NCBI GenBank assembly: GCA_937141935.1
Contig: CAKZQS010000046.1
Location: forward strand, 1-64,000
Direction: 5' to 3'
DNA: 64,000 nt
Source: an uncultured Ectothiorhodospiraceae bacterium
GTDB lineage: Bacteria; Pseudomonadota; Gammaproteobacteria; Nevskiales; Oceanococcaceae
Shown here: one piece after another, positions 1 to 64,000 of the stretch
Layout: every line of letters starts with the position of its first letter
How positions within the stretch are numbered: position 1 is the stretch's first letter
The notes under the pieces: model-generated
What the model was told of the DNA's origin: nothing
What the model saw: only the letters and a program-made list of their open reading frames with translations
Database searches by the model: none
Translations under genes and position numbers: made by a program

Positions 1-713
1 ACATGTGTGAAATGATCGGGATGGGCGCAGTTGATCATGTAATAGGCCGGCGCATTGCCAGTCGCGGCGTCGGTCTCGCGGATCGCTTCGCCGAGCGGCT
101 GGCCTGAGGGCAGGCGGCCGTCGGTCTCGACAGTGAAAGCGATTGCAACCGGAATGCCAGCGGCTTTCGCAGCTCGGACAATGCCGATCGCCTCGCCGGT
201 ATGCGTCATGGTGACCGCGCCGATCATGTCGGCTCCCGTTTCGGCGAAGGTCTCGATCTGGTGGCGGTGATAGGCCTCCGCTTCCTCTGCGGTCATCTGG
301 GTGTCCGGAGCATAGCCGTCGCCGCGTGGACCGATATTGCCCGATATGACGATCGGTTCGTCGATCTCGGCGCCCCGGCGCAGCTCTTCCATCAGCGCGA
401 TGGCTTTGCGGTTGAACGACGCGATGGCGTCCGCGTCATGGCCGAGCTTTGCGCCCCAGTCGCGCGAACAGCGCCATGTCGGGCTTTCGAGAACGAAGCC
501 GGAGCGGGTGTCGCGGGCGATGTCGATGTAGCGCGCATAGTAATCGCGCAGCGCCTTGCGGCCTCGGGTGTCATCGTCGAGCAGGACATAGGAGGCGAAC
601 AGCGGCAGGTCGAATCCCTCATGGAAGATCAGCGTGGTCTCGATGCCGCCGTCGGTGAGCAACGTCCGGCCGTTCATCTGCGGCAGGTTCGATCGGTAGG
701 TTGCGGTTGTCAT
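1..713 (-). CDS. Homocysteine S-methyltransferase family protein (3' part off the window)
   Basis: This family transfers a methyl group to homocysteine or a related thiol in the cytoplasm, through a Zn-bound thiolate. Translating leftward from the ATG at 713 gives about 237 continuous residues. Near the N-terminus is LLTDGGIETTLIF, which matches the family's opening strand. Near the window edge is MINCAHP, whose Cys lies where the first zinc ligand is expected. The C-terminal GGCC zinc motif would lie beyond base 1, so completeness cannot be judged. A purine-rich GGGATAG precedes the start. The gene is divergent from a TetR regulator 281 bp away, which may control it. Family assignment is firm; the methyl donor is unknown. 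Confidence 0.85.
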   Translation of the reverse strand, partial: MTTATYRSNLPQMNGRTLLTDGGIETTLIFHEGFDLPLFASYVLLDDDTRGRKALRDYYARYIDIARDTRSGFVLESPTWRCSRDWGAKLGHDADAIASFNRKAIALMEELRRGAEIDEPIVISGNIGPRGDGYAPDTQMTAEEAEAYHRHQIETFAETGADMIGAVTMTHTGEAIGIVRAAKAAGIPVAIAFTVETDGRLPSGQPLGEAIRETDAATGNAPAYYMINCAHPDHFTH

Positions 714-960
714 GTGTCTATCCCTTGTTGTTTTTCTGGGTTGGACGGCGCGCCTATCAATCGAGCGTCTGAAGCAGCGTGCGCTTCGGCACAGGGCTGT
801 CCGACTGCGATGAGAAAGGGCTTCCGGTGGCGCGGAACTTGGAATTTTATGTTGTGCAGGCATAGAAAGAACACGGTACGGTGAGGCAGCCGAAAAAATT
901 CGCCGTCTTTTCAATGCGTTAGATTGTGATTGTTTTGCCGGCCCGGCGAGGGCGAGGGAA

Positions 961-981
961 AACTGTACTGGCGGTACAGTT
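961..981. promoter_or_regulatory. Perfect palindrome, likely TetR operator
   Basis: The arms AACTGTAC and GTACAGTT are perfect inverted repeats of 8 bp around a 5-nt centre (TGGCG). The site ends 13 bp before the start codon of the TetR gene and lies between it and the divergent methyltransferase. Size and symmetry fit a TetR dimer site, so autoregulation is likely (inference). Confidence 0.7.
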
Positions 982-994
982 CGCGGAGGTGACG

Positions 995-1612
995 ATGCGC
1001 AAGGGGCAGGCCACGCGCGAAAAGCTGATGGATATCGCGGAAGCCGCGGTGCTGTCGAAAGGGTTCGGCGCAACCTCGATTGAGGAGATCATAGCCGAAG
1101 CCGAGATCACCAAGAGTGGATTCTTCTATCACTTCAAGGACAAGAACGAACTGGCGCGGGCGCTCCTGGAGAGGCATATCCGCAACGACGATACGATACT
1201 GGACGGGGTGTTCGCGCGGGCGCGGCAGTTGCACGACGATCCGCTGCACGCTTTCCTGATCGGTCTCAAGCTGCTGTCGGAATTGCTGGACGATATGCCG
1301 AACGGCCACCCCGGGTGTCTTGTCGCCACCTACTGCTACAACGAACGGTTGTTCGATCAGGATGTGCGCGACCTCAACCGGCAGGCGGTGGTACGCTGGC
1401 GGATGCGGTTTCTCAAGGTGATCGAGGAAATCGCGGCGATCTACCCACCGCGACTTGACGTCAACCTGACAGACGTGGCTGACATGGTGTCCAACACGGT
1501 CGAGGGCGGGATCATCATGTCGAAGACGCTCAAGGAGCCGCGGGTGCTCGGCGCGCAAATCCTGCTATTGCATTCCTACATGAAGCTGCTTTTCCTGACG
1601 CCACAGAACTGA
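995..1612 (+). CDS. TetR/AcrR family transcriptional regulator
   Basis: This 205-residue protein is a probable ligand-responsive repressor. The N-terminal helix-turn-helix is plain (ATSIEEIIAEAEITKSGFFY, then HFKDKNEL). The remainder is an all-helical ligand domain with a Cys-containing NGHPGCLVATYC segment. The start at 995 was chosen because GGAGG lies 5 nt upstream and because an in-frame upstream ATG at 926 would place the palindromic operator inside the gene. It is followed 24 nt later by a small membrane protein gene and is divergent from a homocysteine S-methyltransferase. The inducer cannot be read from the sequence. Confidence 0.88.
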   Translation: MRKGQATREKLMDIAEAAVLSKGFGATSIEEIIAEAEITKSGFFYHFKDKNELARALLERHIRNDDTILDGVFARARQLHDDPLHAFLIGLKLLSELLDDMPNGHPGCLVATYCYNERLFDQDVRDLNRQAVVRWRMRFLKVIEEIAAIYPPRLDVNLTDVADMVSNTVEGGIIMSKTLKEPRVLGAQILLLHSYMKLLFLTPQN

Positions 1613-1636
1613 TCCGTAATCGAAAGGTGTGCCCGC

Positions 1637-1930
1637 ATGTGGTTTTCCCGTTTCCTCGCCGAACTGCTCGAGGCGATCAATCCGGGGTTGGCGGCGGTGA
1701 TCGTCGTCGCCGGCGGCTATCTGGGCTTTCGCTGGGCCGACGGGATCGGCGAGAACCTGACCTTCGGCGCGGGGCTTGGCGTGGTGGCCGGGCTGATCGT
1801 CGCGGCGCTCGTCTGCGGCTTGATCGCCAATCTCTCGCTGATCGAGCAGCATCTGGCGTTGATCGCCGACGATATCGAGGAGATGCGGGCGAGGGATGCC
1901 GGCGAACTCGACGAGGACGACGGCAAATAG
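1637..1930 (+). CDS. Small two-helix membrane protein, unknown function
   Basis: The 97 residues contain two hydrophobic, glycine- and alanine-rich stretches (about residues 17-32 and 43-66), both long enough to span a membrane. A charged, acidic tail follows (ADDIEEMRARDAGELDEDDGK). I do not recognise the family. It lies 24 nt after the TetR gene in the same direction, is preceded by AAAGGTG, and is followed at once by a strong terminator, so the two genes are probably one transcript and the protein may be a target of that regulator. Confidence 0.7.
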   Translation: MWFSRFLAELLEAINPGLAAVIVVAGGYLGFRWADGIGENLTFGAGLGVVAGLIVAALVCGLIANLSLIEQHLALIADDIEEMRARDAGELDEDDGK

Positions 1931-1940
1931 CGAAAACCAA

Positions 1941-1966
1941 AAAAGGCGGCCCGAAAGCCGCCTTTT
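1941..1966. terminator. Bidirectional rho-independent terminator
   Basis: A perfect 10-bp stem (AAAAGGCGGC / GCCGCCTTTT) surrounds a 6-nt loop (CCGAAA). T-rich tracts follow on either strand. It sits between the rightward membrane protein gene and the leftward ompA-like gene and can end both. Confidence 0.9.
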
Positions 1967-1986
1967 CTTTGCAAGCCAGTCCGCGA

Positions 1987-2523
1987 TCAGGTGAGCGGGA
2001 CGATCTGGATTTCGACGCGGCGGTTCTGCGCGCGGCCGGCTTCCGACCCGTTGTCCGCGATCGGACGGCTTTCGCCGAAGCCCTGCGCGATCATGCGCTG
2101 CTGGCTGACGCCCTGGGTCGCGAGATAGCTCGACACCGCGTTGGCGCGGCGCTGCGACAGCGCCTGGTTGTACTGGTCGGAACCGGTCGAATCGGTGTGG
2201 CCGTAGACGTTGATCAGCGTCTGGTTGTACTTCTTGAGGACGAGCGCGTCCGAATCCAGCGTCGCGTAGAAGGCCGCCTCGTAGTCCTCGGGCGCGGCCA
2301 GGTAGGCCGGGCTGCCCTCGTACACGCCGGTAATGCGGCCGCGTTCCTCCAGGTCCTCCGGCGTCACGCTGCGCAGCGTGCGCGTAAAGCCCTGGCCCGC
2401 GGCGTTGGCCGAGGCGGTCTGAGTGGTGCCGTCCTGGCTCCCCTGGCCTTCCGTGGCGGACTCCTGAGCCCAGGCGCTACCGGCCCCCAGTAGCAACGAA
2501 AGCAGCGTCAGCGTCGTCCGCAT
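1987..2523 (-). CDS. OmpA-family peptidoglycan-associated outer membrane protein
   Basis: The 178-residue protein carries a signal peptide ending at AWAQ and an OmpA C-terminal domain that anchors the outer membrane to peptidoglycan. The domain shows GHTDSTG, the LSQRRANAV helix and the GRAQNRRVEI signature with its peptidoglycan-binding Asp/Arg pattern. Between signal and domain is a Gln/Ser/Thr-rich stretch and a short region with no beta-barrel. The start at 2523 is preceded by GGGAGA and gives a clean signal sequence; a longer reading upstream would not. The usual first domain strand is weakly matched. A shared terminator follows. Confidence 0.85.
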   Translation of the reverse strand: MRTTLTLLSLLLGAGSAWAQESATEGQGSQDGTTQTASANAAGQGFTRTLRSVTPEDLEERGRITGVYEGSPAYLAAPEDYEAAFYATLDSDALVLKKYNQTLINVYGHTDSTGSDQYNQALSQRRANAVSSYLATQGVSQQRMIAQGFGESRPIADNGSEAGRAQNRRVEIQIVPLT

Positions 2524-2597
2524 CTTGTTCTCCCTAGTTCTCGTGGTGCCCGCGGCAGGCACGGCGGCATTATGGCCCATGCGGGCGGCGAGGCCCA

Positions 2598-2670
2598 CCG
2601 CGGGGCGGCGTCAGGCCACCGCGGGGCGGCACCGGGCCCCCGCGGGGCGGCACCGGGCCCCCGCGCCGCG
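2598..2670. repeat. GC-rich 21-bp tandem repeat
   Basis: Three consecutive units start at 2598, 2619 and 2640, with the consensus CCGCGGGGCGGCACCGGGCC plus one base. The second and third are identical; the first differs at a few positions. The array lies in the gap upstream of the ompA-like gene and after the stop of the nuclease gene. Confidence 0.85.
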
Positions 2671-2697
2671 TCCCTGATCACGGCAGCCGTCGGGGCC

Positions 2698-3537
2698 CTA
2701 GTAGCGTGGCGGCGCATCCCAGCGCTCGCCCACGCCCCAGCCCGCGAGCGGCAGCGCGGCCTCCACGGCGGCCTCGACAGCGTCGGGCAGCGCCGGCAGC
2801 AGATCCAGCCCGCTGCGCGCCTCCACCGCATCCACCGTCACCGCGTACTGGCGCAAATCGCCATGGCCGGAGGCCTGCTGCGGCAGGATAAAGGCCAGCG
2901 CGCGGGGCGGCGCTGCAGCGCCGGTGGCCGCGGCCGCACCCGGGTCGAACCACAGCCGCCAGAAGGCCGCGGGCACCGCCACCCCGCCCGGCAGCCGTGG
3001 GGCATCCGCCGCGAACAGCGGGCCGGCCTGGACGACGAAGGCCCGGCCCAGCGCCGGCCGCAGCGCATCCATCTCCAGCTCCTCCAGCCGCTGCCAGGCC
3101 CGCGCATTCAGCGGGTGCCGCTGCGGGCTGATGTTGTGCATGGCGAAGCTGGCCAGCTGGGCCTCCCGGCCATACAGCCGGCTCATCGCGTAGTTAGGGG
3201 CCAGGTGGCCGCGGTCATAGCCACTGCGTCGATAGTCATCGGGGCACACGCCGCCCAGCCAATCCGGCGCGCAGACAAAATGCCGCGGCCGCGGCGCCAG
3301 GTCCCGCAGGGGCCCGGCATGCACCGTCCACTGCACCCACAAGGGGTTGCGCCACCAGGGCGAATAGCCCAGCACAAAGCCCGGCTCGGCCAGCAGCCAG
3401 CTGTATTGCACCAGCCCGGCCGGCCGCGGCCGGCCCTGTTCCAGCTGCGCATGCCCGCGCCAGCCGCCCCAGGCCCCAAGCAGCAGCGAAACAAGGACAA
3501 TAACGGCGATGCCCGCCCCGACTCTCATCGCCCGCAT
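2698..3537 (-). CDS. DNA/RNA non-specific endonuclease (NUC1/DRGH family)
   Basis: This 279-residue protein is a secreted or membrane-anchored sugar-nonspecific nuclease. A hydrophobic segment occupies residues 8-25. The catalytic DRGHLAPN motif is at residues 108-115, with the expected His general base, and downstream comes MHNISPQ with the metal-binding Asn of the beta-beta-alpha metal fold. The rest fits the family length. Starts at 3537 or 3528 are both possible. Its 5' end meets or overlaps the divergent aminopeptidase gene, so the two probably share a promoter region. Physiological role (DNA scavenging or processing) is inferred. Confidence 0.88.
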   Translation of the reverse strand: MRAMRVGAGIAVIVLVSLLLGAWGGWRGHAQLEQGRPRPAGLVQYSWLLAEPGFVLGYSPWWRNPLWVQWTVHAGPLRDLAPRPRHFVCAPDWLGGVCPDDYRRSGYDRGHLAPNYAMSRLYGREAQLASFAMHNISPQRHPLNARAWQRLEELEMDALRPALGRAFVVQAGPLFAADAPRLPGGVAVPAAFWRLWFDPGAAAATGAAAPPRALAFILPQQASGHGDLRQYAVTVDAVEARSGLDLLPALPDAVEAAVEAALPLAGWGVGERWDAPPRY

Positions 3538-4600
3538 TGTGCGCCGATGCGCCTTGCGCCGTCCGCTGCTGCTCCTGCTGCTCGCGCTGCCGCTGCTGGG
3601 CGGCTGCGAAACGCTGGCCTACCACTGGCAGGCGGCCAGCGGCCACCTGCGACTGCTGGCCGGGCGCGCACCGCTGACTGAACTGGCCGCAGACCCCGCC
3701 ACACCGCCGGCCTTGCGCGCCAAGCTGCACACGCTGGCCGACGCGCGGCGCTATGCCAGCGATGCCCTGGGGCTGCCCGACAACCGCAGCTACACGCTGT
3801 ACGCCCCGCTGCCCCATGCGGATCGGCGCGAGCCATCAGCGCGCCAGGCGCTGGTGTGGAATGTCGTGGCCGCGCCGGAGTTCTCGCTGGCGCCCAAGCG
3901 CTGGTGCTTTCCGGTGGCCGGCTGCGTCAGTTACCGAGGCTACTTCGCGCGCGGCGACGCCGAGGCCAAGGCGGCGGAGCTGGCCGCCGCCGGCTATGAC
4001 GTGCTGGTGCGCCCGGCCGCCGCCTACTCGACGCTGGGCTGGTTTGCCGACCCGCTGCCCGAGCCCGTGCTGCAGTGGCGCACCGAGGCCATCGTGCGGC
4101 TGATGTTCCACGAGCTGGCGCACCAGCAGCTGTACGTACCCGGCGACACCCGCTTCAACGAAAGCTATGCCAGCGCCGTGGGCGGCCTGGGCCTGCAGGC
4201 CTGGCGCCGGGCGCAGGGCGAGGCGGCCGCTGTCGAGGCGCCCTCCGCCCGCGCGCGGATCGCCCGCATCCTGGAGCCCACCTACGCCGGGCTGCGCGCG
4301 CTGTACGCCAGCACGCAGCCGGCCGCCGCCAAGCGTGCGGCCAAGGCGGCGCTGCTGGAACAGGCCCGGGCGCGCTATGCCGCAGCCCGCGCCGAATCGG
4401 CCGCCGGGCTGGAACGTTGGGCCGACTGGTTCGCCGCGCTGAACAATGCCCGCCTAGCCGGCTTTGCCGACTACAGCGCCGGCGTCGCCGCCTTCCACCA
4501 GCTCTATGCCGACTGCGAGCAGCGCTGGGATTGCTTCCACGCGGGCGCCGCGCAGCTGGCCGAAAACCCGGCGCGGCGGCGCGCCTTCGTCGGCTCATGA
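3509..4600 (+). CDS. Predicted zinc aminopeptidase lipoprotein (COG4324-like)
   Basis: This 363-residue protein has a lipobox (LLGGC, Cys at residue 33 from this start), suggesting an outer-membrane lipoprotein. The zinc protease motif HELAH is at residues 201-205, followed by FNESYASAVG, where the Glu is a likely third ligand. This layout matches the predicted aminopeptidases of COG4324. An alternative GTG start at 3539 would give a shorter leader and remove the overlap with the divergent nuclease gene, whose ATG ends at 3535. A TonB-dependent receptor gene follows 10 nt downstream. The substrate is unknown. Confidence 0.82.
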   Translation: MPAPTLIARIVRRCALRRPLLLLLLALPLLGGCETLAYHWQAASGHLRLLAGRAPLTELAADPATPPALRAKLHTLADARRYASDALGLPDNRSYTLYAPLPHADRREPSARQALVWNVVAAPEFSLAPKRWCFPVAGCVSYRGYFARGDAEAKAAELAAAGYDVLVRPAAAYSTLGWFADPLPEPVLQWRTEAIVRLMFHELAHQQLYVPGDTRFNESYASAVGGLGLQAWRRAQGEAAAVEAPSARARIARILEPTYAGLRALYASTQPAAAKRAAKAALLEQARARYAAARAESAAGLERWADWFAALNNARLAGFADYSAGVAAFHQLYADCEQRWDCFHAGAAQLAENPARRRAFVGS

Positions 4601-4610
4601 CCCCGGCCGC

Positions 4611-6725
4611 ATGAGTCATGCGATGTCACCCCAGCGCGCACGCCGCAGCATCGCGCGGGCGCTGCTGGCGAAGCTGCTGCTGGCCTTCTCGCTGCTCACG
4701 CCAGCCGCGCTGCAGGCGCAGGCGGCGGCCGAAACTGGCGCCGATGCGACAGGCTCCGGCACGGTGCTGACGCCGATGCAGGTCACCGCGGCGCGCAGCG
4801 CCGAGGCCACCGTCGCCGCGACCCACGCCGTCGCGGTCAGCGAGGCCGCGGACTGGAGCTGGCAGCCGCCGGGCGTGCTGCCGCTGCTGCTGGACGCCCT
4901 GCCCGGCGTCAGCGCGCAGCAAACCACCCCGGGCCAGGGCATCGTCATCGTGCGCGGGCTCAAGGGCTCCGAGCTGCTGCATCTGGTCGACGGCATGCGC
5001 CTGAACTTTGGCTTTCTGCGCAATGCGCCCAACCAGTACCTGGCGCTGGTGGACCTTAGCGCCCTGGCCGCCGTCGAGGTGGTGCGCGGCGCCGCCTCCA
5101 GCCTGTATGGCGCCGATGCGATGGGCGGCGTGGTCAACCTGCGCAGTGTGGAGCCGGCACTGGCCGCCGCCGCCACCCACCGCATCGACTTCGGCGCCAG
5201 CGGGGCCACGGCCGATGACGCCCGCGCCGCGCAACTGCGCCTGAGCCGCGAAGGGCCCCGCTGGGCGGCCAGCCTGGGCGCGGCCGCCCGCGCCTATGGC
5301 GAGCGCCGCGCCGGCGGCGGCCAGGCGCTGCCGGCCACCGCCTACACGGCGCAGGCCGCCGATGCCGCGCTGCGCTTCGCCCCCGCCGCCGGCGGCGCCT
5401 GGCAGCTGCGCCTGCAGCATGCGCGACAGCCGGACACGCCGCGGCACGACCAGCTCGTGGCCGGCTTTGGCGAGAGCGCGCCGCGGCGCAGCGAATTCGC
5501 CTTCGCCCCCAGCCAGCGTGAGTTCGCCCACCTGCGCGCGCACTACGAGCGGCCCTTCGTCGCCGCCGACAGCCTGGAACTGAACCTCGCCTGGCAGCGC
5601 ATCGTAGACGCCACCCGCCGCCGCAGCCTGGGCTCCGACACGCGCCAGCTCGAGGACAACCGCTCGCAGCTCTGGGGCCTGGCCGCGCATGCCCGCAGCG
5701 CGCTCGGCGCCGGCCACACGCTGCGCTACGGCGCCGAGTACTACCGCGACCGCATCGCCAGCAGCGCGCAGTCGCAGTCGCTGGAGGACGGCCGCCGCGA
5801 GCGCCGCGAGAGCCGCTTCCCCGACGGCTCGACGATGCAGCAGGCCGCTGCCTATGCGCAGCACCGCCTCGAAGCGGGCGCGCAGCGGCTGGAGCTGGGC
5901 CTGCGCGCCTCCCAGGTCGAGGTCGACCTCGCCGCCGACGGCAGCCGCCCCGCCAGCAGGCTGCGCCAGCAGGACCTGAGCGGCGATCTGGGCCTGCGCC
6001 GCCAGCTTGGCCCGCGGCTGTCGCTGCATGCGCACCTGGGCCGTGGTTTTCGCGCGCCGAATGTCTTCGACCTCGGCGCCATCGGCCCGCGCCCGGGCGG
6101 CCGCTTCAACGCCCCGAACCCGGAGCTGGCCCCGGAGGTCGTCTACACCGCGGACCTGGGGCTGAAGTGGGCCGGCCCGCGGCTGCACGCCGAGGGCTAT
6201 GTCTGGTGGAGCGAATACCGCGACAAGATCGAGTCGGTCTTCACCGGCGCGCAAACCGGCGAGGGCGAGGACATCGTGCGCAGCGAGAACATCGGCCGCG
6301 TGCAGCTGCGTGGGGCCGAGGCGCTGCTCGACTGGCACCTGGCGCCGCGCTGGTTCCTGCGAATGGCGGGGGAATGGACCTGGGGCGCCACCGCGGCCGG
6401 CGAGCCGGCCGACCGGGTGCCGCCACCCGGGCTGAACGCCGCATTGCAATATCGCCTGGCCGAAGGGCCGCGACTGCGGCTGGGCGTGGATGCCGCCACC
6501 GGCCAGAGCCGGCTGAGCCCCCGCGACCGCGAGGACAGCCGCATCGCCCCCGGCGGCACGCCGGGCTACAGCGACTGGTCGCTGGCCGCCGACTTCGCCC
6601 TGCCCCGTGGCGTGGACCTGACCCTGGGCATCGAGAACCTCTTCGACCGCCGCTACCGCCGCCACGCCTCCGGCGTCGATGCCGCGGGGCGCGGCCTGTA
6701 TTTGCAACTCCGCGCGAGCCTGTAG
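4611..6725 (+). CDS. TonB-dependent outer membrane receptor, heme/hemoglobin-receptor-like
   Basis: The 704-residue protein has a signal peptide ending near LQAQA, a plug domain (SAQQTTPGQGIVIVRGLKGS, later VVRGAASSLYGADAMGGVVN) and a 22-strand-type barrel. The barrel includes GRGFRAPNVFDLGA and a C-terminal IENLFDRRYRRHASG with a final aromatic/Leu strand. The FRAPN signature and overall pattern fit the heme/siderophore-type TonB receptors that move large ligands using the proton motive force. Start at 4611 follows the upstream stop by 10 nt; 4623 is also possible. No TonB/ExbBD genes are nearby. The ligand assignment is tentative. Confidence 0.85.
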   Translation: MSHAMSPQRARRSIARALLAKLLLAFSLLTPAALQAQAAAETGADATGSGTVLTPMQVTAARSAEATVAATHAVAVSEAADWSWQPPGVLPLLLDALPGVSAQQTTPGQGIVIVRGLKGSELLHLVDGMRLNFGFLRNAPNQYLALVDLSALAAVEVVRGAASSLYGADAMGGVVNLRSVEPALAAAATHRIDFGASGATADDARAAQLRLSREGPRWAASLGAAARAYGERRAGGGQALPATAYTAQAADAALRFAPAAGGAWQLRLQHARQPDTPRHDQLVAGFGESAPRRSEFAFAPSQREFAHLRAHYERPFVAADSLELNLAWQRIVDATRRRSLGSDTRQLEDNRSQLWGLAAHARSALGAGHTLRYGAEYYRDRIASSAQSQSLEDGRRERRESRFPDGSTMQQAAAYAQHRLEAGAQRLELGLRASQVEVDLAADGSRPASRLRQQDLSGDLGLRRQLGPRLSLHAHLGRGFRAPNVFDLGAIGPRPGGRFNAPNPELAPEVVYTADLGLKWAGPRLHAEGYVWWSEYRDKIESVFTGAQTGEGEDIVRSENIGRVQLRGAEALLDWHLAPRWFLRMAGEWTWGATAAGEPADRVPPPGLNAALQYRLAEGPRLRLGVDAATGQSRLSPRDREDSRIAPGGTPGYSDWSLAADFALPRGVDLTLGIENLFDRRYRRHASGVDAAGRGLYLQLRASL

Positions 6726-6738
6726 TGTCGGAGGACGC

Positions 6739-7188
6739 ATGCGCCTGCTGTTGATTCTGGCCCTGCTGTGGGCCGAGTTCTGGTCCATCGTGGCCGTCAG
6801 CCGCCCGCTGGGCGGGCTGGCGACCTTCGTGCTGCTGCTGTTGATGGCGGCCATCGGCTCGCGCCTGATCCGCGGCCAGGGCCTGCGCACCGTGGCCAAC
6901 CTGCAGCTCGCGATGCAGCGCGAGCAGCTACCGGCCGCGGCGATGCTCGACGCGGCCATCGTGGTCGTCGCCGGCATGCTGCTGATCTTCCCCGGCTTTG
7001 TCTCCGACGCCTGCGCGCTGGTGCTGATCTTCAGCGGCATCCGCCGCCGGCTGGCGGCGCGGGTCGAGGCGCACATGGCGCGCCAGTACCCGGGCCGCGC
7101 ACGGGCCTATGTGATCGACGGCGAGTTCTACACCGTGCGCGAGGGCGAGGAACCGCCGCCGCGCGAACCCCTCGACCACGAGCGCTAG
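6739..7188 (+). CDS. fxsA: FxsA family cytoplasmic membrane protein
   Basis: The 149-residue protein has three to four hydrophobic helices. It carries the family hallmarks: an early EFW...VSRPLGG segment, a central QREQLPA loop, and LIFPGFVSDACAL followed by an arginine-rich IRRRLAARV stretch. FxsA is an inner-membrane protein known in E. coli for relieving F-plasmid exclusion of phage T7; its general function is unsettled. GGAGG lies just before the ATG at 6739. It follows the TonB receptor by 13 nt and is probably in the same transcript. The tail is acidic and proline-rich. Confidence 0.85.
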   Translation: MRLLLILALLWAEFWSIVAVSRPLGGLATFVLLLLMAAIGSRLIRGQGLRTVANLQLAMQREQLPAAAMLDAAIVVVAGMLLIFPGFVSDACALVLIFSGIRRRLAARVEAHMARQYPGRARAYVIDGEFYTVREGEEPPPREPLDHER

Positions 7189-7310
7189 GCGCCCGCCCGG
7201 CCGAGGTCCTGGCCGAGTTCCCGGCCAAACCCGGCGCGGCCAGGCGGGGGCTGTAACACACGCATCGCCGCGTCCCGTTAGGCTGGCGCCACCACAGGGG
7301 GAGTACACCA

Positions 7311-9353
7311 GTGACACGGATTCTTGTCGGCGGCTGCGTGCTGCTCAGCACGGCGGCCTGGGGCGGCGGAATTCCGGCCACGCAGCTTGATGCGATGACG
7401 GTGGTGGGCCAGCCGGCGCCGCGGCCGGCCACCTCGGCCGCGCAAGGTGTGGTCACCGATGTGCAACTGCAATCGCGCCCGGTGGCGCGCACCGCCGAGC
7501 TGCTGGAGTTCGTGCCCGGCATGGTGGCCACGCAGCACAGCGGCGAGGGCAAGGCCAACCAGTATTTTTTGCGCGGCTTCAACCTCGATCACGGCACCGA
7601 CTTCGCCACCTGGTTGGACGGCATGCCGGTCAACCTGCGCTCGCACGGCCACGGCCAGGGCTATACCGACCTCAACTTCTTGATTCCGGAAATGGTCGAG
7701 ACGCTGGTCTACCGCAAGGGCCCCTACGCGGCCGAGGTGGGCGACTTCTCGGCCGCCGGCAGCGCGCACTTCGCGCTGCGCCAGAATCTGGAGGCGCCGC
7801 AAACGACGCTGACGCTGGGCGAGAACGGCTACCGGCGCGGCCTGCTCGCTGCCGCACCGCAGCTTGGCGCCGGCCGCCTGCTGCTGGCCGGCGATGTCAC
7901 CCGCTATGAGGGCCCCTGGGTGCTGGACCAGGACCTGTCGGCGCTGAAGCTGCTGGGCCGCTACAGCCAGGGCCAGGCCGATCAGGGCTACACGCTGACG
8001 GTCATGGCCTACGACAACGAATGGACGGCCACCGACCAGATTCCGCAGCGCGCGGTGGCCAGCGGCGCCATCGACCGCCTGGGCTTCATCGACCCCACCG
8101 TCGGCGGCGACAGCCACCGCTACAGCGTCTCCTTCAACAGCCATACGCACCTGGCACGCGGCCACTGGGGCCTGTCGGCCTATGCCATCGACTACGCGCT
8201 GCAGCTCTATTCCAACTTCACCTATTTCCTCGAGGACCCGGAGGACGGCGACCAGTTTGAGCAGCTCGACGAGCGCCGGGTCTATGGCCTGGCGGCGCAC
8301 CGCAACCTGCCGCTGAACGCCGAGCGCCGCCTGGAACTCGACTACGGCCTGCAACTGCGGCACGACGCGATTGGCGACGTGGGGCTGTTCCGCACCCGCG
8401 CGCGGCAGCGGCTGGGCACCGTGCGCCGCGACCAGGTGGACGAAAGCACCGCCGGGCTGTGGTCCGAGCTGCGCTATGCGCCCGCGCCGCGCTGGCGGCT
8501 AACCGCCGGGCTGCGCGTGGACGCTTACCGTTTCGACGTCGACGCACGGCGCCCGGAGAACTCCGGCAGCGCCGACGACCTGATCGTCTCGCCCAAGCTC
8601 GGCGCGCGTTTTCAGGCCACGCCGGCCCTGTCGTTGTACGCCAACCTGGGGCGCGGCTTTCACAGCAACGACGCGCGCGGCACCGTCATCGCGACCGACC
8701 CGGCCGACCCGGACGGGCCCGGCGTCAGCCCGGTCGAGCCGCTGGTCGCCGCCGATGCCGTGGACCTGGGCGCCGTGCTCCGCCTGGGCTCGACGGCCCA
8801 GCTCTCCATGACGGCCTGGGCGCTGGAGCTGGATTCGGAGCTGGTCTATGTGGGGGATGGCGGGGCCACCGAGGCCGCCGATGCCAGCCGCCGCCGCGGC
8901 CTGGAATTCTCGGCCTACCTCACGCCCTGGCCGGCGCTGATCGTCGACCTCGACTACGCCTATTCGCACGCGCGCTTCGACATCGACGCGGCCGCCGATC
9001 GCATCCCCAACGCCGTGGAGCGCGTGGCCTCGCTGGGGTTGACCCTGACCGGCACGCGCGGCTGGTCGGGGGGGCTGCGGCTGCGGCACCTGGGCCCCGC
9101 CCCGCTGATCGAGGACAACAGCACCCGCTCCGATTCGACCACCGTGCTGAACCTGCGGGTGGATTACGCGGCCAGCGAGTCGCTGCAGCTGAGCCTGAGC
9201 GCCTTCAACCTGCTCGACTCCGAGGACAACGACATCACCTACTTCTACGCCTCGCGCCTGCCCGGCGAGCCGGAGGCCGGGGTCGAGGACACGCATTTCC
9301 ACCCGGTCGAGCCGCGGCAGTTGCGCGCCAGCCTGAGCTGGAGCTGGCGCTAG
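7311..9353 (+). CDS. TonB-dependent outer membrane receptor
   Basis: The 680-residue protein has a short signal peptide, a TonB-box-like region (LDAMTVVGQPA), a plug domain (YFLRGFNLDHGTDFATWLDG; then VYRKGPYAAEVGDFSAAGSA) and a barrel ending in RASLSWSWR, a typical aromatic C-terminal strand. The start is GTG at 7311, chosen because AGGGGGAG precedes it by about 8 nt and the signal peptide follows directly. It differs clearly from the receptor at 4.6 kb, so it is not a tandem duplicate. Its substrate is unknown; receptors with this plug sequence are often annotated only as TonB-dependent receptor. Confidence 0.88.
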   Translation: MTRILVGGCVLLSTAAWGGGIPATQLDAMTVVGQPAPRPATSAAQGVVTDVQLQSRPVARTAELLEFVPGMVATQHSGEGKANQYFLRGFNLDHGTDFATWLDGMPVNLRSHGHGQGYTDLNFLIPEMVETLVYRKGPYAAEVGDFSAAGSAHFALRQNLEAPQTTLTLGENGYRRGLLAAAPQLGAGRLLLAGDVTRYEGPWVLDQDLSALKLLGRYSQGQADQGYTLTVMAYDNEWTATDQIPQRAVASGAIDRLGFIDPTVGGDSHRYSVSFNSHTHLARGHWGLSAYAIDYALQLYSNFTYFLEDPEDGDQFEQLDERRVYGLAAHRNLPLNAERRLELDYGLQLRHDAIGDVGLFRTRARQRLGTVRRDQVDESTAGLWSELRYAPAPRWRLTAGLRVDAYRFDVDARRPENSGSADDLIVSPKLGARFQATPALSLYANLGRGFHSNDARGTVIATDPADPDGPGVSPVEPLVAADAVDLGAVLRLGSTAQLSMTAWALELDSELVYVGDGGATEAADASRRRGLEFSAYLTPWPALIVDLDYAYSHARFDIDAAADRIPNAVERVASLGLTLTGTRGWSGGLRLRHLGPAPLIEDNSTRSDSTTVLNLRVDYAASESLQLSLSAFNLLDSEDNDITYFYASRLPGEPEAGVEDTHFHPVEPRQLRASLSWSWR

Positions 9354-9393
9354 GGCGTACTTCCAGCGTGCGGCCAGGCGCCCAGCCGGTCGT

Positions 9394-9816
9394 CTAGCCG
9401 GGCGCGTGCTGGGCGAAGAACTGGGCGCCGGTCAGCATGGCCGGCGACTCGCCCAGCGAATAGAAGTCGGGCTTGGCGTCCACGAAAATCTGCGCGTCCA
9501 GGCGCCAGTCGGCGCCGCCCTGCAGCAGACCCACCGGCAGCACGTACTGCCCGGTCTGCTTGACCCGGAAATACAGATGCGTGCCGCAGTGCTTGCAAAA
9601 AGCCCGCTGCGCCCATTCCGAGGAGTCATAGGCGGTGATGTGCTCCTCGCCGCTGAAGCGCACCGCGTGGGCGTCCTCCAGCGCGAAGAAGGGCCCGCCG
9701 CCCCAGGTGCGACAGGCGCTGCAATGGCAGGCGCCCACGCCGGGCGCGCTGACGGTGGCCTGCACCTGCACCTGCCCACACAGGAATTGCCCCTGAATCG
9801 CGTGTTCCTTGGCCAT
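9394..9816 (-). CDS. GFA family protein (CENP-V/glutathione-dependent formaldehyde-activating fold)
   Basis: This 140-residue protein belongs to the Mss4-like zinc-binding GFA family. The cysteines are in the expected places: C13 in FLCG, C30/C32/C35 in CHCSAC and C74/C77 in CKHCGTH. Length and Cys spacing match the family. Most members have no proven activity, so the formaldehyde name should not be taken as function. It reads convergent to the TonB receptor upstream on the other strand, with a 40-bp gap, and is followed by no co-directional gene. Confidence 0.88.
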   Translation of the reverse strand: MAKEHAIQGQFLCGQVQVQATVSAPGVGACHCSACRTWGGGPFFALEDAHAVRFSGEEHITAYDSSEWAQRAFCKHCGTHLYFRVKQTGQYVLPVGLLQGGADWRLDAQIFVDAKPDFYSLGESPAMLTGAQFFAQHAPG

Positions 9817-9861
9817 GGCGGTCTCCTCCCTGGTTGTCTGTCGGGCGTGTCCGGCGGCGCC

Positions 9862-11535
9862 TCAACCGGGGTCGATCAGGGCGCAGACCGGGTTGTCGGC
9901 GCCGAAGTTGTCGACGCACTGACGGTGATATCCGCGCTGAATGTAGTCCAGCTGCGCCGGGATGTCTTCGAGGATGCAGCGCTCGGCCACCGACTCGTCG
10001 TAGCAGGCCAGCAGGGCCGGCGGCGCGAAGGCCTCGGGCGGGGCGTCGAACAGCGGCGCGTAGGCCTGGACGCGCAGCAGCGGCGCCGTCAGCGGGCCCA
10101 GCGACACGAACTCCTCATAGCCGGTGAAGGGCAGCACGAAGCCGTCGTCGCCCGTGGGGTTCAGGTAGCTGAACTCCTCCTCCGGCAGGATGTAGCCAAA
10201 GGAGTTCTGGGTCAGGCCAAAGAGCATCACGTCGCGCCCGCCGGCCAGGCTCTGCACGTATTCGCCGAAGGTGTTGGTGGCCTCGCCGGGCAGCGTGACG
10301 ATCTCCAGGTCCTCGCCAAAGCTCAGCCGGGTCACCGGCGTCACCGCATAGGGCGCGAGCTGCGGCAGGTTCTGCGTGAGCGGCCCGACCCCGGGCAGGT
10401 CGCCCAGCGGCAGCTCGGTGAAGTCGTAATAGCGGTTGAAGCCGCCGATGCCGGCCGCGGCCAGAAAGACGGGGTTGGTAACCGGCAGGTAGGCGGTGGC
10501 CGTACGCAGCGTCAACGCGCCGCTGATCGGCCGCGCTTCGGCCAGGCTGGCGGCGGCCGCCAGATCCTCGCCGCGGCAGCGCACACGCACATACACATCG
10601 CCCTCGCAATCGCCGCCGCGCGCCGAGGCATCGGCGATGGGGCCGTTGAAGAACAGCGCCACCCCGCCCTCGCGCTCCAGATAATCCATCGCGCCCAGCG
10701 GGTAATCCGGGTGCGGCACGCGCGGGTCCTCGCCGGTACCCACCGAGGTGGGGTGGGCGTTGTACTGCAGCAGCGAGCCGATCAGCTCGCCGCTGGCCGC
10801 ATCACGGGCGCGCAGGATCGAGGCGGTGGTGTCGGCCTCGGCATCGCGGAACACGCGCGGCCGGCGGTAGTTGTTGAAGTCCGGCAGCTCGCTGCGCTGG
10901 TAGTCCAGCGTGGCCGGCCGGGCCAGCAGCTGTGCCTCGACCGCGGCGTCGGCGGCGGCGACGTACAAATCGGCCACCCAGCTCCGCGGCACGCCGCCCC
11001 ACAGGCCCTGCAGGTCGGCGCCGGCATGGGTATGGGTCTGGCCGAAGACGATGTGCGTGGGGTCGATGCCGGTGGCGGCGCTGACGGCGGCCTTCAGCTC
11101 GTTCTGGATGATGTTGCCGGCGCCCACGGCGTCCAGCGCCAGCAGCAGCACATCGGTGCCCGAGTCGGTGTCGGACAACCACAGCGCGCGGATCCAGGTG
11201 CGCTCCTCCTCGCCTTGCGCGTTGACGTGCACCGGCGCGCCGGCGGGCACCGTCAGGTCGGCATTGATGGGGTCGGGGAAGTTCTGCAGCGGGCCGATGC
11301 CAAAGCCGCCGAGGTGGAAGTTCTGCACCGTGCTGGCCACGCCCAGCCGGCTCTCCTCCTCGCCGGCGATCTGCTCGGCGGTGGGCACCACGCTGCGCTT
11401 GGCCGCGCCGACCAGCAGCGCAGACTCGGCGCGCGGCGCCGGGTCCACGGCCTCGGGGCCCGTGCGCCCGCCATTGCAAGCGGCGAGCAGGCTCAGCGAC
11501 ATCAGGGGGATCAGGGTCGATGCGAATCCGCGCAT
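9862..11535 (-). CDS. Neutral/alkaline ceramidase-like lipoprotein
   Basis: The 557-residue protein has a lipobox (LLAAC at residues 14-18 from this start), so it is probably anchored in the outer membrane. The body resembles the N-terminal domain of neutral ceramidases: an opening VGAAKRSVVPT segment, LWLSDTD...LLLALDAVGAG, a metal-binding FGQTHTHAGADLQGLW motif and, later, VTLPGEATNTFGEYV. Neutral ceramidases hydrolyse the ceramide amide bond with a zinc centre. Start at 11535 was chosen for the lipoprotein signal and the nearby GGAGA. The stop of the GH92 gene is 46 bp upstream, so the two form a probable operon. The actual substrate may differ from ceramide. Confidence 0.75.
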   Translation of the reverse strand: MRGFASTLIPLMSLSLLAACNGGRTGPEAVDPAPRAESALLVGAAKRSVVPTAEQIAGEEESRLGVASTVQNFHLGGFGIGPLQNFPDPINADLTVPAGAPVHVNAQGEEERTWIRALWLSDTDSGTDVLLLALDAVGAGNIIQNELKAAVSAATGIDPTHIVFGQTHTHAGADLQGLWGGVPRSWVADLYVAAADAAVEAQLLARPATLDYQRSELPDFNNYRRPRVFRDAEADTTASILRARDAASGELIGSLLQYNAHPTSVGTGEDPRVPHPDYPLGAMDYLEREGGVALFFNGPIADASARGGDCEGDVYVRVRCRGEDLAAAASLAEARPISGALTLRTATAYLPVTNPVFLAAAGIGGFNRYYDFTELPLGDLPGVGPLTQNLPQLAPYAVTPVTRLSFGEDLEIVTLPGEATNTFGEYVQSLAGGRDVMLFGLTQNSFGYILPEEEFSYLNPTGDDGFVLPFTGYEEFVSLGPLTAPLLRVQAYAPLFDAPPEAFAPPALLACYDESVAERCILEDIPAQLDYIQRGYHRQCVDNFGADNPVCALIDPG

Positions 11536-11581
11536 TGTCAGGTCTCCAGTTCCGGGAGTGCGGGCTGCAGCCGGCGCGCCA

Positions 11582-13909
11582 TCAGGGCGTCGCCTGGCAG
11601 CCAAAACGGCTGATGGGGTCGGTGCTCAGGCTCGGCGGCAACGCGCCGAAGGCCCCCGGGTCGGGCAGCACCGCGGTGCGCAGCGCCAGCGCGGTGGCGC
11701 TGCGCGGCAGCACCAGGGCCGGCGCGTCCAGCGCGGCGCCATCGAGTTCGGCGCCCTGCAGGTAGCCGGCGGGCCCGCGCGTGATGCGCAGCGCGCCGCG
11801 CGGCCGGTGCACGGTGGCCTCCTCGAACTCGGGCGCGCCCAGCACGAACAGCGGCAGGCCGGGGTTGATCGGATACAGACCCAGCATCGTCCACACCAGC
11901 CAGCCCGACAGCGCGCCCAGGTCGTCATTGCCGGGCAGCCCCGCGGCCGTGTCGGTGTACAGGCTGGCGGCGGCCTGGGCGGCCACCTGGCTCTTCCAGT
12001 GCTGGCCGAGGTAGTTATAGAGGTACGGCGCCTGCAGGTCGTGCTCGTTGCCGGGCACATACTGGTTGCCGAAATAGAACACGCCAAACAGCGTGATCTG
12101 GCTTTGCACCGCCGGCCAGGCGATGGGGGCCAGGTTCAGCGGGAAGCCAAAAAAGCTGTCCAGCCGCTGCTCCACCGGCGCCGCGCCGCCCATGCCGGCG
12201 TACAGGCCGGCCAGGTCGTGCATGACCAGCCAGGAGTACTGCCAGGAGGTGCCCTCCTGAAAGCCATAGGGGAACTCCGGCGCGAAGGGGCTGATCCAGT
12301 TGCCCTGCGCGTCGCGCGGGCGGATCCAGCCGCTATCCGGGTCCTGCAGGTTGCGGTAGTTCAGCGCCATGCCCTCGCGCTGCAGCGCCGTCTCGGCGCG
12401 GCCGACGCTGGCGGCCATCGCCGCCAGGGCGAAGTCGGCCAGGCCGTATTCCAGCGTGGTGCCCGCCTCGCGGCCGCCGCCGGTAATCGCATCGAAGGGC
12501 GTGCCGGGCGCCGCCACCGGCTTGTAGCCCAGCTCCAGCTCGGCCTCGCGGGCGCGCACCGTCTGCAGCAGCGCGGCCCAGGCGCGTTCGCGCTCGGCCT
12601 CGCTGAGCAGGCCGCGGCACCAGCCCTCGCCCACATACATCACGGCTGGGTCGCCGGACATATAGCCGGGGTTGCGATTGGCCAGTTGCCAGCGCGGCAG
12701 CGTGCCGGCGATCTCGGCGTATTCAACCATCGACATGACCATGTCGCGGTAGCGCGCCGGGATGATCTCGGCCAGCAGCGCGCTGTGGCCACGGTAGCTG
12801 TCCCACAGCGAGAACTGCGTGTAGCGCGGGGCGCTGCCGTCCTGCCGCAGCGTGTCCTCCATGCGGTAGCGGCCGTCGGCATCCGACAGCAGCGTGGGGA
12901 ATTTCAGTGTGCGGTACAGCGCCGTGTAAAAGCTGCGCAGGCGGTCCTCGCGCGCGCCGCTGACCTCGATGCGGGCCAGCTCGGCATTCCAGCGCGCGCG
13001 CATCGCCTCGCGGTAGCCGGCGAAGTCCCAGTCGGGCATTTCGCGGCGCAGGTTGTTCAGTGCCCCGGCGCGATCCACATAGGACAGCGCGATGCGCAGT
13101 TGCAGCGCGGAGCCCTGCGGGCGCAGCACCAGGCGCAGATCCTCGCCTTCCAATAGCTGGCCGGCGGCCAGCTCGCCCTGGCGGGATTCGATGCGCAGCG
13201 GCTGGTCGGCCTCGAGCGCGAAGTACACCGTGTGCTCCGGGCCCTGGGTGTGCACCTCGCCGAGCAGCACGCCGTCGGGGCGCAGCTCCACAGCGGCCGG
13301 GTGATAGCCCTTGAGGTCGCGGCTGGGGTCAAAGACCACGCCCGGCTGCTGCGCCGCCAGCCAGCCGATGCGGTACATCGCCGCGCGGGCCGTCACCGTC
13401 ACCTCCATCGTCGCCGCCGGTTGCAGCAGGTCCACCTTGTAATAGCCGGGCTCTGCAACCTGCGTGGCCTTGTTGAAGGGCGCCGCATAGGCCGGCAGCG
13501 GCTGGGTGTAGCCCAGCTCGTACAGGTCGCCATCGGCCGGCTGGCCATCAATGGCCAGCAGCGGGAACTGCCCGCCCTGATACACGCCGGCCGACATATG
13601 CACCTGCGACAACCCGGTCAGCAGCGTGTTCTGCACCGAATAGCCGCCGTAGTTCAGCGGGCCCTCGGTGTCCGGGCCGGCGGCGACCATGCCATGCGGG
13701 CTGCTGGCGCCGGGCGTGGTGAAACCCGGCGGGTAGCTGCCGATGAAGGGGTCGACATGGCGCGCCAGATCAGCGGACGCAGCGGCGCCGTCGCGGGCGC
13801 CGGCGACCGCGGGCGCGGTGTTACCGGGGCTCGCTGCCGGATCTCGGCCGCCCTGGCAGCCGGCCAGCATCGCGGCCAGCGCCAGCAGCAGCGCTGCGGG
13901 TGCACGCAT
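11582..13909 (-). CDS. GH92 family glycosidase lipoprotein (alpha-mannosidase-like)
   Basis: The 775-residue protein has a lipobox (LAGC) within 20 residues of its start. The GH92 N-terminal signature follows at once (HVDPFIGS, then TTPGASSPHGMVAAGPDT). The catalytic barrel includes SLWDSYRGHSALLAEI and, near the end, GNDDLGALSGWLVWTMLGLYP, the classical GH92 C-terminal motif with its acidic residues. GH92 enzymes are Ca-dependent exo-acting alpha-mannosidases that act on N-glycans and other mannosides. GGGAGA precedes the ATG at 13909. The ceramidase-like gene follows. The linkage hydrolysed cannot be told from sequence. Confidence 0.9.
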   Translation of the reverse strand: MRAPAALLLALAAMLAGCQGGRDPAASPGNTAPAVAGARDGAAASADLARHVDPFIGSYPPGFTTPGASSPHGMVAAGPDTEGPLNYGGYSVQNTLLTGLSQVHMSAGVYQGGQFPLLAIDGQPADGDLYELGYTQPLPAYAAPFNKATQVAEPGYYKVDLLQPAATMEVTVTARAAMYRIGWLAAQQPGVVFDPSRDLKGYHPAAVELRPDGVLLGEVHTQGPEHTVYFALEADQPLRIESRQGELAAGQLLEGEDLRLVLRPQGSALQLRIALSYVDRAGALNNLRREMPDWDFAGYREAMRARWNAELARIEVSGAREDRLRSFYTALYRTLKFPTLLSDADGRYRMEDTLRQDGSAPRYTQFSLWDSYRGHSALLAEIIPARYRDMVMSMVEYAEIAGTLPRWQLANRNPGYMSGDPAVMYVGEGWCRGLLSEAERERAWAALLQTVRAREAELELGYKPVAAPGTPFDAITGGGREAGTTLEYGLADFALAAMAASVGRAETALQREGMALNYRNLQDPDSGWIRPRDAQGNWISPFAPEFPYGFQEGTSWQYSWLVMHDLAGLYAGMGGAAPVEQRLDSFFGFPLNLAPIAWPAVQSQITLFGVFYFGNQYVPGNEHDLQAPYLYNYLGQHWKSQVAAQAAASLYTDTAAGLPGNDDLGALSGWLVWTMLGLYPINPGLPLFVLGAPEFEEATVHRPRGALRITRGPAGYLQGAELDGAALDAPALVLPRSATALALRTAVLPDPGAFGALPPSLSTDPISRFGCQATP

Positions 13910-13981
13910 CGTGTGGGTCTCCCAACCACCTTTTGCAGCGGCCAGCTTAGGCCAGCGGGCCAGGCGCGCCCAGCGCAAATA

Positions 13982-14034
13982 TTGCTGACGACGCCCGTGT
14001 TGCTGGCGGCGCCCGTGATGCTGGCGGCGCCGGG
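13982..14034. repeat. 18-bp imperfect tandem repeat
   Basis: Three units of about 18 bp start at 13982, 14000 and 14018 (TTGCTGGCGGCGCCCGTG and variants). They lie between the GH92 start and the end of the glutaredoxin-MauE gene. There is no T-run, so this is not an obvious terminator. Confidence 0.7.
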
Positions 14035-14041
14035 CCGGCGG

Positions 14042-14773
14042 CTACAGCCGCAGCAGCATCGCCAGCGCCATGCCGACCATCAGCAGGTTCTCGCTAAGCG
14101 AGACAAAGCCCAGCGGCACATTGCTGTTGCCGCCCACGCAGGCGCACTTGAGCTCGCGCTTGTCGATGTACACGGCCTTGATGACCGAGGCGGCCCCTTC
14201 GCTGCCGATGAACAGCGCCACCGGCGCCACCAGCGCCGGCGCGAATCCGGCCAGCATCCCCAGCCCGGCAAAGGCCTCGGCGTAGGCATAGACACGGGCG
14301 TAGGGGACCCAGCGCTGGCTCAGCAGGTCGTAGGGCAAAAACTGCAGCGTGAAGGCATGCAGGTCGCGCAGCTTCTGCAGCGACAGCAGCACCATCGCGC
14401 TGCCCACGAACCAGGCCAGCGTGTCGAAACGCAGCAGCGGGCCGGCGCTGTTCCAGGCCAGCGCCAGCGCCATCAGCGCGGCCAGCCCGAACAGCGCGAT
14501 GATCGGGCGATAGGTGGTGGCATCGGGGTCCGGCGCCTGGCCCAGATGCGCACGCAGCGCCTCGTAGCCGCCGATGCGCTCGCCGTCGATGAAGGTCTGC
14601 GGGGTGGTCTTGACGCCGTGCTCGGCCTTGAAGGCCTCGGTCTGTTCGCGATCCACCAGCCGGTGGTCGTCGACCGCGTAGCCCTGGCTGCGCAGCAGAT
14701 GCCGCGACATCAGCCCATAGGGGCAGACATGGCCGGCGGTGTCCATGCGATAGAGCGTGGCCTTGCGACTCAT
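14042..14773 (-). CDS. Glutaredoxin-MauE/DoxX-like fusion membrane protein (copy 1)
   Basis: The 243-residue protein begins with a glutaredoxin domain (residues about 5-80: active site CPYG at 17-20, then VKTTPQTFIDGERIGGY with the cis-Pro loop). It continues into a four-helix membrane domain of MauE/DoxX type, ending with KRELKCACVGGNSNVPLG, a conserved Cys-Ala-Cys pair after helix 3. Such fusions are thought to move thiol electrons in the membrane. The ATG overlaps the stop of the DUF411 gene by 4 nt (ATGA), implying translational coupling. A close paralogue lies at 43301-44032 in the copper island. Function is inferred. Confidence 0.85.
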   Translation of the reverse strand: MSRKATLYRMDTAGHVCPYGLMSRHLLRSQGYAVDDHRLVDREQTEAFKAEHGVKTTPQTFIDGERIGGYEALRAHLGQAPDPDATTYRPIIALFGLAALMALALAWNSAGPLLRFDTLAWFVGSAMVLLSLQKLRDLHAFTLQFLPYDLLSQRWVPYARVYAYAEAFAGLGMLAGFAPALVAPVALFIGSEGAASVIKAVYIDKRELKCACVGGNSNVPLGFVSLSENLLMVGMALAMLLRL

Positions 14774-15333
14774 ACGGCACGCCCCTCGGCGCCGGCTGGC
14801 ACCGATTGGTCGGTCTGACCCGGTTGCTGGTGCTGCGCCCAGGCCTGCGGCTCGCTGGCGCCTTCCACGCCGTAGAGCCAGACCGTGTAGGGCTGGCGCC
14901 GGTCGCCGACCTCCATGCCGGGCGAGCCCAGCGGCATGCCGGGCACCGCCAGGCCGGCGGCGGCGGGCCGCTCGCGCAGCAAGCGGCGCACATCCTCGGC
15001 CGGCACATGGCCTTCGATCACATAGCCATCGATGGTCGCCGTGTGGCAGGAGCCCAGCTCGGCCGGCACGCCCAGGCGGGCCTTGACCTTGTTGATCTGC
15101 GGCTCCTCGACCACCTCGACGGTGAAGCCTTCGGCCTGCATGTATTCGGCCCAGGCGCCGCAGCAGCCGCAGGTGGGGCTCTTGTAGACCACCAGCGGGG
15201 GCGGCGGCTCGGCTTTCTGTGCGGCGGCGCCTTGTTGCGGGGCCGGGGCCTGCTCGGCGCCGCAGGCGCTCAGCAGCAGAAGCAGGAGGGGGGTCAGCAG
15301 TCGGGTCATGGCGGTCGCAGTGGCAGCAATCAT
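14770..15333 (-). CDS. DUF411 metal-binding lipoprotein (copy 1)
   Basis: The protein is 187 residues from 15333, or 179 from the ATG at 15309; neither start has a strong ribosome site. A lipobox (LLSAC) is followed by a Pro/Ala/Gln spacer and the DUF411 domain. The domain shows YKSPTCGCCGAW (thioredoxin-like Cys cluster), GSCHTATIDGYVIEGHVPA and GLAVPGMPLGSPGME. DUF411 proteins are commonly found with copper genes and are thought to bind metal, but their mechanism is not established. The gene overlaps the glutaredoxin-MauE gene by ATGA. It is paralogous to the gene at 41329-41919. Confidence 0.85.
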   Translation of the reverse strand: MIAATATAMTRLLTPLLLLLLSACGAEQAPAPQQGAAAQKAEPPPPLVVYKSPTCGCCGAWAEYMQAEGFTVEVVEEPQINKVKARLGVPAELGSCHTATIDGYVIEGHVPAEDVRRLLRERPAAAGLAVPGMPLGSPGMEVGDRRQPYTVWLYGVEGASEPQAWAQHQQPGQTDQSVPAGAEGRAV

Positions 15334-15714
15334 GGGCTTATCTTCGCCTGTAGCGGCCCGGTCACGCAGAGGCGCATAGGTCACGCTGGCAAGTCCCGTG
15401 CAGGCTGCAGGGGCTTGCGCGAGGCCGACAAGGGGGCATGACCTAGCGCCGCCCCCACCGTCGCCACTCCCATCACCGGCCCCGCACAACGGCACCAGCA
15501 CGGTGCGCGGCCGGCCCCGCCTGCGCCTTTGCGGGGCGCCGTTCGCGCGCTCGGGCCCGCCGGCGGGCCCGCTGGGCAGGGCCGCTGGCCGGCGCTTTGC
15601 CATCCAAGTGGCTGATCGCGGACGCGTTTTTGTGCACTGCGCCATAACTGGCATGGCGCTTGCTCCACACAGGGGTGATTGGGTGCCGTCCGCACCCCGC
15701 TGAGAGAACCGACA
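15334..15714. other. Divergent intergenic region between DUF411 and amidase genes
   Basis: No convincing gene was found in this 381-bp stretch. Apart from the inverted repeat at 15639-15659 it shows no clear structure. It should hold the promoters of both flanking genes, but I could not fix their -35/-10 boxes. Confidence 0.5.
15639..15659. promoter_or_regulatory. Inverted repeat, possible operator
   Basis: GCGCCAT and ATGGCGC are perfect 7-bp arms around a 7-nt centre, 55 bp upstream of the amidase start. Shape and position suit a regulator site, but no regulator gene is adjacent. Confidence 0.35.
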
Positions 15715-17601
15715 ATGCCGATGACGACTGCCGCCGCGCACCGCGCGCGGCCCGGGGCGCGCTATGCCCGCCCCCTGGCGGGCTGCCTGCTCGCCACTAC
15801 CGCCCTGCTCGCCGCCTGTGGGGGCGGCCGCGACGCCGCCGTGGTGGCCGACGCGCCGCGGGTCGACAGCCCGACGCCGGGCCGCGCCGACGAGGAGGTC
15901 TTCGTGCTCGAGGAGGCCGACATGCTGCGCGTGCACCGCGCGCTGGCCGGCGAGCTGCCGCTGGCCGACGGCTCCACGCTGACCTGCGCCGTGCTGGTCG
16001 AGCAGTACATCCAGCGCATCTTCGCGATCAACGACCACCCCCAGCCCAGTGGCGGCCGCCCGGTGCGCGGCGTGCTGCACATCAACCCGCATGCGCGCGA
16101 CATCGCCGCCGAACTGGACGCGGCCTACGAGCGTGACGGCGGCGTGGGCAACCGCCCGCTGCACTGCATGCCGGTGCTGCTCAAGGACAACTACGACACC
16201 TACGACCACCCCTCGACCTCGGGCTCCTACGCGATGCTCGGGCACCAGGCGGGCGTGGACGCCGACTCGGTCGTGGGCCTGCGCGAGGCCGGCGCCGTGA
16301 TCCTGGGCAAGGCCAACCAGGACGAGTTCGCCTTTTTCACCACCGGCTTTTCGGCGCGGGCGATCCAGGTCAGCAACCCCTACAACACCGCGGAGAGCCC
16401 GGCCGGCTCCTCCTCCGGCACCGGCGCATCGATCGCCGCCAACTTCGCCATTGGCGGCACCGGCTCGGACACCTGCCAGTCGATCCGCCACCCCAGCTCG
16501 GTGAACGGCCTGGTCGGCATCCGCCCCAGCCTGGGCGTAATCAGCCAGCACGGCATCTACCCGCTGTCGCATGGCCGCGATACCGGCGGGCCGATGACCC
16601 GCAGCGTGCGCGACGCGGCGCTGATGCTCGACGCGATGGCCCGGGTCGACCCGCGCGACGCGAAAACGCTGGACTTCCCGGCCAGCGCGCGCCCGGACAG
16701 CTACACCGCCTACCTGAACCGCGCGGTGCACGGCGTGGCCGGCCGCAACATCGGCGTGGCCCGGCAGGTCGGCGGGCTGCAAAGCCCGGCCGGCAGCGGT
16801 GCCCAGGGCGAGCTGATCGCCGCCGCCGTGGCCCAGCTCGAGGCCATGGGCGCAAACATCTACGACGTCTACCTGCCCGACTTCCAGAGCCGCGGCGCGG
16901 GCAGCGCGCACTGGGACATGAACGACTACTTCCGCCAGTTCGAGGCCGAGGGCGGCAGCAGCCCGCGGCGCTGCGTGTCCAGCACCTTTGCCACCGAAAC
17001 CAATGAGCGCGGCGACTGCCTGGGCCTGGACGGCGTGCTGGAAACGCTGCGCGTGGGCCCGCGCTCGGCCGCGCTGTACGCCGCCGTGGCCGCCGGCGAC
17101 CCGGACCGCGAGGCCACAGAAGAGGAAGAACAGGCCATTGCCGCCGAGCGCGACTACGTGACCGGCGTGATGGACGCGCTGGTCGACGCCGAGGGCGAGC
17201 CGGTGCTGGGCCCCGACGGCCTGCCGGTGCGCCTGGACGCCATCGTCCTTTCGCCCGGCCCCAGCGGCGGGCGCACCTGCGACTTCGGTTCGACCACCCG
17301 CATGGGCTCGATTGTCGTGCCGGTGGGCTTTGACGAATCGGTGGGCGTGCCACGCGGCATGGAGATCTTCGTGCGCCGCTTCGACGAGGGCACCGGCATC
17401 GGCATCGCCTATGACTACGAGCAGGCCACGCAGCACCGGCGCCCGCCGGTGCTGGAAGCCTCGCCGCTGACCGCGCAGGCCACGCTGGCCGACTTCAACG
17501 CCCGCCAGCAGCAGGCGCTGATGACGGCGACCTCGGGCGCGCCCGAAGACCTGCCGCTGGCCGTGTACCAGCAGGCGCTCGAAGAGCTGGTCGGGCCCTG
17601 A
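15715..17601 (+). CDS. Amidase-signature family lipoprotein
   Basis: The 628-residue protein is an amidase of the Ser-cisSer-Lys class. The catalytic Lys lies in LLKDNYDTYDHPSTSGS, and the glycine/serine-rich signature SPAGSSSGTGASIAANFAIG contains the cis-Ser and the nucleophile region (GGTGSDTCQSIRHPSS). A lipobox (LLAAC) near residue 34 suggests export and membrane anchoring, unusual for cytoplasmic amidases but known in secreted members. Start at 15715 is preceded by GAGAG. A lysyl-oxidase-like gene follows 59 bp later in the same direction. The substrate is unknown; secreted amidases of this group may act on peptides or acylated amines. Confidence 0.87.
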   Translation: MPMTTAAAHRARPGARYARPLAGCLLATTALLAACGGGRDAAVVADAPRVDSPTPGRADEEVFVLEEADMLRVHRALAGELPLADGSTLTCAVLVEQYIQRIFAINDHPQPSGGRPVRGVLHINPHARDIAAELDAAYERDGGVGNRPLHCMPVLLKDNYDTYDHPSTSGSYAMLGHQAGVDADSVVGLREAGAVILGKANQDEFAFFTTGFSARAIQVSNPYNTAESPAGSSSGTGASIAANFAIGGTGSDTCQSIRHPSSVNGLVGIRPSLGVISQHGIYPLSHGRDTGGPMTRSVRDAALMLDAMARVDPRDAKTLDFPASARPDSYTAYLNRAVHGVAGRNIGVARQVGGLQSPAGSGAQGELIAAAVAQLEAMGANIYDVYLPDFQSRGAGSAHWDMNDYFRQFEAEGGSSPRRCVSSTFATETNERGDCLGLDGVLETLRVGPRSAALYAAVAAGDPDREATEEEEQAIAAERDYVTGVMDALVDAEGEPVLGPDGLPVRLDAIVLSPGPSGGRTCDFGSTTRMGSIVVPVGFDESVGVPRGMEIFVRRFDEGTGIGIAYDYEQATQHRRPPVLEASPLTAQATLADFNARQQQALMTATSGAPEDLPLAVYQQALEELVGP

Positions 17602-17660
17602 GACCGGCCGCCCGCCGCCGCCACCAATATGCCAATCCGCCCATCCACCGGAGACCTGAG

Positions 17661-19253
17661 ATGCGCGCAACCCTGACCACGCTCGGCCTGCTGGCCGCAG
17701 CCCACCTGCCCGCCGGCGCCCATGGCGGTGCCCACCCGGCCACGGCCGCCACGCCCAAGGCCGAAGCCAGCAACTACGCCCATCGCTACGAGGCGACCAA
17801 GGCGGACAACGGCCTGCTGGAGCTGGACGAAGCCTATTTCTGGCACCAGTCGCGCACCTTCGATGGCAGCGTGCCCAACCGCGCCGCCTGCACGCCGGAG
17901 AGCTGCGAGGAATACACGCTGCAGGTCGAGTCCGGCGCGGCGCGGCTGCGCGTGGGCATTGCCACCGCCGAGCGCACCGACACCTTCGCCGTCGAGCTCT
18001 ACGACCCGCAGGGCACGCTGGTGGCCAGCGACACGACCGCCAACCAGTTCAACTCCGAGGCCAGCGTCGAGGCCCCCGCCGCCGGCGACTGGACGGTGGT
18101 GGTGCGCCCGGACGATGTCAGCATCGCCAGCTACCGGCTGCGCGCCAAGCTGGAATCGGTCACGCCGGAATCGCGCCTGGCGACCAACGCCAGCGCGCGC
18201 CGGCCGCTGTACCCGAACCTGCGCACCGTGCCGCCCTATGAATTCACCTTCACCGCGCCGGCCAACCCGGCCAACGGGCTGTACCCGCCGGATTCGGTGA
18301 ACCCGCCGGCCTCGGTGGCCGGCCAGTCGCTGATTTCCTGCATGGCCGACGAGGCCGCGCCGCCCGGGGCCGGCGGCGCCGGCGCCATCCATTGCCTGCG
18401 CCTGACCTCGGGCCCGATCAACATCGGCGAGGGCATCTATGACATGCGCTTCAAGCTGATCGAGGATTTCCTGGCCGGCGATGCCGAGCTGAATCCCGAG
18501 GAGGCCTTCGCCCGCGTCGTGGTGGGCGACATGCAGCAGGCGGTGCACTACAGCGATGGCAGCATCGAATTCGTCGAGGCGGGCACCTATTCCTTCCACC
18601 CGACGCATGCGCACTTTCACGACGACTACATCCTGAGTTACTACCTCTACCGCGTGCTCGACCCGCTCAGCGGCGAGCTGGAGCGCGTGGGAATCGGCAC
18701 CAAGTCCGGCTTCTGCCCCGCCGACCAGCTCTGGGGCAACTGGCGTGAATTCGAGCAGGGCACCGAGAAGCCCGGCGGCGACAGCCCCGGCGGCAACTGC
18801 TTCTCGCCCACCAACGGCGTGGTCGGCCTGTCGGTGGGCTGGGGCGATGTCTACCGCTGGCAGCGCCCGGGGCAATACGTCGAGTTCGACGGCCTGGGCA
18901 ACGGCCGCTATGTCGTGCACGCGATGGTCGACGAATACAACAACGTGATCGAGTCCGACGAGACCGACAACGTCTCCTATGCCTACATCGAGGTGCAGGG
19001 CGAGACGATCACCATCCTTGAGCGCGGCTGGGGCGTGTCGCCCTGGGATGCGAACAAGGAGGTCTTCAGCGGCCCGCACCCGACCCAGCGCGCCGCCGAC
19101 TACGCCGGCCAGCCGCGCCCGGCGCGGGCGCTGGACACGGCCGCCGCGGGGCCCACCGCCGGCGGTGGGGCCCTGGGCCTGGTGGGCACCGGCCTGATGC
19201 TGGGCCTGGGCCTGCTGGGAGCCATGCTTGGGGGGAGGCGCCGCCTGCCTTAA
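17661..19253 (+). CDS. Secreted lysyl-oxidase-like protein with C-terminal anchor
   Basis: The 530-residue protein has a signal peptide (cleavage near PAGAHG), a beta-rich pre-domain resembling a C-terminal peptidase domain (VESGAARLRVGIAT; PAAGDWTVVVRPDD), then a lysyl-oxidase-type domain. The copper-site motif is seen as FHPTHAHFHDDYILSYYLY, with three alternating His. Downstream come KSGFCPADQLWG and VDEYNNVIESDETDN, both typical of bacterial LOX-like proteins. The C-terminus is a Gly-rich hydrophobic segment followed by GGRRRLP, a sorting-signal-like tail. Lysyl oxidases oxidise peptidyl lysine with copper and a quinone cofactor. The stop codon is inside a hairpin. Function is inferred from the family. 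Confidence 0.78.
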   Translation: MRATLTTLGLLAAAHLPAGAHGGAHPATAATPKAEASNYAHRYEATKADNGLLELDEAYFWHQSRTFDGSVPNRAACTPESCEEYTLQVESGAARLRVGIATAERTDTFAVELYDPQGTLVASDTTANQFNSEASVEAPAAGDWTVVVRPDDVSIASYRLRAKLESVTPESRLATNASARRPLYPNLRTVPPYEFTFTAPANPANGLYPPDSVNPPASVAGQSLISCMADEAAPPGAGGAGAIHCLRLTSGPINIGEGIYDMRFKLIEDFLAGDAELNPEEAFARVVVGDMQQAVHYSDGSIEFVEAGTYSFHPTHAHFHDDYILSYYLYRVLDPLSGELERVGIGTKSGFCPADQLWGNWREFEQGTEKPGGDSPGGNCFSPTNGVVGLSVGWGDVYRWQRPGQYVEFDGLGNGRYVVHAMVDEYNNVIESDETDNVSYAYIEVQGETITILERGWGVSPWDANKEVFSGPHPTQRAADYAGQPRPARALDTAAAGPTAGGGALGLVGTGLMLGLGLLGAMLGGRRRLP

Positions 19254-19284
19254 GGAAACGCTGATTTATCAGCGCTTCCTTAAG
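19249..19284. terminator. Long hairpin spanning the stop codon, probable terminator
   Basis: The arms CTTAAGGAAACGCTGA and TCAGCGCTTCCTTAAG pair over 16 bp with one mismatch around TTTA. The TAA stop at 19251-19253 lies in the left arm. There is no long T-run, so it may act as an mRNA-stabilising or dispersed repeat structure rather than a classical terminator. Confidence 0.6.
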
Positions 19285-19532
19285 CGGCGGCGCCAAGAAG
19301 GGCGGCCCGGCCTCTGGTGACAGGGGGGCCGGCCGCAAAGGGAGAGGCGGGGCTGCATGCGGGCAGCCCCGCCGCGACGCGGGAGCGGTATGTCCCGCAG
19401 CAGCAGCGTCAACCACACCGTCACCACACCGGCACCGCTAACCAGGCCGGCCGTGGAACCACACGGGCCCGCGACGACGCCGGCCCGGAGCCACGCTGGC
19501 CGCGGCAGCAACACCCGTCGTCGCCCGGCGGG

Positions 19533-20585
19533 CTACTGCCAGCGCAGCGCGACGAAAAAGCTGATGTCCGGCGAGACGTCGGCCACCAGATCCTCGCTGA
19601 AACCCAGACTCAGGCTGCGGCCCGCGCCCAGCGCGAACTCGGCCCCCAGCCACAGCAGCAGCTGGTCGCGCCGCGCGTGGCTGTCGCGCAAGCGGCGCAG
19701 CGTGGACTGCTCCCAGCCCAACTGGCCACGCAACCCCCAGCGCGCGGCCAGGGGCCATTCGGCCGCGAGGCCCGCGCTGGCCACGTTGGCGTAATCCAGC
19801 CCCTGCGCGCGCGCCGCCCGCGGGGTATGCACCCAGGCATGGCCGGCCCATACGTGCCAGGCCCGGCCCGCATTCGTGCCCCAGCGGCCGCTGCTGAGCA
19901 GGCCCAGGTAGGCATCCCAACCGCCGTTGCCGCCGCCCTGCTCCGCGTCAGCGGTCGGCGCTTCCAGCCCGAAGCGCAGCGCATGGCGGGGCGGCGCGTC
20001 GCCACCCGCCGGCGGCCACAACCAGGACAGAAACAGCGCACTGTCGCCCAGCAGGGCGCGATCCTCGGCCAGGGCATAGGCGCGGCCACCGCGGCTGACG
20101 GCGTTGCGCCCGCGGAAGGCGGCGACCTCATAGCGATCGCGGGCGAAGTCGGTGCGCTCGTTCTGCGGCAGGCCCCAAAGCCGGTGCCAGTCCTCGATGG
20201 TGGGGTCGAGCAGCCCGCCCGAGGCGTACAGCAGCGGCAGGCGCCAGGCCAGCTCCCAGCGCGGGGCGATGGCCCAGCGCCCGCCCAGGCTCAGACGCAG
20301 CAGCTCGCCATCCGTTGCCAGTTCGTCCGCGCCACGGCCGGGGCGCAACCACAGGCTGGTCCAGTGCAGTTGCGCGCTGGCCTCGTGGCCCTGCGCGGGC
20401 GGCGTGGCCGCCTGCACCGGCGCATGTATCAGCGTGAGCTGCACCGGATGCTGGTTGCGCACATCCAGCGGCGCCGCGGCCGCGGGCGTGGCGAGGGCCA
20501 GGGCCCAGGGCGCGAGCAGCAGCGCGCCCGCCAGGCGCTTCAGGCGTCGTTGCACAGCCCGGCGATCCCTGGCCCGGGCGCTCAT
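19533..20585 (-). CDS. DUF3187 family outer-membrane-like protein
   Basis: The 350-residue protein has a basic N-terminus, a hydrophobic signal segment and a predicted beta-rich body that opens with LDVRNQHPVQL. Aromatic, alternating strands follow and end in PDISFFVALRWQ, a good C-terminal barrel strand with terminal aromatic residue. The pattern fits the DUF3187 family, whose function is unknown. Start at 20585 gives the twin-charged leader; a longer start at 20621 is possible. Upstream on the same strand, 39 bp away, is a methyltransferase-like gene, so the two may be cotranscribed. Confidence 0.7.
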   Translation of the reverse strand: MSARARDRRAVQRRLKRLAGALLLAPWALALATPAAAAPLDVRNQHPVQLTLIHAPVQAATPPAQGHEASAQLHWTSLWLRPGRGADELATDGELLRLSLGGRWAIAPRWELAWRLPLLYASGGLLDPTIEDWHRLWGLPQNERTDFARDRYEVAAFRGRNAVSRGGRAYALAEDRALLGDSALFLSWLWPPAGGDAPPRHALRFGLEAPTADAEQGGGNGGWDAYLGLLSSGRWGTNAGRAWHVWAGHAWVHTPRAARAQGLDYANVASAGLAAEWPLAARWGLRGQLGWEQSTLRRLRDSHARRDQLLLWLGAEFALGAGRSLSLGFSEDLVADVSPDISFFVALRWQ

Positions 20586-20624
20586 GACATCGCGATGCCG
20601 GGCCGGGCACCCCGCGCGCATGCG

Positions 20625-21515
20625 CTAGCCGGCGGCGGGCTTACGCAGGCGCAGCGTCATGCGATCGCTCTCGCCAATGGTCAGGTAGTGCTCGGCGCGC
20701 TCCTCGCCCAGCCGCAAGCGCGGCGGCAGGGTCCACACGCCGTGCGGGTGGTCGGTGCTGTCCAGCGGGTTGGCATTGATTTCGCTCCGGGCCTCCAGCA
20801 CAAAACCCGCGCGCTCGGCGGCGGCGATGACGGCACGCTCGTGCATGTAGCCGCTGTCGGCCTGGGCGCTGGCCGGGCGGTCGGCGCGCAGGCGGTGATC
20901 CACGATGCCCAGCACGCCGCCGGGCTTGAGCGCGCGGTACATCGCGGCAAAGGCCGCATCCAGGCCCTCCTGCGCGCCGTTCATGTACCAGTTGTGCACA
21001 TTGCGGAAGGTCAGCACGGCATCGGCGCTGCCCGGCGGCGCGATGGCGACCTGCTGCGGCGGGTGGAAGACCGTCATCTCGACATTGCCATAGCGCGCCG
21101 GGTCGGCGGCCAGCTTGGCCGCATAACGCGCCTGCGACTCGCGGAAGTAGTCGCGCGGGTGCTGCGGGTCAAAGTGCGCCGCATACAGCCGGCCCTGCGG
21201 GCCAAGGTACGGCGCCAGGATCTCGCTGTACCAGCCACCGCCGGGCCATAGCTCGACCACCGTCATGCCGGGGCGGATGCCAAAGAAGTCCAAGGTTTGC
21301 GCCGGCCGGCGGTAGGCATCGCGCTCGACATAGGCTGGCGTGCGCGCCGGGTCGGCCACGGCCTGCTGCAGCGCCGGGTCGGGCGCGCGCGCGGCGCTGT
21401 CGGTCGGGGCCAGCAGTGCTGCAGGCAACAGCAAGGCGGCGGCAAGGGCGGCGCAGGTCGCGGCGCGGCGCGAGTCGGGGTCGCGGGCAGCGTCGCGGGA
21501 AAGGGCGGCGGGCAT
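20625..21515 (-). CDS. Predicted SAM-dependent methyltransferase with signal peptide (COG4798-like)
   Basis: The 296-residue protein has a class I methyltransferase core: motif I is GMTVVELWPGGGWYSEILAP, with later motifs ADAVLTFRNVHNWY and LKPGGVLGIVDHRL. Unusually, an N-terminal hydrophobic leader (residues about 19-38, LAAALLLPAALLA) precedes it, so the protein may be exported or membrane-anchored. Motif I lacks the usual acidic-glycine spacing GxGxG, having WPGGGW instead. Such proteins make up COG4798. If it is periplasmic, SAM would be absent there, so the activity is questionable. GGAGA precedes the ATG at 21515. Confidence 0.8.
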   Translation of the reverse strand: MPAALSRDAARDPDSRRAATCAALAAALLLPAALLAPTDSAARAPDPALQQAVADPARTPAYVERDAYRRPAQTLDFFGIRPGMTVVELWPGGGWYSEILAPYLGPQGRLYAAHFDPQHPRDYFRESQARYAAKLAADPARYGNVEMTVFHPPQQVAIAPPGSADAVLTFRNVHNWYMNGAQEGLDAAFAAMYRALKPGGVLGIVDHRLRADRPASAQADSGYMHERAVIAAAERAGFVLEARSEINANPLDSTDHPHGVWTLPPRLRLGEERAEHYLTIGESDRMTLRLRKPAAG

Positions 21516-21617
21516 GGGGGGTCTCCGAGTACGGGATGGGCGCGGCCACCATAGCAAGGCGCCGCGAGCAAGGCGGCGCGCCTGGCGAGGGCCGCGCTGG
21601 CGCCGGGGCGCGGCGCG

Positions 21618-23033
21618 CTAGCGGAAGGCCTCGGGGATCGTGACCTCGAAGGTCGTGCCCGTCGGCGCGCCGAAGAAGTCCGGCCCACGCTGGGAACTGA
21701 AGTACAGCCGCGAGCCATCGGGCGAGAAGGCCGGCCCGCAGATCTCAGAGCCTGTATGCCGCAGCGAGAGCTGCACCAGCACTTTGCTGGGCTGGTTGGG
21801 GATCAGCACCATGATGCGGATGGCGCCCGTATCCGGATTGTCCTCGGCCACCAGGATGTCGCCGCGCGGGCTGACGGTGATGTTGTCCACATCCGAAAAG
21901 GCGGGGTCGATCTGGCTGTTGTCGAAAATCAGCTCGACCAGCGCATTTTCGATGTCGTAGGCCCAGACGCGGTTGTCGCCCTTGGTCGAGAAGAAGACCA
22001 GACCCTTGGTCGGCCGGCTGCCCCCTTCTGGCACCGTGCGGACGGCGGGCGGCAGCTCGTAGAACCAGCAGCCCTCGCCGCCGTCGAAAATGGTGCCCGG
22101 GCCGCGGTTGCTGCTTTGCGGCTGGTCCGGGGCCAGCGCGTCGACCCAGGTCACCGGGTGCAGCGTACGCAGTTGTTCGGTGGCATCGGCGGTGTCGCCG
22201 CCGTCCTCGAAGCCGGCGATGTTCATCACCTGCAGGCGCCCCTGCTCCATGGCCAGCCGGCCGTTGGCGGCATCGAAATCGGCCGGGTCGGCCACCCAGC
22301 GGTAGAAGCGGCCATCGCCGGTGTCCTCGGTCTGGTACAGCGTGCGGTTTTCCAGGTCGACCACCGCGGCCTCGTGCGCGAACAGGCCCAGCGCCGGCTT
22401 GGCGATACCCTGGCCGGGGTTGTAGGGGTCGCACTCCCAGGTCATGCCGCTGCCGGTCTCCTCGCAGGAGAGCCAGGTGCCCCAGGGTGTTTTGCCGCCG
22501 GCGCAGTTCATCGCCGTGCCGGTCAGGATGGAATAGGCATCGACGATGCTGCCGTCCGGGTCGAAGACCAGCGCGCCGCATCCACCCAGACCATCGACGA
22601 GCAGCACCTCGCTGTTCGAGGTGTAGATCCAGCCGCCGTTGTCGCGCGCATAGGTCGCGCCGCCATCCGGGAAGGGGTGCCAGGCATACCCGGTGGACGA
22701 GATCGCCGCCAGGCTGGCACTGCTGTTCTGGGCAACGATGCGCGAGCTGAAGCCCTCCGGCAGCAGCAGCTCATCGGCGTTGGCCGCCTGCAGCGGGCCG
22801 ATGCCCGCCAGCGGGCCGCTGGGGATGCTGAGCTGGCCGCCGCCGGCCGCGGGCCCCGGCGGCAGGCTCGGTGCCGGCGTCGGGCCGCTGCCCGGAGCGG
22901 CGGCGGCGCCACCGGGGCGGCCGCCATCGAAACAGGCCGACAGCAACGGTCCGGCGCCGGCGGCGGCGCCGGTCAGGAAAACATGGCGCAGGAAGGCGCG
23001 CCGCGGCATGGCGGTGGGGGCAGTTTGGGTCAT
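21618..23033 (-). CDS. PhoX-like alkaline phosphatase (DUF839) with Tat-type signal
   Basis: The 471-residue protein has a Tat-like leader (MPRRAFLRHVFLTGAAAG) with a lipobox-like LLSAC, a low-complexity Gly/Ala/Pro linker, then a PhoX beta-propeller. The signature NCAGGKTPWGTWLSCEE contains the metal-binding Cys/Glu cluster, and later segments include HEAAVVDLENRTLYQTEDTG and NITVSPRGDILVAEDN. PhoX enzymes are Ca/Fe phosphatases that release phosphate from phosphomonoesters in the periplasm. No phosphate-regulon box was recognised upstream. The gene is divergent from the amine oxidase gene, 141 bp away. Confidence 0.82.
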   Translation of the reverse strand: MTQTAPTAMPRRAFLRHVFLTGAAAGAGPLLSACFDGGRPGGAAAAPGSGPTPAPSLPPGPAAGGGQLSIPSGPLAGIGPLQAANADELLLPEGFSSRIVAQNSSASLAAISSTGYAWHPFPDGGATYARDNGGWIYTSNSEVLLVDGLGGCGALVFDPDGSIVDAYSILTGTAMNCAGGKTPWGTWLSCEETGSGMTWECDPYNPGQGIAKPALGLFAHEAAVVDLENRTLYQTEDTGDGRFYRWVADPADFDAANGRLAMEQGRLQVMNIAGFEDGGDTADATEQLRTLHPVTWVDALAPDQPQSSNRGPGTIFDGGEGCWFYELPPAVRTVPEGGSRPTKGLVFFSTKGDNRVWAYDIENALVELIFDNSQIDPAFSDVDNITVSPRGDILVAEDNPDTGAIRIMVLIPNQPSKVLVQLSLRHTGSEICGPAFSPDGSRLYFSSQRGPDFFGAPTGTTFEVTIPEAFR

Positions 23034-23174
23034 GGGGGCTCCAGCGGGGACGGGCTTGTGGCGCCCGCTCAACCGCTTGTTCTAGCAGCCGCAGATGACA
23101 GCGCGATGACCTGCGTTCAGGCAGCCAAAGCCGGGCCGGCTTCCGCCTATGATGGCCAGCGAGGAGGAGCCGGC

Positions 23175-24569
23175 ATGAATGCGATGGACGGGGATGGGAT
23201 GGACCGGGACGTGGTGGTGGTCGGCGCGGGCTTTGCCGGGCTGCGCTGTGCCAGCCGCCTGCGCGAGGCCGGGCTGCGGGTGGCCGTGCTGGAGGCGCGC
23301 GAGCGCATAGGCGGCCGCACCCGCAGCGAAACGCTGGGCCGCATGACGGTCGACGTGGGCGGCCAGTGGATCGGCCGCGGCCACGAGCGCCTGCTGGCGC
23401 TGGCCGAGGCGGCCGGCGCAACGCTGCGTCCGCAGCATGTCGAGGGCGCCAAGCTGTTGCAGCTCTCCACCGACGCGCCCGGCCGCGTGCGCCGCTACCG
23501 CGGTCTGATCCCCCGGGTCTCGCCGCTGGCGCTGGTGGAGCTGGAGCTGGCCATTCGCAAGCTGAACCGGCTGGCCGGAGAGATCGACCCGGCCGCGCCC
23601 TGGGCGGCCCGGCACGCGGCCGAATGGGATGCAAAGACCGTGGCGAGCTGGGCGCAGCGCCGGCTGCGCAGCCGCGGCGCGCGGGAGGTCTTCGACATCG
23701 CCCTGCGCGCCGTGATGACCGCCGAGCCGGGCGCGCTGTCCTTTTTGCAGCTCTTGTTCTATTGCGCCTCCAACGACGGCTTCGAGGCGCTGACGGGCAC
23801 CACCGACGGTGCGCAGGCCTGGGTGGTCGAGGGCGGCATGCCCACGCTGGCCCAGTGGCTGGCCCGCGACCTGGGCGACGCGCTGCAGCTCGATTGCCCC
23901 TTGCAGAGCCTGGAGCAGGATGCCGACGGCGTGCGCCTGCACACGCCGCAGGGCTGCTGGCGCGCGCGCCGCGCCGTGCTGACACTCCCCCTGCCGCTGC
24001 TGGCGGGCCTGGATTGCCGGCCCGCCCTGCCCGCCCGGCGCCAGCGCCTGGCGGCGGCCAGCCCGATGGGTTCGGTGATCAAGGCGGTGGTCGCCTACCC
24101 GGACGCCTTCTGGCGCAAGCAGGGCCTGTCGGGCGAGGCCCTGAGCCACCGCCTGCCCTTCAACACGGTCTTCGATGCGAGCTGGCCCGAGGCCGAGGGC
24201 GGCGCGCTGGTGGGCTTTATCGATGGCGCGCCGGCCCTGGAGCAGGCCGACCGCAGCCCGGAGGAGCGTCGGCAGGCCGTGCTGGAGAGCCTGATCGAAT
24301 ACTTTGGCCCACAGGCCGGCGAGCCCAGCGGCTACATCGAACACAACTGGGTCACCGACCCCTGGGCGCGCGGCTGCTACACGGTGGCGATGCCGCCGGG
24401 CGTGCTGTCCGGCTTGGGCGCCGAGCTGCGCCAGCCCGCGGGGGCGGTGCATTTCGCGGGCACCGAAACCGCGCGGCGCTGGACCGGCTACATCGAGGGC
24501 GCGCTGGAATCCGGCGAACGCGCGGCCGACGAGGTCCTGGTGGCGCTCCAGGATGCGGCGGCGGCCTGA
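23175..24569 (+). CDS. FAD-dependent amine oxidase (monoamine oxidase/LSD1-like)
   Basis: The 464-residue protein has an N-terminal FAD site VVVVGAGFAGLRCASRLREA followed by LEARERIGGRTRSE, the mark of the amine oxidase superfamily. It ends with VHFAGTETARRWTGYIEGAL and an ESGERAADEV helix, both conserved FAD contacts. The start at 23175 is preceded by GAGGAGGAG. Amine oxidases of this type oxidise primary or secondary amines to imines. There is no signal peptide, so it is cytoplasmic. The substrate is unknown. It is not obviously part of an operon. Confidence 0.88.
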   Translation: MNAMDGDGMDRDVVVVGAGFAGLRCASRLREAGLRVAVLEARERIGGRTRSETLGRMTVDVGGQWIGRGHERLLALAEAAGATLRPQHVEGAKLLQLSTDAPGRVRRYRGLIPRVSPLALVELELAIRKLNRLAGEIDPAAPWAARHAAEWDAKTVASWAQRRLRSRGAREVFDIALRAVMTAEPGALSFLQLLFYCASNDGFEALTGTTDGAQAWVVEGGMPTLAQWLARDLGDALQLDCPLQSLEQDADGVRLHTPQGCWRARRAVLTLPLPLLAGLDCRPALPARRQRLAAASPMGSVIKAVVAYPDAFWRKQGLSGEALSHRLPFNTVFDASWPEAEGGALVGFIDGAPALEQADRSPEERRQAVLESLIEYFGPQAGEPSGYIEHNWVTDPWARGCYTVAMPPGVLSGLGAELRQPAGAVHFAGTETARRWTGYIEGALESGERAADEVLVALQDAAAA

Positions 24570-24684
24570 ATCCCACCGGCGGGTCTGCAGCGACAGGACC
24601 GAATCGGCAGGCCGGAGTCAGCGCGCCTCGCGCAGCGTGCGTGGTGCGGCGGGCCGCGCCGGCTTGGCGAAGGACCGCGCTCGC

Positions 24685-24912
24685 CTAGCCCGCCGTCTGG
24701 GGCTCCTGCCGGTGCTCAAAGGGCGGGTGACCGGCGCGGTGCAGCGTGCCGCCGCGGGCCACAACAATCAGCAAGGCGATGGCCAGCGGCAGCGGTTGCC
24801 GGCTGACCAGACGCAGGCCCGCGCGCGGCGTCACACGCCGCAGCACTTCGATGCTGTGTTCCAGCGCCAGGGCGCCGCCCTCGGGCGTGGCAAAGAGATG
24901 AAAGCCGGGCAT
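24685..24912 (-). CDS. Small hypothetical protein, uncertain
   Basis: This 75-residue reading frame starts at the ATG at 24912 and contains a hydrophobic patch (PLPLAIALLIVVA). I do not recognise it. There is no good ribosome site. It fills part of the 440-bp gap between the amine oxidase and SDR genes. It might be a chance frame in GC-rich DNA. Confidence 0.3.
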   Translation of the reverse strand: MPGFHLFATPEGGALALEHSIEVLRRVTPRAGLRLVSRQPLPLAIALLIVVARGGTLHRAGHPPFEHRQEPQTAG

Positions 24913-25009
24913 AAGCGCCCTTGCTGCAAGCCTGTCCCCTAATACGCGGCGCCGCGGCAAACGCGGACATCCGCCGCGCGTGCCCCGCGTGTGGGCCTGC
25001 TCGCGCCTG

Positions 25010-25855
25010 CTATTCGGCCTGCTTTGGAGCCCCGCCGCGGCCCGCTTGCGGGTAGTCCGCCCGATCGATGACGCCAGCCATATCGCGCCAGATCAGGCGG
25101 TTGCGCAGCCACAGCGGCAGCAGCGTGGCCGCCAGCCAGGTGCGCAGCGCGTCGCGGCCGTAGACGATGCGCCGCCGCCGCTTGGCGATGCCGCGAATCA
25201 CCACCTCGACGATGCGCTCCGGCGGCGTGGTCAGGTAGTGCTGCGCAAAGGCGCGGGTGTGGGCCGAGCGGGCGATGTTGGTGGCGATGCCGCCGGGGTG
25301 CACCAGGTGCACCGAAATCGGCGTCTGCGCCAGTTCGACCATCAGCGCCTCGGTGTAGCCGCGCACGGCGAATTTGCTGGCCGCGTAGTCGGCATGGTTG
25401 GGCGGGCCGATCAGGCCAAAGATGCTCGACACATTAACGATGGCGCCCTCCCCGGCCGCCAACAGCTGCGGCAAGAAGGCCTGCGTGCCATGCACGACGC
25501 CATAGAAATTGACCCGCATCACCCGCTCCAGCGTCGCCGGCGGCGTGGCCCAGACCGGCTTGCCCCCGCCCTCGATGCCGGCGTTGTTGATCAGCACACG
25601 GGCGCCGCCCAGCCGCTGCTGCACCTGCGCGGCGAGATCCTGCATCGCCTGCGCGTCGGCCACGTCGAAGGCCTGGGTCAAGGCCGCCTCGCGCGCCACG
25701 GCCGGCAGCCCGGACAGCGTCTGCTCCAGCGCCGCCGCGTCGTAGTCGTTCAGCGCCAGCCTGGCACCGCGCGCGGCAAAGGCCTGCGCATAGGCCCGGC
25801 CCATGCCCGAGCCCGCCCCGGTGATGACGACCACCTTGTCCCGAAATTCGCGCAT
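25010..25855 (-). CDS. Short-chain dehydrogenase/reductase (SDR)
   Basis: The 281-residue protein has the classical SDR layout: nucleotide site TGAGSGMGRAYA, the NNAG motif (LINNAGIEGG), the catalytic Ser in NVSSIFGLIG and YAASK with the Tyr and Lys. The coenzyme is probably NAD or NADP (motif GAGSGMG). The extra C-terminal region is rich in Arg and may bind a membrane or partner. It follows the Baeyer-Villiger monooxygenase gene at 60 bp on the same strand, so the two likely act together on an alcohol/ketone substrate. Confidence 0.9.
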   Translation of the reverse strand: MREFRDKVVVITGAGSGMGRAYAQAFAARGARLALNDYDAAALEQTLSGLPAVAREAALTQAFDVADAQAMQDLAAQVQQRLGGARVLINNAGIEGGGKPVWATPPATLERVMRVNFYGVVHGTQAFLPQLLAAGEGAIVNVSSIFGLIGPPNHADYAASKFAVRGYTEALMVELAQTPISVHLVHPGGIATNIARSAHTRAFAQHYLTTPPERIVEVVIRGIAKRRRRIVYGRDALRTWLAATLLPLWLRNRLIWRDMAGVIDRADYPQAGRGGAPKQAE

Positions 25856-25915
25856 GTCTGTCCCCCGCAGCGCCCATGGAGCTCAATAGAGCCCGGTGGC
25901 GCCCGTCGTCTGGCC

Positions 25916-27373
25916 TCAGGCCAGGATGTGATGTGCCGGCCGGAAGCGTGAGGCGAGCCGCCGGAAGGTGAAGGAGAAGCCCGGGAACATCGCCACGATG
26001 TGCCCGCTGCGGCTCTGGTACCAGCTCTGGCAGCCGCCGGTTTTCCACACGGTGCGCTGCATCTCCCGGTGCACCATCGTTGTGTAGGCGTCCTCGGCGC
26101 GCGGGCAGACCTCGATGCTGTCGCGGCCGCTGCGCCGCAGCGCACGCAGGCTGTTCATGATGTAGCGCATCTGCGCCTCGATGACGAACAGCGCCGAGGT
26201 ATGGCCGATCCCCGTGTTGGGGCCGGTGACGATGAAGAGGTTGGGAAAGCCCGGCACCGCGGTGCCCAGGTAGGCCCGCGGGTATTCCGACCAGGCCTGC
26301 TGCAGCGTGCGGCCCCCGCGGCCGATGACCGGGTAGGAAATCACGCCGTCGGTGGCATCAAAGCCGGTGGACCAGACAATGACGTCCAGGTCGACCTGCG
26401 CGCCGCTTTGCGTGCGGATGCCGCGCTCGTTGATCTCGGCAATCGCGTCGGCCTTGTCGTGCAGCTGCACGTTGTCGCGCACGAGCGCCGGGTACAGCGT
26501 GCTGGACAAAATGATGCGCTTGCAGCCGATGGTGTAGTCCGGCGTCAGCTTCGCGCGCAGGGCGGGGTCCGGCACCTGCTGCTCAAGCTGGCGCAGCGCG
26601 GCCCGCTGGGCGACCACGCGCAGCATCAGCGAGGAATACTTGAAGCCGACGACGCGCGTCTCCAGCCCCCAGTAGATCGCCCAGCGCAGCAGCTTGTACA
26701 GCGGCCGCAGGCCCAGCAGGCGCTGCTGCCAGGAGGCGAATTTGCGGTCGGGCCGCGGCAGCACCCAGTGCGGGTTGCGCTGGAACACATGCAGCGCACC
26801 AACCTCGCCGGCGATGGCCGGGATGACCTGCGCCGCGCTGGCGCCGCTGCCCACCACGGCCACGCGCTTGCCGGCCAGGTCGACCGAGTGATCCCAGTCA
26901 TTGGTGTGAAAGCTGGCGCCGGCAAAGCTCTCGCGGCCGGGGAAGTTGGGCACCACCGGCGTGCTCAGCGGGCCGGAGGCATTGATCAGCACCTGCGCCT
27001 CAAAGTCGCCGCGCGCACTGGTGTGCACGATCCAGCGCTGGCGGGCTTCGTCCCAGCGCACCTGCTCCACGTTGGCGCCCAGTTCGCAGCGCTCGCGCAG
27101 GCCGTGCTTGGCGATCACATGCTCGGTGTAGCGCTTGAGCTCGGCCTGCTCAGCAAACATCTGCGACCAGCGGTAGGGCTCGCTGGAGATCGAATACAGC
27201 GGCGACTGCACATCCACGGCCGCGCCGGGGTAGCTGTTCTGGCACCAGGTGCCGCCCATGTAGTCGCGCCGCTCGAGGATGCGAAAGTCGGTTTCGCCCT
27301 GCTCCAGCAGGCGGATGGCCGCGCACTGCCCGCCGAAGCCGCTGCCGATGATCAGGATCTTGTAGGCCTGCAT
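25916..27373 (-). CDS. Baeyer-Villiger-type flavin monooxygenase
   Basis: The 485-residue enzyme has an FAD Rossmann motif GSGFGGQCAA, the BVMO fingerprint FAGASFHTNDW (FxGxxxHTxxW form), and a second Rossmann site VVGSGASAAQVIPAIA for NADPH. Motifs ERRDYMGGTW and WSTGFDATDGV are family features. BVMOs insert an oxygen atom beside a ketone to give an ester or lactone. The SDR gene follows. A TetR gene is divergent with a perfect operator between them, which suggests induction by the substrate. The natural ketone is unknown. Confidence 0.92.
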   Translation of the reverse strand: MQAYKILIIGSGFGGQCAAIRLLEQGETDFRILERRDYMGGTWCQNSYPGAAVDVQSPLYSISSEPYRWSQMFAEQAELKRYTEHVIAKHGLRERCELGANVEQVRWDEARQRWIVHTSARGDFEAQVLINASGPLSTPVVPNFPGRESFAGASFHTNDWDHSVDLAGKRVAVVGSGASAAQVIPAIAGEVGALHVFQRNPHWVLPRPDRKFASWQQRLLGLRPLYKLLRWAIYWGLETRVVGFKYSSLMLRVVAQRAALRQLEQQVPDPALRAKLTPDYTIGCKRIILSSTLYPALVRDNVQLHDKADAIAEINERGIRTQSGAQVDLDVIVWSTGFDATDGVISYPVIGRGGRTLQQAWSEYPRAYLGTAVPGFPNLFIVTGPNTGIGHTSALFVIEAQMRYIMNSLRALRRSGRDSIEVCPRAEDAYTTMVHREMQRTVWKTGGCQSWYQSRSGHIVAMFPGFSFTFRRLASRFRPAHHILA

Positions 27374-27394
27374 AGCCGGACCATGTGATGACGA

Positions 27395-27421
27395 CTGTCC
27401 TCACTTTACTTCTGAGGACAG
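27395..27421. promoter_or_regulatory. Perfect inverted repeat between BVMO and TetR genes, likely TetR operator
   Basis: CTGTCCTCA and TGAGGACAG form 9-bp arms around a 9-nt centre. The site lies between the divergent starts at 27373 and 27440, in position to block both promoters. Binding by the adjacent TetR protein is inferred. Confidence 0.75.
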
Positions 27422-27439
27422 CTGCAGTCAAATTGACCG

Positions 27440-28192
27440 ATGAGCCCCCGACGCCGCGCCGCCCGCCCCCGCACCGACGACACGGCCACCGCCAGTGGCG
27501 GTGGCGCGGATGAGGACGGCGCGGGTGGCGAGGGCCTAAAGCCCACGGCCAGCCGCCGGCGCAAGGCCAGCGGCGGCCGGCGCTACGCCGGGCGCAGCGC
27601 CGCCGAGCGCCAGGCCGAGCAACGCCAGCGCTTTCTGGCCGCCGGGCGGGTGCTGTTTGCCGACAGCGGTTTTCGCGCGACCAGCGTGCGCGCGCTGTGC
27701 CGCGAGGCGGGGCTGATCGACCGCTATTTCTATCGCAACTTCGCCGACACCCAGGCCCTGCTGGCGGCGCTGTACACGGCCGAGATGGATACGGTGGAGG
27801 CGCGCATCCTGGCGGTATTCAATGCCGCCGAGGCCGGCGCACCGCAAGAGCGCATCGAACCGGCGATGGACACCTTCTTCGCCGCCTTCGAGGACCGCCG
27901 CTTCGCCCGCATCTGCTGGCTGGAGGTGCTGGGCGTGGGCCCGGACATCGACGCGCTGTATCTGGAGCGGCAGAACCGCTTTGCCCGGCTGCTGGAGACC
28001 GTGGGCCGGCAACTGCGGCCCGAGTGGCCGCTGGACGCCCAGGAGACCCAGATCACCACACTGGCCCTGGTCGGCGCCATCAGCCAGTCGGCGCTGCATT
28101 GGTACCTGACCGACTACGCCGCGCCGCGGCGCGTGCTGGTAAGCACCAACCTGAGACTGATCCGCGGCGCGCTGGCCGCATTGGAGGGCTAG
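27440..28192 (+). CDS. TetR/AcrR family transcriptional regulator
   Basis: The 250-residue protein has an unusually long N-terminal low-complexity, Arg/Gly/Ala-rich extension of about 50 residues before the helix-turn-helix (RQRFLAAGRVLFADSGFRA; TSVRALCREAGLIDRYFYRN). The rest is the expected ligand domain. It is divergent from the BVMO-SDR operon, with the palindrome 27395-27421 in between, so it probably represses that operon and itself until an inducer binds. Whether translation really starts at 27440 or further inside the extension cannot be settled here. Confidence 0.87.
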   Translation: MSPRRRAARPRTDDTATASGGGADEDGAGGEGLKPTASRRRKASGGRRYAGRSAAERQAEQRQRFLAAGRVLFADSGFRATSVRALCREAGLIDRYFYRNFADTQALLAALYTAEMDTVEARILAVFNAAEAGAPQERIEPAMDTFFAAFEDRRFARICWLEVLGVGPDIDALYLERQNRFARLLETVGRQLRPEWPLDAQETQITTLALVGAISQSALHWYLTDYAAPRRVLVSTNLRLIRGALAALEG

Positions 28193-28333
28193 CGCCCGGC
28201 GTACAGGCACCGGGGGCTTGTCCCCTCCCGCGTTGCGTTTCGCCACGGAGCACCCGTATCGGTCACGGCCCCGGCGATGGCTCGACAATGGCCATGACCA
28301 CGGTCGCGGCGACGTCCCCGGGGCTGTGTCAGC

Positions 28334-29452
28334 ATGCAGGCTGGACACCTCAAGGATGCCCCGGTGCTGCCGCCCCTCCGCCTGATCCTGACCGCCGCGT
28401 TGCTGGCGCCGCTGGGGGCCGCGCTGCCGGCGCAGGCCCAGCCCGCCCCCGTTCTCACCACCACGCCGGAGCCGGCCACGGTGGCCGAGACACTGCTGCT
28501 GCACGGCAGCGTGACCACGCCGCAGCGCGCCACCCTGGCAGCACCCGTGGCCGGCCTGGTGGCCGAGGTGCTGGTCGAAGCCGGCGACCGTGTCGAGGCC
28601 GGCGCGCCGCTGCTGCAGCTGGACCGCGAACTGGCCCGGCTGGCGCTGCAGGCGCAATCGGCCGCGCTGGACGAAGCCCGCGCCGAGCTGGCCGAGGCCC
28701 GCCGCCTGGTCGCCGAGGCGCGCAAGGTCGCCGGCCGCGGCGACCTGCCGCAAACCGAGACCCAGGCGCGCCAGGCCGGCGCCGAGCTGGCCGCCGCCCG
28801 CGTGGCCCGGCTGAGCGCCCTGCAGGCCGAGCAGGCGGAGCGCCTGTCGCGGCACACGCTGCGCGCCCCCTTCGCCGGTGTCGTGCGCCGCCGCGAGGTG
28901 GCGCCGGGGGCCTGGCTGGCTGTCGGCGAGGCCGCGCTGGAGCTGGTGGGCTTGGCCCCGCGACGCATCGAGGTGCAGGTACCGCAGCGCCGGCTGGCCG
29001 CGTTGAACGGCGTGCGCGAGGCGCAGGTCACGATTCCCGCCCTGAGCCTGGAGCTGACCGCCCCGGTGCGTGCGCAGCTGCCCATCGTCGACGCCAATTC
29101 GCGCAGCTTCCTGCTGCAGCTCGATGCCGAGGCCGCGCCCGCCGCCGTGACCCCGGGGCTGTCGGCCACCGTGCGGCTGGAACTGCCCGGCACGCAGAAC
29201 GCGCTGCGCATCCCCTTCGACGCCGTGCAGCGCTTCCCCGATGGCAGCCACATCGTGTGGCTGGTCGACGAGCAGCAGCAGGCGCAGCGGCGCCCGGTCA
29301 CGCTGGGCGCGCGCAGCGGTGATGCCGTGCTGGTGCTGGATGGTCTGCAGGCGAGCGACCGGGTCGTGGTGCGCGGCAATGAGGCGCTGCAGCCCGGCCG
29401 CGAGGTGCAGGCCCGCGCCTGGAGTGATGCCGGGAACGGGACCGGGCCATGA
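28334..29452 (+). CDS. RND efflux periplasmic adaptor (membrane fusion protein)
   Basis: The 372-residue protein has a signal sequence ending at LPAQAQ, a lipoyl-like half (LAAPVAGLVAEVLVEAGDRVEAG), a coiled-coil hairpin rich in Ala/Glu (residues about 95-155), a second lipoyl half (TLRAPFAGVVRRREVAPGAWL) and beta-barrel regions. It links an inner-membrane RND pump to an outer-membrane channel. The stop overlaps the start of the pump gene by ATGA, so the two are translationally coupled. No outer-membrane TolC-like gene is adjacent, so the pump may use one encoded elsewhere. Substrate unknown. Confidence 0.9.
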   Translation: MQAGHLKDAPVLPPLRLILTAALLAPLGAALPAQAQPAPVLTTTPEPATVAETLLLHGSVTTPQRATLAAPVAGLVAEVLVEAGDRVEAGAPLLQLDRELARLALQAQSAALDEARAELAEARRLVAEARKVAGRGDLPQTETQARQAGAELAAARVARLSALQAEQAERLSRHTLRAPFAGVVRRREVAPGAWLAVGEAALELVGLAPRRIEVQVPQRRLAALNGVREAQVTIPALSLELTAPVRAQLPIVDANSRSFLLQLDAEAAPAAVTPGLSATVRLELPGTQNALRIPFDAVQRFPDGSHIVWLVDEQQQAQRRPVTLGARSGDAVLVLDGLQASDRVVVRGNEALQPGREVQARAWSDAGNGTGP

Positions 29453-32400
29453 TCGAGAGGCTGCTCGCCCGCGGCACGCTGCTGACGGTCATCGCCCTGG
29501 TGCTCTGCGTGCTGGGGCTGATGGCCACCTTCCGCGTGCCGGTGCAGATGATTCCCGACCTCGAGGTGCGGCGCATCTCGGTGGAGACGCGCTGGCCGGG
29601 CGCCACCCCGCAGGACATTGAGCAGGACATCCTGATCGAGCAGGAAACCTACCTGCGCGCGATCCCCGGGCTGGCGCGGCTGAAGTCGCGTGCCAGCTCC
29701 GGCCGCGCCGACATCGAGCTGGAATTCCCCTTCGGCGTGGACATCACGCGCGCGCTGCTGGAGGTCAACAACGCGCTGGCGCAGGTGCCGGACTACCCCG
29801 AGAACGTGGACGAGCCGACCGTCTCGGCCAGCTCCTTTTCGCAGAATTCCTTCATGTACCTGCGGGTCACGGCCGAGGCCGGCAACCCGCTGGGCCTCGA
29901 CCTGGACCTGATGCAGGACTTCGTGGAGGACCACGTGCGGCCGCGCATGGAGCGCGTGTCCGGCGTGGCCCGCGTGGAGGTGGGCGGCGGCGCGCCGCGG
30001 CAGATCCAGATCTACGTCGATGCGGCGCGGCTGGCCGAGCTGGGCATCAGCCTGGCCGAGCTGCGTGAACGCATCCGCAGCCGTAACCGCGACCTCTCGG
30101 CCGGCGATGTGGACAGCGGCAAGCGCCGCTACCTGCTGCGCACCACCGGGCGCTTTCGCGACCTGGAGGAGCTGCGGGCCCTGATCATCGCGCGGCGCGG
30201 CGAGGCGCTGCTGCGGCTGGGCGACGTGGCCCGCGTGGAGCTGGACCATTTTGAGCCGCAGCGGCTGTCCTACACCGACGGCGAGCAGGCGATTGGGCTG
30301 TCGGTGCGGCGCCTGGCCGGCTCGAACGTGGTGCAGATCAAGCGCGACCTGCTGCCGGTGATCGACGAGATCAACACGCGGGTGCTCGCGCCGGTGGGCC
30401 TGCGCCTGCGGCTGCTGACCGACGACGTGAAATACGTCGAGGCCTCGATCCGCAATGTCTGGCAGAACCTGGCGCTGGGCGCGCTGCTGGCCACGCTGGT
30501 GATGTACGGCTTCCTGCGCCGGCTGCCGGCCACGCTGGTGGGCGTGATGGGCATCCCCATCTGCACCATTGCCGCCTTTCTGGGCCTGCTGGCCTTTGGC
30601 CGCACCATCAACGTGATCTCGCTGGCCGGCGTGGCCTTTTCCATCGGCATGACGCTGGACAACAGCATCGTGGTGCTGGAGGCCATCGAGCGCGAGCGCC
30701 GCCGCGGCATGGCGCCGCTGGCCGCGGCCGCCGCCGGGGTGCGCCGCGTCTGGGCCGCGGTGCTGGCTTCGACGATGACCACGGTGCTGGTCTTTGCGCC
30801 GATCCTGTTCATTGCGCAGGAAGCCGGCCAGCTCTATTCGGATGTGGCGGTAGCCATCGCCGCGGCCATCGGCGTGTCGATGCTGGTCGCCCTGACACTG
30901 GTGCCGGCGGCCAGCACCCGGCTGCGCTTTCGCGACGCGCCGAGCCTGGCCGGCGCCGGCGCGGCCTCCACCAGCGAGGCCGCCGACGCGGGCCTGGCCG
31001 CGCGCACCGTGGGGGCGGTGGGCTGGCTGATTGCCACGCCGGCGCGCCGCGCGGCCTACCTGGGCGGCGTGGTGGCGCTGACGGCGGCAATCCTGATCGG
31101 CCTGACCCCGCCGGCCGAATACCTGCCCGAGGGCGAGGAGCCCAAGACCTTCGCCCGCATGATCGCCCCGCCCGGCTACAACCTGACCGAGATGCGCCGC
31201 GTGGCGCTGCGCCTGCAGGAGGAACTGCAGCCCTATGTCGGCGACGACCCGGCGCGCTTTGCGCGTGGCGACGTGCCCGTGCCGGCGATGGCCTACATGA
31301 ATCTCAGCGTCGATCCGGGCGGGCTGCGGATCATCGCCGAGACCGTGGACCCCGGGCAGATCAACGACCTGATGACGGCGCTGACCCAGCGCTTTCGCGC
31401 CGAGCCCGGCATGCGGGCCTTTGCCGCGCGGGGCTCGATCATCAGCAGCAACGATGGCGGCACCCGCAGCGTGAACGTCGACATCTCCGGCGCCGCACTG
31501 CCGGATCTGTTCACGGCGGCGCAGGCCGTCTACGCCAAGGCCGATGAGGTACTGGGCGACCCGCAGATCGGCTCCGAGCCCTCCTCGCTGTCGCTGACCC
31601 AGCCGCTGGTGCAGGTGCGGCCCGACTGGGTGCGCCTGGCCGAGCTCGGCCTGGACGCCCGCGACCTGGCCTATGCCGTGGCCGCGCTCAGCGACGGGGC
31701 CTTCGTCGACGAATTCATCATCGGCGACGACAAGGTGGACATCGCGCTCTACGCGGCCGAGGGCTCGGCGGTCAACCTGCAGCAACTGGCCGAGCAGCCG
31801 CTGTACACCGCGGCCGGCGTGCTGCCGCTGGGCGCGCTGGCCGAGTTTGTCGAGGTGGCCGACACCGACGAGATCCGCCGCATCAACGGCCAGCGCACGG
31901 TCACGCTGAACATCATCGCCCCGCGCGAAATCGCGCTGGAGGACGCCGTGGCGCTGGTGCAGACGCAGGTGCTGGACACGCTGCAGGCCGAGGGCGCGAT
32001 CCCGGCGGGCGTGGCGCTGGATATTTCCGGCGCCGCCGACCAGCTCGACGCCACCCGCGCCGCGCTGAGCGGCAACTTCGCGGTGGCCGTGGTGCTGAGC
32101 TACCTGCTGCTGGTGGCCATCTTCACCCACTGGGGCTACCCGCTACTGATTCTGACCACCGTGCCGCTGGGCATCGCCGGCGGCATCGCCGGCCTGGCGC
32201 TGATGAACCTCTTCGTGCGCCAGCCCTTCGACATGATCTCGATGCTGGGCTTTCTGATCCTGCTCGGCACCGTGGTCAACAACCCCATCCTCATCGTCGA
32301 CCAGGCGCGCCACTACCTGCGCGAACGCGGCGTGGCCGTGCAGCAAGCCGTGCTGCACGCCGTGCGCTCGCGGTTGCGGCCGATCCTGATGTCCATGATC

Positions 32401-32574
32401 ACCACCATCTTCGGCCTGTCCCCGCTCGTCTTCGTGCCCGGCGCCGGCACCGAGCTCTACCGCGGCGTGGGCGCCATTGTGCTCTTCGGCCTGCTGTTCT
32501 CGACCGTGGTGACGCTGAGCTTTCTGCCGGTGCTGCTGACCAGCGTGCTGGAGTGGCGGCAGCGGCGGGGCTAG
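29449..32574 (+). CDS. RND family multidrug/HAE-type efflux pump
   Basis: The 1041-residue protein is a full-length inner-membrane RND transporter. The first helix is RLLARGTLLTVIALVLCVLG; IPDLEVRRISVETRWPGATP is the standard porter opening. The transmembrane proton-relay region includes VAFSIGMTLDNSIVVLEAIE, with the HAE-type LDNS motif, and the second half repeats the 12-helix fold. The motif differs from heavy-metal RND pumps, so organic substrates are more likely. Codon use and GC look like the preceding genes, unlike the metal island that begins just after. It shares a transcript with the adaptor. Confidence 0.92.
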   Translation: MIERLLARGTLLTVIALVLCVLGLMATFRVPVQMIPDLEVRRISVETRWPGATPQDIEQDILIEQETYLRAIPGLARLKSRASSGRADIELEFPFGVDITRALLEVNNALAQVPDYPENVDEPTVSASSFSQNSFMYLRVTAEAGNPLGLDLDLMQDFVEDHVRPRMERVSGVARVEVGGGAPRQIQIYVDAARLAELGISLAELRERIRSRNRDLSAGDVDSGKRRYLLRTTGRFRDLEELRALIIARRGEALLRLGDVARVELDHFEPQRLSYTDGEQAIGLSVRRLAGSNVVQIKRDLLPVIDEINTRVLAPVGLRLRLLTDDVKYVEASIRNVWQNLALGALLATLVMYGFLRRLPATLVGVMGIPICTIAAFLGLLAFGRTINVISLAGVAFSIGMTLDNSIVVLEAIERERRRGMAPLAAAAAGVRRVWAAVLASTMTTVLVFAPILFIAQEAGQLYSDVAVAIAAAIGVSMLVALTLVPAASTRLRFRDAPSLAGAGAASTSEAADAGLAARTVGAVGWLIATPARRAAYLGGVVALTAAILIGLTPPAEYLPEGEEPKTFARMIAPPGYNLTEMRRVALRLQEELQPYVGDDPARFARGDVPVPAMAYMNLSVDPGGLRIIAETVDPGQINDLMTALTQRFRAEPGMRAFAARGSIISSNDGGTRSVNVDISGAALPDLFTAAQAVYAKADEVLGDPQIGSEPSSLSLTQPLVQVRPDWVRLAELGLDARDLAYAVAALSDGAFVDEFIIGDDKVDIALYAAEGSAVNLQQLAEQPLYTAAGVLPLGALAEFVEVADTDEIRRINGQRTVTLNIIAPREIALEDAVALVQTQVLDTLQAEGAIPAGVALDISGAADQLDATRAALSGNFAVAVVLSYLLLVAIFTHWGYPLLILTTVPLGIAGGIAGLALMNLFVRQPFDMISMLGFLILLGTVVNNPILIVDQARHYLRERGVAVQQAVLHAVRSRLRPILMSMITTIFGLSPLVFVPGAGTELYRGVGAIVLFGLLFSTVVTLSFLPVLLTSVLEWRQRRG

Positions 32575-32641
32575 TCGCGCGTTCTGGTGACACGGTGGGC
32601 CTGCACACCGCTGCCACGTCAAATCCGGGAGTGCCAGGAGA

Positions 32642-33124
32642 TCACCGGGCGCGCTGGCGAGGCGAGCGGGGCTGTCCTCCGAGCGCCCTGAGTCCATCGC
32701 CGGCGGCGGGCGGCTGCGCGGCGGATTCGACCGGATGGTCCTTTTCCAGATCGCCCAGAATGGGGCAGTCCGGGCGATCATCTCCGTGACAGTGATGCGC
32801 GAGCGTTTCGAGCGTTTCCGCCATCGCCTCCAGCGCACTGATCTTCTGCCTCAGACCCGCCGCATGCGCAAGCGCGAGACGCTTGACGTCGCCACTCCGA
32901 CGGGAGCGATCGCGCCAGAGGTCGAGGAGCCCCGCAATCCCCTTGACGGAAAAGCCCAGGTCCCGCGCTCGGCGGATAAAACGCAGCCCGTGGACATCCT
33001 CGGCCGTATAGACCCGATAGCCGGAGGCGCTGCGGCCCGCTGGCGGAATCAGCCCGGTCTCCTCGTAGTAGCGGATCATCTTTGCCGACACGCCTGAGGC
33101 CTTGGCCGCATCACCGATATTCAC
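32642..33124 (-). CDS. cueR: CueR-like copper-responsive MerR regulator
   Basis: The 160-residue protein has the MerR winged helix (MNIGDAAKASGVSAKMIRYY; EETGLIPP), a dimerisation helix and the copper-binding loop HCHGDDRPDCPIL, whose two Cys spaced by seven residues define CueR-type Cu(I) sensors. The GTG start at 33124 was preferred to the ATG at 33142: AGGAGG lies 9 nt before it, and the resulting N-terminus is the usual MerR one. The tail is longer than in E. coli CueR. The gene lies downstream of the copper ATPase on the same strand. It should activate the divergent copA and copZ promoters. Confidence 0.9.
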   Translation of the reverse strand: MNIGDAAKASGVSAKMIRYYEETGLIPPAGRSASGYRVYTAEDVHGLRFIRRARDLGFSVKGIAGLLDLWRDRSRRSGDVKRLALAHAAGLRQKISALEAMAETLETLAHHCHGDDRPDCPILGDLEKDHPVESAAQPPAAGDGLRALGGQPRSPRQRAR

Positions 33125-33425
33125 GATCTCTCTCCTCCTCATCGCCCATGCTCGCCCTCGCAGGATTCTCGGCTGCACCTTGGCATCCGCGCCAGTCCTG
33201 CCACCTGCCCCCCATCCGCGCGCTTGCGGTCGAGCGCTTGATCGTCGCGCGTGGCCTGCTTCTGGGCCCGGCCAGGGCCAGGGGTAAAAGCAGCGCCGCC
33301 TCGGGCTGCTCGACGGGACCAGCACGGCGGCGGCGGTGCCGCGAGGTGCGTGGAGGGACGACGTGGCTGCGCGTGACTGCAGCCGCCAGGTGGACACACG
33401 GCTCCCGCGTCGAACTTGACCGCCC
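33125..33425. other. Gap between copA and cueR, with a possible small coupled ORF
   Basis: The gap holds one leftward frame (33139-33429, 96 residues) whose ATG overlaps the copA stop as ATGA. The product is Arg/Ala/Pro-rich with CPPGGC and other Cys residues and matches nothing I know. It may be a real coupled gene or a chance frame. Confidence 0.25.
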
Positions 33426-35945
33426 TCATCGCGCCGGGCCCACGCGTCGCGGGTCGAGATCGGCAGCGCGCGGAGCCTCGTCCCGGGATGGCGCTTTCCA
33501 GCGCCGGAGCCTCAGCGCGTTTCCCAGGACAAAAACCGAAGACAGCGCCATCGCGGCCGCCGCGAATATCGGCGAGAGCAAGAGGCCGAAGACCGGGTAC
33601 AGCGCTCCCGCGGCGAGCGGCAGCAGCGCAGCGTTGTAGGCAAACGCCCAGAACAGGTTCTGCCGGATGTTGTGGATGGTGGCGTTCGAGAGCGCAATGG
33701 CATTCGGCACGCCCCGGAGAGTGCCCGACATCAGCACAACGTCCGCCGCCTCTATCGCCACATCGGTGCCCGTCCCGATCGCAAGCCCCACATCCGCCTC
33801 GGCGAGCGCAGGCGCGTCGTTGATGCCGTCGCCGACAAACGCGATACGCCCATGCTCCGCCTTCAGCGCCTTGATCGCCTCTACCTTGCCCTGCGGGAGG
33901 ACCTCGGCCACAACCTCATCGATGCCCAGCCTGCGGGCGATCGCCATCGCCGTGCGGCGATTGTCGCCGGTTACCATCGCGACCTTGAGGCCAAGATCGT
34001 GCAGCGCGCGGAGCGCTTCGGGCGCGGTCTCCTTGACCGGGTCCGCCACGGCGACAATTGCGGCGAGCTGGCCGCCCACGGCCGCATAAATCGGTGATTT
34101 TCCCTCATCCGCAAGGCGCCCGGCGGTGTCGGCGAAGACTGACAAGTCGTGACCGAGGGCAGCCATGTAGCGGTCCGCACCAACCTCGACCCTCTGACCA
34201 CCCGCTGTCGCGACGACACCCATTCCGGTCACGCTGTCGAAATCGCGAATCTCATGCAGCTGCAGTCGCTCCTTCTTGGCCGCCGCGACAATGGCGCGCG
34301 CGATCGGGTGCTCCGACTTCGCCTCGACCGCCGCCACGCGGGCCAGGACGTCGTCCCGGTCAAATGCGTCGGCGACCGTCAGGTCGGTCATGCGCGGCTC
34401 ACCTTCGGTAAGCGTGCCGGTCTTGTCGAAGGCGACGACGCGGGCCTCCTTGAGAAGCTGCAGCGCTTCCCCCTTGCGAAAGAGGACGCCCAACTCGGCG
34501 GCACGTCCGGTGCCCACCATGATTGAGGTCGGCGTGGCCAGGCCCATGGCGCAGGGACAGGCGATGATCAGGACGGCGACAGCGTTCACGAGGCTGAAGG
34601 TCAGGGCGGGTTCGGGCCCGAAGACGAACCAGACCGCAAAGGTCAGGAGTGCAAGCGCAATAACCGCTGGCACGAAATACAGCGTCACCTTGTCCACAAG
34701 CGCCTGGATCGGCAGCTTGGATCCCTGAGCCTCTTCCACCATCCGAATGATCTGCGCGAGCATTGAATCGCCGCCCACGGCGGTTGCCCGGACGCCGAGG
34801 CTGCCGGTCTGGTTGACGGTGCCGCCGACCACCATTGCCCCGTTGGCCTTGGCAACTGGCACCGGCTCGCCGGTGATCATCGATTCGTCGATATAGCTCT
34901 TGCCCTCGATGACCTCACCATCGACTGGCACGCGCTCGCCGGGACGGACCTCAACGATGTCGCCTCGTACGACCTCGCCAATGGCGATCTCGATCACCCC
35001 AGCCTCACGTCGCACCCGTGCCGTCTTCGATTGAAGCCCCACCAGGCGCGTGATCGCCTCCGAGGTGCGGCCCTTGGCTCGCGCCTCCATCCAGCGGCCC
35101 ACCAAGATCAGAGTGGCGATCACCGCCGCCGCCTCGAAGTACACGTTGACCGTCGCCTCGGGCAACACCGCGGGCGCAAAGAGGGCGATACAGGAGTAGA
35201 GATATGCCGCCGAGGTGCCGACTGCGACGAGGCTGTTCATGTCCGGCGCGCCCCTCAACAAGGCCGGGACCCCCTTGGTGTAGAAGTGCCGCCCGGGGCC
35301 GAAAAGGACGAGCGAGGTCAAGGCGAACTGCAACATCCAGTTCAACCGCATCCCCAGGGTCGCCATGATGAGGTCGTGAAGCCCCGGAATGACATGGCTG
35401 CCCATTTCCAGGACGAAGACCGGCAGCGTGAGTAGACCCGCGAGAATGACGCTCCGACGCAGGTTTCGGCGCTCCGCCTCGCGCTGATCTGCGGCGGGAT
35501 CGGTGGTGGCGGACGGGGCGGTAAGCTCGCGCGCTTCGTAGCCCACCTCGTGAATGGCCGCGACCAGGGCGACGGCATCTGCGGTGCCCCGCACGCTTGC
35601 CCGCTCAGTCGCAAGATTAACGCTGGCGTGTGCCACGCCCGGGACGGCTCGCAGCGCGTGTTCGACGCGGCCCACGCAGGACGCACAGCTCATGCCCTTC
35701 ACGCCGAGCTCGATGCGACTGGCTCGCACCTCGTAGCCGACATCATGGATAGCCCTGACCAGCGCCGCGCGGTCAGGAGGGCCATCGAGGCGCACATCCG
35801 CACGCTCGGTGGCGAGGTTCACCTGGGCTTGCGTGACGCCTGGCACCGCGCTTAACGCGCGCTCCACCCGGCTGACGCAGGAGGCACAGCTCATGCCCTC
35901 GATGGCCAGGCTGACCGAATGCGATCTCGTAGAAGGCGATGTCAT
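33426..35945 (-). CDS. copA: Cu(I)-translocating P1B-type ATPase CopA
   Basis: The 839-residue pump exports Cu(I) across the inner membrane. Two heavy-metal-associated domains carry GMSCASC (Cys 20/23 and 87/90). The transmembrane metal site is CPC at residues 463-465, the phosphorylated Asp is in DKTGT (507), and the ATP site includes [15 protein letters not shown]. Helices 7 and 8 hold [11 protein letters not shown] and [12 protein letters not shown], the YN and MxxSS motifs of the P1B-1 class. A CueR box with a 19-bp spaced promoter lies directly upstream. It is probably cotranscribed with cueR. Confidence 0.96.
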
Positions 35946-35984
35946 GGCGCTTACTCCGTTCGGGTGGACGCATCATCGCCATGC

Positions 35985-36016
35985 AGCGTAGAGCTTCCAG
36001 CCGTGGGAAGGTCAAG
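35985..36016 (-). promoter_or_regulatory. CueR-type promoter of copA
   Basis: On the minus strand, -35 TTGACC and -10 TACGCT are separated by exactly 19 bp, the distorted spacing of MerR-family promoters. The dyad ACCTTCC-N7-GGAAGCT (plus-strand AGCTTCC at 35992-35998, GGAAGGT at 36006-36012) overlaps it, close to the known CueR site. Confidence 0.9.
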
Positions 36017-36038
36017 CATTTTTTTTTGATACTCACCC

Positions 36039-36070
36039 CTTGACCTTCCCACGATGGCAAGGACTATCGT
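36039..36070 (+). promoter_or_regulatory. CueR-type promoter of the copZ-like gene
   Basis: TTGACC (36040-36045) and TATCGT (36065-36070) are again 19 bp apart. The dyad is ACCTTCC-N7-GCAAGGA, with a weaker right half. Fifteen bases (36039-36053) are the exact inverted copy of 36002-36016 in the copA promoter. Confidence 0.85.
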
Positions 36071-36104
36071 GGCGGGCGTCGTATCCATCGCTGGAGCAAA
36101 ACCG

Positions 36105-36341
36105 ATGCAATTTCATATCGAGAACCTGACCTGCGGAGGTTGCGTAAAGCGCGTGACCACGGCCATCCACTCCGTCGACGCGGACGCGGAGGTGTGGGCC
36201 GACCCCAGGTCCCGCCAGATCGAGGTGCAGTCGGGCAAGCCGCGCGAGGCCTTCCTGCCCGCACTCGAGAAGGCGGGCTACCCGGCGGCTGGCCCGCTTG
36301 ACCCTGAGGTTGCCAGCTGCCATGTCCCCGGCGCGGCGTGA
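36105..36341 (+). CDS. CopZ-like copper chaperone (HMA domain)
   Basis: The 78-residue protein is a single heavy-metal-associated domain: MQFHIENLTCGGC with Cys 10 and 13, then helix KRVTTAIHSVDADAEVWADP and strand QIEVQSG. It probably carries Cu(I) in the cytoplasm to CopA. The start at 36105 is 35 nt after the -10 box and follows CTGGAGC. The longer reading from 36054 would begin inside the promoter and was rejected. An extra VASCHVPG tail contributes another Cys and His. It is divergent from copA under a mirrored CueR promoter. Confidence 0.9.
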   Translation: MQFHIENLTCGGCVKRVTTAIHSVDADAEVWADPRSRQIEVQSGKPREAFLPALEKAGYPAAGPLDPEVASCHVPGAA

Positions 36342-36629
36342 AGGCCCTCGCCCGGGTGTTGTGTCGGCCAGCGCTTCGCATTGTTGCCTCCCGCAATGCC
36401 TTCCGGGCGCGTAAACAGTTCGGGCGTCCTCAAGCGGCCTGCCCTTGTGGGTCGGAGCCGACGACGGGCTTTGTACGGGTTGGCGAACGGCGCCCAACAC
36501 CCGCTGCCCCCGCTATCGCCGTGCGGCTAGATCTGCTGCGGCGCCGCCCGATCCATCTGAGGGCCGACAATCGGGACTACGGTCACGCCGACCTTGACCC
36601 CAGCGTGTTGCTGTGCGCTAATCCGCGCC

Positions 36630-37043
36630 ATGTTGACCGGCCTGCGAAATAACCGCGTGCTGCCGCTACTGCTGGTGGTGTTCGCGCTCGTTGTGCCCGT
36701 GTCACAGGCCGCGATGCTGTGCTGTGCTCAAGCCGGCGGGGCCTCCATGGCGCACGCCGAAACCGTGCAGTCCCCCAGCGGGACCGCAGTCGGCTCCATC
36801 GACAATTGTCACGAAGACGCGCAGATACCAAGTACCTCTTCGTCCGGTAACGACACGGTGTCGTCTGGCACGGCCATGGACGCAGATTGCCTCAGCGACT
36901 GCCTGGAGATGCTGCAACTCAGTGTGCCGGAGCAAGAGTTCGCTCAGGACCTCGCGGTGCATGCGCCATCACTACGACCGCCCCAGGTGCCGCACATTCT
37001 TCCGGCCCATCGCCTGCCGCTGCTGAGGCCTCCCGCCGCCTGA
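36630..37043 (+). CDS. Small exported Cys-rich protein, CopL-like candidate
   Basis: The 137-residue protein has a hydrophobic leader (VLPLLLVVFALVVPVSQAA), then CC, NCH and DCLSDCLEML, giving six to seven Cys in the mature part, and a proline/leucine-rich tail. It lies 120 bp upstream of the multicopper oxidase gene. A CopL-type metal-binding regulatory protein occupies this spot in Xanthomonas copLAB, and the layout is similar, but I cannot confirm homology. It may alternatively be a copper-storage or sensing protein. The start at 36630 was chosen for its signal peptide. Confidence 0.6.
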   Translation: MLTGLRNNRVLPLLLVVFALVVPVSQAAMLCCAQAGGASMAHAETVQSPSGTAVGSIDNCHEDAQIPSTSSSGNDTVSSGTAMDADCLSDCLEMLQLSVPEQEFAQDLAVHAPSLRPPQVPHILPAHRLPLLRPPAA

Positions 37044-37163
37044 TCCCGCGCGCACGCCTGCGTGCGCTCAGTGCCTGGCGCGTCGCGCCGCGATGGGGCA
37101 TCTCTAAGGCCCGCATCGCCGCCATTGCGCCCGGTTCGACACACTGTCACGGGATCTTCACGC

Positions 37164-39116
37164 ATGAGCTTTCTACACAACCCCGCGCGGCGTCGCTTCG
37201 TGCAGGGGCTGGCCAGCGGCGGCGCCGCGGCCGCCTTCGGACCCGCCGTGGCGGGCGCCACCACTGGATCGCCGGCCGCCGGCGCCATCGGCCCGTCCGG
37301 CCTGCCGGAATTGCACGGGCCGCATATTCGTCTGGACATCGGCCGCACGCCGGTGAACTTCACCGGCCGTGAGCGCATGGCCACGACCATCAACGGCGGC
37401 GTACCCGGCCCCCTGCTGCGCTGGCGTGAAGGGGACACCGTCACGCTGGACGTGACGAACAACCTGGCGCAGCACACCTCGATCCACTGGCACGGCATTC
37501 TGTTGCCCGCCAACATGGATGGCGTGCCGGGCATGTCCTTCGTCGGCATCCTGCCCGGCGACACCTTCCGCTACCGCTTCACGGTGCGCCAGTCCGGCAC
37601 GTATTGGTACCACAGCCATTCCGGGTTTCAGGAGCAGCTCGGCCACTATGGCCCGCTGGTCATCGAGCCGCGCGAACCCGACCCGCACCGGGCGGACCGC
37701 GACTACGTGGTGATGCTGTCCGACTGGACCGACGAAGACCCCTACCACGTGTTCGCCACGCTGAAAAAGGTGTCGGACTACTACAACTTCGACCAGTACA
37801 CGCTCGGCGATCTGTTCCGCGACGTGCGCCAGAACGGCCTGATCGCCACGATGCAGGAGCGCGCGATGTGGGGCGAGATGCGCATGATGGCCACCGACCT
37901 GGCCGATGTGTCCGCCCACACCTACACCTATCTGATGAATGGCCAGGCGCCGGCGGGCAACTGGACCGGTCTGTTCAAGCCCGGCGAGACAGTGCGCCTG
38001 CGCTTCATCAACGGGGCGGCGATGAGCTTTTTCGACGTGCGCATCCCCGGGCTCGAGATGACGGTCATCGCGGCGGACGGCCAGCCCGTGCACCCGGTCA
38101 GCGTTGATGAGTTCCGCATTGCCGTGGCCGAGACCATCGATGTGCTGGTGCGGCCCCGCGACGGTGCCTACACGATTTTCGCCCAGTCCTCGGATCGCAC
38201 GGGTTATGCCCGTGGCACCCTGGCACCCCGCGCCGGCATGGAGGCGGCGGTGCCGGAACTGGATCCGCGGCCGATGCTGACGATGGCCGACATGGGTCAC
38301 GGCGGCCACGGCGGCCACGGCGGCCACGGCGGCGGTGGCGGTGGCGGTGGCGGTGGCGGTCATGAGATGCCTGCCATGTCCCACGGCGGCGCCATCCCAC
38401 GTGCCGGCAAGTCGTCCGACGCACATGTCGCGGGCGGCGGCGCAGAGCATGCCGGTCATGCGGCGGCGTCAGGCGGGCACGAGCACGCCGGCCACGGGGC
38501 CATGAAGCGGCCTGCGGGGCAGGCCGACGCCGCACATGCCGGACATGGCGACGGACACGCCGCCGGCATGCCGGCGGTGCATGGTCTGGGCACGCTGCGC
38601 CATGCGCCCAGCGAGTATGGCAACCCCGGCGTGGACATGCTGACGATGACGCCCAAGCCGAAGCTGGACGATCCCGGCATCGGCCTGCGCAACAACGGCC
38701 GCCGTGTGCTCACCTACGCCGACATGCGCACCACATTCGCCGACCCGGACGGTCGTCCGCCATCGCGCGAAATCGAGCTGCACCTGACCGGCCACATGGA
38801 GCGCTACGTGTGGTCCTTCGACGGCATCCGCTTTGCGGATTCCGAACCTCTGCGGCTGCGCTATGGCGAGCGCGTGATGATCACGCTGGTCAACGACACG
38901 ATGATGGAGCACCCGGTCCACCTGCATGGCGTGTGGAGTGACGTCGTCGACGAAAACGGCGATTTCATGCTGCGCAAGCACACGGTGACGATGCCGCCGG
39001 GCACGCGACGCAGCTATCTCGTGACGGCCGACGCGCTGGGGCGGTGGGCCTACCACTGCCATCTGCTCTACCACATGGAAGCGGGCATGATGCGAGAGGT
39101 GCGGATCGATGTGTAA
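37164..39116 (+). CDS. Multicopper oxidase CopA (copper resistance, periplasmic)
   Basis: The 650-residue protein has a twin-arginine signal (ARRRFVQGLASGG) and three cupredoxin domains. Copper ligands are seen in HWHGILLP, WYHSHSGFQEQ, HPVHLHGVWSD and HCHLLYHMEAGMM, covering the trinuclear and type 1 sites. Between domains 2 and 3 is a His/Met/Gly-rich linker with HGGHGGHGGHGGG and MPAMSHGG stretches, typical of PcoA/CopA-type enzymes that oxidise Cu(I) and bind extra copper. The stop overlaps the copB start by 8 nt. It is the periplasmic counterpart of the P-type CopA pump, a different protein with the same name. Confidence 0.93.
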   Translation: MSFLHNPARRRFVQGLASGGAAAAFGPAVAGATTGSPAAGAIGPSGLPELHGPHIRLDIGRTPVNFTGRERMATTINGGVPGPLLRWREGDTVTLDVTNNLAQHTSIHWHGILLPANMDGVPGMSFVGILPGDTFRYRFTVRQSGTYWYHSHSGFQEQLGHYGPLVIEPREPDPHRADRDYVVMLSDWTDEDPYHVFATLKKVSDYYNFDQYTLGDLFRDVRQNGLIATMQERAMWGEMRMMATDLADVSAHTYTYLMNGQAPAGNWTGLFKPGETVRLRFINGAAMSFFDVRIPGLEMTVIAADGQPVHPVSVDEFRIAVAETIDVLVRPRDGAYTIFAQSSDRTGYARGTLAPRAGMEAAVPELDPRPMLTMADMGHGGHGGHGGHGGGGGGGGGGGHEMPAMSHGGAIPRAGKSSDAHVAGGGAEHAGHAAASGGHEHAGHGAMKRPAGQADAAHAGHGDGHAAGMPAVHGLGTLRHAPSEYGNPGVDMLTMTPKPKLDDPGIGLRNNGRRVLTYADMRTTFADPDGRPPSREIELHLTGHMERYVWSFDGIRFADSEPLRLRYGERVMITLVNDTMMEHPVHLHGVWSDVVDENGDFMLRKHTVTMPPGTRRSYLVTADALGRWAYHCHLLYHMEAGMMREVRIDV

Positions 39117-40176
39117 TGCACAGTTCACACGCTGCGGTATGGCCGCGGCAGCTCTTGCGGCGTGTGCCCTTGCGGCGCCGGTCTTTGCCCAGATGCATGA
39201 GGGCGGGCATGGCAAACCGGAATCGGACCGGCCGTCGGGCGCAAGCGCGCATCAGCATGGGGCGCATCAGCATGGGGCGCCCCCCCCAACGGGACACACT
39301 GATGACGGCCAGCACGGCCAGCACGGCCAGCACGGCCAGCACGGCCAGCACGGCCAGCACGGCCAGCACGGCCAGCACGGTGCCGCCGGTGTGGACAAGC
39401 GCGCATCAGCCGCCCGGGAGGTCCCTCGCAACAGGGCGGCCGGTGGTGCCGAGCCGGCGCTGCCCTACCTGCCTCCTCCGACCAAGGAGGCGCTGGAGGC
39501 GGCCTTTCCGGACTTGGGCGTGTTTGATCTGCGCGAGCACATGCGCGGCCCGCTGATCGGCCACCTGCTGTTCGACCGTCTGGAGTGGATGCCCGAAGCC
39601 GATGAACCTCAGGGCGCGCTGGAGGTGGACGGCTGGCTGGGCTACGACTTCAACCGCCTGTGGCTGCGGGCCGATGGCGCGTGGCACGACGGGTCGTGGG
39701 AACAGGCACGCGCGGAGCTGCACTATGGACGGGCCTTTGCCCGGTGGTGGGAAGCGCTGATTGGCCTGCGCCGCGACGACGGCGAAGGCCAGTCGCCGCG
39801 CCACTGGCTGGGTGTCGGCATTCAGGGCCTGGCCCCGTACTGGCTCGAAACGGAGCTGACTGCGTACTTCACCGAAGGCCAGCAGGCACTGGAGCTGGAG
39901 CTGGAGCGCGAGTTTCTGATCACGAACCGGCTGATCCTGCAGGGGGTGATCGAGGCAGGCGCCCACCTGCGTGACGAACCGCAGCAGCTGATCGGTGCCG
40001 GGTTGACAGAGGGCGAGGCTGGCCTGCGTCTGCGCTACCTGATCAAGCGCGAGTTCGCGCCCTACATCGGCTGGCAATGGGAGCGGGCATTCGGTGACAG
40101 CGCCGATCTGATCGAGGCAGCAGGCGGGGAGACCAGCGAATCGGTCTTCGTGGCCGGCCTGCGCGTGTGGTTCTAG
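39109..40176 (+). CDS. copB: CopB outer-membrane copper resistance protein
   Basis: The 355-residue protein has a signal peptide ending at PVFAQ, a His-rich region containing eight tandem Gly-Gln-His triplets, then the CopB domain. The domain shows HLLFDRLEW, VDGWLGYDFNRLWLRADG, RAELHYGRAFARWWE and a terminal aromatic strand (VFVAGLRVWF). CopB/PcoB proteins are outer-membrane barrels that act with the multicopper oxidase in periplasmic copper tolerance. The start overlaps the copA stop, indicating coupling. The repeat is encoded by a perfect 9-bp tandem array that could change in length by slippage. Confidence 0.92.
   Translation: MCNAQFTRCGMAAAALAACALAAPVFAQMHEGGHGKPESDRPSGASAHQHGAHQHGAPPPTGHTDDGQHGQHGQHGQHGQHGQHGQHGQHGAAGVDKRASAAREVPRNRAAGGAEPALPYLPPPTKEALEAAFPDLGVFDLREHMRGPLIGHLLFDRLEWMPEADEPQGALEVDGWLGYDFNRLWLRADGAWHDGSWEQARAELHYGRAFARWWEALIGLRRDDGEGQSPRHWLGVGIQGLAPYWLETELTAYFTEGQQALELELEREFLITNRLILQGVIEAGAHLRDEPQQLIGAGLTEGEAGLRLRYLIKREFAPYIGWQWERAFGDSADLIEAAGGETSESVFVAGLRVWF
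39307..39378. repeat. 9-bp tandem array encoding Gly-Gln-His repeats in copB
   Basis: Eight perfect copies of GGCCAGCAC run in frame within copB. Because each copy is a whole number of codons, copy change would alter the number of His without a frameshift. Confidence 0.9.
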
Positions 40177-40192
40177 TGACAGGGGGTCGGTG

Positions 40193-41326
40193 ATGAAGCA
40201 GTTTCTCCTTGGTATGGGCACGGTTGTCGTTCTGGGGCTGCTGCTGGTGCTGGCGCTGACCGTGGGGGGTTATGCGCCCATCACGGCGGTGCCGGCCGAG
40301 TCCGGCTGGTGGCGCAATCTGGTGCATTCGGCCTACGAATCGGCCCTGGCGCGGCGGGCGCAGGGCGTGTCGCGGCCCCAGGGCTGGAACGACGCCGCGC
40401 GCGCACGGGCGGGGGCCTCGGCCTTTGACGACATGTGCGCCTCCTGCCACACCCCACCGGGCCACGCGGTCAGCGTGCAGGTGCAGGGCATGAATCCCGC
40501 GCCGCCGCGTCTGGACGAGCTGCTGCACCGCCGCACGCCCGCGGAAGCCTTCTACGTGCTGCGCCACGGGGTACGCATGACGGGCATGCCGGCCTTCGGA
40601 CCCACGCACAGCGACGGCACATTGTGGGAGCTGGTCGCCTTTCTGGAAGCCGCGCGCGATCTCGACACCATGGGCTACCGAAAAATGGTGGCCGCGGGTC
40701 GGGGCTTGACGGGTGACGACGGGCACGACCACAGCCACGGGCCGGGCGGCGGCCGCCAGTCCGGCGCGGACGGGCCCCGCCGGGACGACGGGCACGACCA
40801 CGACCACGACCACGACCACGATCACGACCATGGCGAAGACGACAAGGCCTCCGGCGGTCACCACGGCGACATGGGCGCCGGGGGCGACGGCGGAGAGCCA
40901 TCGAGTCACGCCCAAGCGATGCAGGCGGCGGCCATGCTGCCCGCCAGCGAACTCGGCCCGGCGCAAGTCAGTGATGCCTTGTTCGCCGCATTGGCGGCGG
41001 GCGACGCCGAGCGGGTGCGGCAGCTGCTGCATCCGCAAGTGCTGATCTTCGAGCAGGGCGGCCAGGAAACCGGCTGGGAAGAATACTCCGCCCATCACTT
41101 GGCAGCCGACATGGCCTTCGCCGCCAAGGCAAGCGCGCGGCGCGCCTTCAGGCAGGTATGGCAACAGTCCGATACCGCCGTCGTGGCCACGCGCTCCGAT
41201 GTGGAGAGCCAAAGCCAGAGCGAATCGTCGAGCTACCGCAGCACCGAAACCCTGCTGTTGCGCGAGGGGCCGCAGGGCTGGCGCGTTACGCACATCCACT
41301 GGTCCTCACGAGCGATGGAGAATTGA
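40193..41326 (+). CDS. Cytochrome c / His-rich / NTF2-like fusion protein
   Basis: The 377-residue protein has an N-terminal membrane anchor (residues 5-30). A mono-heme cytochrome c domain follows, with CASCH at 82-86 and a possible distal Met in RMTGMPAFGP at about 132. Then comes a His/Asp-rich linker (about 165-215, with DHDHDHDHDHDHDH) and an NTF2/SnoaL-like domain (VSDALFAALAAGDAERVRQL; TETLLLREGPQGWRVTHIHW). AGGGGG precedes the ATG at 40193. It follows copB by 16 bp and precedes the DUF411 gene. The protein might pass electrons during copper oxidation or bind surplus copper; both are inference. Confidence 0.8.
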   Translation: MKQFLLGMGTVVVLGLLLVLALTVGGYAPITAVPAESGWWRNLVHSAYESALARRAQGVSRPQGWNDAARARAGASAFDDMCASCHTPPGHAVSVQVQGMNPAPPRLDELLHRRTPAEAFYVLRHGVRMTGMPAFGPTHSDGTLWELVAFLEAARDLDTMGYRKMVAAGRGLTGDDGHDHSHGPGGGRQSGADGPRRDDGHDHDHDHDHDHDHGEDDKASGGHHGDMGAGGDGGEPSSHAQAMQAAAMLPASELGPAQVSDALFAALAAGDAERVRQLLHPQVLIFEQGGQETGWEEYSAHHLAADMAFAAKASARRAFRQVWQQSDTAVVATRSDVESQSQSESSSYRSTETLLLREGPQGWRVTHIHWSSRAMEN

Positions 41327-41328
41327 CA

Positions 41329-41919
41329 GTGTTCGGACAAGCCTATCCCCGGGCCGCGACTTTGCTGCTGCCCATGTTTCTGGCCACCGCGTTGGTAGCC
41401 TGCGCCGAGGACGACGCAAAGGCCACCCTCGCTGCGCAGGCGGGTTCGGAGCCCCCTGCTCCCAGGACGCAGGCGGCGGCTGTTCAGGCGCCTGCACGGC
41501 CGCTGGTGACCGTCTACAAGAGCCCGACTTGTGGCTGCTGCGCGAAATGGGTGGACCACATGCGCGAACACGGATTCGAGCTCGCCGTCGTCGACGACCA
41601 GCAGATGGGCATGCGCAAAGCGCAGCTCGGGGTGCCGCAGGCGATGGCCTCGTGCCACACCGCCACGGTTGGCGATTACGTGATCGAAGGCCACGTGCCC
41701 GCGCAGGACGTGCTGCGTCTGTTGCGCGAGAAGCCCTACGCCGCCGGACTGGCCGTGCCCGGCATGCCGATCGGCTCGCCGGGCATGGAAGTCGGAGACC
41801 GCATCGATCCTTACACCGTGTGGCTGTACGGGGATGCCGCCAGCGAGCGGCGACCCTACGCCCACCATGGTCACGCATGGCGTGGGGCCACACCCCCTGT
41901 CTCCGGGGACCGCACATGA
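41329..41919 (+). CDS. DUF411 metal-binding lipoprotein (copy 2)
   Basis: The 196-residue protein starts at GTG 41329 (GGAG upstream), two bases after the preceding stop. A lipobox (LVAC) is followed by an Ala/Gln spacer and the DUF411 domain: VYKSPTCGCCAKWVDHM, ASCHTATVGDYVIEGHVPA and GLAVPGMPIGSPGMEVGDR. The same motifs are in copy 1 at 14770-15333. The C-terminus has extra His (YAHHGHAW). The stop overlaps the APC permease start (ATGA). It is probably periplasmic and copper-binding, but its mechanism is unknown. Confidence 0.88.
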   Translation: MFGQAYPRAATLLLPMFLATALVACAEDDAKATLAAQAGSEPPAPRTQAAAVQAPARPLVTVYKSPTCGCCAKWVDHMREHGFELAVVDDQQMGMRKAQLGVPQAMASCHTATVGDYVIEGHVPAQDVLRLLREKPYAAGLAVPGMPIGSPGMEVGDRIDPYTVWLYGDAASERRPYAHHGHAWRGATPPVSGDRT

Positions 41920-43304
41920 GTGGCCAGAACGACTACAAGGCCGGCAGCCTGAGCCTGTTCGCGGTGATCGCAATGGGCACGGGGGTCATGATCGGCGCGG
42001 GCATTTTCGCCTTGACGGGGCAGATCGCGGAACTGGCAGGTGCTTGGTATCCACTGGCTTTCGTCCTGGCCGCGGTGGTCAGTGCTTTCTCGGCTTACAG
42101 CTACGTGCAGCTGTCCGCGGCCTATCCCTCTGCCGGCGGCATCGCGATGTACCTCAGTAAGGCCTATGGCCGCAGCGTGATCACCGGGGGCTGTGCCCTG
42201 CTGATGGCTCTGTCGATGGTCATCAACGAGAGCCTGGTCGCCCGCACCTTCGGTACCTACGTCCTGCAGCCTTTCGGACTGTCCGAAGACAGCGCACTCG
42301 TGCCCTGGCTGGGGGTAGCCCTGATCGTGTTCGCGTTCACTGTCAACGTCGCCACCAATCGCTGGATCAGCACGATTTCGATGGTGGCGGCGATTGCCAA
42401 AGTCGGCGGCATCCTGCTGTTTGCCGGGGTCACGCTGTGGTACGCAGACTTCGGTTATCGGCCGCTCGAGGCCGCGACGACAGCCGATGGGGACCCCGGC
42501 CTGGCCAGTTTCATGGCGGCTGTGGCGCTGGGCATTCTGGCTTACAAGGGTTTCACCACGATCACCAATTCCGGCGATGAGGTGGAGAATCCTGAACGAA
42601 ACGTTGGCCGAGCGATCATCGTTTCGCTGGTGCTGTGCCTCGTCGTCTACCTGGCGGTGGCCTGGGCCGTGGGCTCTACGCTGTCCATTGACGAGATCAT
42701 CGCCGCCCGCGATTACTCGCTGGCCGAAGCGTCGCGGCCGGTACTCGGGCAGTACGGCCTTTGGCTGACAGTCGGGGTGGCCATCATCGCCACCGCCTCC
42801 GGCCTGCTGGCCAGCGTGTTTGCCGTGTCCCGCATGCTGGCGATGCTGACGAAGATGGAGCTGGTGCCGCATCGCCACTTTGGCATGCCCGGTCGGATCC
42901 AGCTGCACACCCTGGTCTACACGGTCGTGATCGCCTCGATCCTGACCTTGCTCTTCGACCTGGCCCGCATCGCCTCGCTTGGCGCGATTTTCTATCTGGT
43001 CATGGATATCGCCATCCACTGGGGGCTGCTGCGCCACTTGCGCGCAGACACCGGGGCGCGGCCAGCCATCATCGTCGCCGCCATCGTCCTTGATGCCGTC
43101 GCGCTGCTCGCCTTTCTGTGGATGAAGCTGGACAGCGATCCGATGATCGTCTGGATCGGGGTGGGCGGCGTGGCCGCGGTGTTCGCAATTACAGCGGTAT
43201 TCCTGAGACTGCACGGCGAGGCCCGCGGCGACGATCCCAATTACAACCTTCCCGATTCGTCGGCAAACACACCAACCCAGCAAGAAAGAGGAGGCGATTC
43301 ATGA
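41916..43304 (+). CDS. APC-superfamily amino acid permease
   Basis: The 462-residue protein has about 12 membrane helices. The N-terminal signature AMGTGVMIGAGIFALTGQIA (unwound helix 1) is typical of APC transporters, with further APC features in AAYPSAGGIAMYLSKAYGRS and GFTTITNSGDEVENPERNVG. It is embedded between the DUF411 and glutaredoxin-MauE genes by ATGA overlaps on each side, so it is likely made with them. In copy 1 of the module there is no permease between the two genes. It might import a thiol or amino acid such as cysteine, but the substrate is unknown. Confidence 0.9.
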   Translation: MSGQNDYKAGSLSLFAVIAMGTGVMIGAGIFALTGQIAELAGAWYPLAFVLAAVVSAFSAYSYVQLSAAYPSAGGIAMYLSKAYGRSVITGGCALLMALSMVINESLVARTFGTYVLQPFGLSEDSALVPWLGVALIVFAFTVNVATNRWISTISMVAAIAKVGGILLFAGVTLWYADFGYRPLEAATTADGDPGLASFMAAVALGILAYKGFTTITNSGDEVENPERNVGRAIIVSLVLCLVVYLAVAWAVGSTLSIDEIIAARDYSLAEASRPVLGQYGLWLTVGVAIIATASGLLASVFAVSRMLAMLTKMELVPHRHFGMPGRIQLHTLVYTVVIASILTLLFDLARIASLGAIFYLVMDIAIHWGLLRHLRADTGARPAIIVAAIVLDAVALLAFLWMKLDSDPMIVWIGVGGVAAVFAITAVFLRLHGEARGDDPNYNLPDSSANTPTQQERGGDS

Positions 43305-44032
43305 AGAAGACCGCCAAGCTGTACCGCATGGACATGGAAGGGCACATCTGCCCTTATGGCCTGAAGTCGCGCCACCTGCTGAAAAGCCGCGGCTACGACA
43401 TCGAGGACCACCGGCTGACCACGCGCGAGGAAACGGAAGCCTTCAAGCGCGAACACAACGTGAAGACCACGCCGCAGGCCTTCATCGACGGCCAAAGGAT
43501 CGGGGGCTACGACGATCTGCGCAAGCACTTCGGCATAGCCGACGATGAGGACGAAACAACCTACCAGCCCGTCATCGCGCTGTTCGGCATGGCGGCACTG
43601 ATGGCGCTGGCGCTGGCCTGGGCCACCGGCGGCGATTTGTTCCGCTACGAGACGCTGAAATGGTTCATTGCCTTCGGCATGTGCCTGCTGGCACTGCAGA
43701 AGCTCAAGGATCTGGAAGCCTTTTCATTCCAGTTTCTGCCCTACGACCTTTTGAGTCAGCGCTGGGTGCCATACGCCTACGTGTACGCATTCGCCGAAGC
43801 CTTTGCCGGCATCGGCATGCTGACGGGCGCCTTCGTGCCACTGGTGGCGCTGGTGGCGCTGTTCATCGGCACCGAAGGGGCCATTTCGGTGTTCAAGGCG
43901 GTCTACATCGACAAGCGCGAACTCAAATGCGCCTGCGTCGGCGGCAACAGCAACGTGCCGCTGGGCTTCGTGTCACTGACCGAAAACCTGATGATGGTCG
44001 GCATGGCGCTGTACATGCTGCTGCGCCTGTAG
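43301..44032 (+). CDS. Glutaredoxin-MauE/DoxX-like fusion membrane protein (copy 2)
   Basis: The 243-residue protein has the same layout and length as copy 1 at 14042-14773: glutaredoxin domain with CPYGLKSRHLLKSRG, VKTTPQAFIDGQRIGGY, then four membrane helices and KRELKCACVGGNSNVPLG. The two share long identical stretches near the CAC motif, so they are recent or tightly constrained paralogues. AGGAGG lies ahead of the ATG. The start overlaps the APC permease stop (ATGA); a channel-like gene follows by 6 bp. A role as a membrane thiol donor or relay is inferred from domains. Confidence 0.88.
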   Translation: MKKTAKLYRMDMEGHICPYGLKSRHLLKSRGYDIEDHRLTTREETEAFKREHNVKTTPQAFIDGQRIGGYDDLRKHFGIADDEDETTYQPVIALFGMAALMALALAWATGGDLFRYETLKWFIAFGMCLLALQKLKDLEAFSFQFLPYDLLSQRWVPYAYVYAFAEAFAGIGMLTGAFVPLVALVALFIGTEGAISVFKAVYIDKRELKCACVGGNSNVPLGFVSLTENLMMVGMALYMLLRL

Positions 44033-44038
44033 ACCGCC

Positions 44039-44515
44039 ATGGGCCCCACGACCACCGCGGCCTTGCTGTCGCTGACGCTGGTTGCCGGCACGGTGCTGGT
44101 GCATTTTTACTTGCTGCTGCCGGTGCTGCGGCGCGTGGCGGCCAGGCGCTGGGGCTATGGCGTACGCATGCTCGTCGCCGGCGAAATCATCGTGCTGGTG
44201 CATTGCCTGGAGGCCGCGCTGTATGCGGCCGGCTTCGCCGGCGGGGCGGCCATCGGCCTTGGCGGCTTCGACAAGGCCGAGCTGCCGATGTCGGCACTCG
44301 ACTACTTCTATTTCTCGCTGGTCAACTTCAACACGCTGGGGCTGGGCGACATCTACCCCACCGAGCAGCTGCGCATGCTGGCCGGCATCGAATCGCTGAA
44401 CGGCTTTCTGATGATCAGCTGTTCGGCGTCGTTCCTGCATGCGCTGGCGACCGACAGCGGCTTCGCGAAAGAGGCCCGCAAGGGCCAAACCAGCGACGCC
44501 GCTCAGCCCGCATGA
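44039..44515 (+). CDS. Two-helix ion channel family protein
   Basis: The 158-residue protein has hydrophobic helices and a pore-loop sequence FNTLGLGDIYPTEQLRML, which resembles the potassium-channel filter (T-x-G-x-G-D, here TLGLGD). Predicted helices before and after the loop fit the ion channel 2 fold. It follows the glutaredoxin-MauE gene by 6 bp and precedes DUF305, in a single transcript. A role in copper stress, such as membrane-potential control, is speculative. Confidence 0.78.
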   Translation: MGPTTTAALLSLTLVAGTVLVHFYLLLPVLRRVAARRWGYGVRMLVAGEIIVLVHCLEAALYAAGFAGGAAIGLGGFDKAELPMSALDYFYFSLVNFNTLGLGDIYPTEQLRMLAGIESLNGFLMISCSASFLHALATDSGFAKEARKGQTSDAAQPA

Positions 44516-44543
44516 CCACCACACTTACAACAGGAGACTTCCA

Positions 44544-45068
44544 GTGAAAATGTCCTATTGGCGCTTTCTGGCCATGGTGGCCACCTCGTCGGTGGTGATG
44601 CTCGCCTTCATGTACCTGAACACCTACGCGCTCGACCATGTGCGCTGGAGCGAGACGCGCGGCTACATGACGCTGCTGATGGCGGCGGCCATGGCGGTGG
44701 TGATGCTGAGCTTCATGCTGCCGATGTACACGAGCAAGGGGGCGAACGCGGCCATTTACATCGGCAGCGTCGTGCTGTTCGCCGGTGCGTTGTGGCTGGT
44801 GCGCAGCCAGAGCACCGTGGACGACAGCTCGTACATGCGCGCGATGATTCCGCACCATTCCATCGCGATCCTGACCAGCGAACGCGCGCAGATACACGAC
44901 GTGCGCGTGCGCGAACTCGCCGACGAGATCATTCGCGCGCAGCGGCGCGAGATCAGCGAGATGGAATGGCTGATCCGCGACATCGCGCAGAACGGCGTAG
45001 CCGAAACGCAGGCCGAGGCCGCCGCCCGGCCGCTGCCGGACTTCAAGGGCCGGCTGAAGCCGCAATAG
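44544..45068 (+). CDS. DUF305 membrane protein
   Basis: The 174-residue protein has three hydrophobic helices and then a DUF305-type helical region: YMRAMIPHHSIAILTSERAQ, with the conserved HH, and IIRAQRREISEMEWLI. GTG at 44544 was chosen as start because AGGAG lies 7 nt upstream; an ATG two codons later is also possible. DUF305 domains occur often in copper-rich loci and may bind metal through His and Met. It is the last gene of the rightward island operon, converging with the Czc-type operon. Confidence 0.85.
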   Translation: MKMSYWRFLAMVATSSVVMLAFMYLNTYALDHVRWSETRGYMTLLMAAAMAVVMLSFMLPMYTSKGANAAIYIGSVVLFAGALWLVRSQSTVDDSSYMRAMIPHHSIAILTSERAQIHDVRVRELADEIIRAQRREISEMEWLIRDIAQNGVAETQAEAAARPLPDFKGRLKPQ

Positions 45069-45156
45069 CGACACGACCAAGCGGCGCCTTGCCGCTCGCC
45101 AATCCCCAGCACAGATGCCGTTCTAATGTCGCGTCACCGCCGGAACAAGCGCCCCC

Positions 45157-46055
45157 TCATTCCTGAGGATGCGAATGGCCGTGCCCGAGGTCGTCGCAAA
45201 GCAGCTCCGGCTGGAGCGTAGGATGATCGATGCCGAATCTCGCATTGAGCATCTCGGCGATCTGCTCCAACACCTGCGGCCATTCGTCCAGCTCTTGCAT
45301 CTCAATATGCGCGGACAAAGCGCGGCTACGTGAAGACACCTCCCATACATGCAGATGATGCACGCCGGTGACGGCCGGGTGACTGACTTTTATCGCCGCA
45401 CGGACCTCAGTCAAGCTGACCCCTTTGGGGACGCCCGCCATAACGACGCGCAGGGTCTCCATGAGCAGCTTGGTAGATGAGATCACGATTAATACGCAAA
45501 TCAAAAGCGAAAGGAGCGGGTCAATCGGCATCCACCCCGTGGTGAGGACAACAACGCCTGAGCCCACCGCAGCGACTGAACCGAGCAAATCGCCCATCAC
45601 ATGCAGCATCGCCCCGCGTGTGTTGAGTGTTTGTTCGCCCCGTGCCAGCAGCCAGGCGACGCCGATGTTCACGAGCAGGCCCAAGGTTCCGACGAGCAGC
45701 ACCGACCCGCCTTCAACATCCGGCGCATCGATCAACCGCTGAATCGCCGCAACCACAATGAACGCGACGATCACGTACATGAACACGACGTTGAATAGCG
45801 CGCCGAGCACCTCGGTGCGTTGCCAGCCATAGCTCAACGCCGCGGTAGGCGGTCGTTTGGCGGCCCACGCAGCCAGCGCACCCACCGCCAGCGCCATGCT
45901 GTCAGTCAGCATGTGTCCGGCATCGCCGATCAGCGCCAGGGAATTGGCCAGCCAGCCGGTAATGGCCTCGACGATTGCGAACCCGGTGGTGACAACTAGC
46001 GCAATCAACAGCGTGCGCGTGCTCGACTGCCTCCCGTGATCGTGCCCCGCGCCCA

Positions 46056-46056
<1 letters not shown>
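45157..46056 (-). CDS. CDF-family cation efflux protein (CzcD-like)
   Basis: The 299-residue protein is a cation diffusion facilitator of the CzcD/ZitB type. It has six helices, the metal-site residues in SLALIGDAGHMLTDSMALAV and MLHVMGDLLGSVAAVG, and a C-terminal cytosolic domain with VTGVHHLHVWEVSSRSRALSAHIE. The N-terminal GHDHG and C-terminal GHGHSHPQE add His clusters. The start shares one base with the upstream stop (TGATG). It is likely to export Zn, Co or Cd to the periplasm, where the CzcCBA pump continues. Confidence 0.92.
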
Positions 46057-50763
<4,707 letters not shown>

Positions 50764-50774
<11 letters not shown>

Positions 50775-52083
50775 GGTTGTCGTCCTTGGGTTCGGTTGCG
50801 GTGTCGCCATCGGCAGCGGTCAGCGCCGCGCCGGCCAGGCGTTCCAGTTCAATGCGGTTCAGGTGCGCGCGGCGGGCGGCGTCCACCAGGGCCAGGCGCG
50901 CGTCGATCAGCTCTTGCCGGGCGGCAATCAGCTCCAGATAGCTGTAGCGCCCGGCGCGGTAGGCCTCGCGGGTCCCCGTCAGGGCCGATTCCAGCCGTGG
51001 AATCACCGCATCGCGCAACAGCGTGAACGCCTCGATGGCGTGGCTGCGGTGCTGCCACGCCTCGTAAAGGGTCGCGCGTGCGTCGATGCGCGCTGCCTCG
51101 ATATCCAGGGCGGCGGCCTCCCGGCGCCCGGTGGCCGCGGCAATGTCGCCTTGCGCACGGCGACCCGACAACATCGGAACACTGACGCCAGCTACCAGTC
51201 CGGTGCTGTCGCCCCCTTCCAGTCTGCGCACGCCAGCCCGCCAGCGCAGATTCCCGCTCGCCGCGGACTGCGCCAGCCGCAGGTTGGCGGCTTCGATCCG
51301 CTCGCGGCTTGCGAGCTGCTGGAGGTCCGGGTTCTGGTCCAGCGCGCTGGCCAGATGCTCGAAGTCGCCCACGCGGCCTGGATGGAACAGCGCGTCGTCG
51401 TCCACTTTGACGAAGTCCGGATGCGCCATGCCCCAGAGTGCAGCCAGCCGCACACGCAGTGTCGGTAGCTGATGCTCGATGTGGCCCACTTCCAACTGCG
51501 CGCGGGCGGTGGCCGCCATCGCCCGCTGCAAGTCAGCCTGTGGCGAGCGACCGCGCTCCACCCGGCTGCGCACGGTCTGCTCGGCCTGCTCGGCTAGGTT
51601 CTGCGCCGTACGCGCCACTTCCAGCTCCTGCTGCAAGGCTGCCAGCCGCACGAACAGCCGCGCGGCCTCAGCCTGGGCATCAAGCAACTGGGTGCGCTCT
51701 TCGGCAGCGAGCAAAGATTGGCGGGCATCGATGACAGCCACGCGAGAGGCGGGCCGGTCGCCCAGCTCAATGACGCTGGAAAGCGCCAACGTCAGCTCAA
51801 CGTCGTCCACGCCCTCGGCGTCGCCGGTGCCCGCGAATTCGTCGGCCTCAATGCCAAGCTCCAATGGCGGGTTGAGGCGCGCAGATGCGCGCTCGCCATC
51901 CAGAGCCCGGCGCCGCGGCGCATAGGCGATGATCGTCGGGTTGCGTTCGGTCACACGCCTGACAGTCTCGGCCAAAGTGAGAGTGTCAGCGGTTTGTGGG
52001 GGTACCTGGGCGTGGGCGTGGTCCGTGGCCAGCCACATCATCCCGACGGCGCAAATTGCCGCCCGGCGTACAGGAGAGGACAT
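50764..52083 (-). CDS. czcC: CzcC-like outer-membrane efflux protein (TolC family)
   Basis: The 439-residue protein has a signal peptide ending near DHAHA and the two repeated coiled-coil halves of outer-membrane efflux proteins. Typical stretches are TLAETVRRVTERNPTI, LRVRLAALWG and YSYLELIAARQELIDARLAL. CTGGAG is just upstream of the ATG at 52083. It is the exit duct for the CzcCBA pump and the first pump gene of the operon. A hairpin lies 38 bp before its start. Confidence 0.9.
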
Positions 52084-52120
52084 ACGTGCTCCAGAAATCG
52101 TCGCGCCATTCCGGCGCAAA

Positions 52121-52140
52121 GATGCCGCGGCGGCGGCATC
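52121..52140. repeat. Perfect hairpin before czcC
   Basis: GATGCCGC and GCGGCATC form an 8-bp stem around GGCG, between the small exported protein gene and czcC. There is no T-run on the minus strand. It might modulate read-through or mRNA stability. Confidence 0.5.
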
Positions 52141-52150
52141 GGTTCGATAG

Positions 52151-52618
52151 CTAGAGCGTTACGGGTGGAGCGCGTGCGGGCGGCCGGAGCCAGTGGCCGG
52201 GACTGCCGTGAGGCGCGGCTTCCACCAGGAGGGGAGCAAGGCCTTGCTCCGCCAACAGCCCGAACGGCACCACCACCACACCGACGAGCAAGTCCTCGCT
52301 GTCATTCTCAACCAGCTTCGCCAGAACGCCTTCGGTGGCTTCGACAATGGTGTCGATGCAGGTTTCATCCGCGCAGCCCTCATCGACGTGTGCGGAAAAC
52401 ATGCCTTCCGCGTGCGCTTCTTCCAAGCAGTGCGCTGTGCTATCCGTGCAGGCGTGCGCGTGCGCACCCATGGCGCGGCTGACCGCCAGTACGGCGAGCA
52501 ATAGCCAGATCAGCAATGATTGCTTGGATTGAGACACAGGCCAGCGTTGATGGGGAAGTCTATTCAGCGTCGAGGACGTTGACGCCGAGACACGGTAGTT
52601 AGTGTGCCATGCGTTCAT
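52151..52618 (-). CDS. Small exported Cys/His protein, CzcI-like position
   Basis: This reading frame (155 residues from ATG 52618, or 128 from GTG 52537) has a hydrophobic segment (LLIWLLLAVLAVSRAMG) followed by HAHAC, AHCLEEAHAEG and CADETC. The mature part is therefore rich in Cys and His near the N-terminus and hydrophobic at the C-terminus. It is the first gene ahead of czcC, the place where czcI lies in czcICBA operons. Homology is not proven, but the position and metal-binding residues suggest a periplasmic metal-sensing or storage protein. The start is uncertain. Confidence 0.55.
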   Translation of the reverse strand: MNAWHTNYRVSASTSSTLNRLPHQRWPVSQSKQSLLIWLLLAVLAVSRAMGAHAHACTDSTAHCLEEAHAEGMFSAHVDEGCADETCIDTIVEATEGVLAKLVENDSEDLLVGVVVVPFGLLAEQGLAPLLVEAAPHGSPGHWLRPPARAPPVTL

Positions 52619-52823
52619 CAGGATGATGGCATTCCCCAGATTCTGAATAGCACCACTGACTGCACGGCCTAGGCTACGCACGTTAAGGTGCGCCCCGAAT
52701 CGACGGTGCTGACGTGTCGACAATCCGGCAGGAAAACAGGGTCGCACGCGGAGCGTAGCGGAGCGCCCGAAGGGTGCCCGCCACGGATCGCGGGCATGAA
52801 CCTAAGGGTTCGCACCGAGCATC

Positions 52824-52857
52824 CTTCTGCGCCAGACACAAAAAAGCCCGCTTGTGC
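52824..52857. repeat. 34-bp direct repeat, left copy
   Basis: This copy is identical to 53028-53061, which lies beside tRNA-Ser. It contains AGACACAAAAAAGCCCGC, the left half of the tRNA terminator, here without its complete right half. Confidence 0.85.
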
Positions 52858-53027
52858 CGCGGCTTTTCTTCATCGATGCCGCGTGGGGCAACGGAGGGAT
52901 TGACTCGGGGCTCCTGCCCCTCGCCCCTGCGGGGCGCTCCGCTGCGCTACGCGTCCAAATCGGCTGTCCTGCCGATTTGTCGAACCCTCGCGCCGCTTTG
53001 CGGCGCTTAGGGTTCTTCTCGGCCAGT
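52858..53027. repeat. Structure-rich element between the two direct repeats
   Basis: About 170 bp with no gene but several hairpins: CAAATCGGC/GCCGATTTG (52956-52979), GAACCCT...AGGGTTC with inner GCGCCG/CGGCGC (52982-53015), and GCCCC/GGGGC near 52921-52935. It may be a tRNA-associated dispersed repeat. Confidence 0.55.
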
Positions 53028-53061
53028 CTTCTGCGCCAGACACAAAAAAGCCCGCTTGTGC
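53028..53061. repeat. 34-bp direct repeat, right copy
   Basis: Second copy of the repeat at 52824-52857. Together with the tRNA 3' end at 53067-53088 it forms a long inverted repeat (CTTCTGCGCCAGACACAAAA against TTTTGTGTCTGGCGGAGAAG, one mismatch) centred on the terminator stem. Confidence 0.85.
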
Positions 53062-53066
53062 GGGCT
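53044..53066 (-). terminator. Terminator of tRNA-Ser
   Basis: On the minus strand GCCCGC-ACAA-GCGGGC is followed by TTTTTT, a good rho-independent terminator just past the tRNA 3' end. Confidence 0.85.
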
Positions 53067-53076
53067 CTTTTGTGTC

Positions 53077-53169
53077 TGGCGGAGAAGGAGGGATTCGAAC
53101 CCTCGATGAGGCTATAAACCCCATACTCCCTTAGCAGGGGAGCGCCTTCAGCCACTCGGCCACTTCTCC
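53077..53169 (-). tRNA. tRNA-Ser (anticodon GCU)
   Basis: Read leftward, the molecule starts GGAGAAGTGGCCGAGTGG, has the anticodon loop CTGCTAA with GCT, a long variable arm, the T-arm GGTTCGAATCC and ends CTTCTCCG followed by encoded CCA. The 93-nt length and long variable arm fit serine tRNAs. It lies directly upstream of a terminator and between the metal island and csrA. Confidence 0.97.
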
Positions 53170-53273
53170 GTTTTCAGTCATCAGCATCGCCCGCGGAACG
53201 CGGTTGCTTCGAGCGCAAAAAACGCCAAAACAGGCCCCAGCCACCGCCGGCGACGAGGCGCGAAGCATAGCAG

Positions 53274-53292
53274 AAAGCCCGCTGCGGCGGGC
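53274..53292 (-). terminator. Terminator after csrA
   Basis: GCCCGC/GCGGGC pair around a 4-nt loop just past the csrA stop, followed by a short TTT run on the minus strand. Confidence 0.65.
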
Positions 53293-53296
53293 CGGA

Positions 53297-53512
53297 TCAG
53301 GCGGCGCTTTCCTTGTGCGAGGGGCCTACGCGTGCGGGCCCGGCTTCGCCGTTTTCAGCCCGTCGGCGCACGACTTCCTCGCGATGGATCGCAACATCAT
53401 CAGGCGCGGCAATACCAATGCGCACCTGCTGCCCCTTCACCCCTAACACGGTCACGGAGACATCGTCCCCGATCAACACGGTTTCCCCGCGCTTGCGTGT
53501 GAGTATCAACAT
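53297..53512 (-). CDS. csrA: Carbon storage regulator CsrA
   Basis: The 71-residue protein is an RNA-binding global regulator. [20 protein letters not shown] is the canonical start, and [15 protein letters not shown] contains the second RNA-contact surface. It binds GGA motifs in mRNA leaders to control translation. It lies downstream of lysC, with a 73-bp gap, in the recA-recX-alaS-lysC-csrA-tRNA order common in gammaproteobacteria. A terminator follows. Confidence 0.96.
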
Positions 53513-53585
53513 CCCTGTTCTCCTCCCCGGTTATGTTTTTTCAACGCCCGTACCAGGCGTCGGTTCTCCTTTGGGAGGGCCTACC

Positions 53586-54824
53586 TTACACGGTTTCCTC
53601 GGTCGGCTCCCCTTCCAGCCCGAACTCGCGGTGCAGGTTGCGCACGGCCAATTCGAGGTATTTGTCCTCGATCACCACCGAAATCTTGATCTCGGAGGTG
53701 GAAATCATGCGGATGTTGATGCCGTCGCGCGCCAGCGCCGCGAACATGCGGCTGGCCACGCCGGCATGGCTGCGCATGCCCACGCCCACGACGGAGACCT
53801 TGACGATGCTGTCGGAGCCGCGCACCTCGGCGGCGTTCAGCTCCTTGGCCACCGCACGCACCACGCCCAGCGCACGCTGGTAGTCGCGGTGGTGCACGGT
53901 GAAGGTGAAGTCGGTCAGGTCGTTGGCGCCGACGTTCTGCACGATCATGTCGACCTCGATGTTGGCCTCGCCCACGGGGCCGAGGATCAGCGAGGCGATG
54001 CCGGGGTGGTCGGGCACGCCGGCGACGGTGATCTGGGCCTCGTCGCGGTTGAAGGCAATGCCGGAGATTACGGGCGCTTCCATCAGGTCATCATCCTCCA
54101 GGGTGATCAGCGTGCCGGGGCCGTCCTCGAAGGTGGACAGCACGCGCAGCGGCACGGCGTATTTGCCGGCAAATTCCACGGCGCGGATCTGCAGCACCTT
54201 CGAGCCCAGGCTGGCCATCTCCAGCATTTCCTCGAAGGTGATCTTGTCCAGCCGGCGGGCGTTGGGTTCCACGCGCGGGTCGGTGGTGTACACGCCATCC
54301 ACGTCGGTGTAGATCTGGCATTCGTCGGCGCGCAGCGCCGCCGCCAGCGCCACGGCCGTGGTATCCGAGCCGCCGCGCCCCAGCGTGGTGATGTTGCCGC
54401 GCTCGTCCACGCCCTGAAAGCCGGCAACGACGGGCACGCGGCCGGCGTCCAGCTCGGCCCGCAGCGCGGCCTCGTCGATGTGCTCGATACGCGCCTTGCT
54501 GTGCGCGCCATCGGTGCGGATCGCCACCTGCGCGCCGGTGTAGCTGCGCGCGGGCTGGCCCAGCTGCTCCAGCGCCATGGCCAAGAGCGCGATGGTGACC
54601 TGCTCGCCGGTCGACAGCAGCACATCCAGCTCGCGCGCGGGCATCGCGGGGTTGAGTTCCTTGGCCAGGCCGGTGAGGCGGTCGGTTTCGCCGCTCATCG
54701 CCGACACCACCACCACGACCTGGTGGCCGGCCTGGCAGGCGGCCTGCACCTTGCGCGCCACGTGGGCGATGCGCTCGGCGCTGCCCACACTGGTGCCGCC
54801 GAACTTCTGCACGATCAGCGCCAT
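53586..54824 (-). CDS. lysC: Aspartate kinase
   Basis: The 412-residue enzyme phosphorylates aspartate, the first step to Lys, Thr, Met and diaminopimelate. VQKFGGTSVGSAERI is the kinase opening; the FQGVDERGNITTLGRGGSDTTA region is the substrate site. Two C-terminal ACT domains (APVISGIAFNRDEAQ; IVKVSVVGVGMRSHAGVA) bind regulatory amino acids. It starts one base past the alaS stop, so the genes are probably cotranscribed. Length is typical of monofunctional kinases. Confidence 0.96.
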   Translation of the reverse strand: MALIVQKFGGTSVGSAERIAHVARKVQAACQAGHQVVVVVSAMSGETDRLTGLAKELNPAMPARELDVLLSTGEQVTIALLAMALEQLGQPARSYTGAQVAIRTDGAHSKARIEHIDEAALRAELDAGRVPVVAGFQGVDERGNITTLGRGGSDTTAVALAAALRADECQIYTDVDGVYTTDPRVEPNARRLDKITFEEMLEMASLGSKVLQIRAVEFAGKYAVPLRVLSTFEDGPGTLITLEDDDLMEAPVISGIAFNRDEAQITVAGVPDHPGIASLILGPVGEANIEVDMIVQNVGANDLTDFTFTVHHRDYQRALGVVRAVAKELNAAEVRGSDSIVKVSVVGVGMRSHAGVASRMFAALARDGINIRMISTSEIKISVVIEDKYLELAVRNLHREFGLEGEPTEETV

Positions 54825-54825
54825 G

Positions 54826-57429
<2,604 letters not shown>

Positions 57430-57525
57430 GGGCCGGGCGGTCGCGGTGGCGAGCAAACCCGGCATTTTAGCGGGCCGCGTGGCGCCCCGCGCGGCGCCGG
57501 CCCCTACCGCAAAATCCGCGCGGGC

Positions 57526-57963
57526 CTAGCCCTCGGCCAGTGCGTCGCGAATCTGGTCGGACTCGAAGCCCTTGCGCTGCAAAAACTGGCGCTGGCGCTG
57601 CGGGTCGCTGTGCCGGCAGCGGCGCAGTGCCTCGGCGGCCGCGGCCTGCCAGTCGACCTCGGCCTCCTCGCAGGCGCGGCGAAAATCGGCCTCGTCGAGG
57701 GCGTGGCCGGAGAACTCCGCGCGCACCAGCCGCGGCCCCTTGCCCTGGCGCGCGCGGCTGCGCACCAAGCTCACGGCGAAGCGTTCGTCAGATTGCCACC
57801 AGCCATCGGCCAGCTCGGCCGCCAGCCGGTCGGCGTCCGTGGCCGTCAGGCCCTCGCGCTCCAGCCGGGCGCGCAGCTCGGCCTGGCTGTAGTCGCGGCG
57901 CGCCAGCCAGCGGCGCGCCGCGGCCGGCGCGGTGTCGGTGCTCAGCGGTTCGCGCCGCCTCAT
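57526..57963 (-). CDS. recX: Regulatory protein RecX
   Basis: The 145-residue protein is built of three-helix repeats (ARRWLARRDYSQAELRARLE; ELADGWWQSDERFAVSLVRS; FRRACEEAEVDWQAAAAEAL). RecX binds RecA filaments and limits RecA activity. Start at ATG 57963 was chosen; a GTG at 57975 would add four residues. It follows recA in the same direction, with a short tandem repeat between them. Confidence 0.9.
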   Translation of the reverse strand: MRRREPLSTDTAPAAARRWLARRDYSQAELRARLEREGLTATDADRLAAELADGWWQSDERFAVSLVRSRARQGKGPRLVRAEFSGHALDEADFRRACEEAEVDWQAAAAEALRRCRHSDPQRQRQFLQRKGFESDQIRDALAEG

Positions 57964-57970
57964 GGGCGCC

Positions 57971-58030
57971 GGCACTCAGACATGACGGCGCTCAGGCATG
58001 GCAGCGCTCAGGCATAACGGCGCTGAGACA
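57971..58030. repeat. 16-bp imperfect tandem repeat between recX and recA
   Basis: Units of 15-17 bp resembling GGCGCTCAGGCATGGC begin at 57971, 57987, 58004 and 58019; the last is partial. They fill most of the gap between the recA stop and recX start. Confidence 0.7.
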
Positions 58031-58044
58031 GCAGGGGGCTGGGC

Positions 58045-59076
58045 TCAGGCCTCGGCCGCCTCGGCCTGCGCGTCGCGGGCCTTGGGCTTGGGCATCAGCT
58101 TCTCGCGCAGCTGGGCCTCGATCGTGGCCGCGGTCTCGGGGTTGTCGCGCAGGAACTGGCGCACATTGTCCTTGCCCTGGCCGATGCGCTCGCCGTTGTA
58201 GCTGTACCAGGCGCCCGCCTTGTCGATCATGTTGTGGGCCACGCCCAGGTCGATCAGCTCGCCTTCCTTGGAGATGCCCTCGCCGTAGAGGATCTCGAAC
58301 TCGCACTGCTTGAAGGGCGGCGCCATCTTGTTCTTGACGACCTTGACCCGCGTTTCGTTGCCAATGACCTCGTCGCGGTTCTTGATCGCGCCGATGCGGC
58401 GGATGTCCAGGCGCACCGAGGCGTAGAACTTCAGCGCGTTACCGCCGGTGGTGGTTTCGGGGCTGCCGAACATCACGCCGATCTTCATGCGGATCTGGTT
58501 GATGAACACCACCAGCGTGTTGGTGCGCTTGATGTTGCCGGTCAGCTTGCGCAGCGCCTGGCTCATCAGGCGGGCATGCAGGCCCACGTGCGAATCGCCC
58601 ATCTCGCCCTCGATTTCGGCCTTGGGCGTCAGCGCGGCCACCGAGTCGACCACCACGACATCCACGGCGCCGGAGCGCACCAGCATGTCGGCGATTTCCA
58701 GCGCCTGCTCGCCGGTGTCGGGCTGGCTGACCAGCAGCTCATCGACGTTGACGCCCAGCTTGCGCGCGTACTCGGGGTCCAGCGCGTGCTCGGCGTCGAT
58801 GAAGGCGCAGGTGCCGCCGGTCTTCTGCGCCTGGGCGATGGCCTGTAGCGTCAGCGTGGTCTTGCCCGAGGACTCCGGGCCGTAGATCTCGACGACCCGC
58901 CCCTTGGGCAGCCCGCCGATGCCCAGCGCCACGTCCAGCTGCAGCGAGCCGGTGGAGACCGCCTCGACGTCGCGCACGGCGCTGGAGTCGCCCATGCGCA
59001 TGACCGACCCGCGGCCGAATTGCTTCTCGATTTGCTGCAGCGCTGCCGCCAGCGCCTTCTTGCGATTGTCGTCCAT
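58045..59076 (-). CDS. recA: Recombinase RecA
   Basis: The 343-residue recombinase forms filaments on single-stranded DNA and triggers the SOS response. The ATP site [29 protein letters not shown], the L2-region [20 protein letters not shown] and a full-length C-terminal tail are all present. It follows the cinA-like gene on the same strand and precedes recX. I saw no LexA box of the CTGT-N8-ACAG form in the 92 bp upstream. Confidence 0.98.
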
Positions 59077-59168
59077 GCTGATCCTCGGATTGATGCGCGC
59101 AGTTTAACGGCCTGACCCATTCCCTGGAGCGGCCGGGGCCCGGCGCGGATACCAGACCGCGCCAGGGC

Positions 59169-59669
59169 TTAAGCCGCGGCCTTCACCGCCGCCTGGAGCC
59201 AAGCCGCAACGCGCGCCTGCATCTGCCTACGCAGTTGCGCGCGCTCGCCGGACAACTGCCATTGCGCGCATTCGATGCGCCCCTGGGGGTCGCATACACC
59301 CACGACCACGGTGCCCACCGCTTTGCCCGGCCGCGCCCCGCCCGGCCCATAGATGCCCGATTCGGCAAACAGCCACCCGGGGCTGCCGCCAAGATGCGTC
59401 GCGGCGCCCCGCAGCAGCGCCTCGACCAGCGCCGTGCTGACGGCGCCGTGGGCCACGATCAGCTCCGGCGCCACGCCCAACCAGTGCTGCTTGAGCGCAT
59501 CGGCATAGGGCAACAGCGCGCCGGCGAACCAGGCCGAAGCGCCCGGCGCTTCGGTGGCCGCCGCGCTCAGCACGCCGCCGGCGCTGGCCTCGATCAACAG
59601 CAGGCGCTCGCCGCGCGCGCGCAGCGTGGCGCCGAGCAACTCCCAGGCGGCGCTCGCGGTGTCGTTCAT
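59169..59669 (-). CDS. CinA C-terminal domain protein (nicotinamide-nucleotide amidase)
   Basis: The 166-residue protein is the stand-alone CinA amidase domain, which deamidates NMN to nicotinate mononucleotide. The active-site region reads [20 protein letters not shown], where many members have ESCTGG, and [18 protein letters not shown] is conserved. It is the gene ahead of recA on the same strand, a classic gammaproteobacterial arrangement, and is divergent from mutS with a 48-bp gap. The start at ATG 59669 is well supported by position. Confidence 0.88.
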
Positions 59670-59717
59670 GCCGCTAGGATACGCGGCTCGCCTGCCCCGC
59701 CTGCCGCCCCCGCGCCC

Positions 59718-62303
59718 ATGTCGCACACGCCGATGATTGCCCAGTACCTCGCGCTGAAGGCGGAGCACCCGGCGCGGCTGCTGTTCTATCGCATGGGCGA
59801 CTTTTACGAGCTGTTCTTCGACGACGCGCGGCGCGCCGCCCGGCTGCTGGACATCACGCTGACCAGCCGCGGCGAGAGCGGCGGCGAGAAGGTGCCGATG
59901 GCGGGCGTGCCGGTGCATGCCTGCGAGCAATACCTGGGCCGGCTGGTGCGCCAGGGCGAATGCGTGGCGGTGGCCGAGCAGTTCGGCGACCCCAACGGCA
60001 AGGGCCCGATGGAGCGCCGCGTCGTGCGCATCGTGACGCCGGGCACGCTGACCGATGACAGCCTGCTGGATGCGCGCGCCGTGGCCGCGCTGGCCGCCAT
60101 CGCCCGGGAGGACAAGCTCTGGGGCCTGGCCGTGCTGGACCTGGCGGCCGGCCAGCTCGAGATCGCCCAGTTCACCGAGCTGGAGGCGCTGCTGGGCGCG
60201 CTGAGCGAATACGAAGTGGCCGAATGCGTGGCGCCGGAGGGGCTGCACGCCCCGCTGGCCGCGGCCGGGCTGCGCCTGAGCCCGCGCGCCTTGCCGGAGT
60301 GGCATTTCGCCTGGGAGGGCGCGCGCCGCGCGCTGCTGGAGCAGTTCGGCACCAGCGACCTGCGCGGCTTTGGCTGCGAGGAGCTGCGCGCCGGCCAATG
60401 CGCCGCCGGCGGCGCCCTGGCCTACGCCCGCGACACCCAGCGCTCGGAGCTGCCGCACCTGGACGGCATGCGCGCCCGCCCGCAGCGCGGCCACCTGGTG
60501 CTGGATGCGATCTCGCGGCGCAACCTCGATGTGCTGCCGCAGGCCGATCGCCGCGAGGCACCCTCGCTGCTGGGCCTGCTCGATGCCTGCGCCACGACGA
60601 TGGGCAGCCGCGCGCTGCGCGCCTGGCTGCTGCGCCCGCTGACCGACCCGCAGGCGGCGCGCGAACGGCAGGCGGCCGTCAGCGCGCTGGAGCCCGGGCG
60701 CGAGGCGCTGGCCGAGGCGCTGGCGCCGCTGTGTGACCTTGAGCGCATCGGCACCCGCGTGGCGCTGCGCAGCGCCCGCCCACGCGACCTCAGCGCGCTG
60801 GCCGACAGCCTGCTGCGGCTGCCGGACATCGCCGCGCTGCTGCCGCCGGAGCCGCAGTGGAGCGCCACCGCCGAGGCGCTGGAGGCGCATGCCGAACTGG
60901 CGCCCTGGCTGCGCGGCGCCATCGCCGCGCAACCGCCGCTGCAGCTGCGCGATGGCGGCGTCATCGCCGAAGGCTTCGATGCCGAGCTGGACGAGCTGCG
61001 TCAGCTGGCCAGCGACACCGCCGCCTTCCTGCAGCGCTTCGAGCAGCGCGAGCGCGAGGCCACCGGGCTGGACGCGCTGAAGGTCGGCTACAACCGGGTG
61101 CACGGTTATTACATCGAGCTGCCGCGCGGCAAGGCCGCGCAGGCGCCGGTGCACTACACCCGGCGGCAGACGCTGAAGGCCGTCGAGCGCTACATCACCG
61201 AGGAGCTCAAGAGTTTCGAGGACCGCGTGCTGTCGGCGCGCGAGCGCGCGCTGAGCCGCGAGCTGGCGCTGTACGAAGAGGTCTTGGATGCGCTGGCGCC
61301 CGCCCGCGCCGCGCTGCGTGCCAGCGCCGCCGCCGTGGCCGAACTCGATGCCAGCCTGGCCTTCGCCGCGCTGGCCGCCAAGCCCGGCTGGGTCTGGCCC
61401 GAGCTGGTCGCCGAGGCCGGCATTGCCATCGAGGCCGGCCGCCACCCGATTGTCGAGGCGCATTCCGAGGCGCCCTTCGTGCCCAACAGCCTGCGCCTGG
61501 ACGGCGACACCCGGCTGCTGCTGATCACCGGCCCGAACATGGGCGGCAAATCGACGGTGATGCGGCAGACGGCGCTGATCTGCCTGCTGGCCTGGCTGGG
61601 GGCGCCGGTGCCCGCGGATGCGGCGCGCATCGGCCCGATCGACCGCATCTTTACCCGCATCGGTGCCGGCGACGACCTGGCCTCGGGGCGCTCGACCTTC
61701 ATGGTCGAGATGCAGGAAACGGCCGAGATCCTGCGCCACGCCGGCCCGCATTCGCTGGTGCTGATGGACGAGATCGGCCGCGGCACCTCCACCTTCGATG
61801 GGCTGTCGCTGGCCCGCGGCGCGGCCGAGCACCTGCTGGCGCACAACGGCGCCTTCACGCTGTTCGCCACCCACTATTTCGAGCTGACGGCGCTGGCCGC
61901 CGAGGCCGAGGGCGCCCGCAATGTGCACCTGGCCGCCGTCGAGCACGGCGAGCGGCTGGTGTTTCTGCACGAGCTGCGCGAGGGCCCGGCCAACCAAAGC
62001 TACGGCCTGCAGGTCGCGCGCCTGGCCGGCGTGCCGGACATGGTGATTCGCCGGGCGCGGCAGGTGCTGGCCACGCTGGAGGCCCAGGCCACCGGCGCGC
62101 CGACACCGCAGCTGGACCTGTTTGCGCAAGGCCAACCCGCGCCCGCCGCCGCGCCGGACGACCCGCAGGCCGCCGCGCGCCAGAGCGCCGCGCTGACCCT
62201 GCTGGACGAGCTGGAGGCGCTGGACCCGGATGCGCTGAGCCCGCGCGAGGCGCTGGAGCGCCTGTACGCCCTGCAGGCGCTCGCCGCGCCGCCGCGCGGT
62301 TGA
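59718..62303 (+). CDS. mutS: DNA mismatch repair protein MutS
   Basis: The 861-residue protein recognises mismatched bases. The N-terminal domain has [17 protein letters not shown], with the mismatch-contact Phe-x-Glu, and the ATPase domain has [20 protein letters not shown] (Walker A), [12 protein letters not shown] (Walker B) and [12 protein letters not shown]. The C-terminal tail includes a dimerisation helix. It diverges from the cinA-recA genes. Start at 59718 follows family length. Confidence 0.97.
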
Positions 62304-62364
62304 CGCCCATGCGCGGCCGCCGACAGACTTGCGCGCTGACCAGCTCCCGGGGGGTTTGCCGCGC

Positions 62365-62952
62365 GTGCGCAAACTGAGTTTTGTCATCGCCCTGGCCATC
62401 TATTGGCTGGGCCTGTCCGGCCACTACACCACCATGCTGCTCGGCCTCGGCCTGGCCAGCGTGCTGCTGGTCGTGTGGATCGCGCAGCGCATGGATCTGA
62501 TCGACCTGGAAGGCCACCCGACGCAGCTGTCCTTGCGCATGCCGGGCTACTGGAGCTGGCTGAGCAAGGAGGTCATCGTCTCCTCGCTGGCGGTCTGCGG
62601 GCGCGTGCTGCGCGGCGGCCACCGGCCGGCCGTGGGCCGCATCCCGATCTACACGCTGTCGCAGGTCGGCACGGCCACGCTGGCCAACTCGATCACGCTG
62701 ACACCGGGCACGCTGGCGCTGCGCGTGGTCGACGACTGCGTCGAGGTGCACGCGCTGGATATCAGCGGGCTGGAGGATCTGCGCTCGGACCGCCTGCCGG
62801 CGCGGGTGCGCCTGTTCGACCGCGCGCCGGAACTCGAGGCGATGCCGGAGCCCAACCCGCGGCCCGACGCCGCCGCCCAGGCTGGCCAGGCCGCGTCCGC
62901 AGACGGTCAGCCCGGGGGCGCGGACAGACGGCCGGGAGACCGCGATGCTTGA
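62365..62952 (+). CDS. Mrp-type Na+/H+ antiporter subunit E
   Basis: The 195-residue membrane protein has three helices and a small domain typical of MrpE/MnhE: YWSWLSKEVIVSSLAVCGRV, then TATLANSITLTPGTLALRVV. The GTG at 62365 was chosen as start because the GGGGGG stretch before it can serve as ribosome site and it leads straight into the first helix; a TTG at 62329 is an alternative. Its stop overlaps the subunit F start by 8 nt. Confidence 0.88.
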   Translation: MRKLSFVIALAIYWLGLSGHYTTMLLGLGLASVLLVVWIAQRMDLIDLEGHPTQLSLRMPGYWSWLSKEVIVSSLAVCGRVLRGGHRPAVGRIPIYTLSQVGTATLANSITLTPGTLALRVVDDCVEVHALDISGLEDLRSDRLPARVRLFDRAPELEAMPEPNPRPDAAAQAGQAASADGQPGGADRRPGDRDA

Positions 62953-63238
62953 AGGCGCCCTGCTTGGCCTGCTCAGCGCCACCGCGCTTGCCATCGTGCG
63001 CGTTTGGCGCGGGCCCACGATTTATGACCGCGTGCTGGCCACCAACAGCATCGGCACCAAGACCGTGCTGTTCATCGCCATCCTGTGCTTCGCCACCGGG
63101 CGGCCCGACTTCATTGACGTGGCGCTGGTCTACGCGCTGATCAACTTCATCGGCACCATCGCCGTGCTGAAGTATTTGCACTACCGCCACCTGGGCTATG
63201 GCCTGGTGCACGACGGTGGCGCCGAGGGCCAGCGATGA
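62945..63238 (+). CDS. Mrp-type Na+/H+ antiporter subunit F
   Basis: The 97-residue protein has three membrane helices and the MrpF/MnhF signature WRGPTIYDRVLATNSIGTKT. It is part of the multi-subunit cation/proton antiporter in the inner membrane. The stop overlaps the start of subunit G (ATGA) and its own start lies inside subunit E, so the subunits are translationally coupled. Confidence 0.92.
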   Translation: MLEGALLGLLSATALAIVRVWRGPTIYDRVLATNSIGTKTVLFIAILCFATGRPDFIDVALVYALINFIGTIAVLKYLHYRHLGYGLVHDGGAEGQR

Positions 63239-63528
63239 CGCTGCTGGGCACCGGCCTGGTGCTGCTGGGGGTGCTGGTCAGCCTGATCGATGCGGTGGGC
63301 ATGCTGCGCTTTGAAAACGTCTACGTGCGCTCGCATGCGGCCAGCCTGACGGACACGCTGGGCGCCGGCCTGGTGGTGGTCGGCCTGCTGCTGCTGAGCC
63401 CCTCGCTGGTCGTGGCCTTCAAGCTCGCGCTGCTGCTGCTGTTTTTGATCTTCTCCTCGCCCACGGCCACCCATGCGCTGGCCCAGGCCGCGCTGCACGA
63501 GGGTGTGAAGACGGAGGCGGAGTCGTGA
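63235..63528 (+). CDS. Mrp-type Na+/H+ antiporter subunit G
   Basis: The 97-residue protein has three hydrophobic helices and MrpG/MnhG features: LRFENVYVRSHAASLTDTLG and LLFLIFSSPTATHALAQAAL. Start and stop overlap the neighbouring subunit genes. Together the subunits exchange Na+ or K+ for protons, supporting pH and salt tolerance. Confidence 0.92.
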   Translation: MTLLGTGLVLLGVLVSLIDAVGMLRFENVYVRSHAASLTDTLGAGLVVVGLLLLSPSLVVAFKLALLLLFLIFSSPTATHALAQAALHEGVKTEAES

Positions 63529-64000
63529 GCATCGGCGCCACCACCGCGATGCTGCTGGGCCTGCTGGCGCTGCAGGTCGTCGTCGCCTTCGCCATCGTGC
63601 GCAGCCGCGATGTCTTCGCGGCCACGATGCTCTCGGGCACACTGTCGCTGCTGGCGGCCTCGCTGTTCATGGTGCTCGACGCGGCCGACGTGGCCTTCAC
63701 CGAAGCCGCCGTCGGCGCGGGCATCTCCACGGCACTGATTCTGGGCGCGCTGGCGCTGATGCGCTTTCGCACCCGCGGGCCGCGCCGGGCCAACCGCGGC
63801 CTGGCGCTGGCCGCCTGCGCCGCGCTGCTGCTGCTGTGGCTGAGTCTGATCCCGCAGATGCCGCGCATTGGCGATGCGCAAAGCCCGCTGCAGCAGCACC
63901 CGCTGACCGTCGAGTACATCGAGGGCACGCGCGAGAAGATCAAGATTCCGAACGCGGTGACGGGCGTACTGGGCAGCTACCGCGGCTTCGACACGCTGGG
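63525..64000 (+). CDS. Mrp antiporter DUF4040/subunit B-like protein (3' part off the window)
   Basis: The GTG at 63525 overlaps the subunit G stop. The first 158 residues contain helices of the DUF4040 type (AFTEAAVGAGISTALILGAL) found at the end of MrpA and in stand-alone subunits. After a short periplasmic stretch comes NAVTGVLGSYRGFDTLG, the opening of an MnhB-like region. The rest of the gene and likely subunits C and D lie beyond the window. Confidence 0.85.
   Translation, partial: MSIGATTAMLLGLLALQVVVAFAIVRSRDVFAATMLSGTLSLLAASLFMVLDAADVAFTEAAVGAGISTALILGALALMRFRTRGPRRANRGLALAACAALLLLWLSLIPQMPRIGDAQSPLQQHPLTVEYIEGTREKIKIPNAVTGVLGSYRGFDTL

Follow-up and report, generated by a model that had tools for sequence, protein, structure and literature searches.

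The animal relatives of the protein described here are the lysyl oxidases, copper enzymes that cross-link collagen. In human LOX the quinone is formed by K320 and Y355 and copper is bound by a histidine core (motif WEWHSCHQHYHSMD), and the first histidine of the copper motif was reported to be absent from bacterial sequences (Grau-Bove et al., 2015, PMC4448552). The haloarchaeal lysyl oxidase is an active and promiscuous amine oxidase, sensitive to 3-aminopropionitrile, which in vitro oxidises taurine, cadaverine, histamine, lysine peptides, polymyxin and aminoglycosides, and it releases hydrogen peroxide but is cryptic in its own host (Pestov et al., PMC6452851).

The second described system to which the locus has to be compared is the sorting of GlyGly-CTERM proteins by rhombosortase. 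Haft and Varghese (2011, PMC3237569) described the co-distribution of rhombosortase with the type II secretion system (T2SS), with no particular T2SS subclass, and after curation counted a maximum of 13 GlyGly-CTERM proteins per genome. By their account the model of these C-termini, TIGR03501, is not exhaustive, and low scorers were promoted by family alignment. The words 'lysyl' and 'oxidase' are absent from the main text of that paper, and so is 'gsp'. In Vibrio cholerae, VesB is cut by rhombosortase, has a lipid-linked end and reaches the cell surface by the T2SS (PMC6219818). The GlyGly-CTERM and the protease suffice in this organism for membrane association only, the surface location needing a second secretion signal, and VesC, also a GlyGly-CTERM protein, is released (PMC13393428). 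Pullulanase and InvL are T2SS surface proteins with a lipobox anchor, and they are GspN-dependent (PMC12802150). Among the openly licensed papers listed by our searches, none joined lysyl oxidase with GlyGly-CTERM, rhombosortase or peptide amidase; a lysyl oxidase as sorting cargo, a swap of its anchor and its pairing with an amidase were not met in these searches either.

Our analysis started from one window of an Oceanococcus-like bacterium, which is the whole stretch of 64,000 nucleotides of DNA that was analysed, and from one gene in it, whose product is here called P0001 (Table 1). The first-pass annotation had read this gene as coding for a lysyl-oxidase-like protein, and this reading was confirmed: the open reading frame is exact and PF01186 (Lysyl_oxidase) matches residues 308-452 with 31.3 bits at a cut-off of 20.4 (31.8 bits in the genome search). 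P0001 is the sole PF01186 match of its genome at E <= 0.001, and none of the 14 control genomes has a match, while NCBIfam models gave no match to P0001 at E <= 1. Human LOXL2 (5ze3) was the only relative of solved structure that we found; the single-sequence phmmer search reached it weakly (E 0.2) and a four-row family profile led to the same human chain at 7.4e-17. AlphaFold, run on two sequences (P0001 and its relative L022), gave a mean pLDDT of 37.4, the best-predicted part being the strands at residues 83-165. The beta-sandwich pre-domain that had been proposed ahead of the copper motif is a PPC-like domain, the PPC match (residues 85-149) having 24.0 bits under a cut-off of 25.9. Scans for promoters and terminators at the locus returned zero sites.

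Table 1. Features of the oxidase gene and its amidase neighbour, in window coordinates.
Feature	Position	Strand	Basis
Amidase-signature protein, lipobox-type start LLAAC/GGG, Cys35	15715..17601	+	PF01425 222.5 bits (score taken on the longer ORF from 15679); start = ATG at 15715
Lysyl oxidase-like P0001, 530 aa plus stop	17661..19253	+	ORF from ATG to stop; PF01186
Predicted Sec signal peptide, residues 1 to about 22, without lipobox	17661..17726	+	Sequence reading, hydropathy, lipobox scan
PPC-like beta domain, residues 83-165	17907..18155	+	Sub-cut-off PPC match; beta strands in model
Lysyl oxidase domain, residues about 183-452	18207..19016	+	Conserved alignment block; PF01186 at 308-452
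Copper motif HPTHAHFH, residues 313-320	18597..18620	+	Aligned to LOXL2 HDCHRHYH (phmmer)
Lys348, proposed quinone-forming lysine	18702..18704	+	Aligned to LOXL2 GHKASFC
Tyr398, proposed quinone-forming tyrosine	18852..18854	+	Aligned to LOXL2 DMYRHD
GlyGly-CTERM-like tail, residues ~498-530, GPTAGGGALGLVGTGLMLGLGLLGAMLGGRRRLP	19152..19250	+	L004 pairwise score; alignment position shared with 9 orthologue tails

The copper ligands and the quinone-forming lysine and tyrosine, on which the first reading depended, are all kept and align to LOXL2. The motif HAHFH occupies residues 316-320 of P0001 and H313 stands ahead of it, giving HxxHxHxH. None of the residues H313, H316, H318, H320, K348, Y398, C352 and C380 varies over the 15 aligned rows, P0001 included; 13 of these rows come from the order (P0001 among them) and two are other gammaproteobacterial lysyl oxidases, L026 and L027. 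The first histidine of the motif is thus found in every row here, which differs from the statement of Grau-Bove et al. on bacterial lysyl oxidases. P0001 resembles the known lysyl oxidases (PF01186; human LOX and LOXL2; HTU-LOX of Haloterrigena turkmenica) in its family, in HxxHxHxH and in the proposed quinone Lys and Tyr. Contrastingly, its domain is divergent, the Lys-Tyr spacing is longer, and a PPC-like pre-domain and a putative membrane or lipid anchor are added. P0001 has every lysyl oxidase feature that a sequence can decide, and it is very probably a copper/quinone amine oxidase.

Orthologues of P0001 occur in 13 of the 85 genomes of the order, its own included, and the other copies are 57-74% identical. 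Three of four genomes in the family of P0001 have an orthologue, the one without being the same-genus genome G001. The relative L022 comes from an Oceanococcus MAG, Oceanococcus being placed in Gammaproteobacteria, and also represents G003 (L024 is the same protein by eye); L025 is the G002 protein already given by L044 and was left out of the tree and of the residue counts. PF01186 was found in at least 1 of 398 genomes of a phylum-wide sample, namely the window's own, and in at least 3 of 369 genomes of a class sample, again with the window's own, and both counts are lower bounds because relatives from the order score near or below the cut-off (L047, 18.7 bits). Viral contigs were scanned twice for relatives and gave 48 pattern matches each time, none of which was confirmed; plasmids searched for relatives gave zero matches.

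The tail of P0001 is tripartite: GGGALGL is followed by a hydrophobic stretch and by GGRRRLP, and the motif is without Cys. In its Gly-rich motif, hydrophobic stretch, terminal Arg cluster and signal peptide the protein is like those sorted by the GlyGly-CTERM/rhombosortase system (Haft and Varghese, 2011; VesB), from which it differs in a tail under the model cut-off and in a cargo that is a lysyl oxidase. TIGR03501 did not match the P0001 tail at E <= 1 or at E <= 10, and a model made from the ten over-cut-off tails of its own genome gave it a negative score (rank 565 of the 574 reported). Its hydrophobic stretch is long, with 7 extra residues aligned against the tail of L004, a GlyGly-type C-terminus of the same genome. 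When compared pairwise, the two tails (GGGALGL..GGRRR) score 74, the best of 500 shuffles being 60. Among the 18 tails compared with P0001 in this way, L004 is the best and alone exceeds all 500 shuffles; seven tails, that of L004 among them, were equalled by no more than 25 of the 500 shuffles, and L011, L015, L016 and L020 were ordinary. A tripartite tail pattern, which was composed post hoc when the P0001 tail was already known, matches 4 distinct ORFs among 602 (P0001, two orthologues and the rhombosortase itself) and recovers 12 of 18 TIGR03501 matches and 5 of 10 tailed lysyl oxidase rows.

As the P0001 tail lies under both models, the argument for sorting rests on the orthologue tails. 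With the own-genome model the five best of 613 scored C-termini are the tails of L053, L054, L022, L055 and L044, with L022/L044 and L054/L055 being near copies; L049 follows at rank 7, L048 at 21, L051 at 28 and L047 at 413. This ranking is without the C-terminus of the rhombosortase itself, which had earlier been third with 9.9 bits. The Gly-rich motif and the hydrophobic stretch stand at the same alignment position in all ten rows of the bacterial families f1 and f258, P0001 included, and the basic end is weak in L049 and L051. Therefore, given the failure of the models and the evidence of the family alignment, we term the P0001 tail GlyGly-CTERM-like: the sorting-type tail of the first-pass annotation is of the GlyGly-CTERM kind by the orthologue tails, but the copy in P0001 scores below both the public and the own-genome model. 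Since orthologues in other genera keep these residues and have a tail in the equivalent position, the observation goes beyond chance.

A protease for such a tail is encoded in the genome. The first-pass annotation had compared the tail with those cut by rhombosortase-type proteases and would have been refuted by a genome that lacks a sorting protease; a rhombosortase gene was indeed found, so that this refutation fails, with a TIGR03902 score of 136.6 bits at a cut-off of 84; a second rhomboid reaches 35 bits and none of the 14 control genomes is over the cut-off. Rhombosortase is over the cut-off in 12 of the 13 genomes of the order with the oxidase (the exception, G811, is 88% complete), and also in six of the eight tested genomes of the order without it (G001, G790, G799, G804, G807 and G812; not G173 and G281), so its presence is weak evidence. 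The background of the order is 18 of 21 genomes tested, and the co-occurrence of rhombosortase and oxidase was dropped as evidence on the comparison of these two groups. TIGR03501 has 18 matches at E <= 10 in the genome, ten of them over the cut-off (1 of 14 control genomes has any over the cut-off), and 17 of the 18 end at most 14 residues from the stop codon. We catalogued 17 GlyGly-type C-termini of this genome, ten over the cut-off, under L004-L021. Pfam assigned three of seven GlyGly-tail proteins to hydrolases (beta-lactamase fold, thermolysin type and trypsin type) and one to an Ig type, and three were unmatched.

The genome also encodes GspD (575 bits) and GspN (130 bits). Its rhombosortase gene is divergent from the adjoining gspG-to-N run (L046: 7146-7769 (+) versus 1634-7120 (-)), in which the gene names beyond GspN and the rhomboid were assigned by sequence reading. 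A gspG-like gene adjoins the rhombosortase gene divergently in 18 of 18 loci of the order (L002 and L057-L073 among them) and in neither of two loci outside it; this divergent pair is a physical link of the sorting protease with the secretion system.

The route that these genes suggest would begin with Sec export of P0001 from the cytoplasm, after which the C-terminal tail would hold the protein in the inner membrane. Rhombosortase would then cut at the Gly-rich motif and the lipid-linked end would be handed to the T2SS, which by analogy to VesB would put P0001 on the cell surface. P0001 is almost certainly located outside the cytoplasm; that the tail is processed by rhombosortase and that the protein stands on the surface is probable. 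The PPC-like domain might conceivably serve as a second secretion signal of the kind needed in V. cholerae. One could argue that the tail is a plain anchor, uncut by rhombosortase, and that P0001 remains on the periplasmic side of the inner membrane, as its tail fails the models and has the longer hydrophobic stretch, and the tails of L049 and L051 have their weak basic end. However, no control C-terminus scores as high as the tails of five orthologues, the L004 tail shares the GGGALGL and GGRRR ends, and in family f259 a lipobox-type start is found in place of the tail, which together make a plain anchor quite improbable.

The tail is present in 10 of the 13 orthologues and absent from the three f259 rows L050, L052 and L056; the N-termini LSAC/SGS of L050 and L052 fit a lipobox, and CYAC/SGG of L056 fits it only loosely. 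In the tree of the lysyl oxidase domain the f259 rows form one clade (100/100), which joins two f258 rows (95/98) and lies among rows that have a tail. Thus, with the tail absent, a lipobox-type start present and the rows nested in tailed relatives, the anchor was apparently replaced and not lost, and the simplest reading is that the tail was lost and that the opposite end of the protein acquired a lipid anchor. The root of this tree is a midpoint chosen for drawing and is not firm because both outside rows have very long branches; if the tree were rooted on the f259 branch, the tail would be the more recent of the two anchors. Anchors of the tail type and of the lipobox type are both known for T2SS surface proteins (PMC6219818, PMC12802150). 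The f259 orthologues share the lipobox-type start with pullulanase and InvL, and the GspN mentioned above is that of the window's genome.

The first reading had also placed an amidase lipoprotein near the oxidase, which our analysis supports: the amidase gene lies upstream on the same strand, with 59 nt between its end and the oxidase start, its product has a lipobox-type start, and the arrangement recurs in two bacterial families. The best relative of solved structure is the peptide amidase 1m21 (E 2.1e-51), with which the regions LLKDN, AGSSSGTG and TCQSIR align, and these we take to be the Lys, cis-Ser and nucleophile Ser motifs. The motif regions are thus alike in the neighbour and in peptide amidase Pam (PDB 1m21), but the neighbour has the lipobox-type start and is too distant for a transfer of the substrate.

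An amidase stands directly upstream in 6 of the 13 oxidase loci, that is in three of three in f1, in three of three in f259 and in none of seven in f258, the last count being made within flanks of about 8 kb. All six paired amidases open with a lipobox-type pattern, the LCAC of L022 and L044 being less typical. The distance from the amidase end to the oxidase start, on the same strand, is 22 nt in L022 and L044, 86 in L083 and 70 in L084; together with the window these values cover five of the six pairs, L082 being excluded because its oxidase start is unplaced. When the window is aligned with L022 or L044, the amidase-oxidase pair is the sole aligned DNA (15913-19104, about 74-75%); one of the comparisons with relatives was made with the window's first 40 kb. 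The amidases of f259 have 62-68% identity to another amidase of the window's own genome, L038 on contig 24, and about 40-42% to the window's neighbour. In L085 (5905-9482) this second amidase of the genome, of the type that neighbours the f259 oxidases, follows not an oxidase but a protein that matches a PETase-like family weakly (29.7 bits, cut-off 28).

The oxidase and the amidase need not occur together, as the pair is missing from these flanks of all seven f258 loci and G001 has kept the amidase (71% identity) with the oxidase absent. Two amidase subfamilies in the same position and order in two bacterial families indicate that the pair may have formed, or been formed anew, on two occasions: an amidase may have been recruited twice, or an old pair may have had its amidase exchanged, with a loss in f258. 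It could be that the amidase and the oxidase are adjacent by chance and without a functional link, since seven of the 13 loci are unpaired and amidase-signature genes are no rarity (the own genome of 3.57 Mb has three matches at E <= 1e-30). Yet the pair is retained while both flanks differ between two genera, and in another family a second amidase subfamily occupies this position with the gene order unchanged. Three amidase matches per 3.57 Mb make the same placing twice by chance improbable, which is a rough and uncalculated argument. We therefore consider a chance neighbourhood unlikely and a functional link of oxidase and amidase, where they are paired, likely.

Beyond the amidase, no conserved neighbours were found outside single genera among the 25 largest flank clusters. 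In the window, genes for a MauE/glutaredoxin protein (14042-14773 (-)) and for a DUF411 lipoprotein (14770-15309 (-)) adjoin the pair upstream on the opposite strand and are possibly thiol or metal related; considered as copper genes, they were rejected as parts of the system, as they lie outside the stretch common to the window and L022, L043 and L044. The third gene beyond the oxidase (21618-23072 (-)), on the other strand, belongs to the PhoX-type alkaline phosphatase family (109.8 bits) and has a twin-arginine-like start by eye.

From the family and its catalytic residues, the position and conservation of the tail, the rhombosortase and T2SS genes and the repeated placing of the amidase, all of which can be read in the DNA, we infer how catalysis, processing, location, substrates and cooperation might go together. 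On the surface P0001 would act as an oxidase of primary amines (polyamines, small amines and the side chains of lysine), giving aldehydes and releasing ammonia and hydrogen peroxide, and the lipoprotein-type amidase would hydrolyse amides of the same extracellular material. The amidase could free amines that the oxidase then oxidises, or each enzyme could separately strip ammonia from amide or amine groups, which would amount to nitrogen scavenging at the surface; this use for nitrogen is close to a comment that Pestov et al. made about their haloarchaeal enzyme (PMC6452851). As a whole, this explanation, a surface quinone amine oxidase acting at the paired loci jointly with an amidase on amides and amines outside the cell, is the best we can offer and is a tentative one, somewhat short of an even chance.

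An alternative use of the same chemistry is cross-linking, in which the surface oxidase would make allysine-type aldehydes on the organism's own matrix or surface protein, which would then cross-link. The chemistry is that of the animal lysyl oxidases, and the polymer so cross-linked could also be trimmed by the amidase. In L045, from another gammaproteobacterium (G076), a tailless lysyl oxidase (8082-10088) directly follows a long Gly-rich ORF (5309-8002) with a signal-peptide-like start, and by our reading this arrangement looks like the more natural candidate for cross-linking. In the loci studied here, however, the amidase alone among the 25 largest shared flank families recurs across bacterial families, and cross-linking of bacterial collagen-like protein was judged unlikely by Grau-Bove et al. 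(PMC4448552). A cross-linking role of P0001 is thus an unlikely one in our opinion, and cross-linking of exopolymer, one of the roles that the first-pass annotation had offered, is possible but unsupported. The preference for nitrogen release, or for a relay from amide to amine to aldehyde, over cross-linking stands at about an even chance.

The hydrogen peroxide itself could also be the useful product, directed at the surface against neighbours, or the oxidase could be a shield that inactivates amine-bearing antibiotics; the haloarchaeal enzyme does oxidise polymyxin and aminoglycosides and releases hydrogen peroxide (PMC6452851). Direct support for a weapon or shield is absent from our data and the amidase pairing would be left unexplained by it, so we regard it as the most improbable of the explanations considered, below even the plain anchor.

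The role of bacterial and archaeal lysyl oxidases is an open question (PMC4448552, PMC6452851). A bacterial subfamily of lysyl oxidases apparently tied to the surface and standing beside a secreted amidase in two families makes this question testable. Taken jointly, our findings might describe a new two-enzyme surface module of this order of Gammaproteobacteria, with a lipoprotein amidase and a quinone amine oxidase on the outer surface converting extracellular amides to aldehyde, ammonia and peroxide, with an oxidase anchor that changed between lipobox and rhombosortase tail and with an amidase recruited twice from different subfamilies, although it is doubtful that all of these parts hold at once. 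If true, an amine oxidase would be added to the cargo of rhombosortase, and the anchor swap would be nature's own experiment, suggesting that tethering matters for the oxidase.
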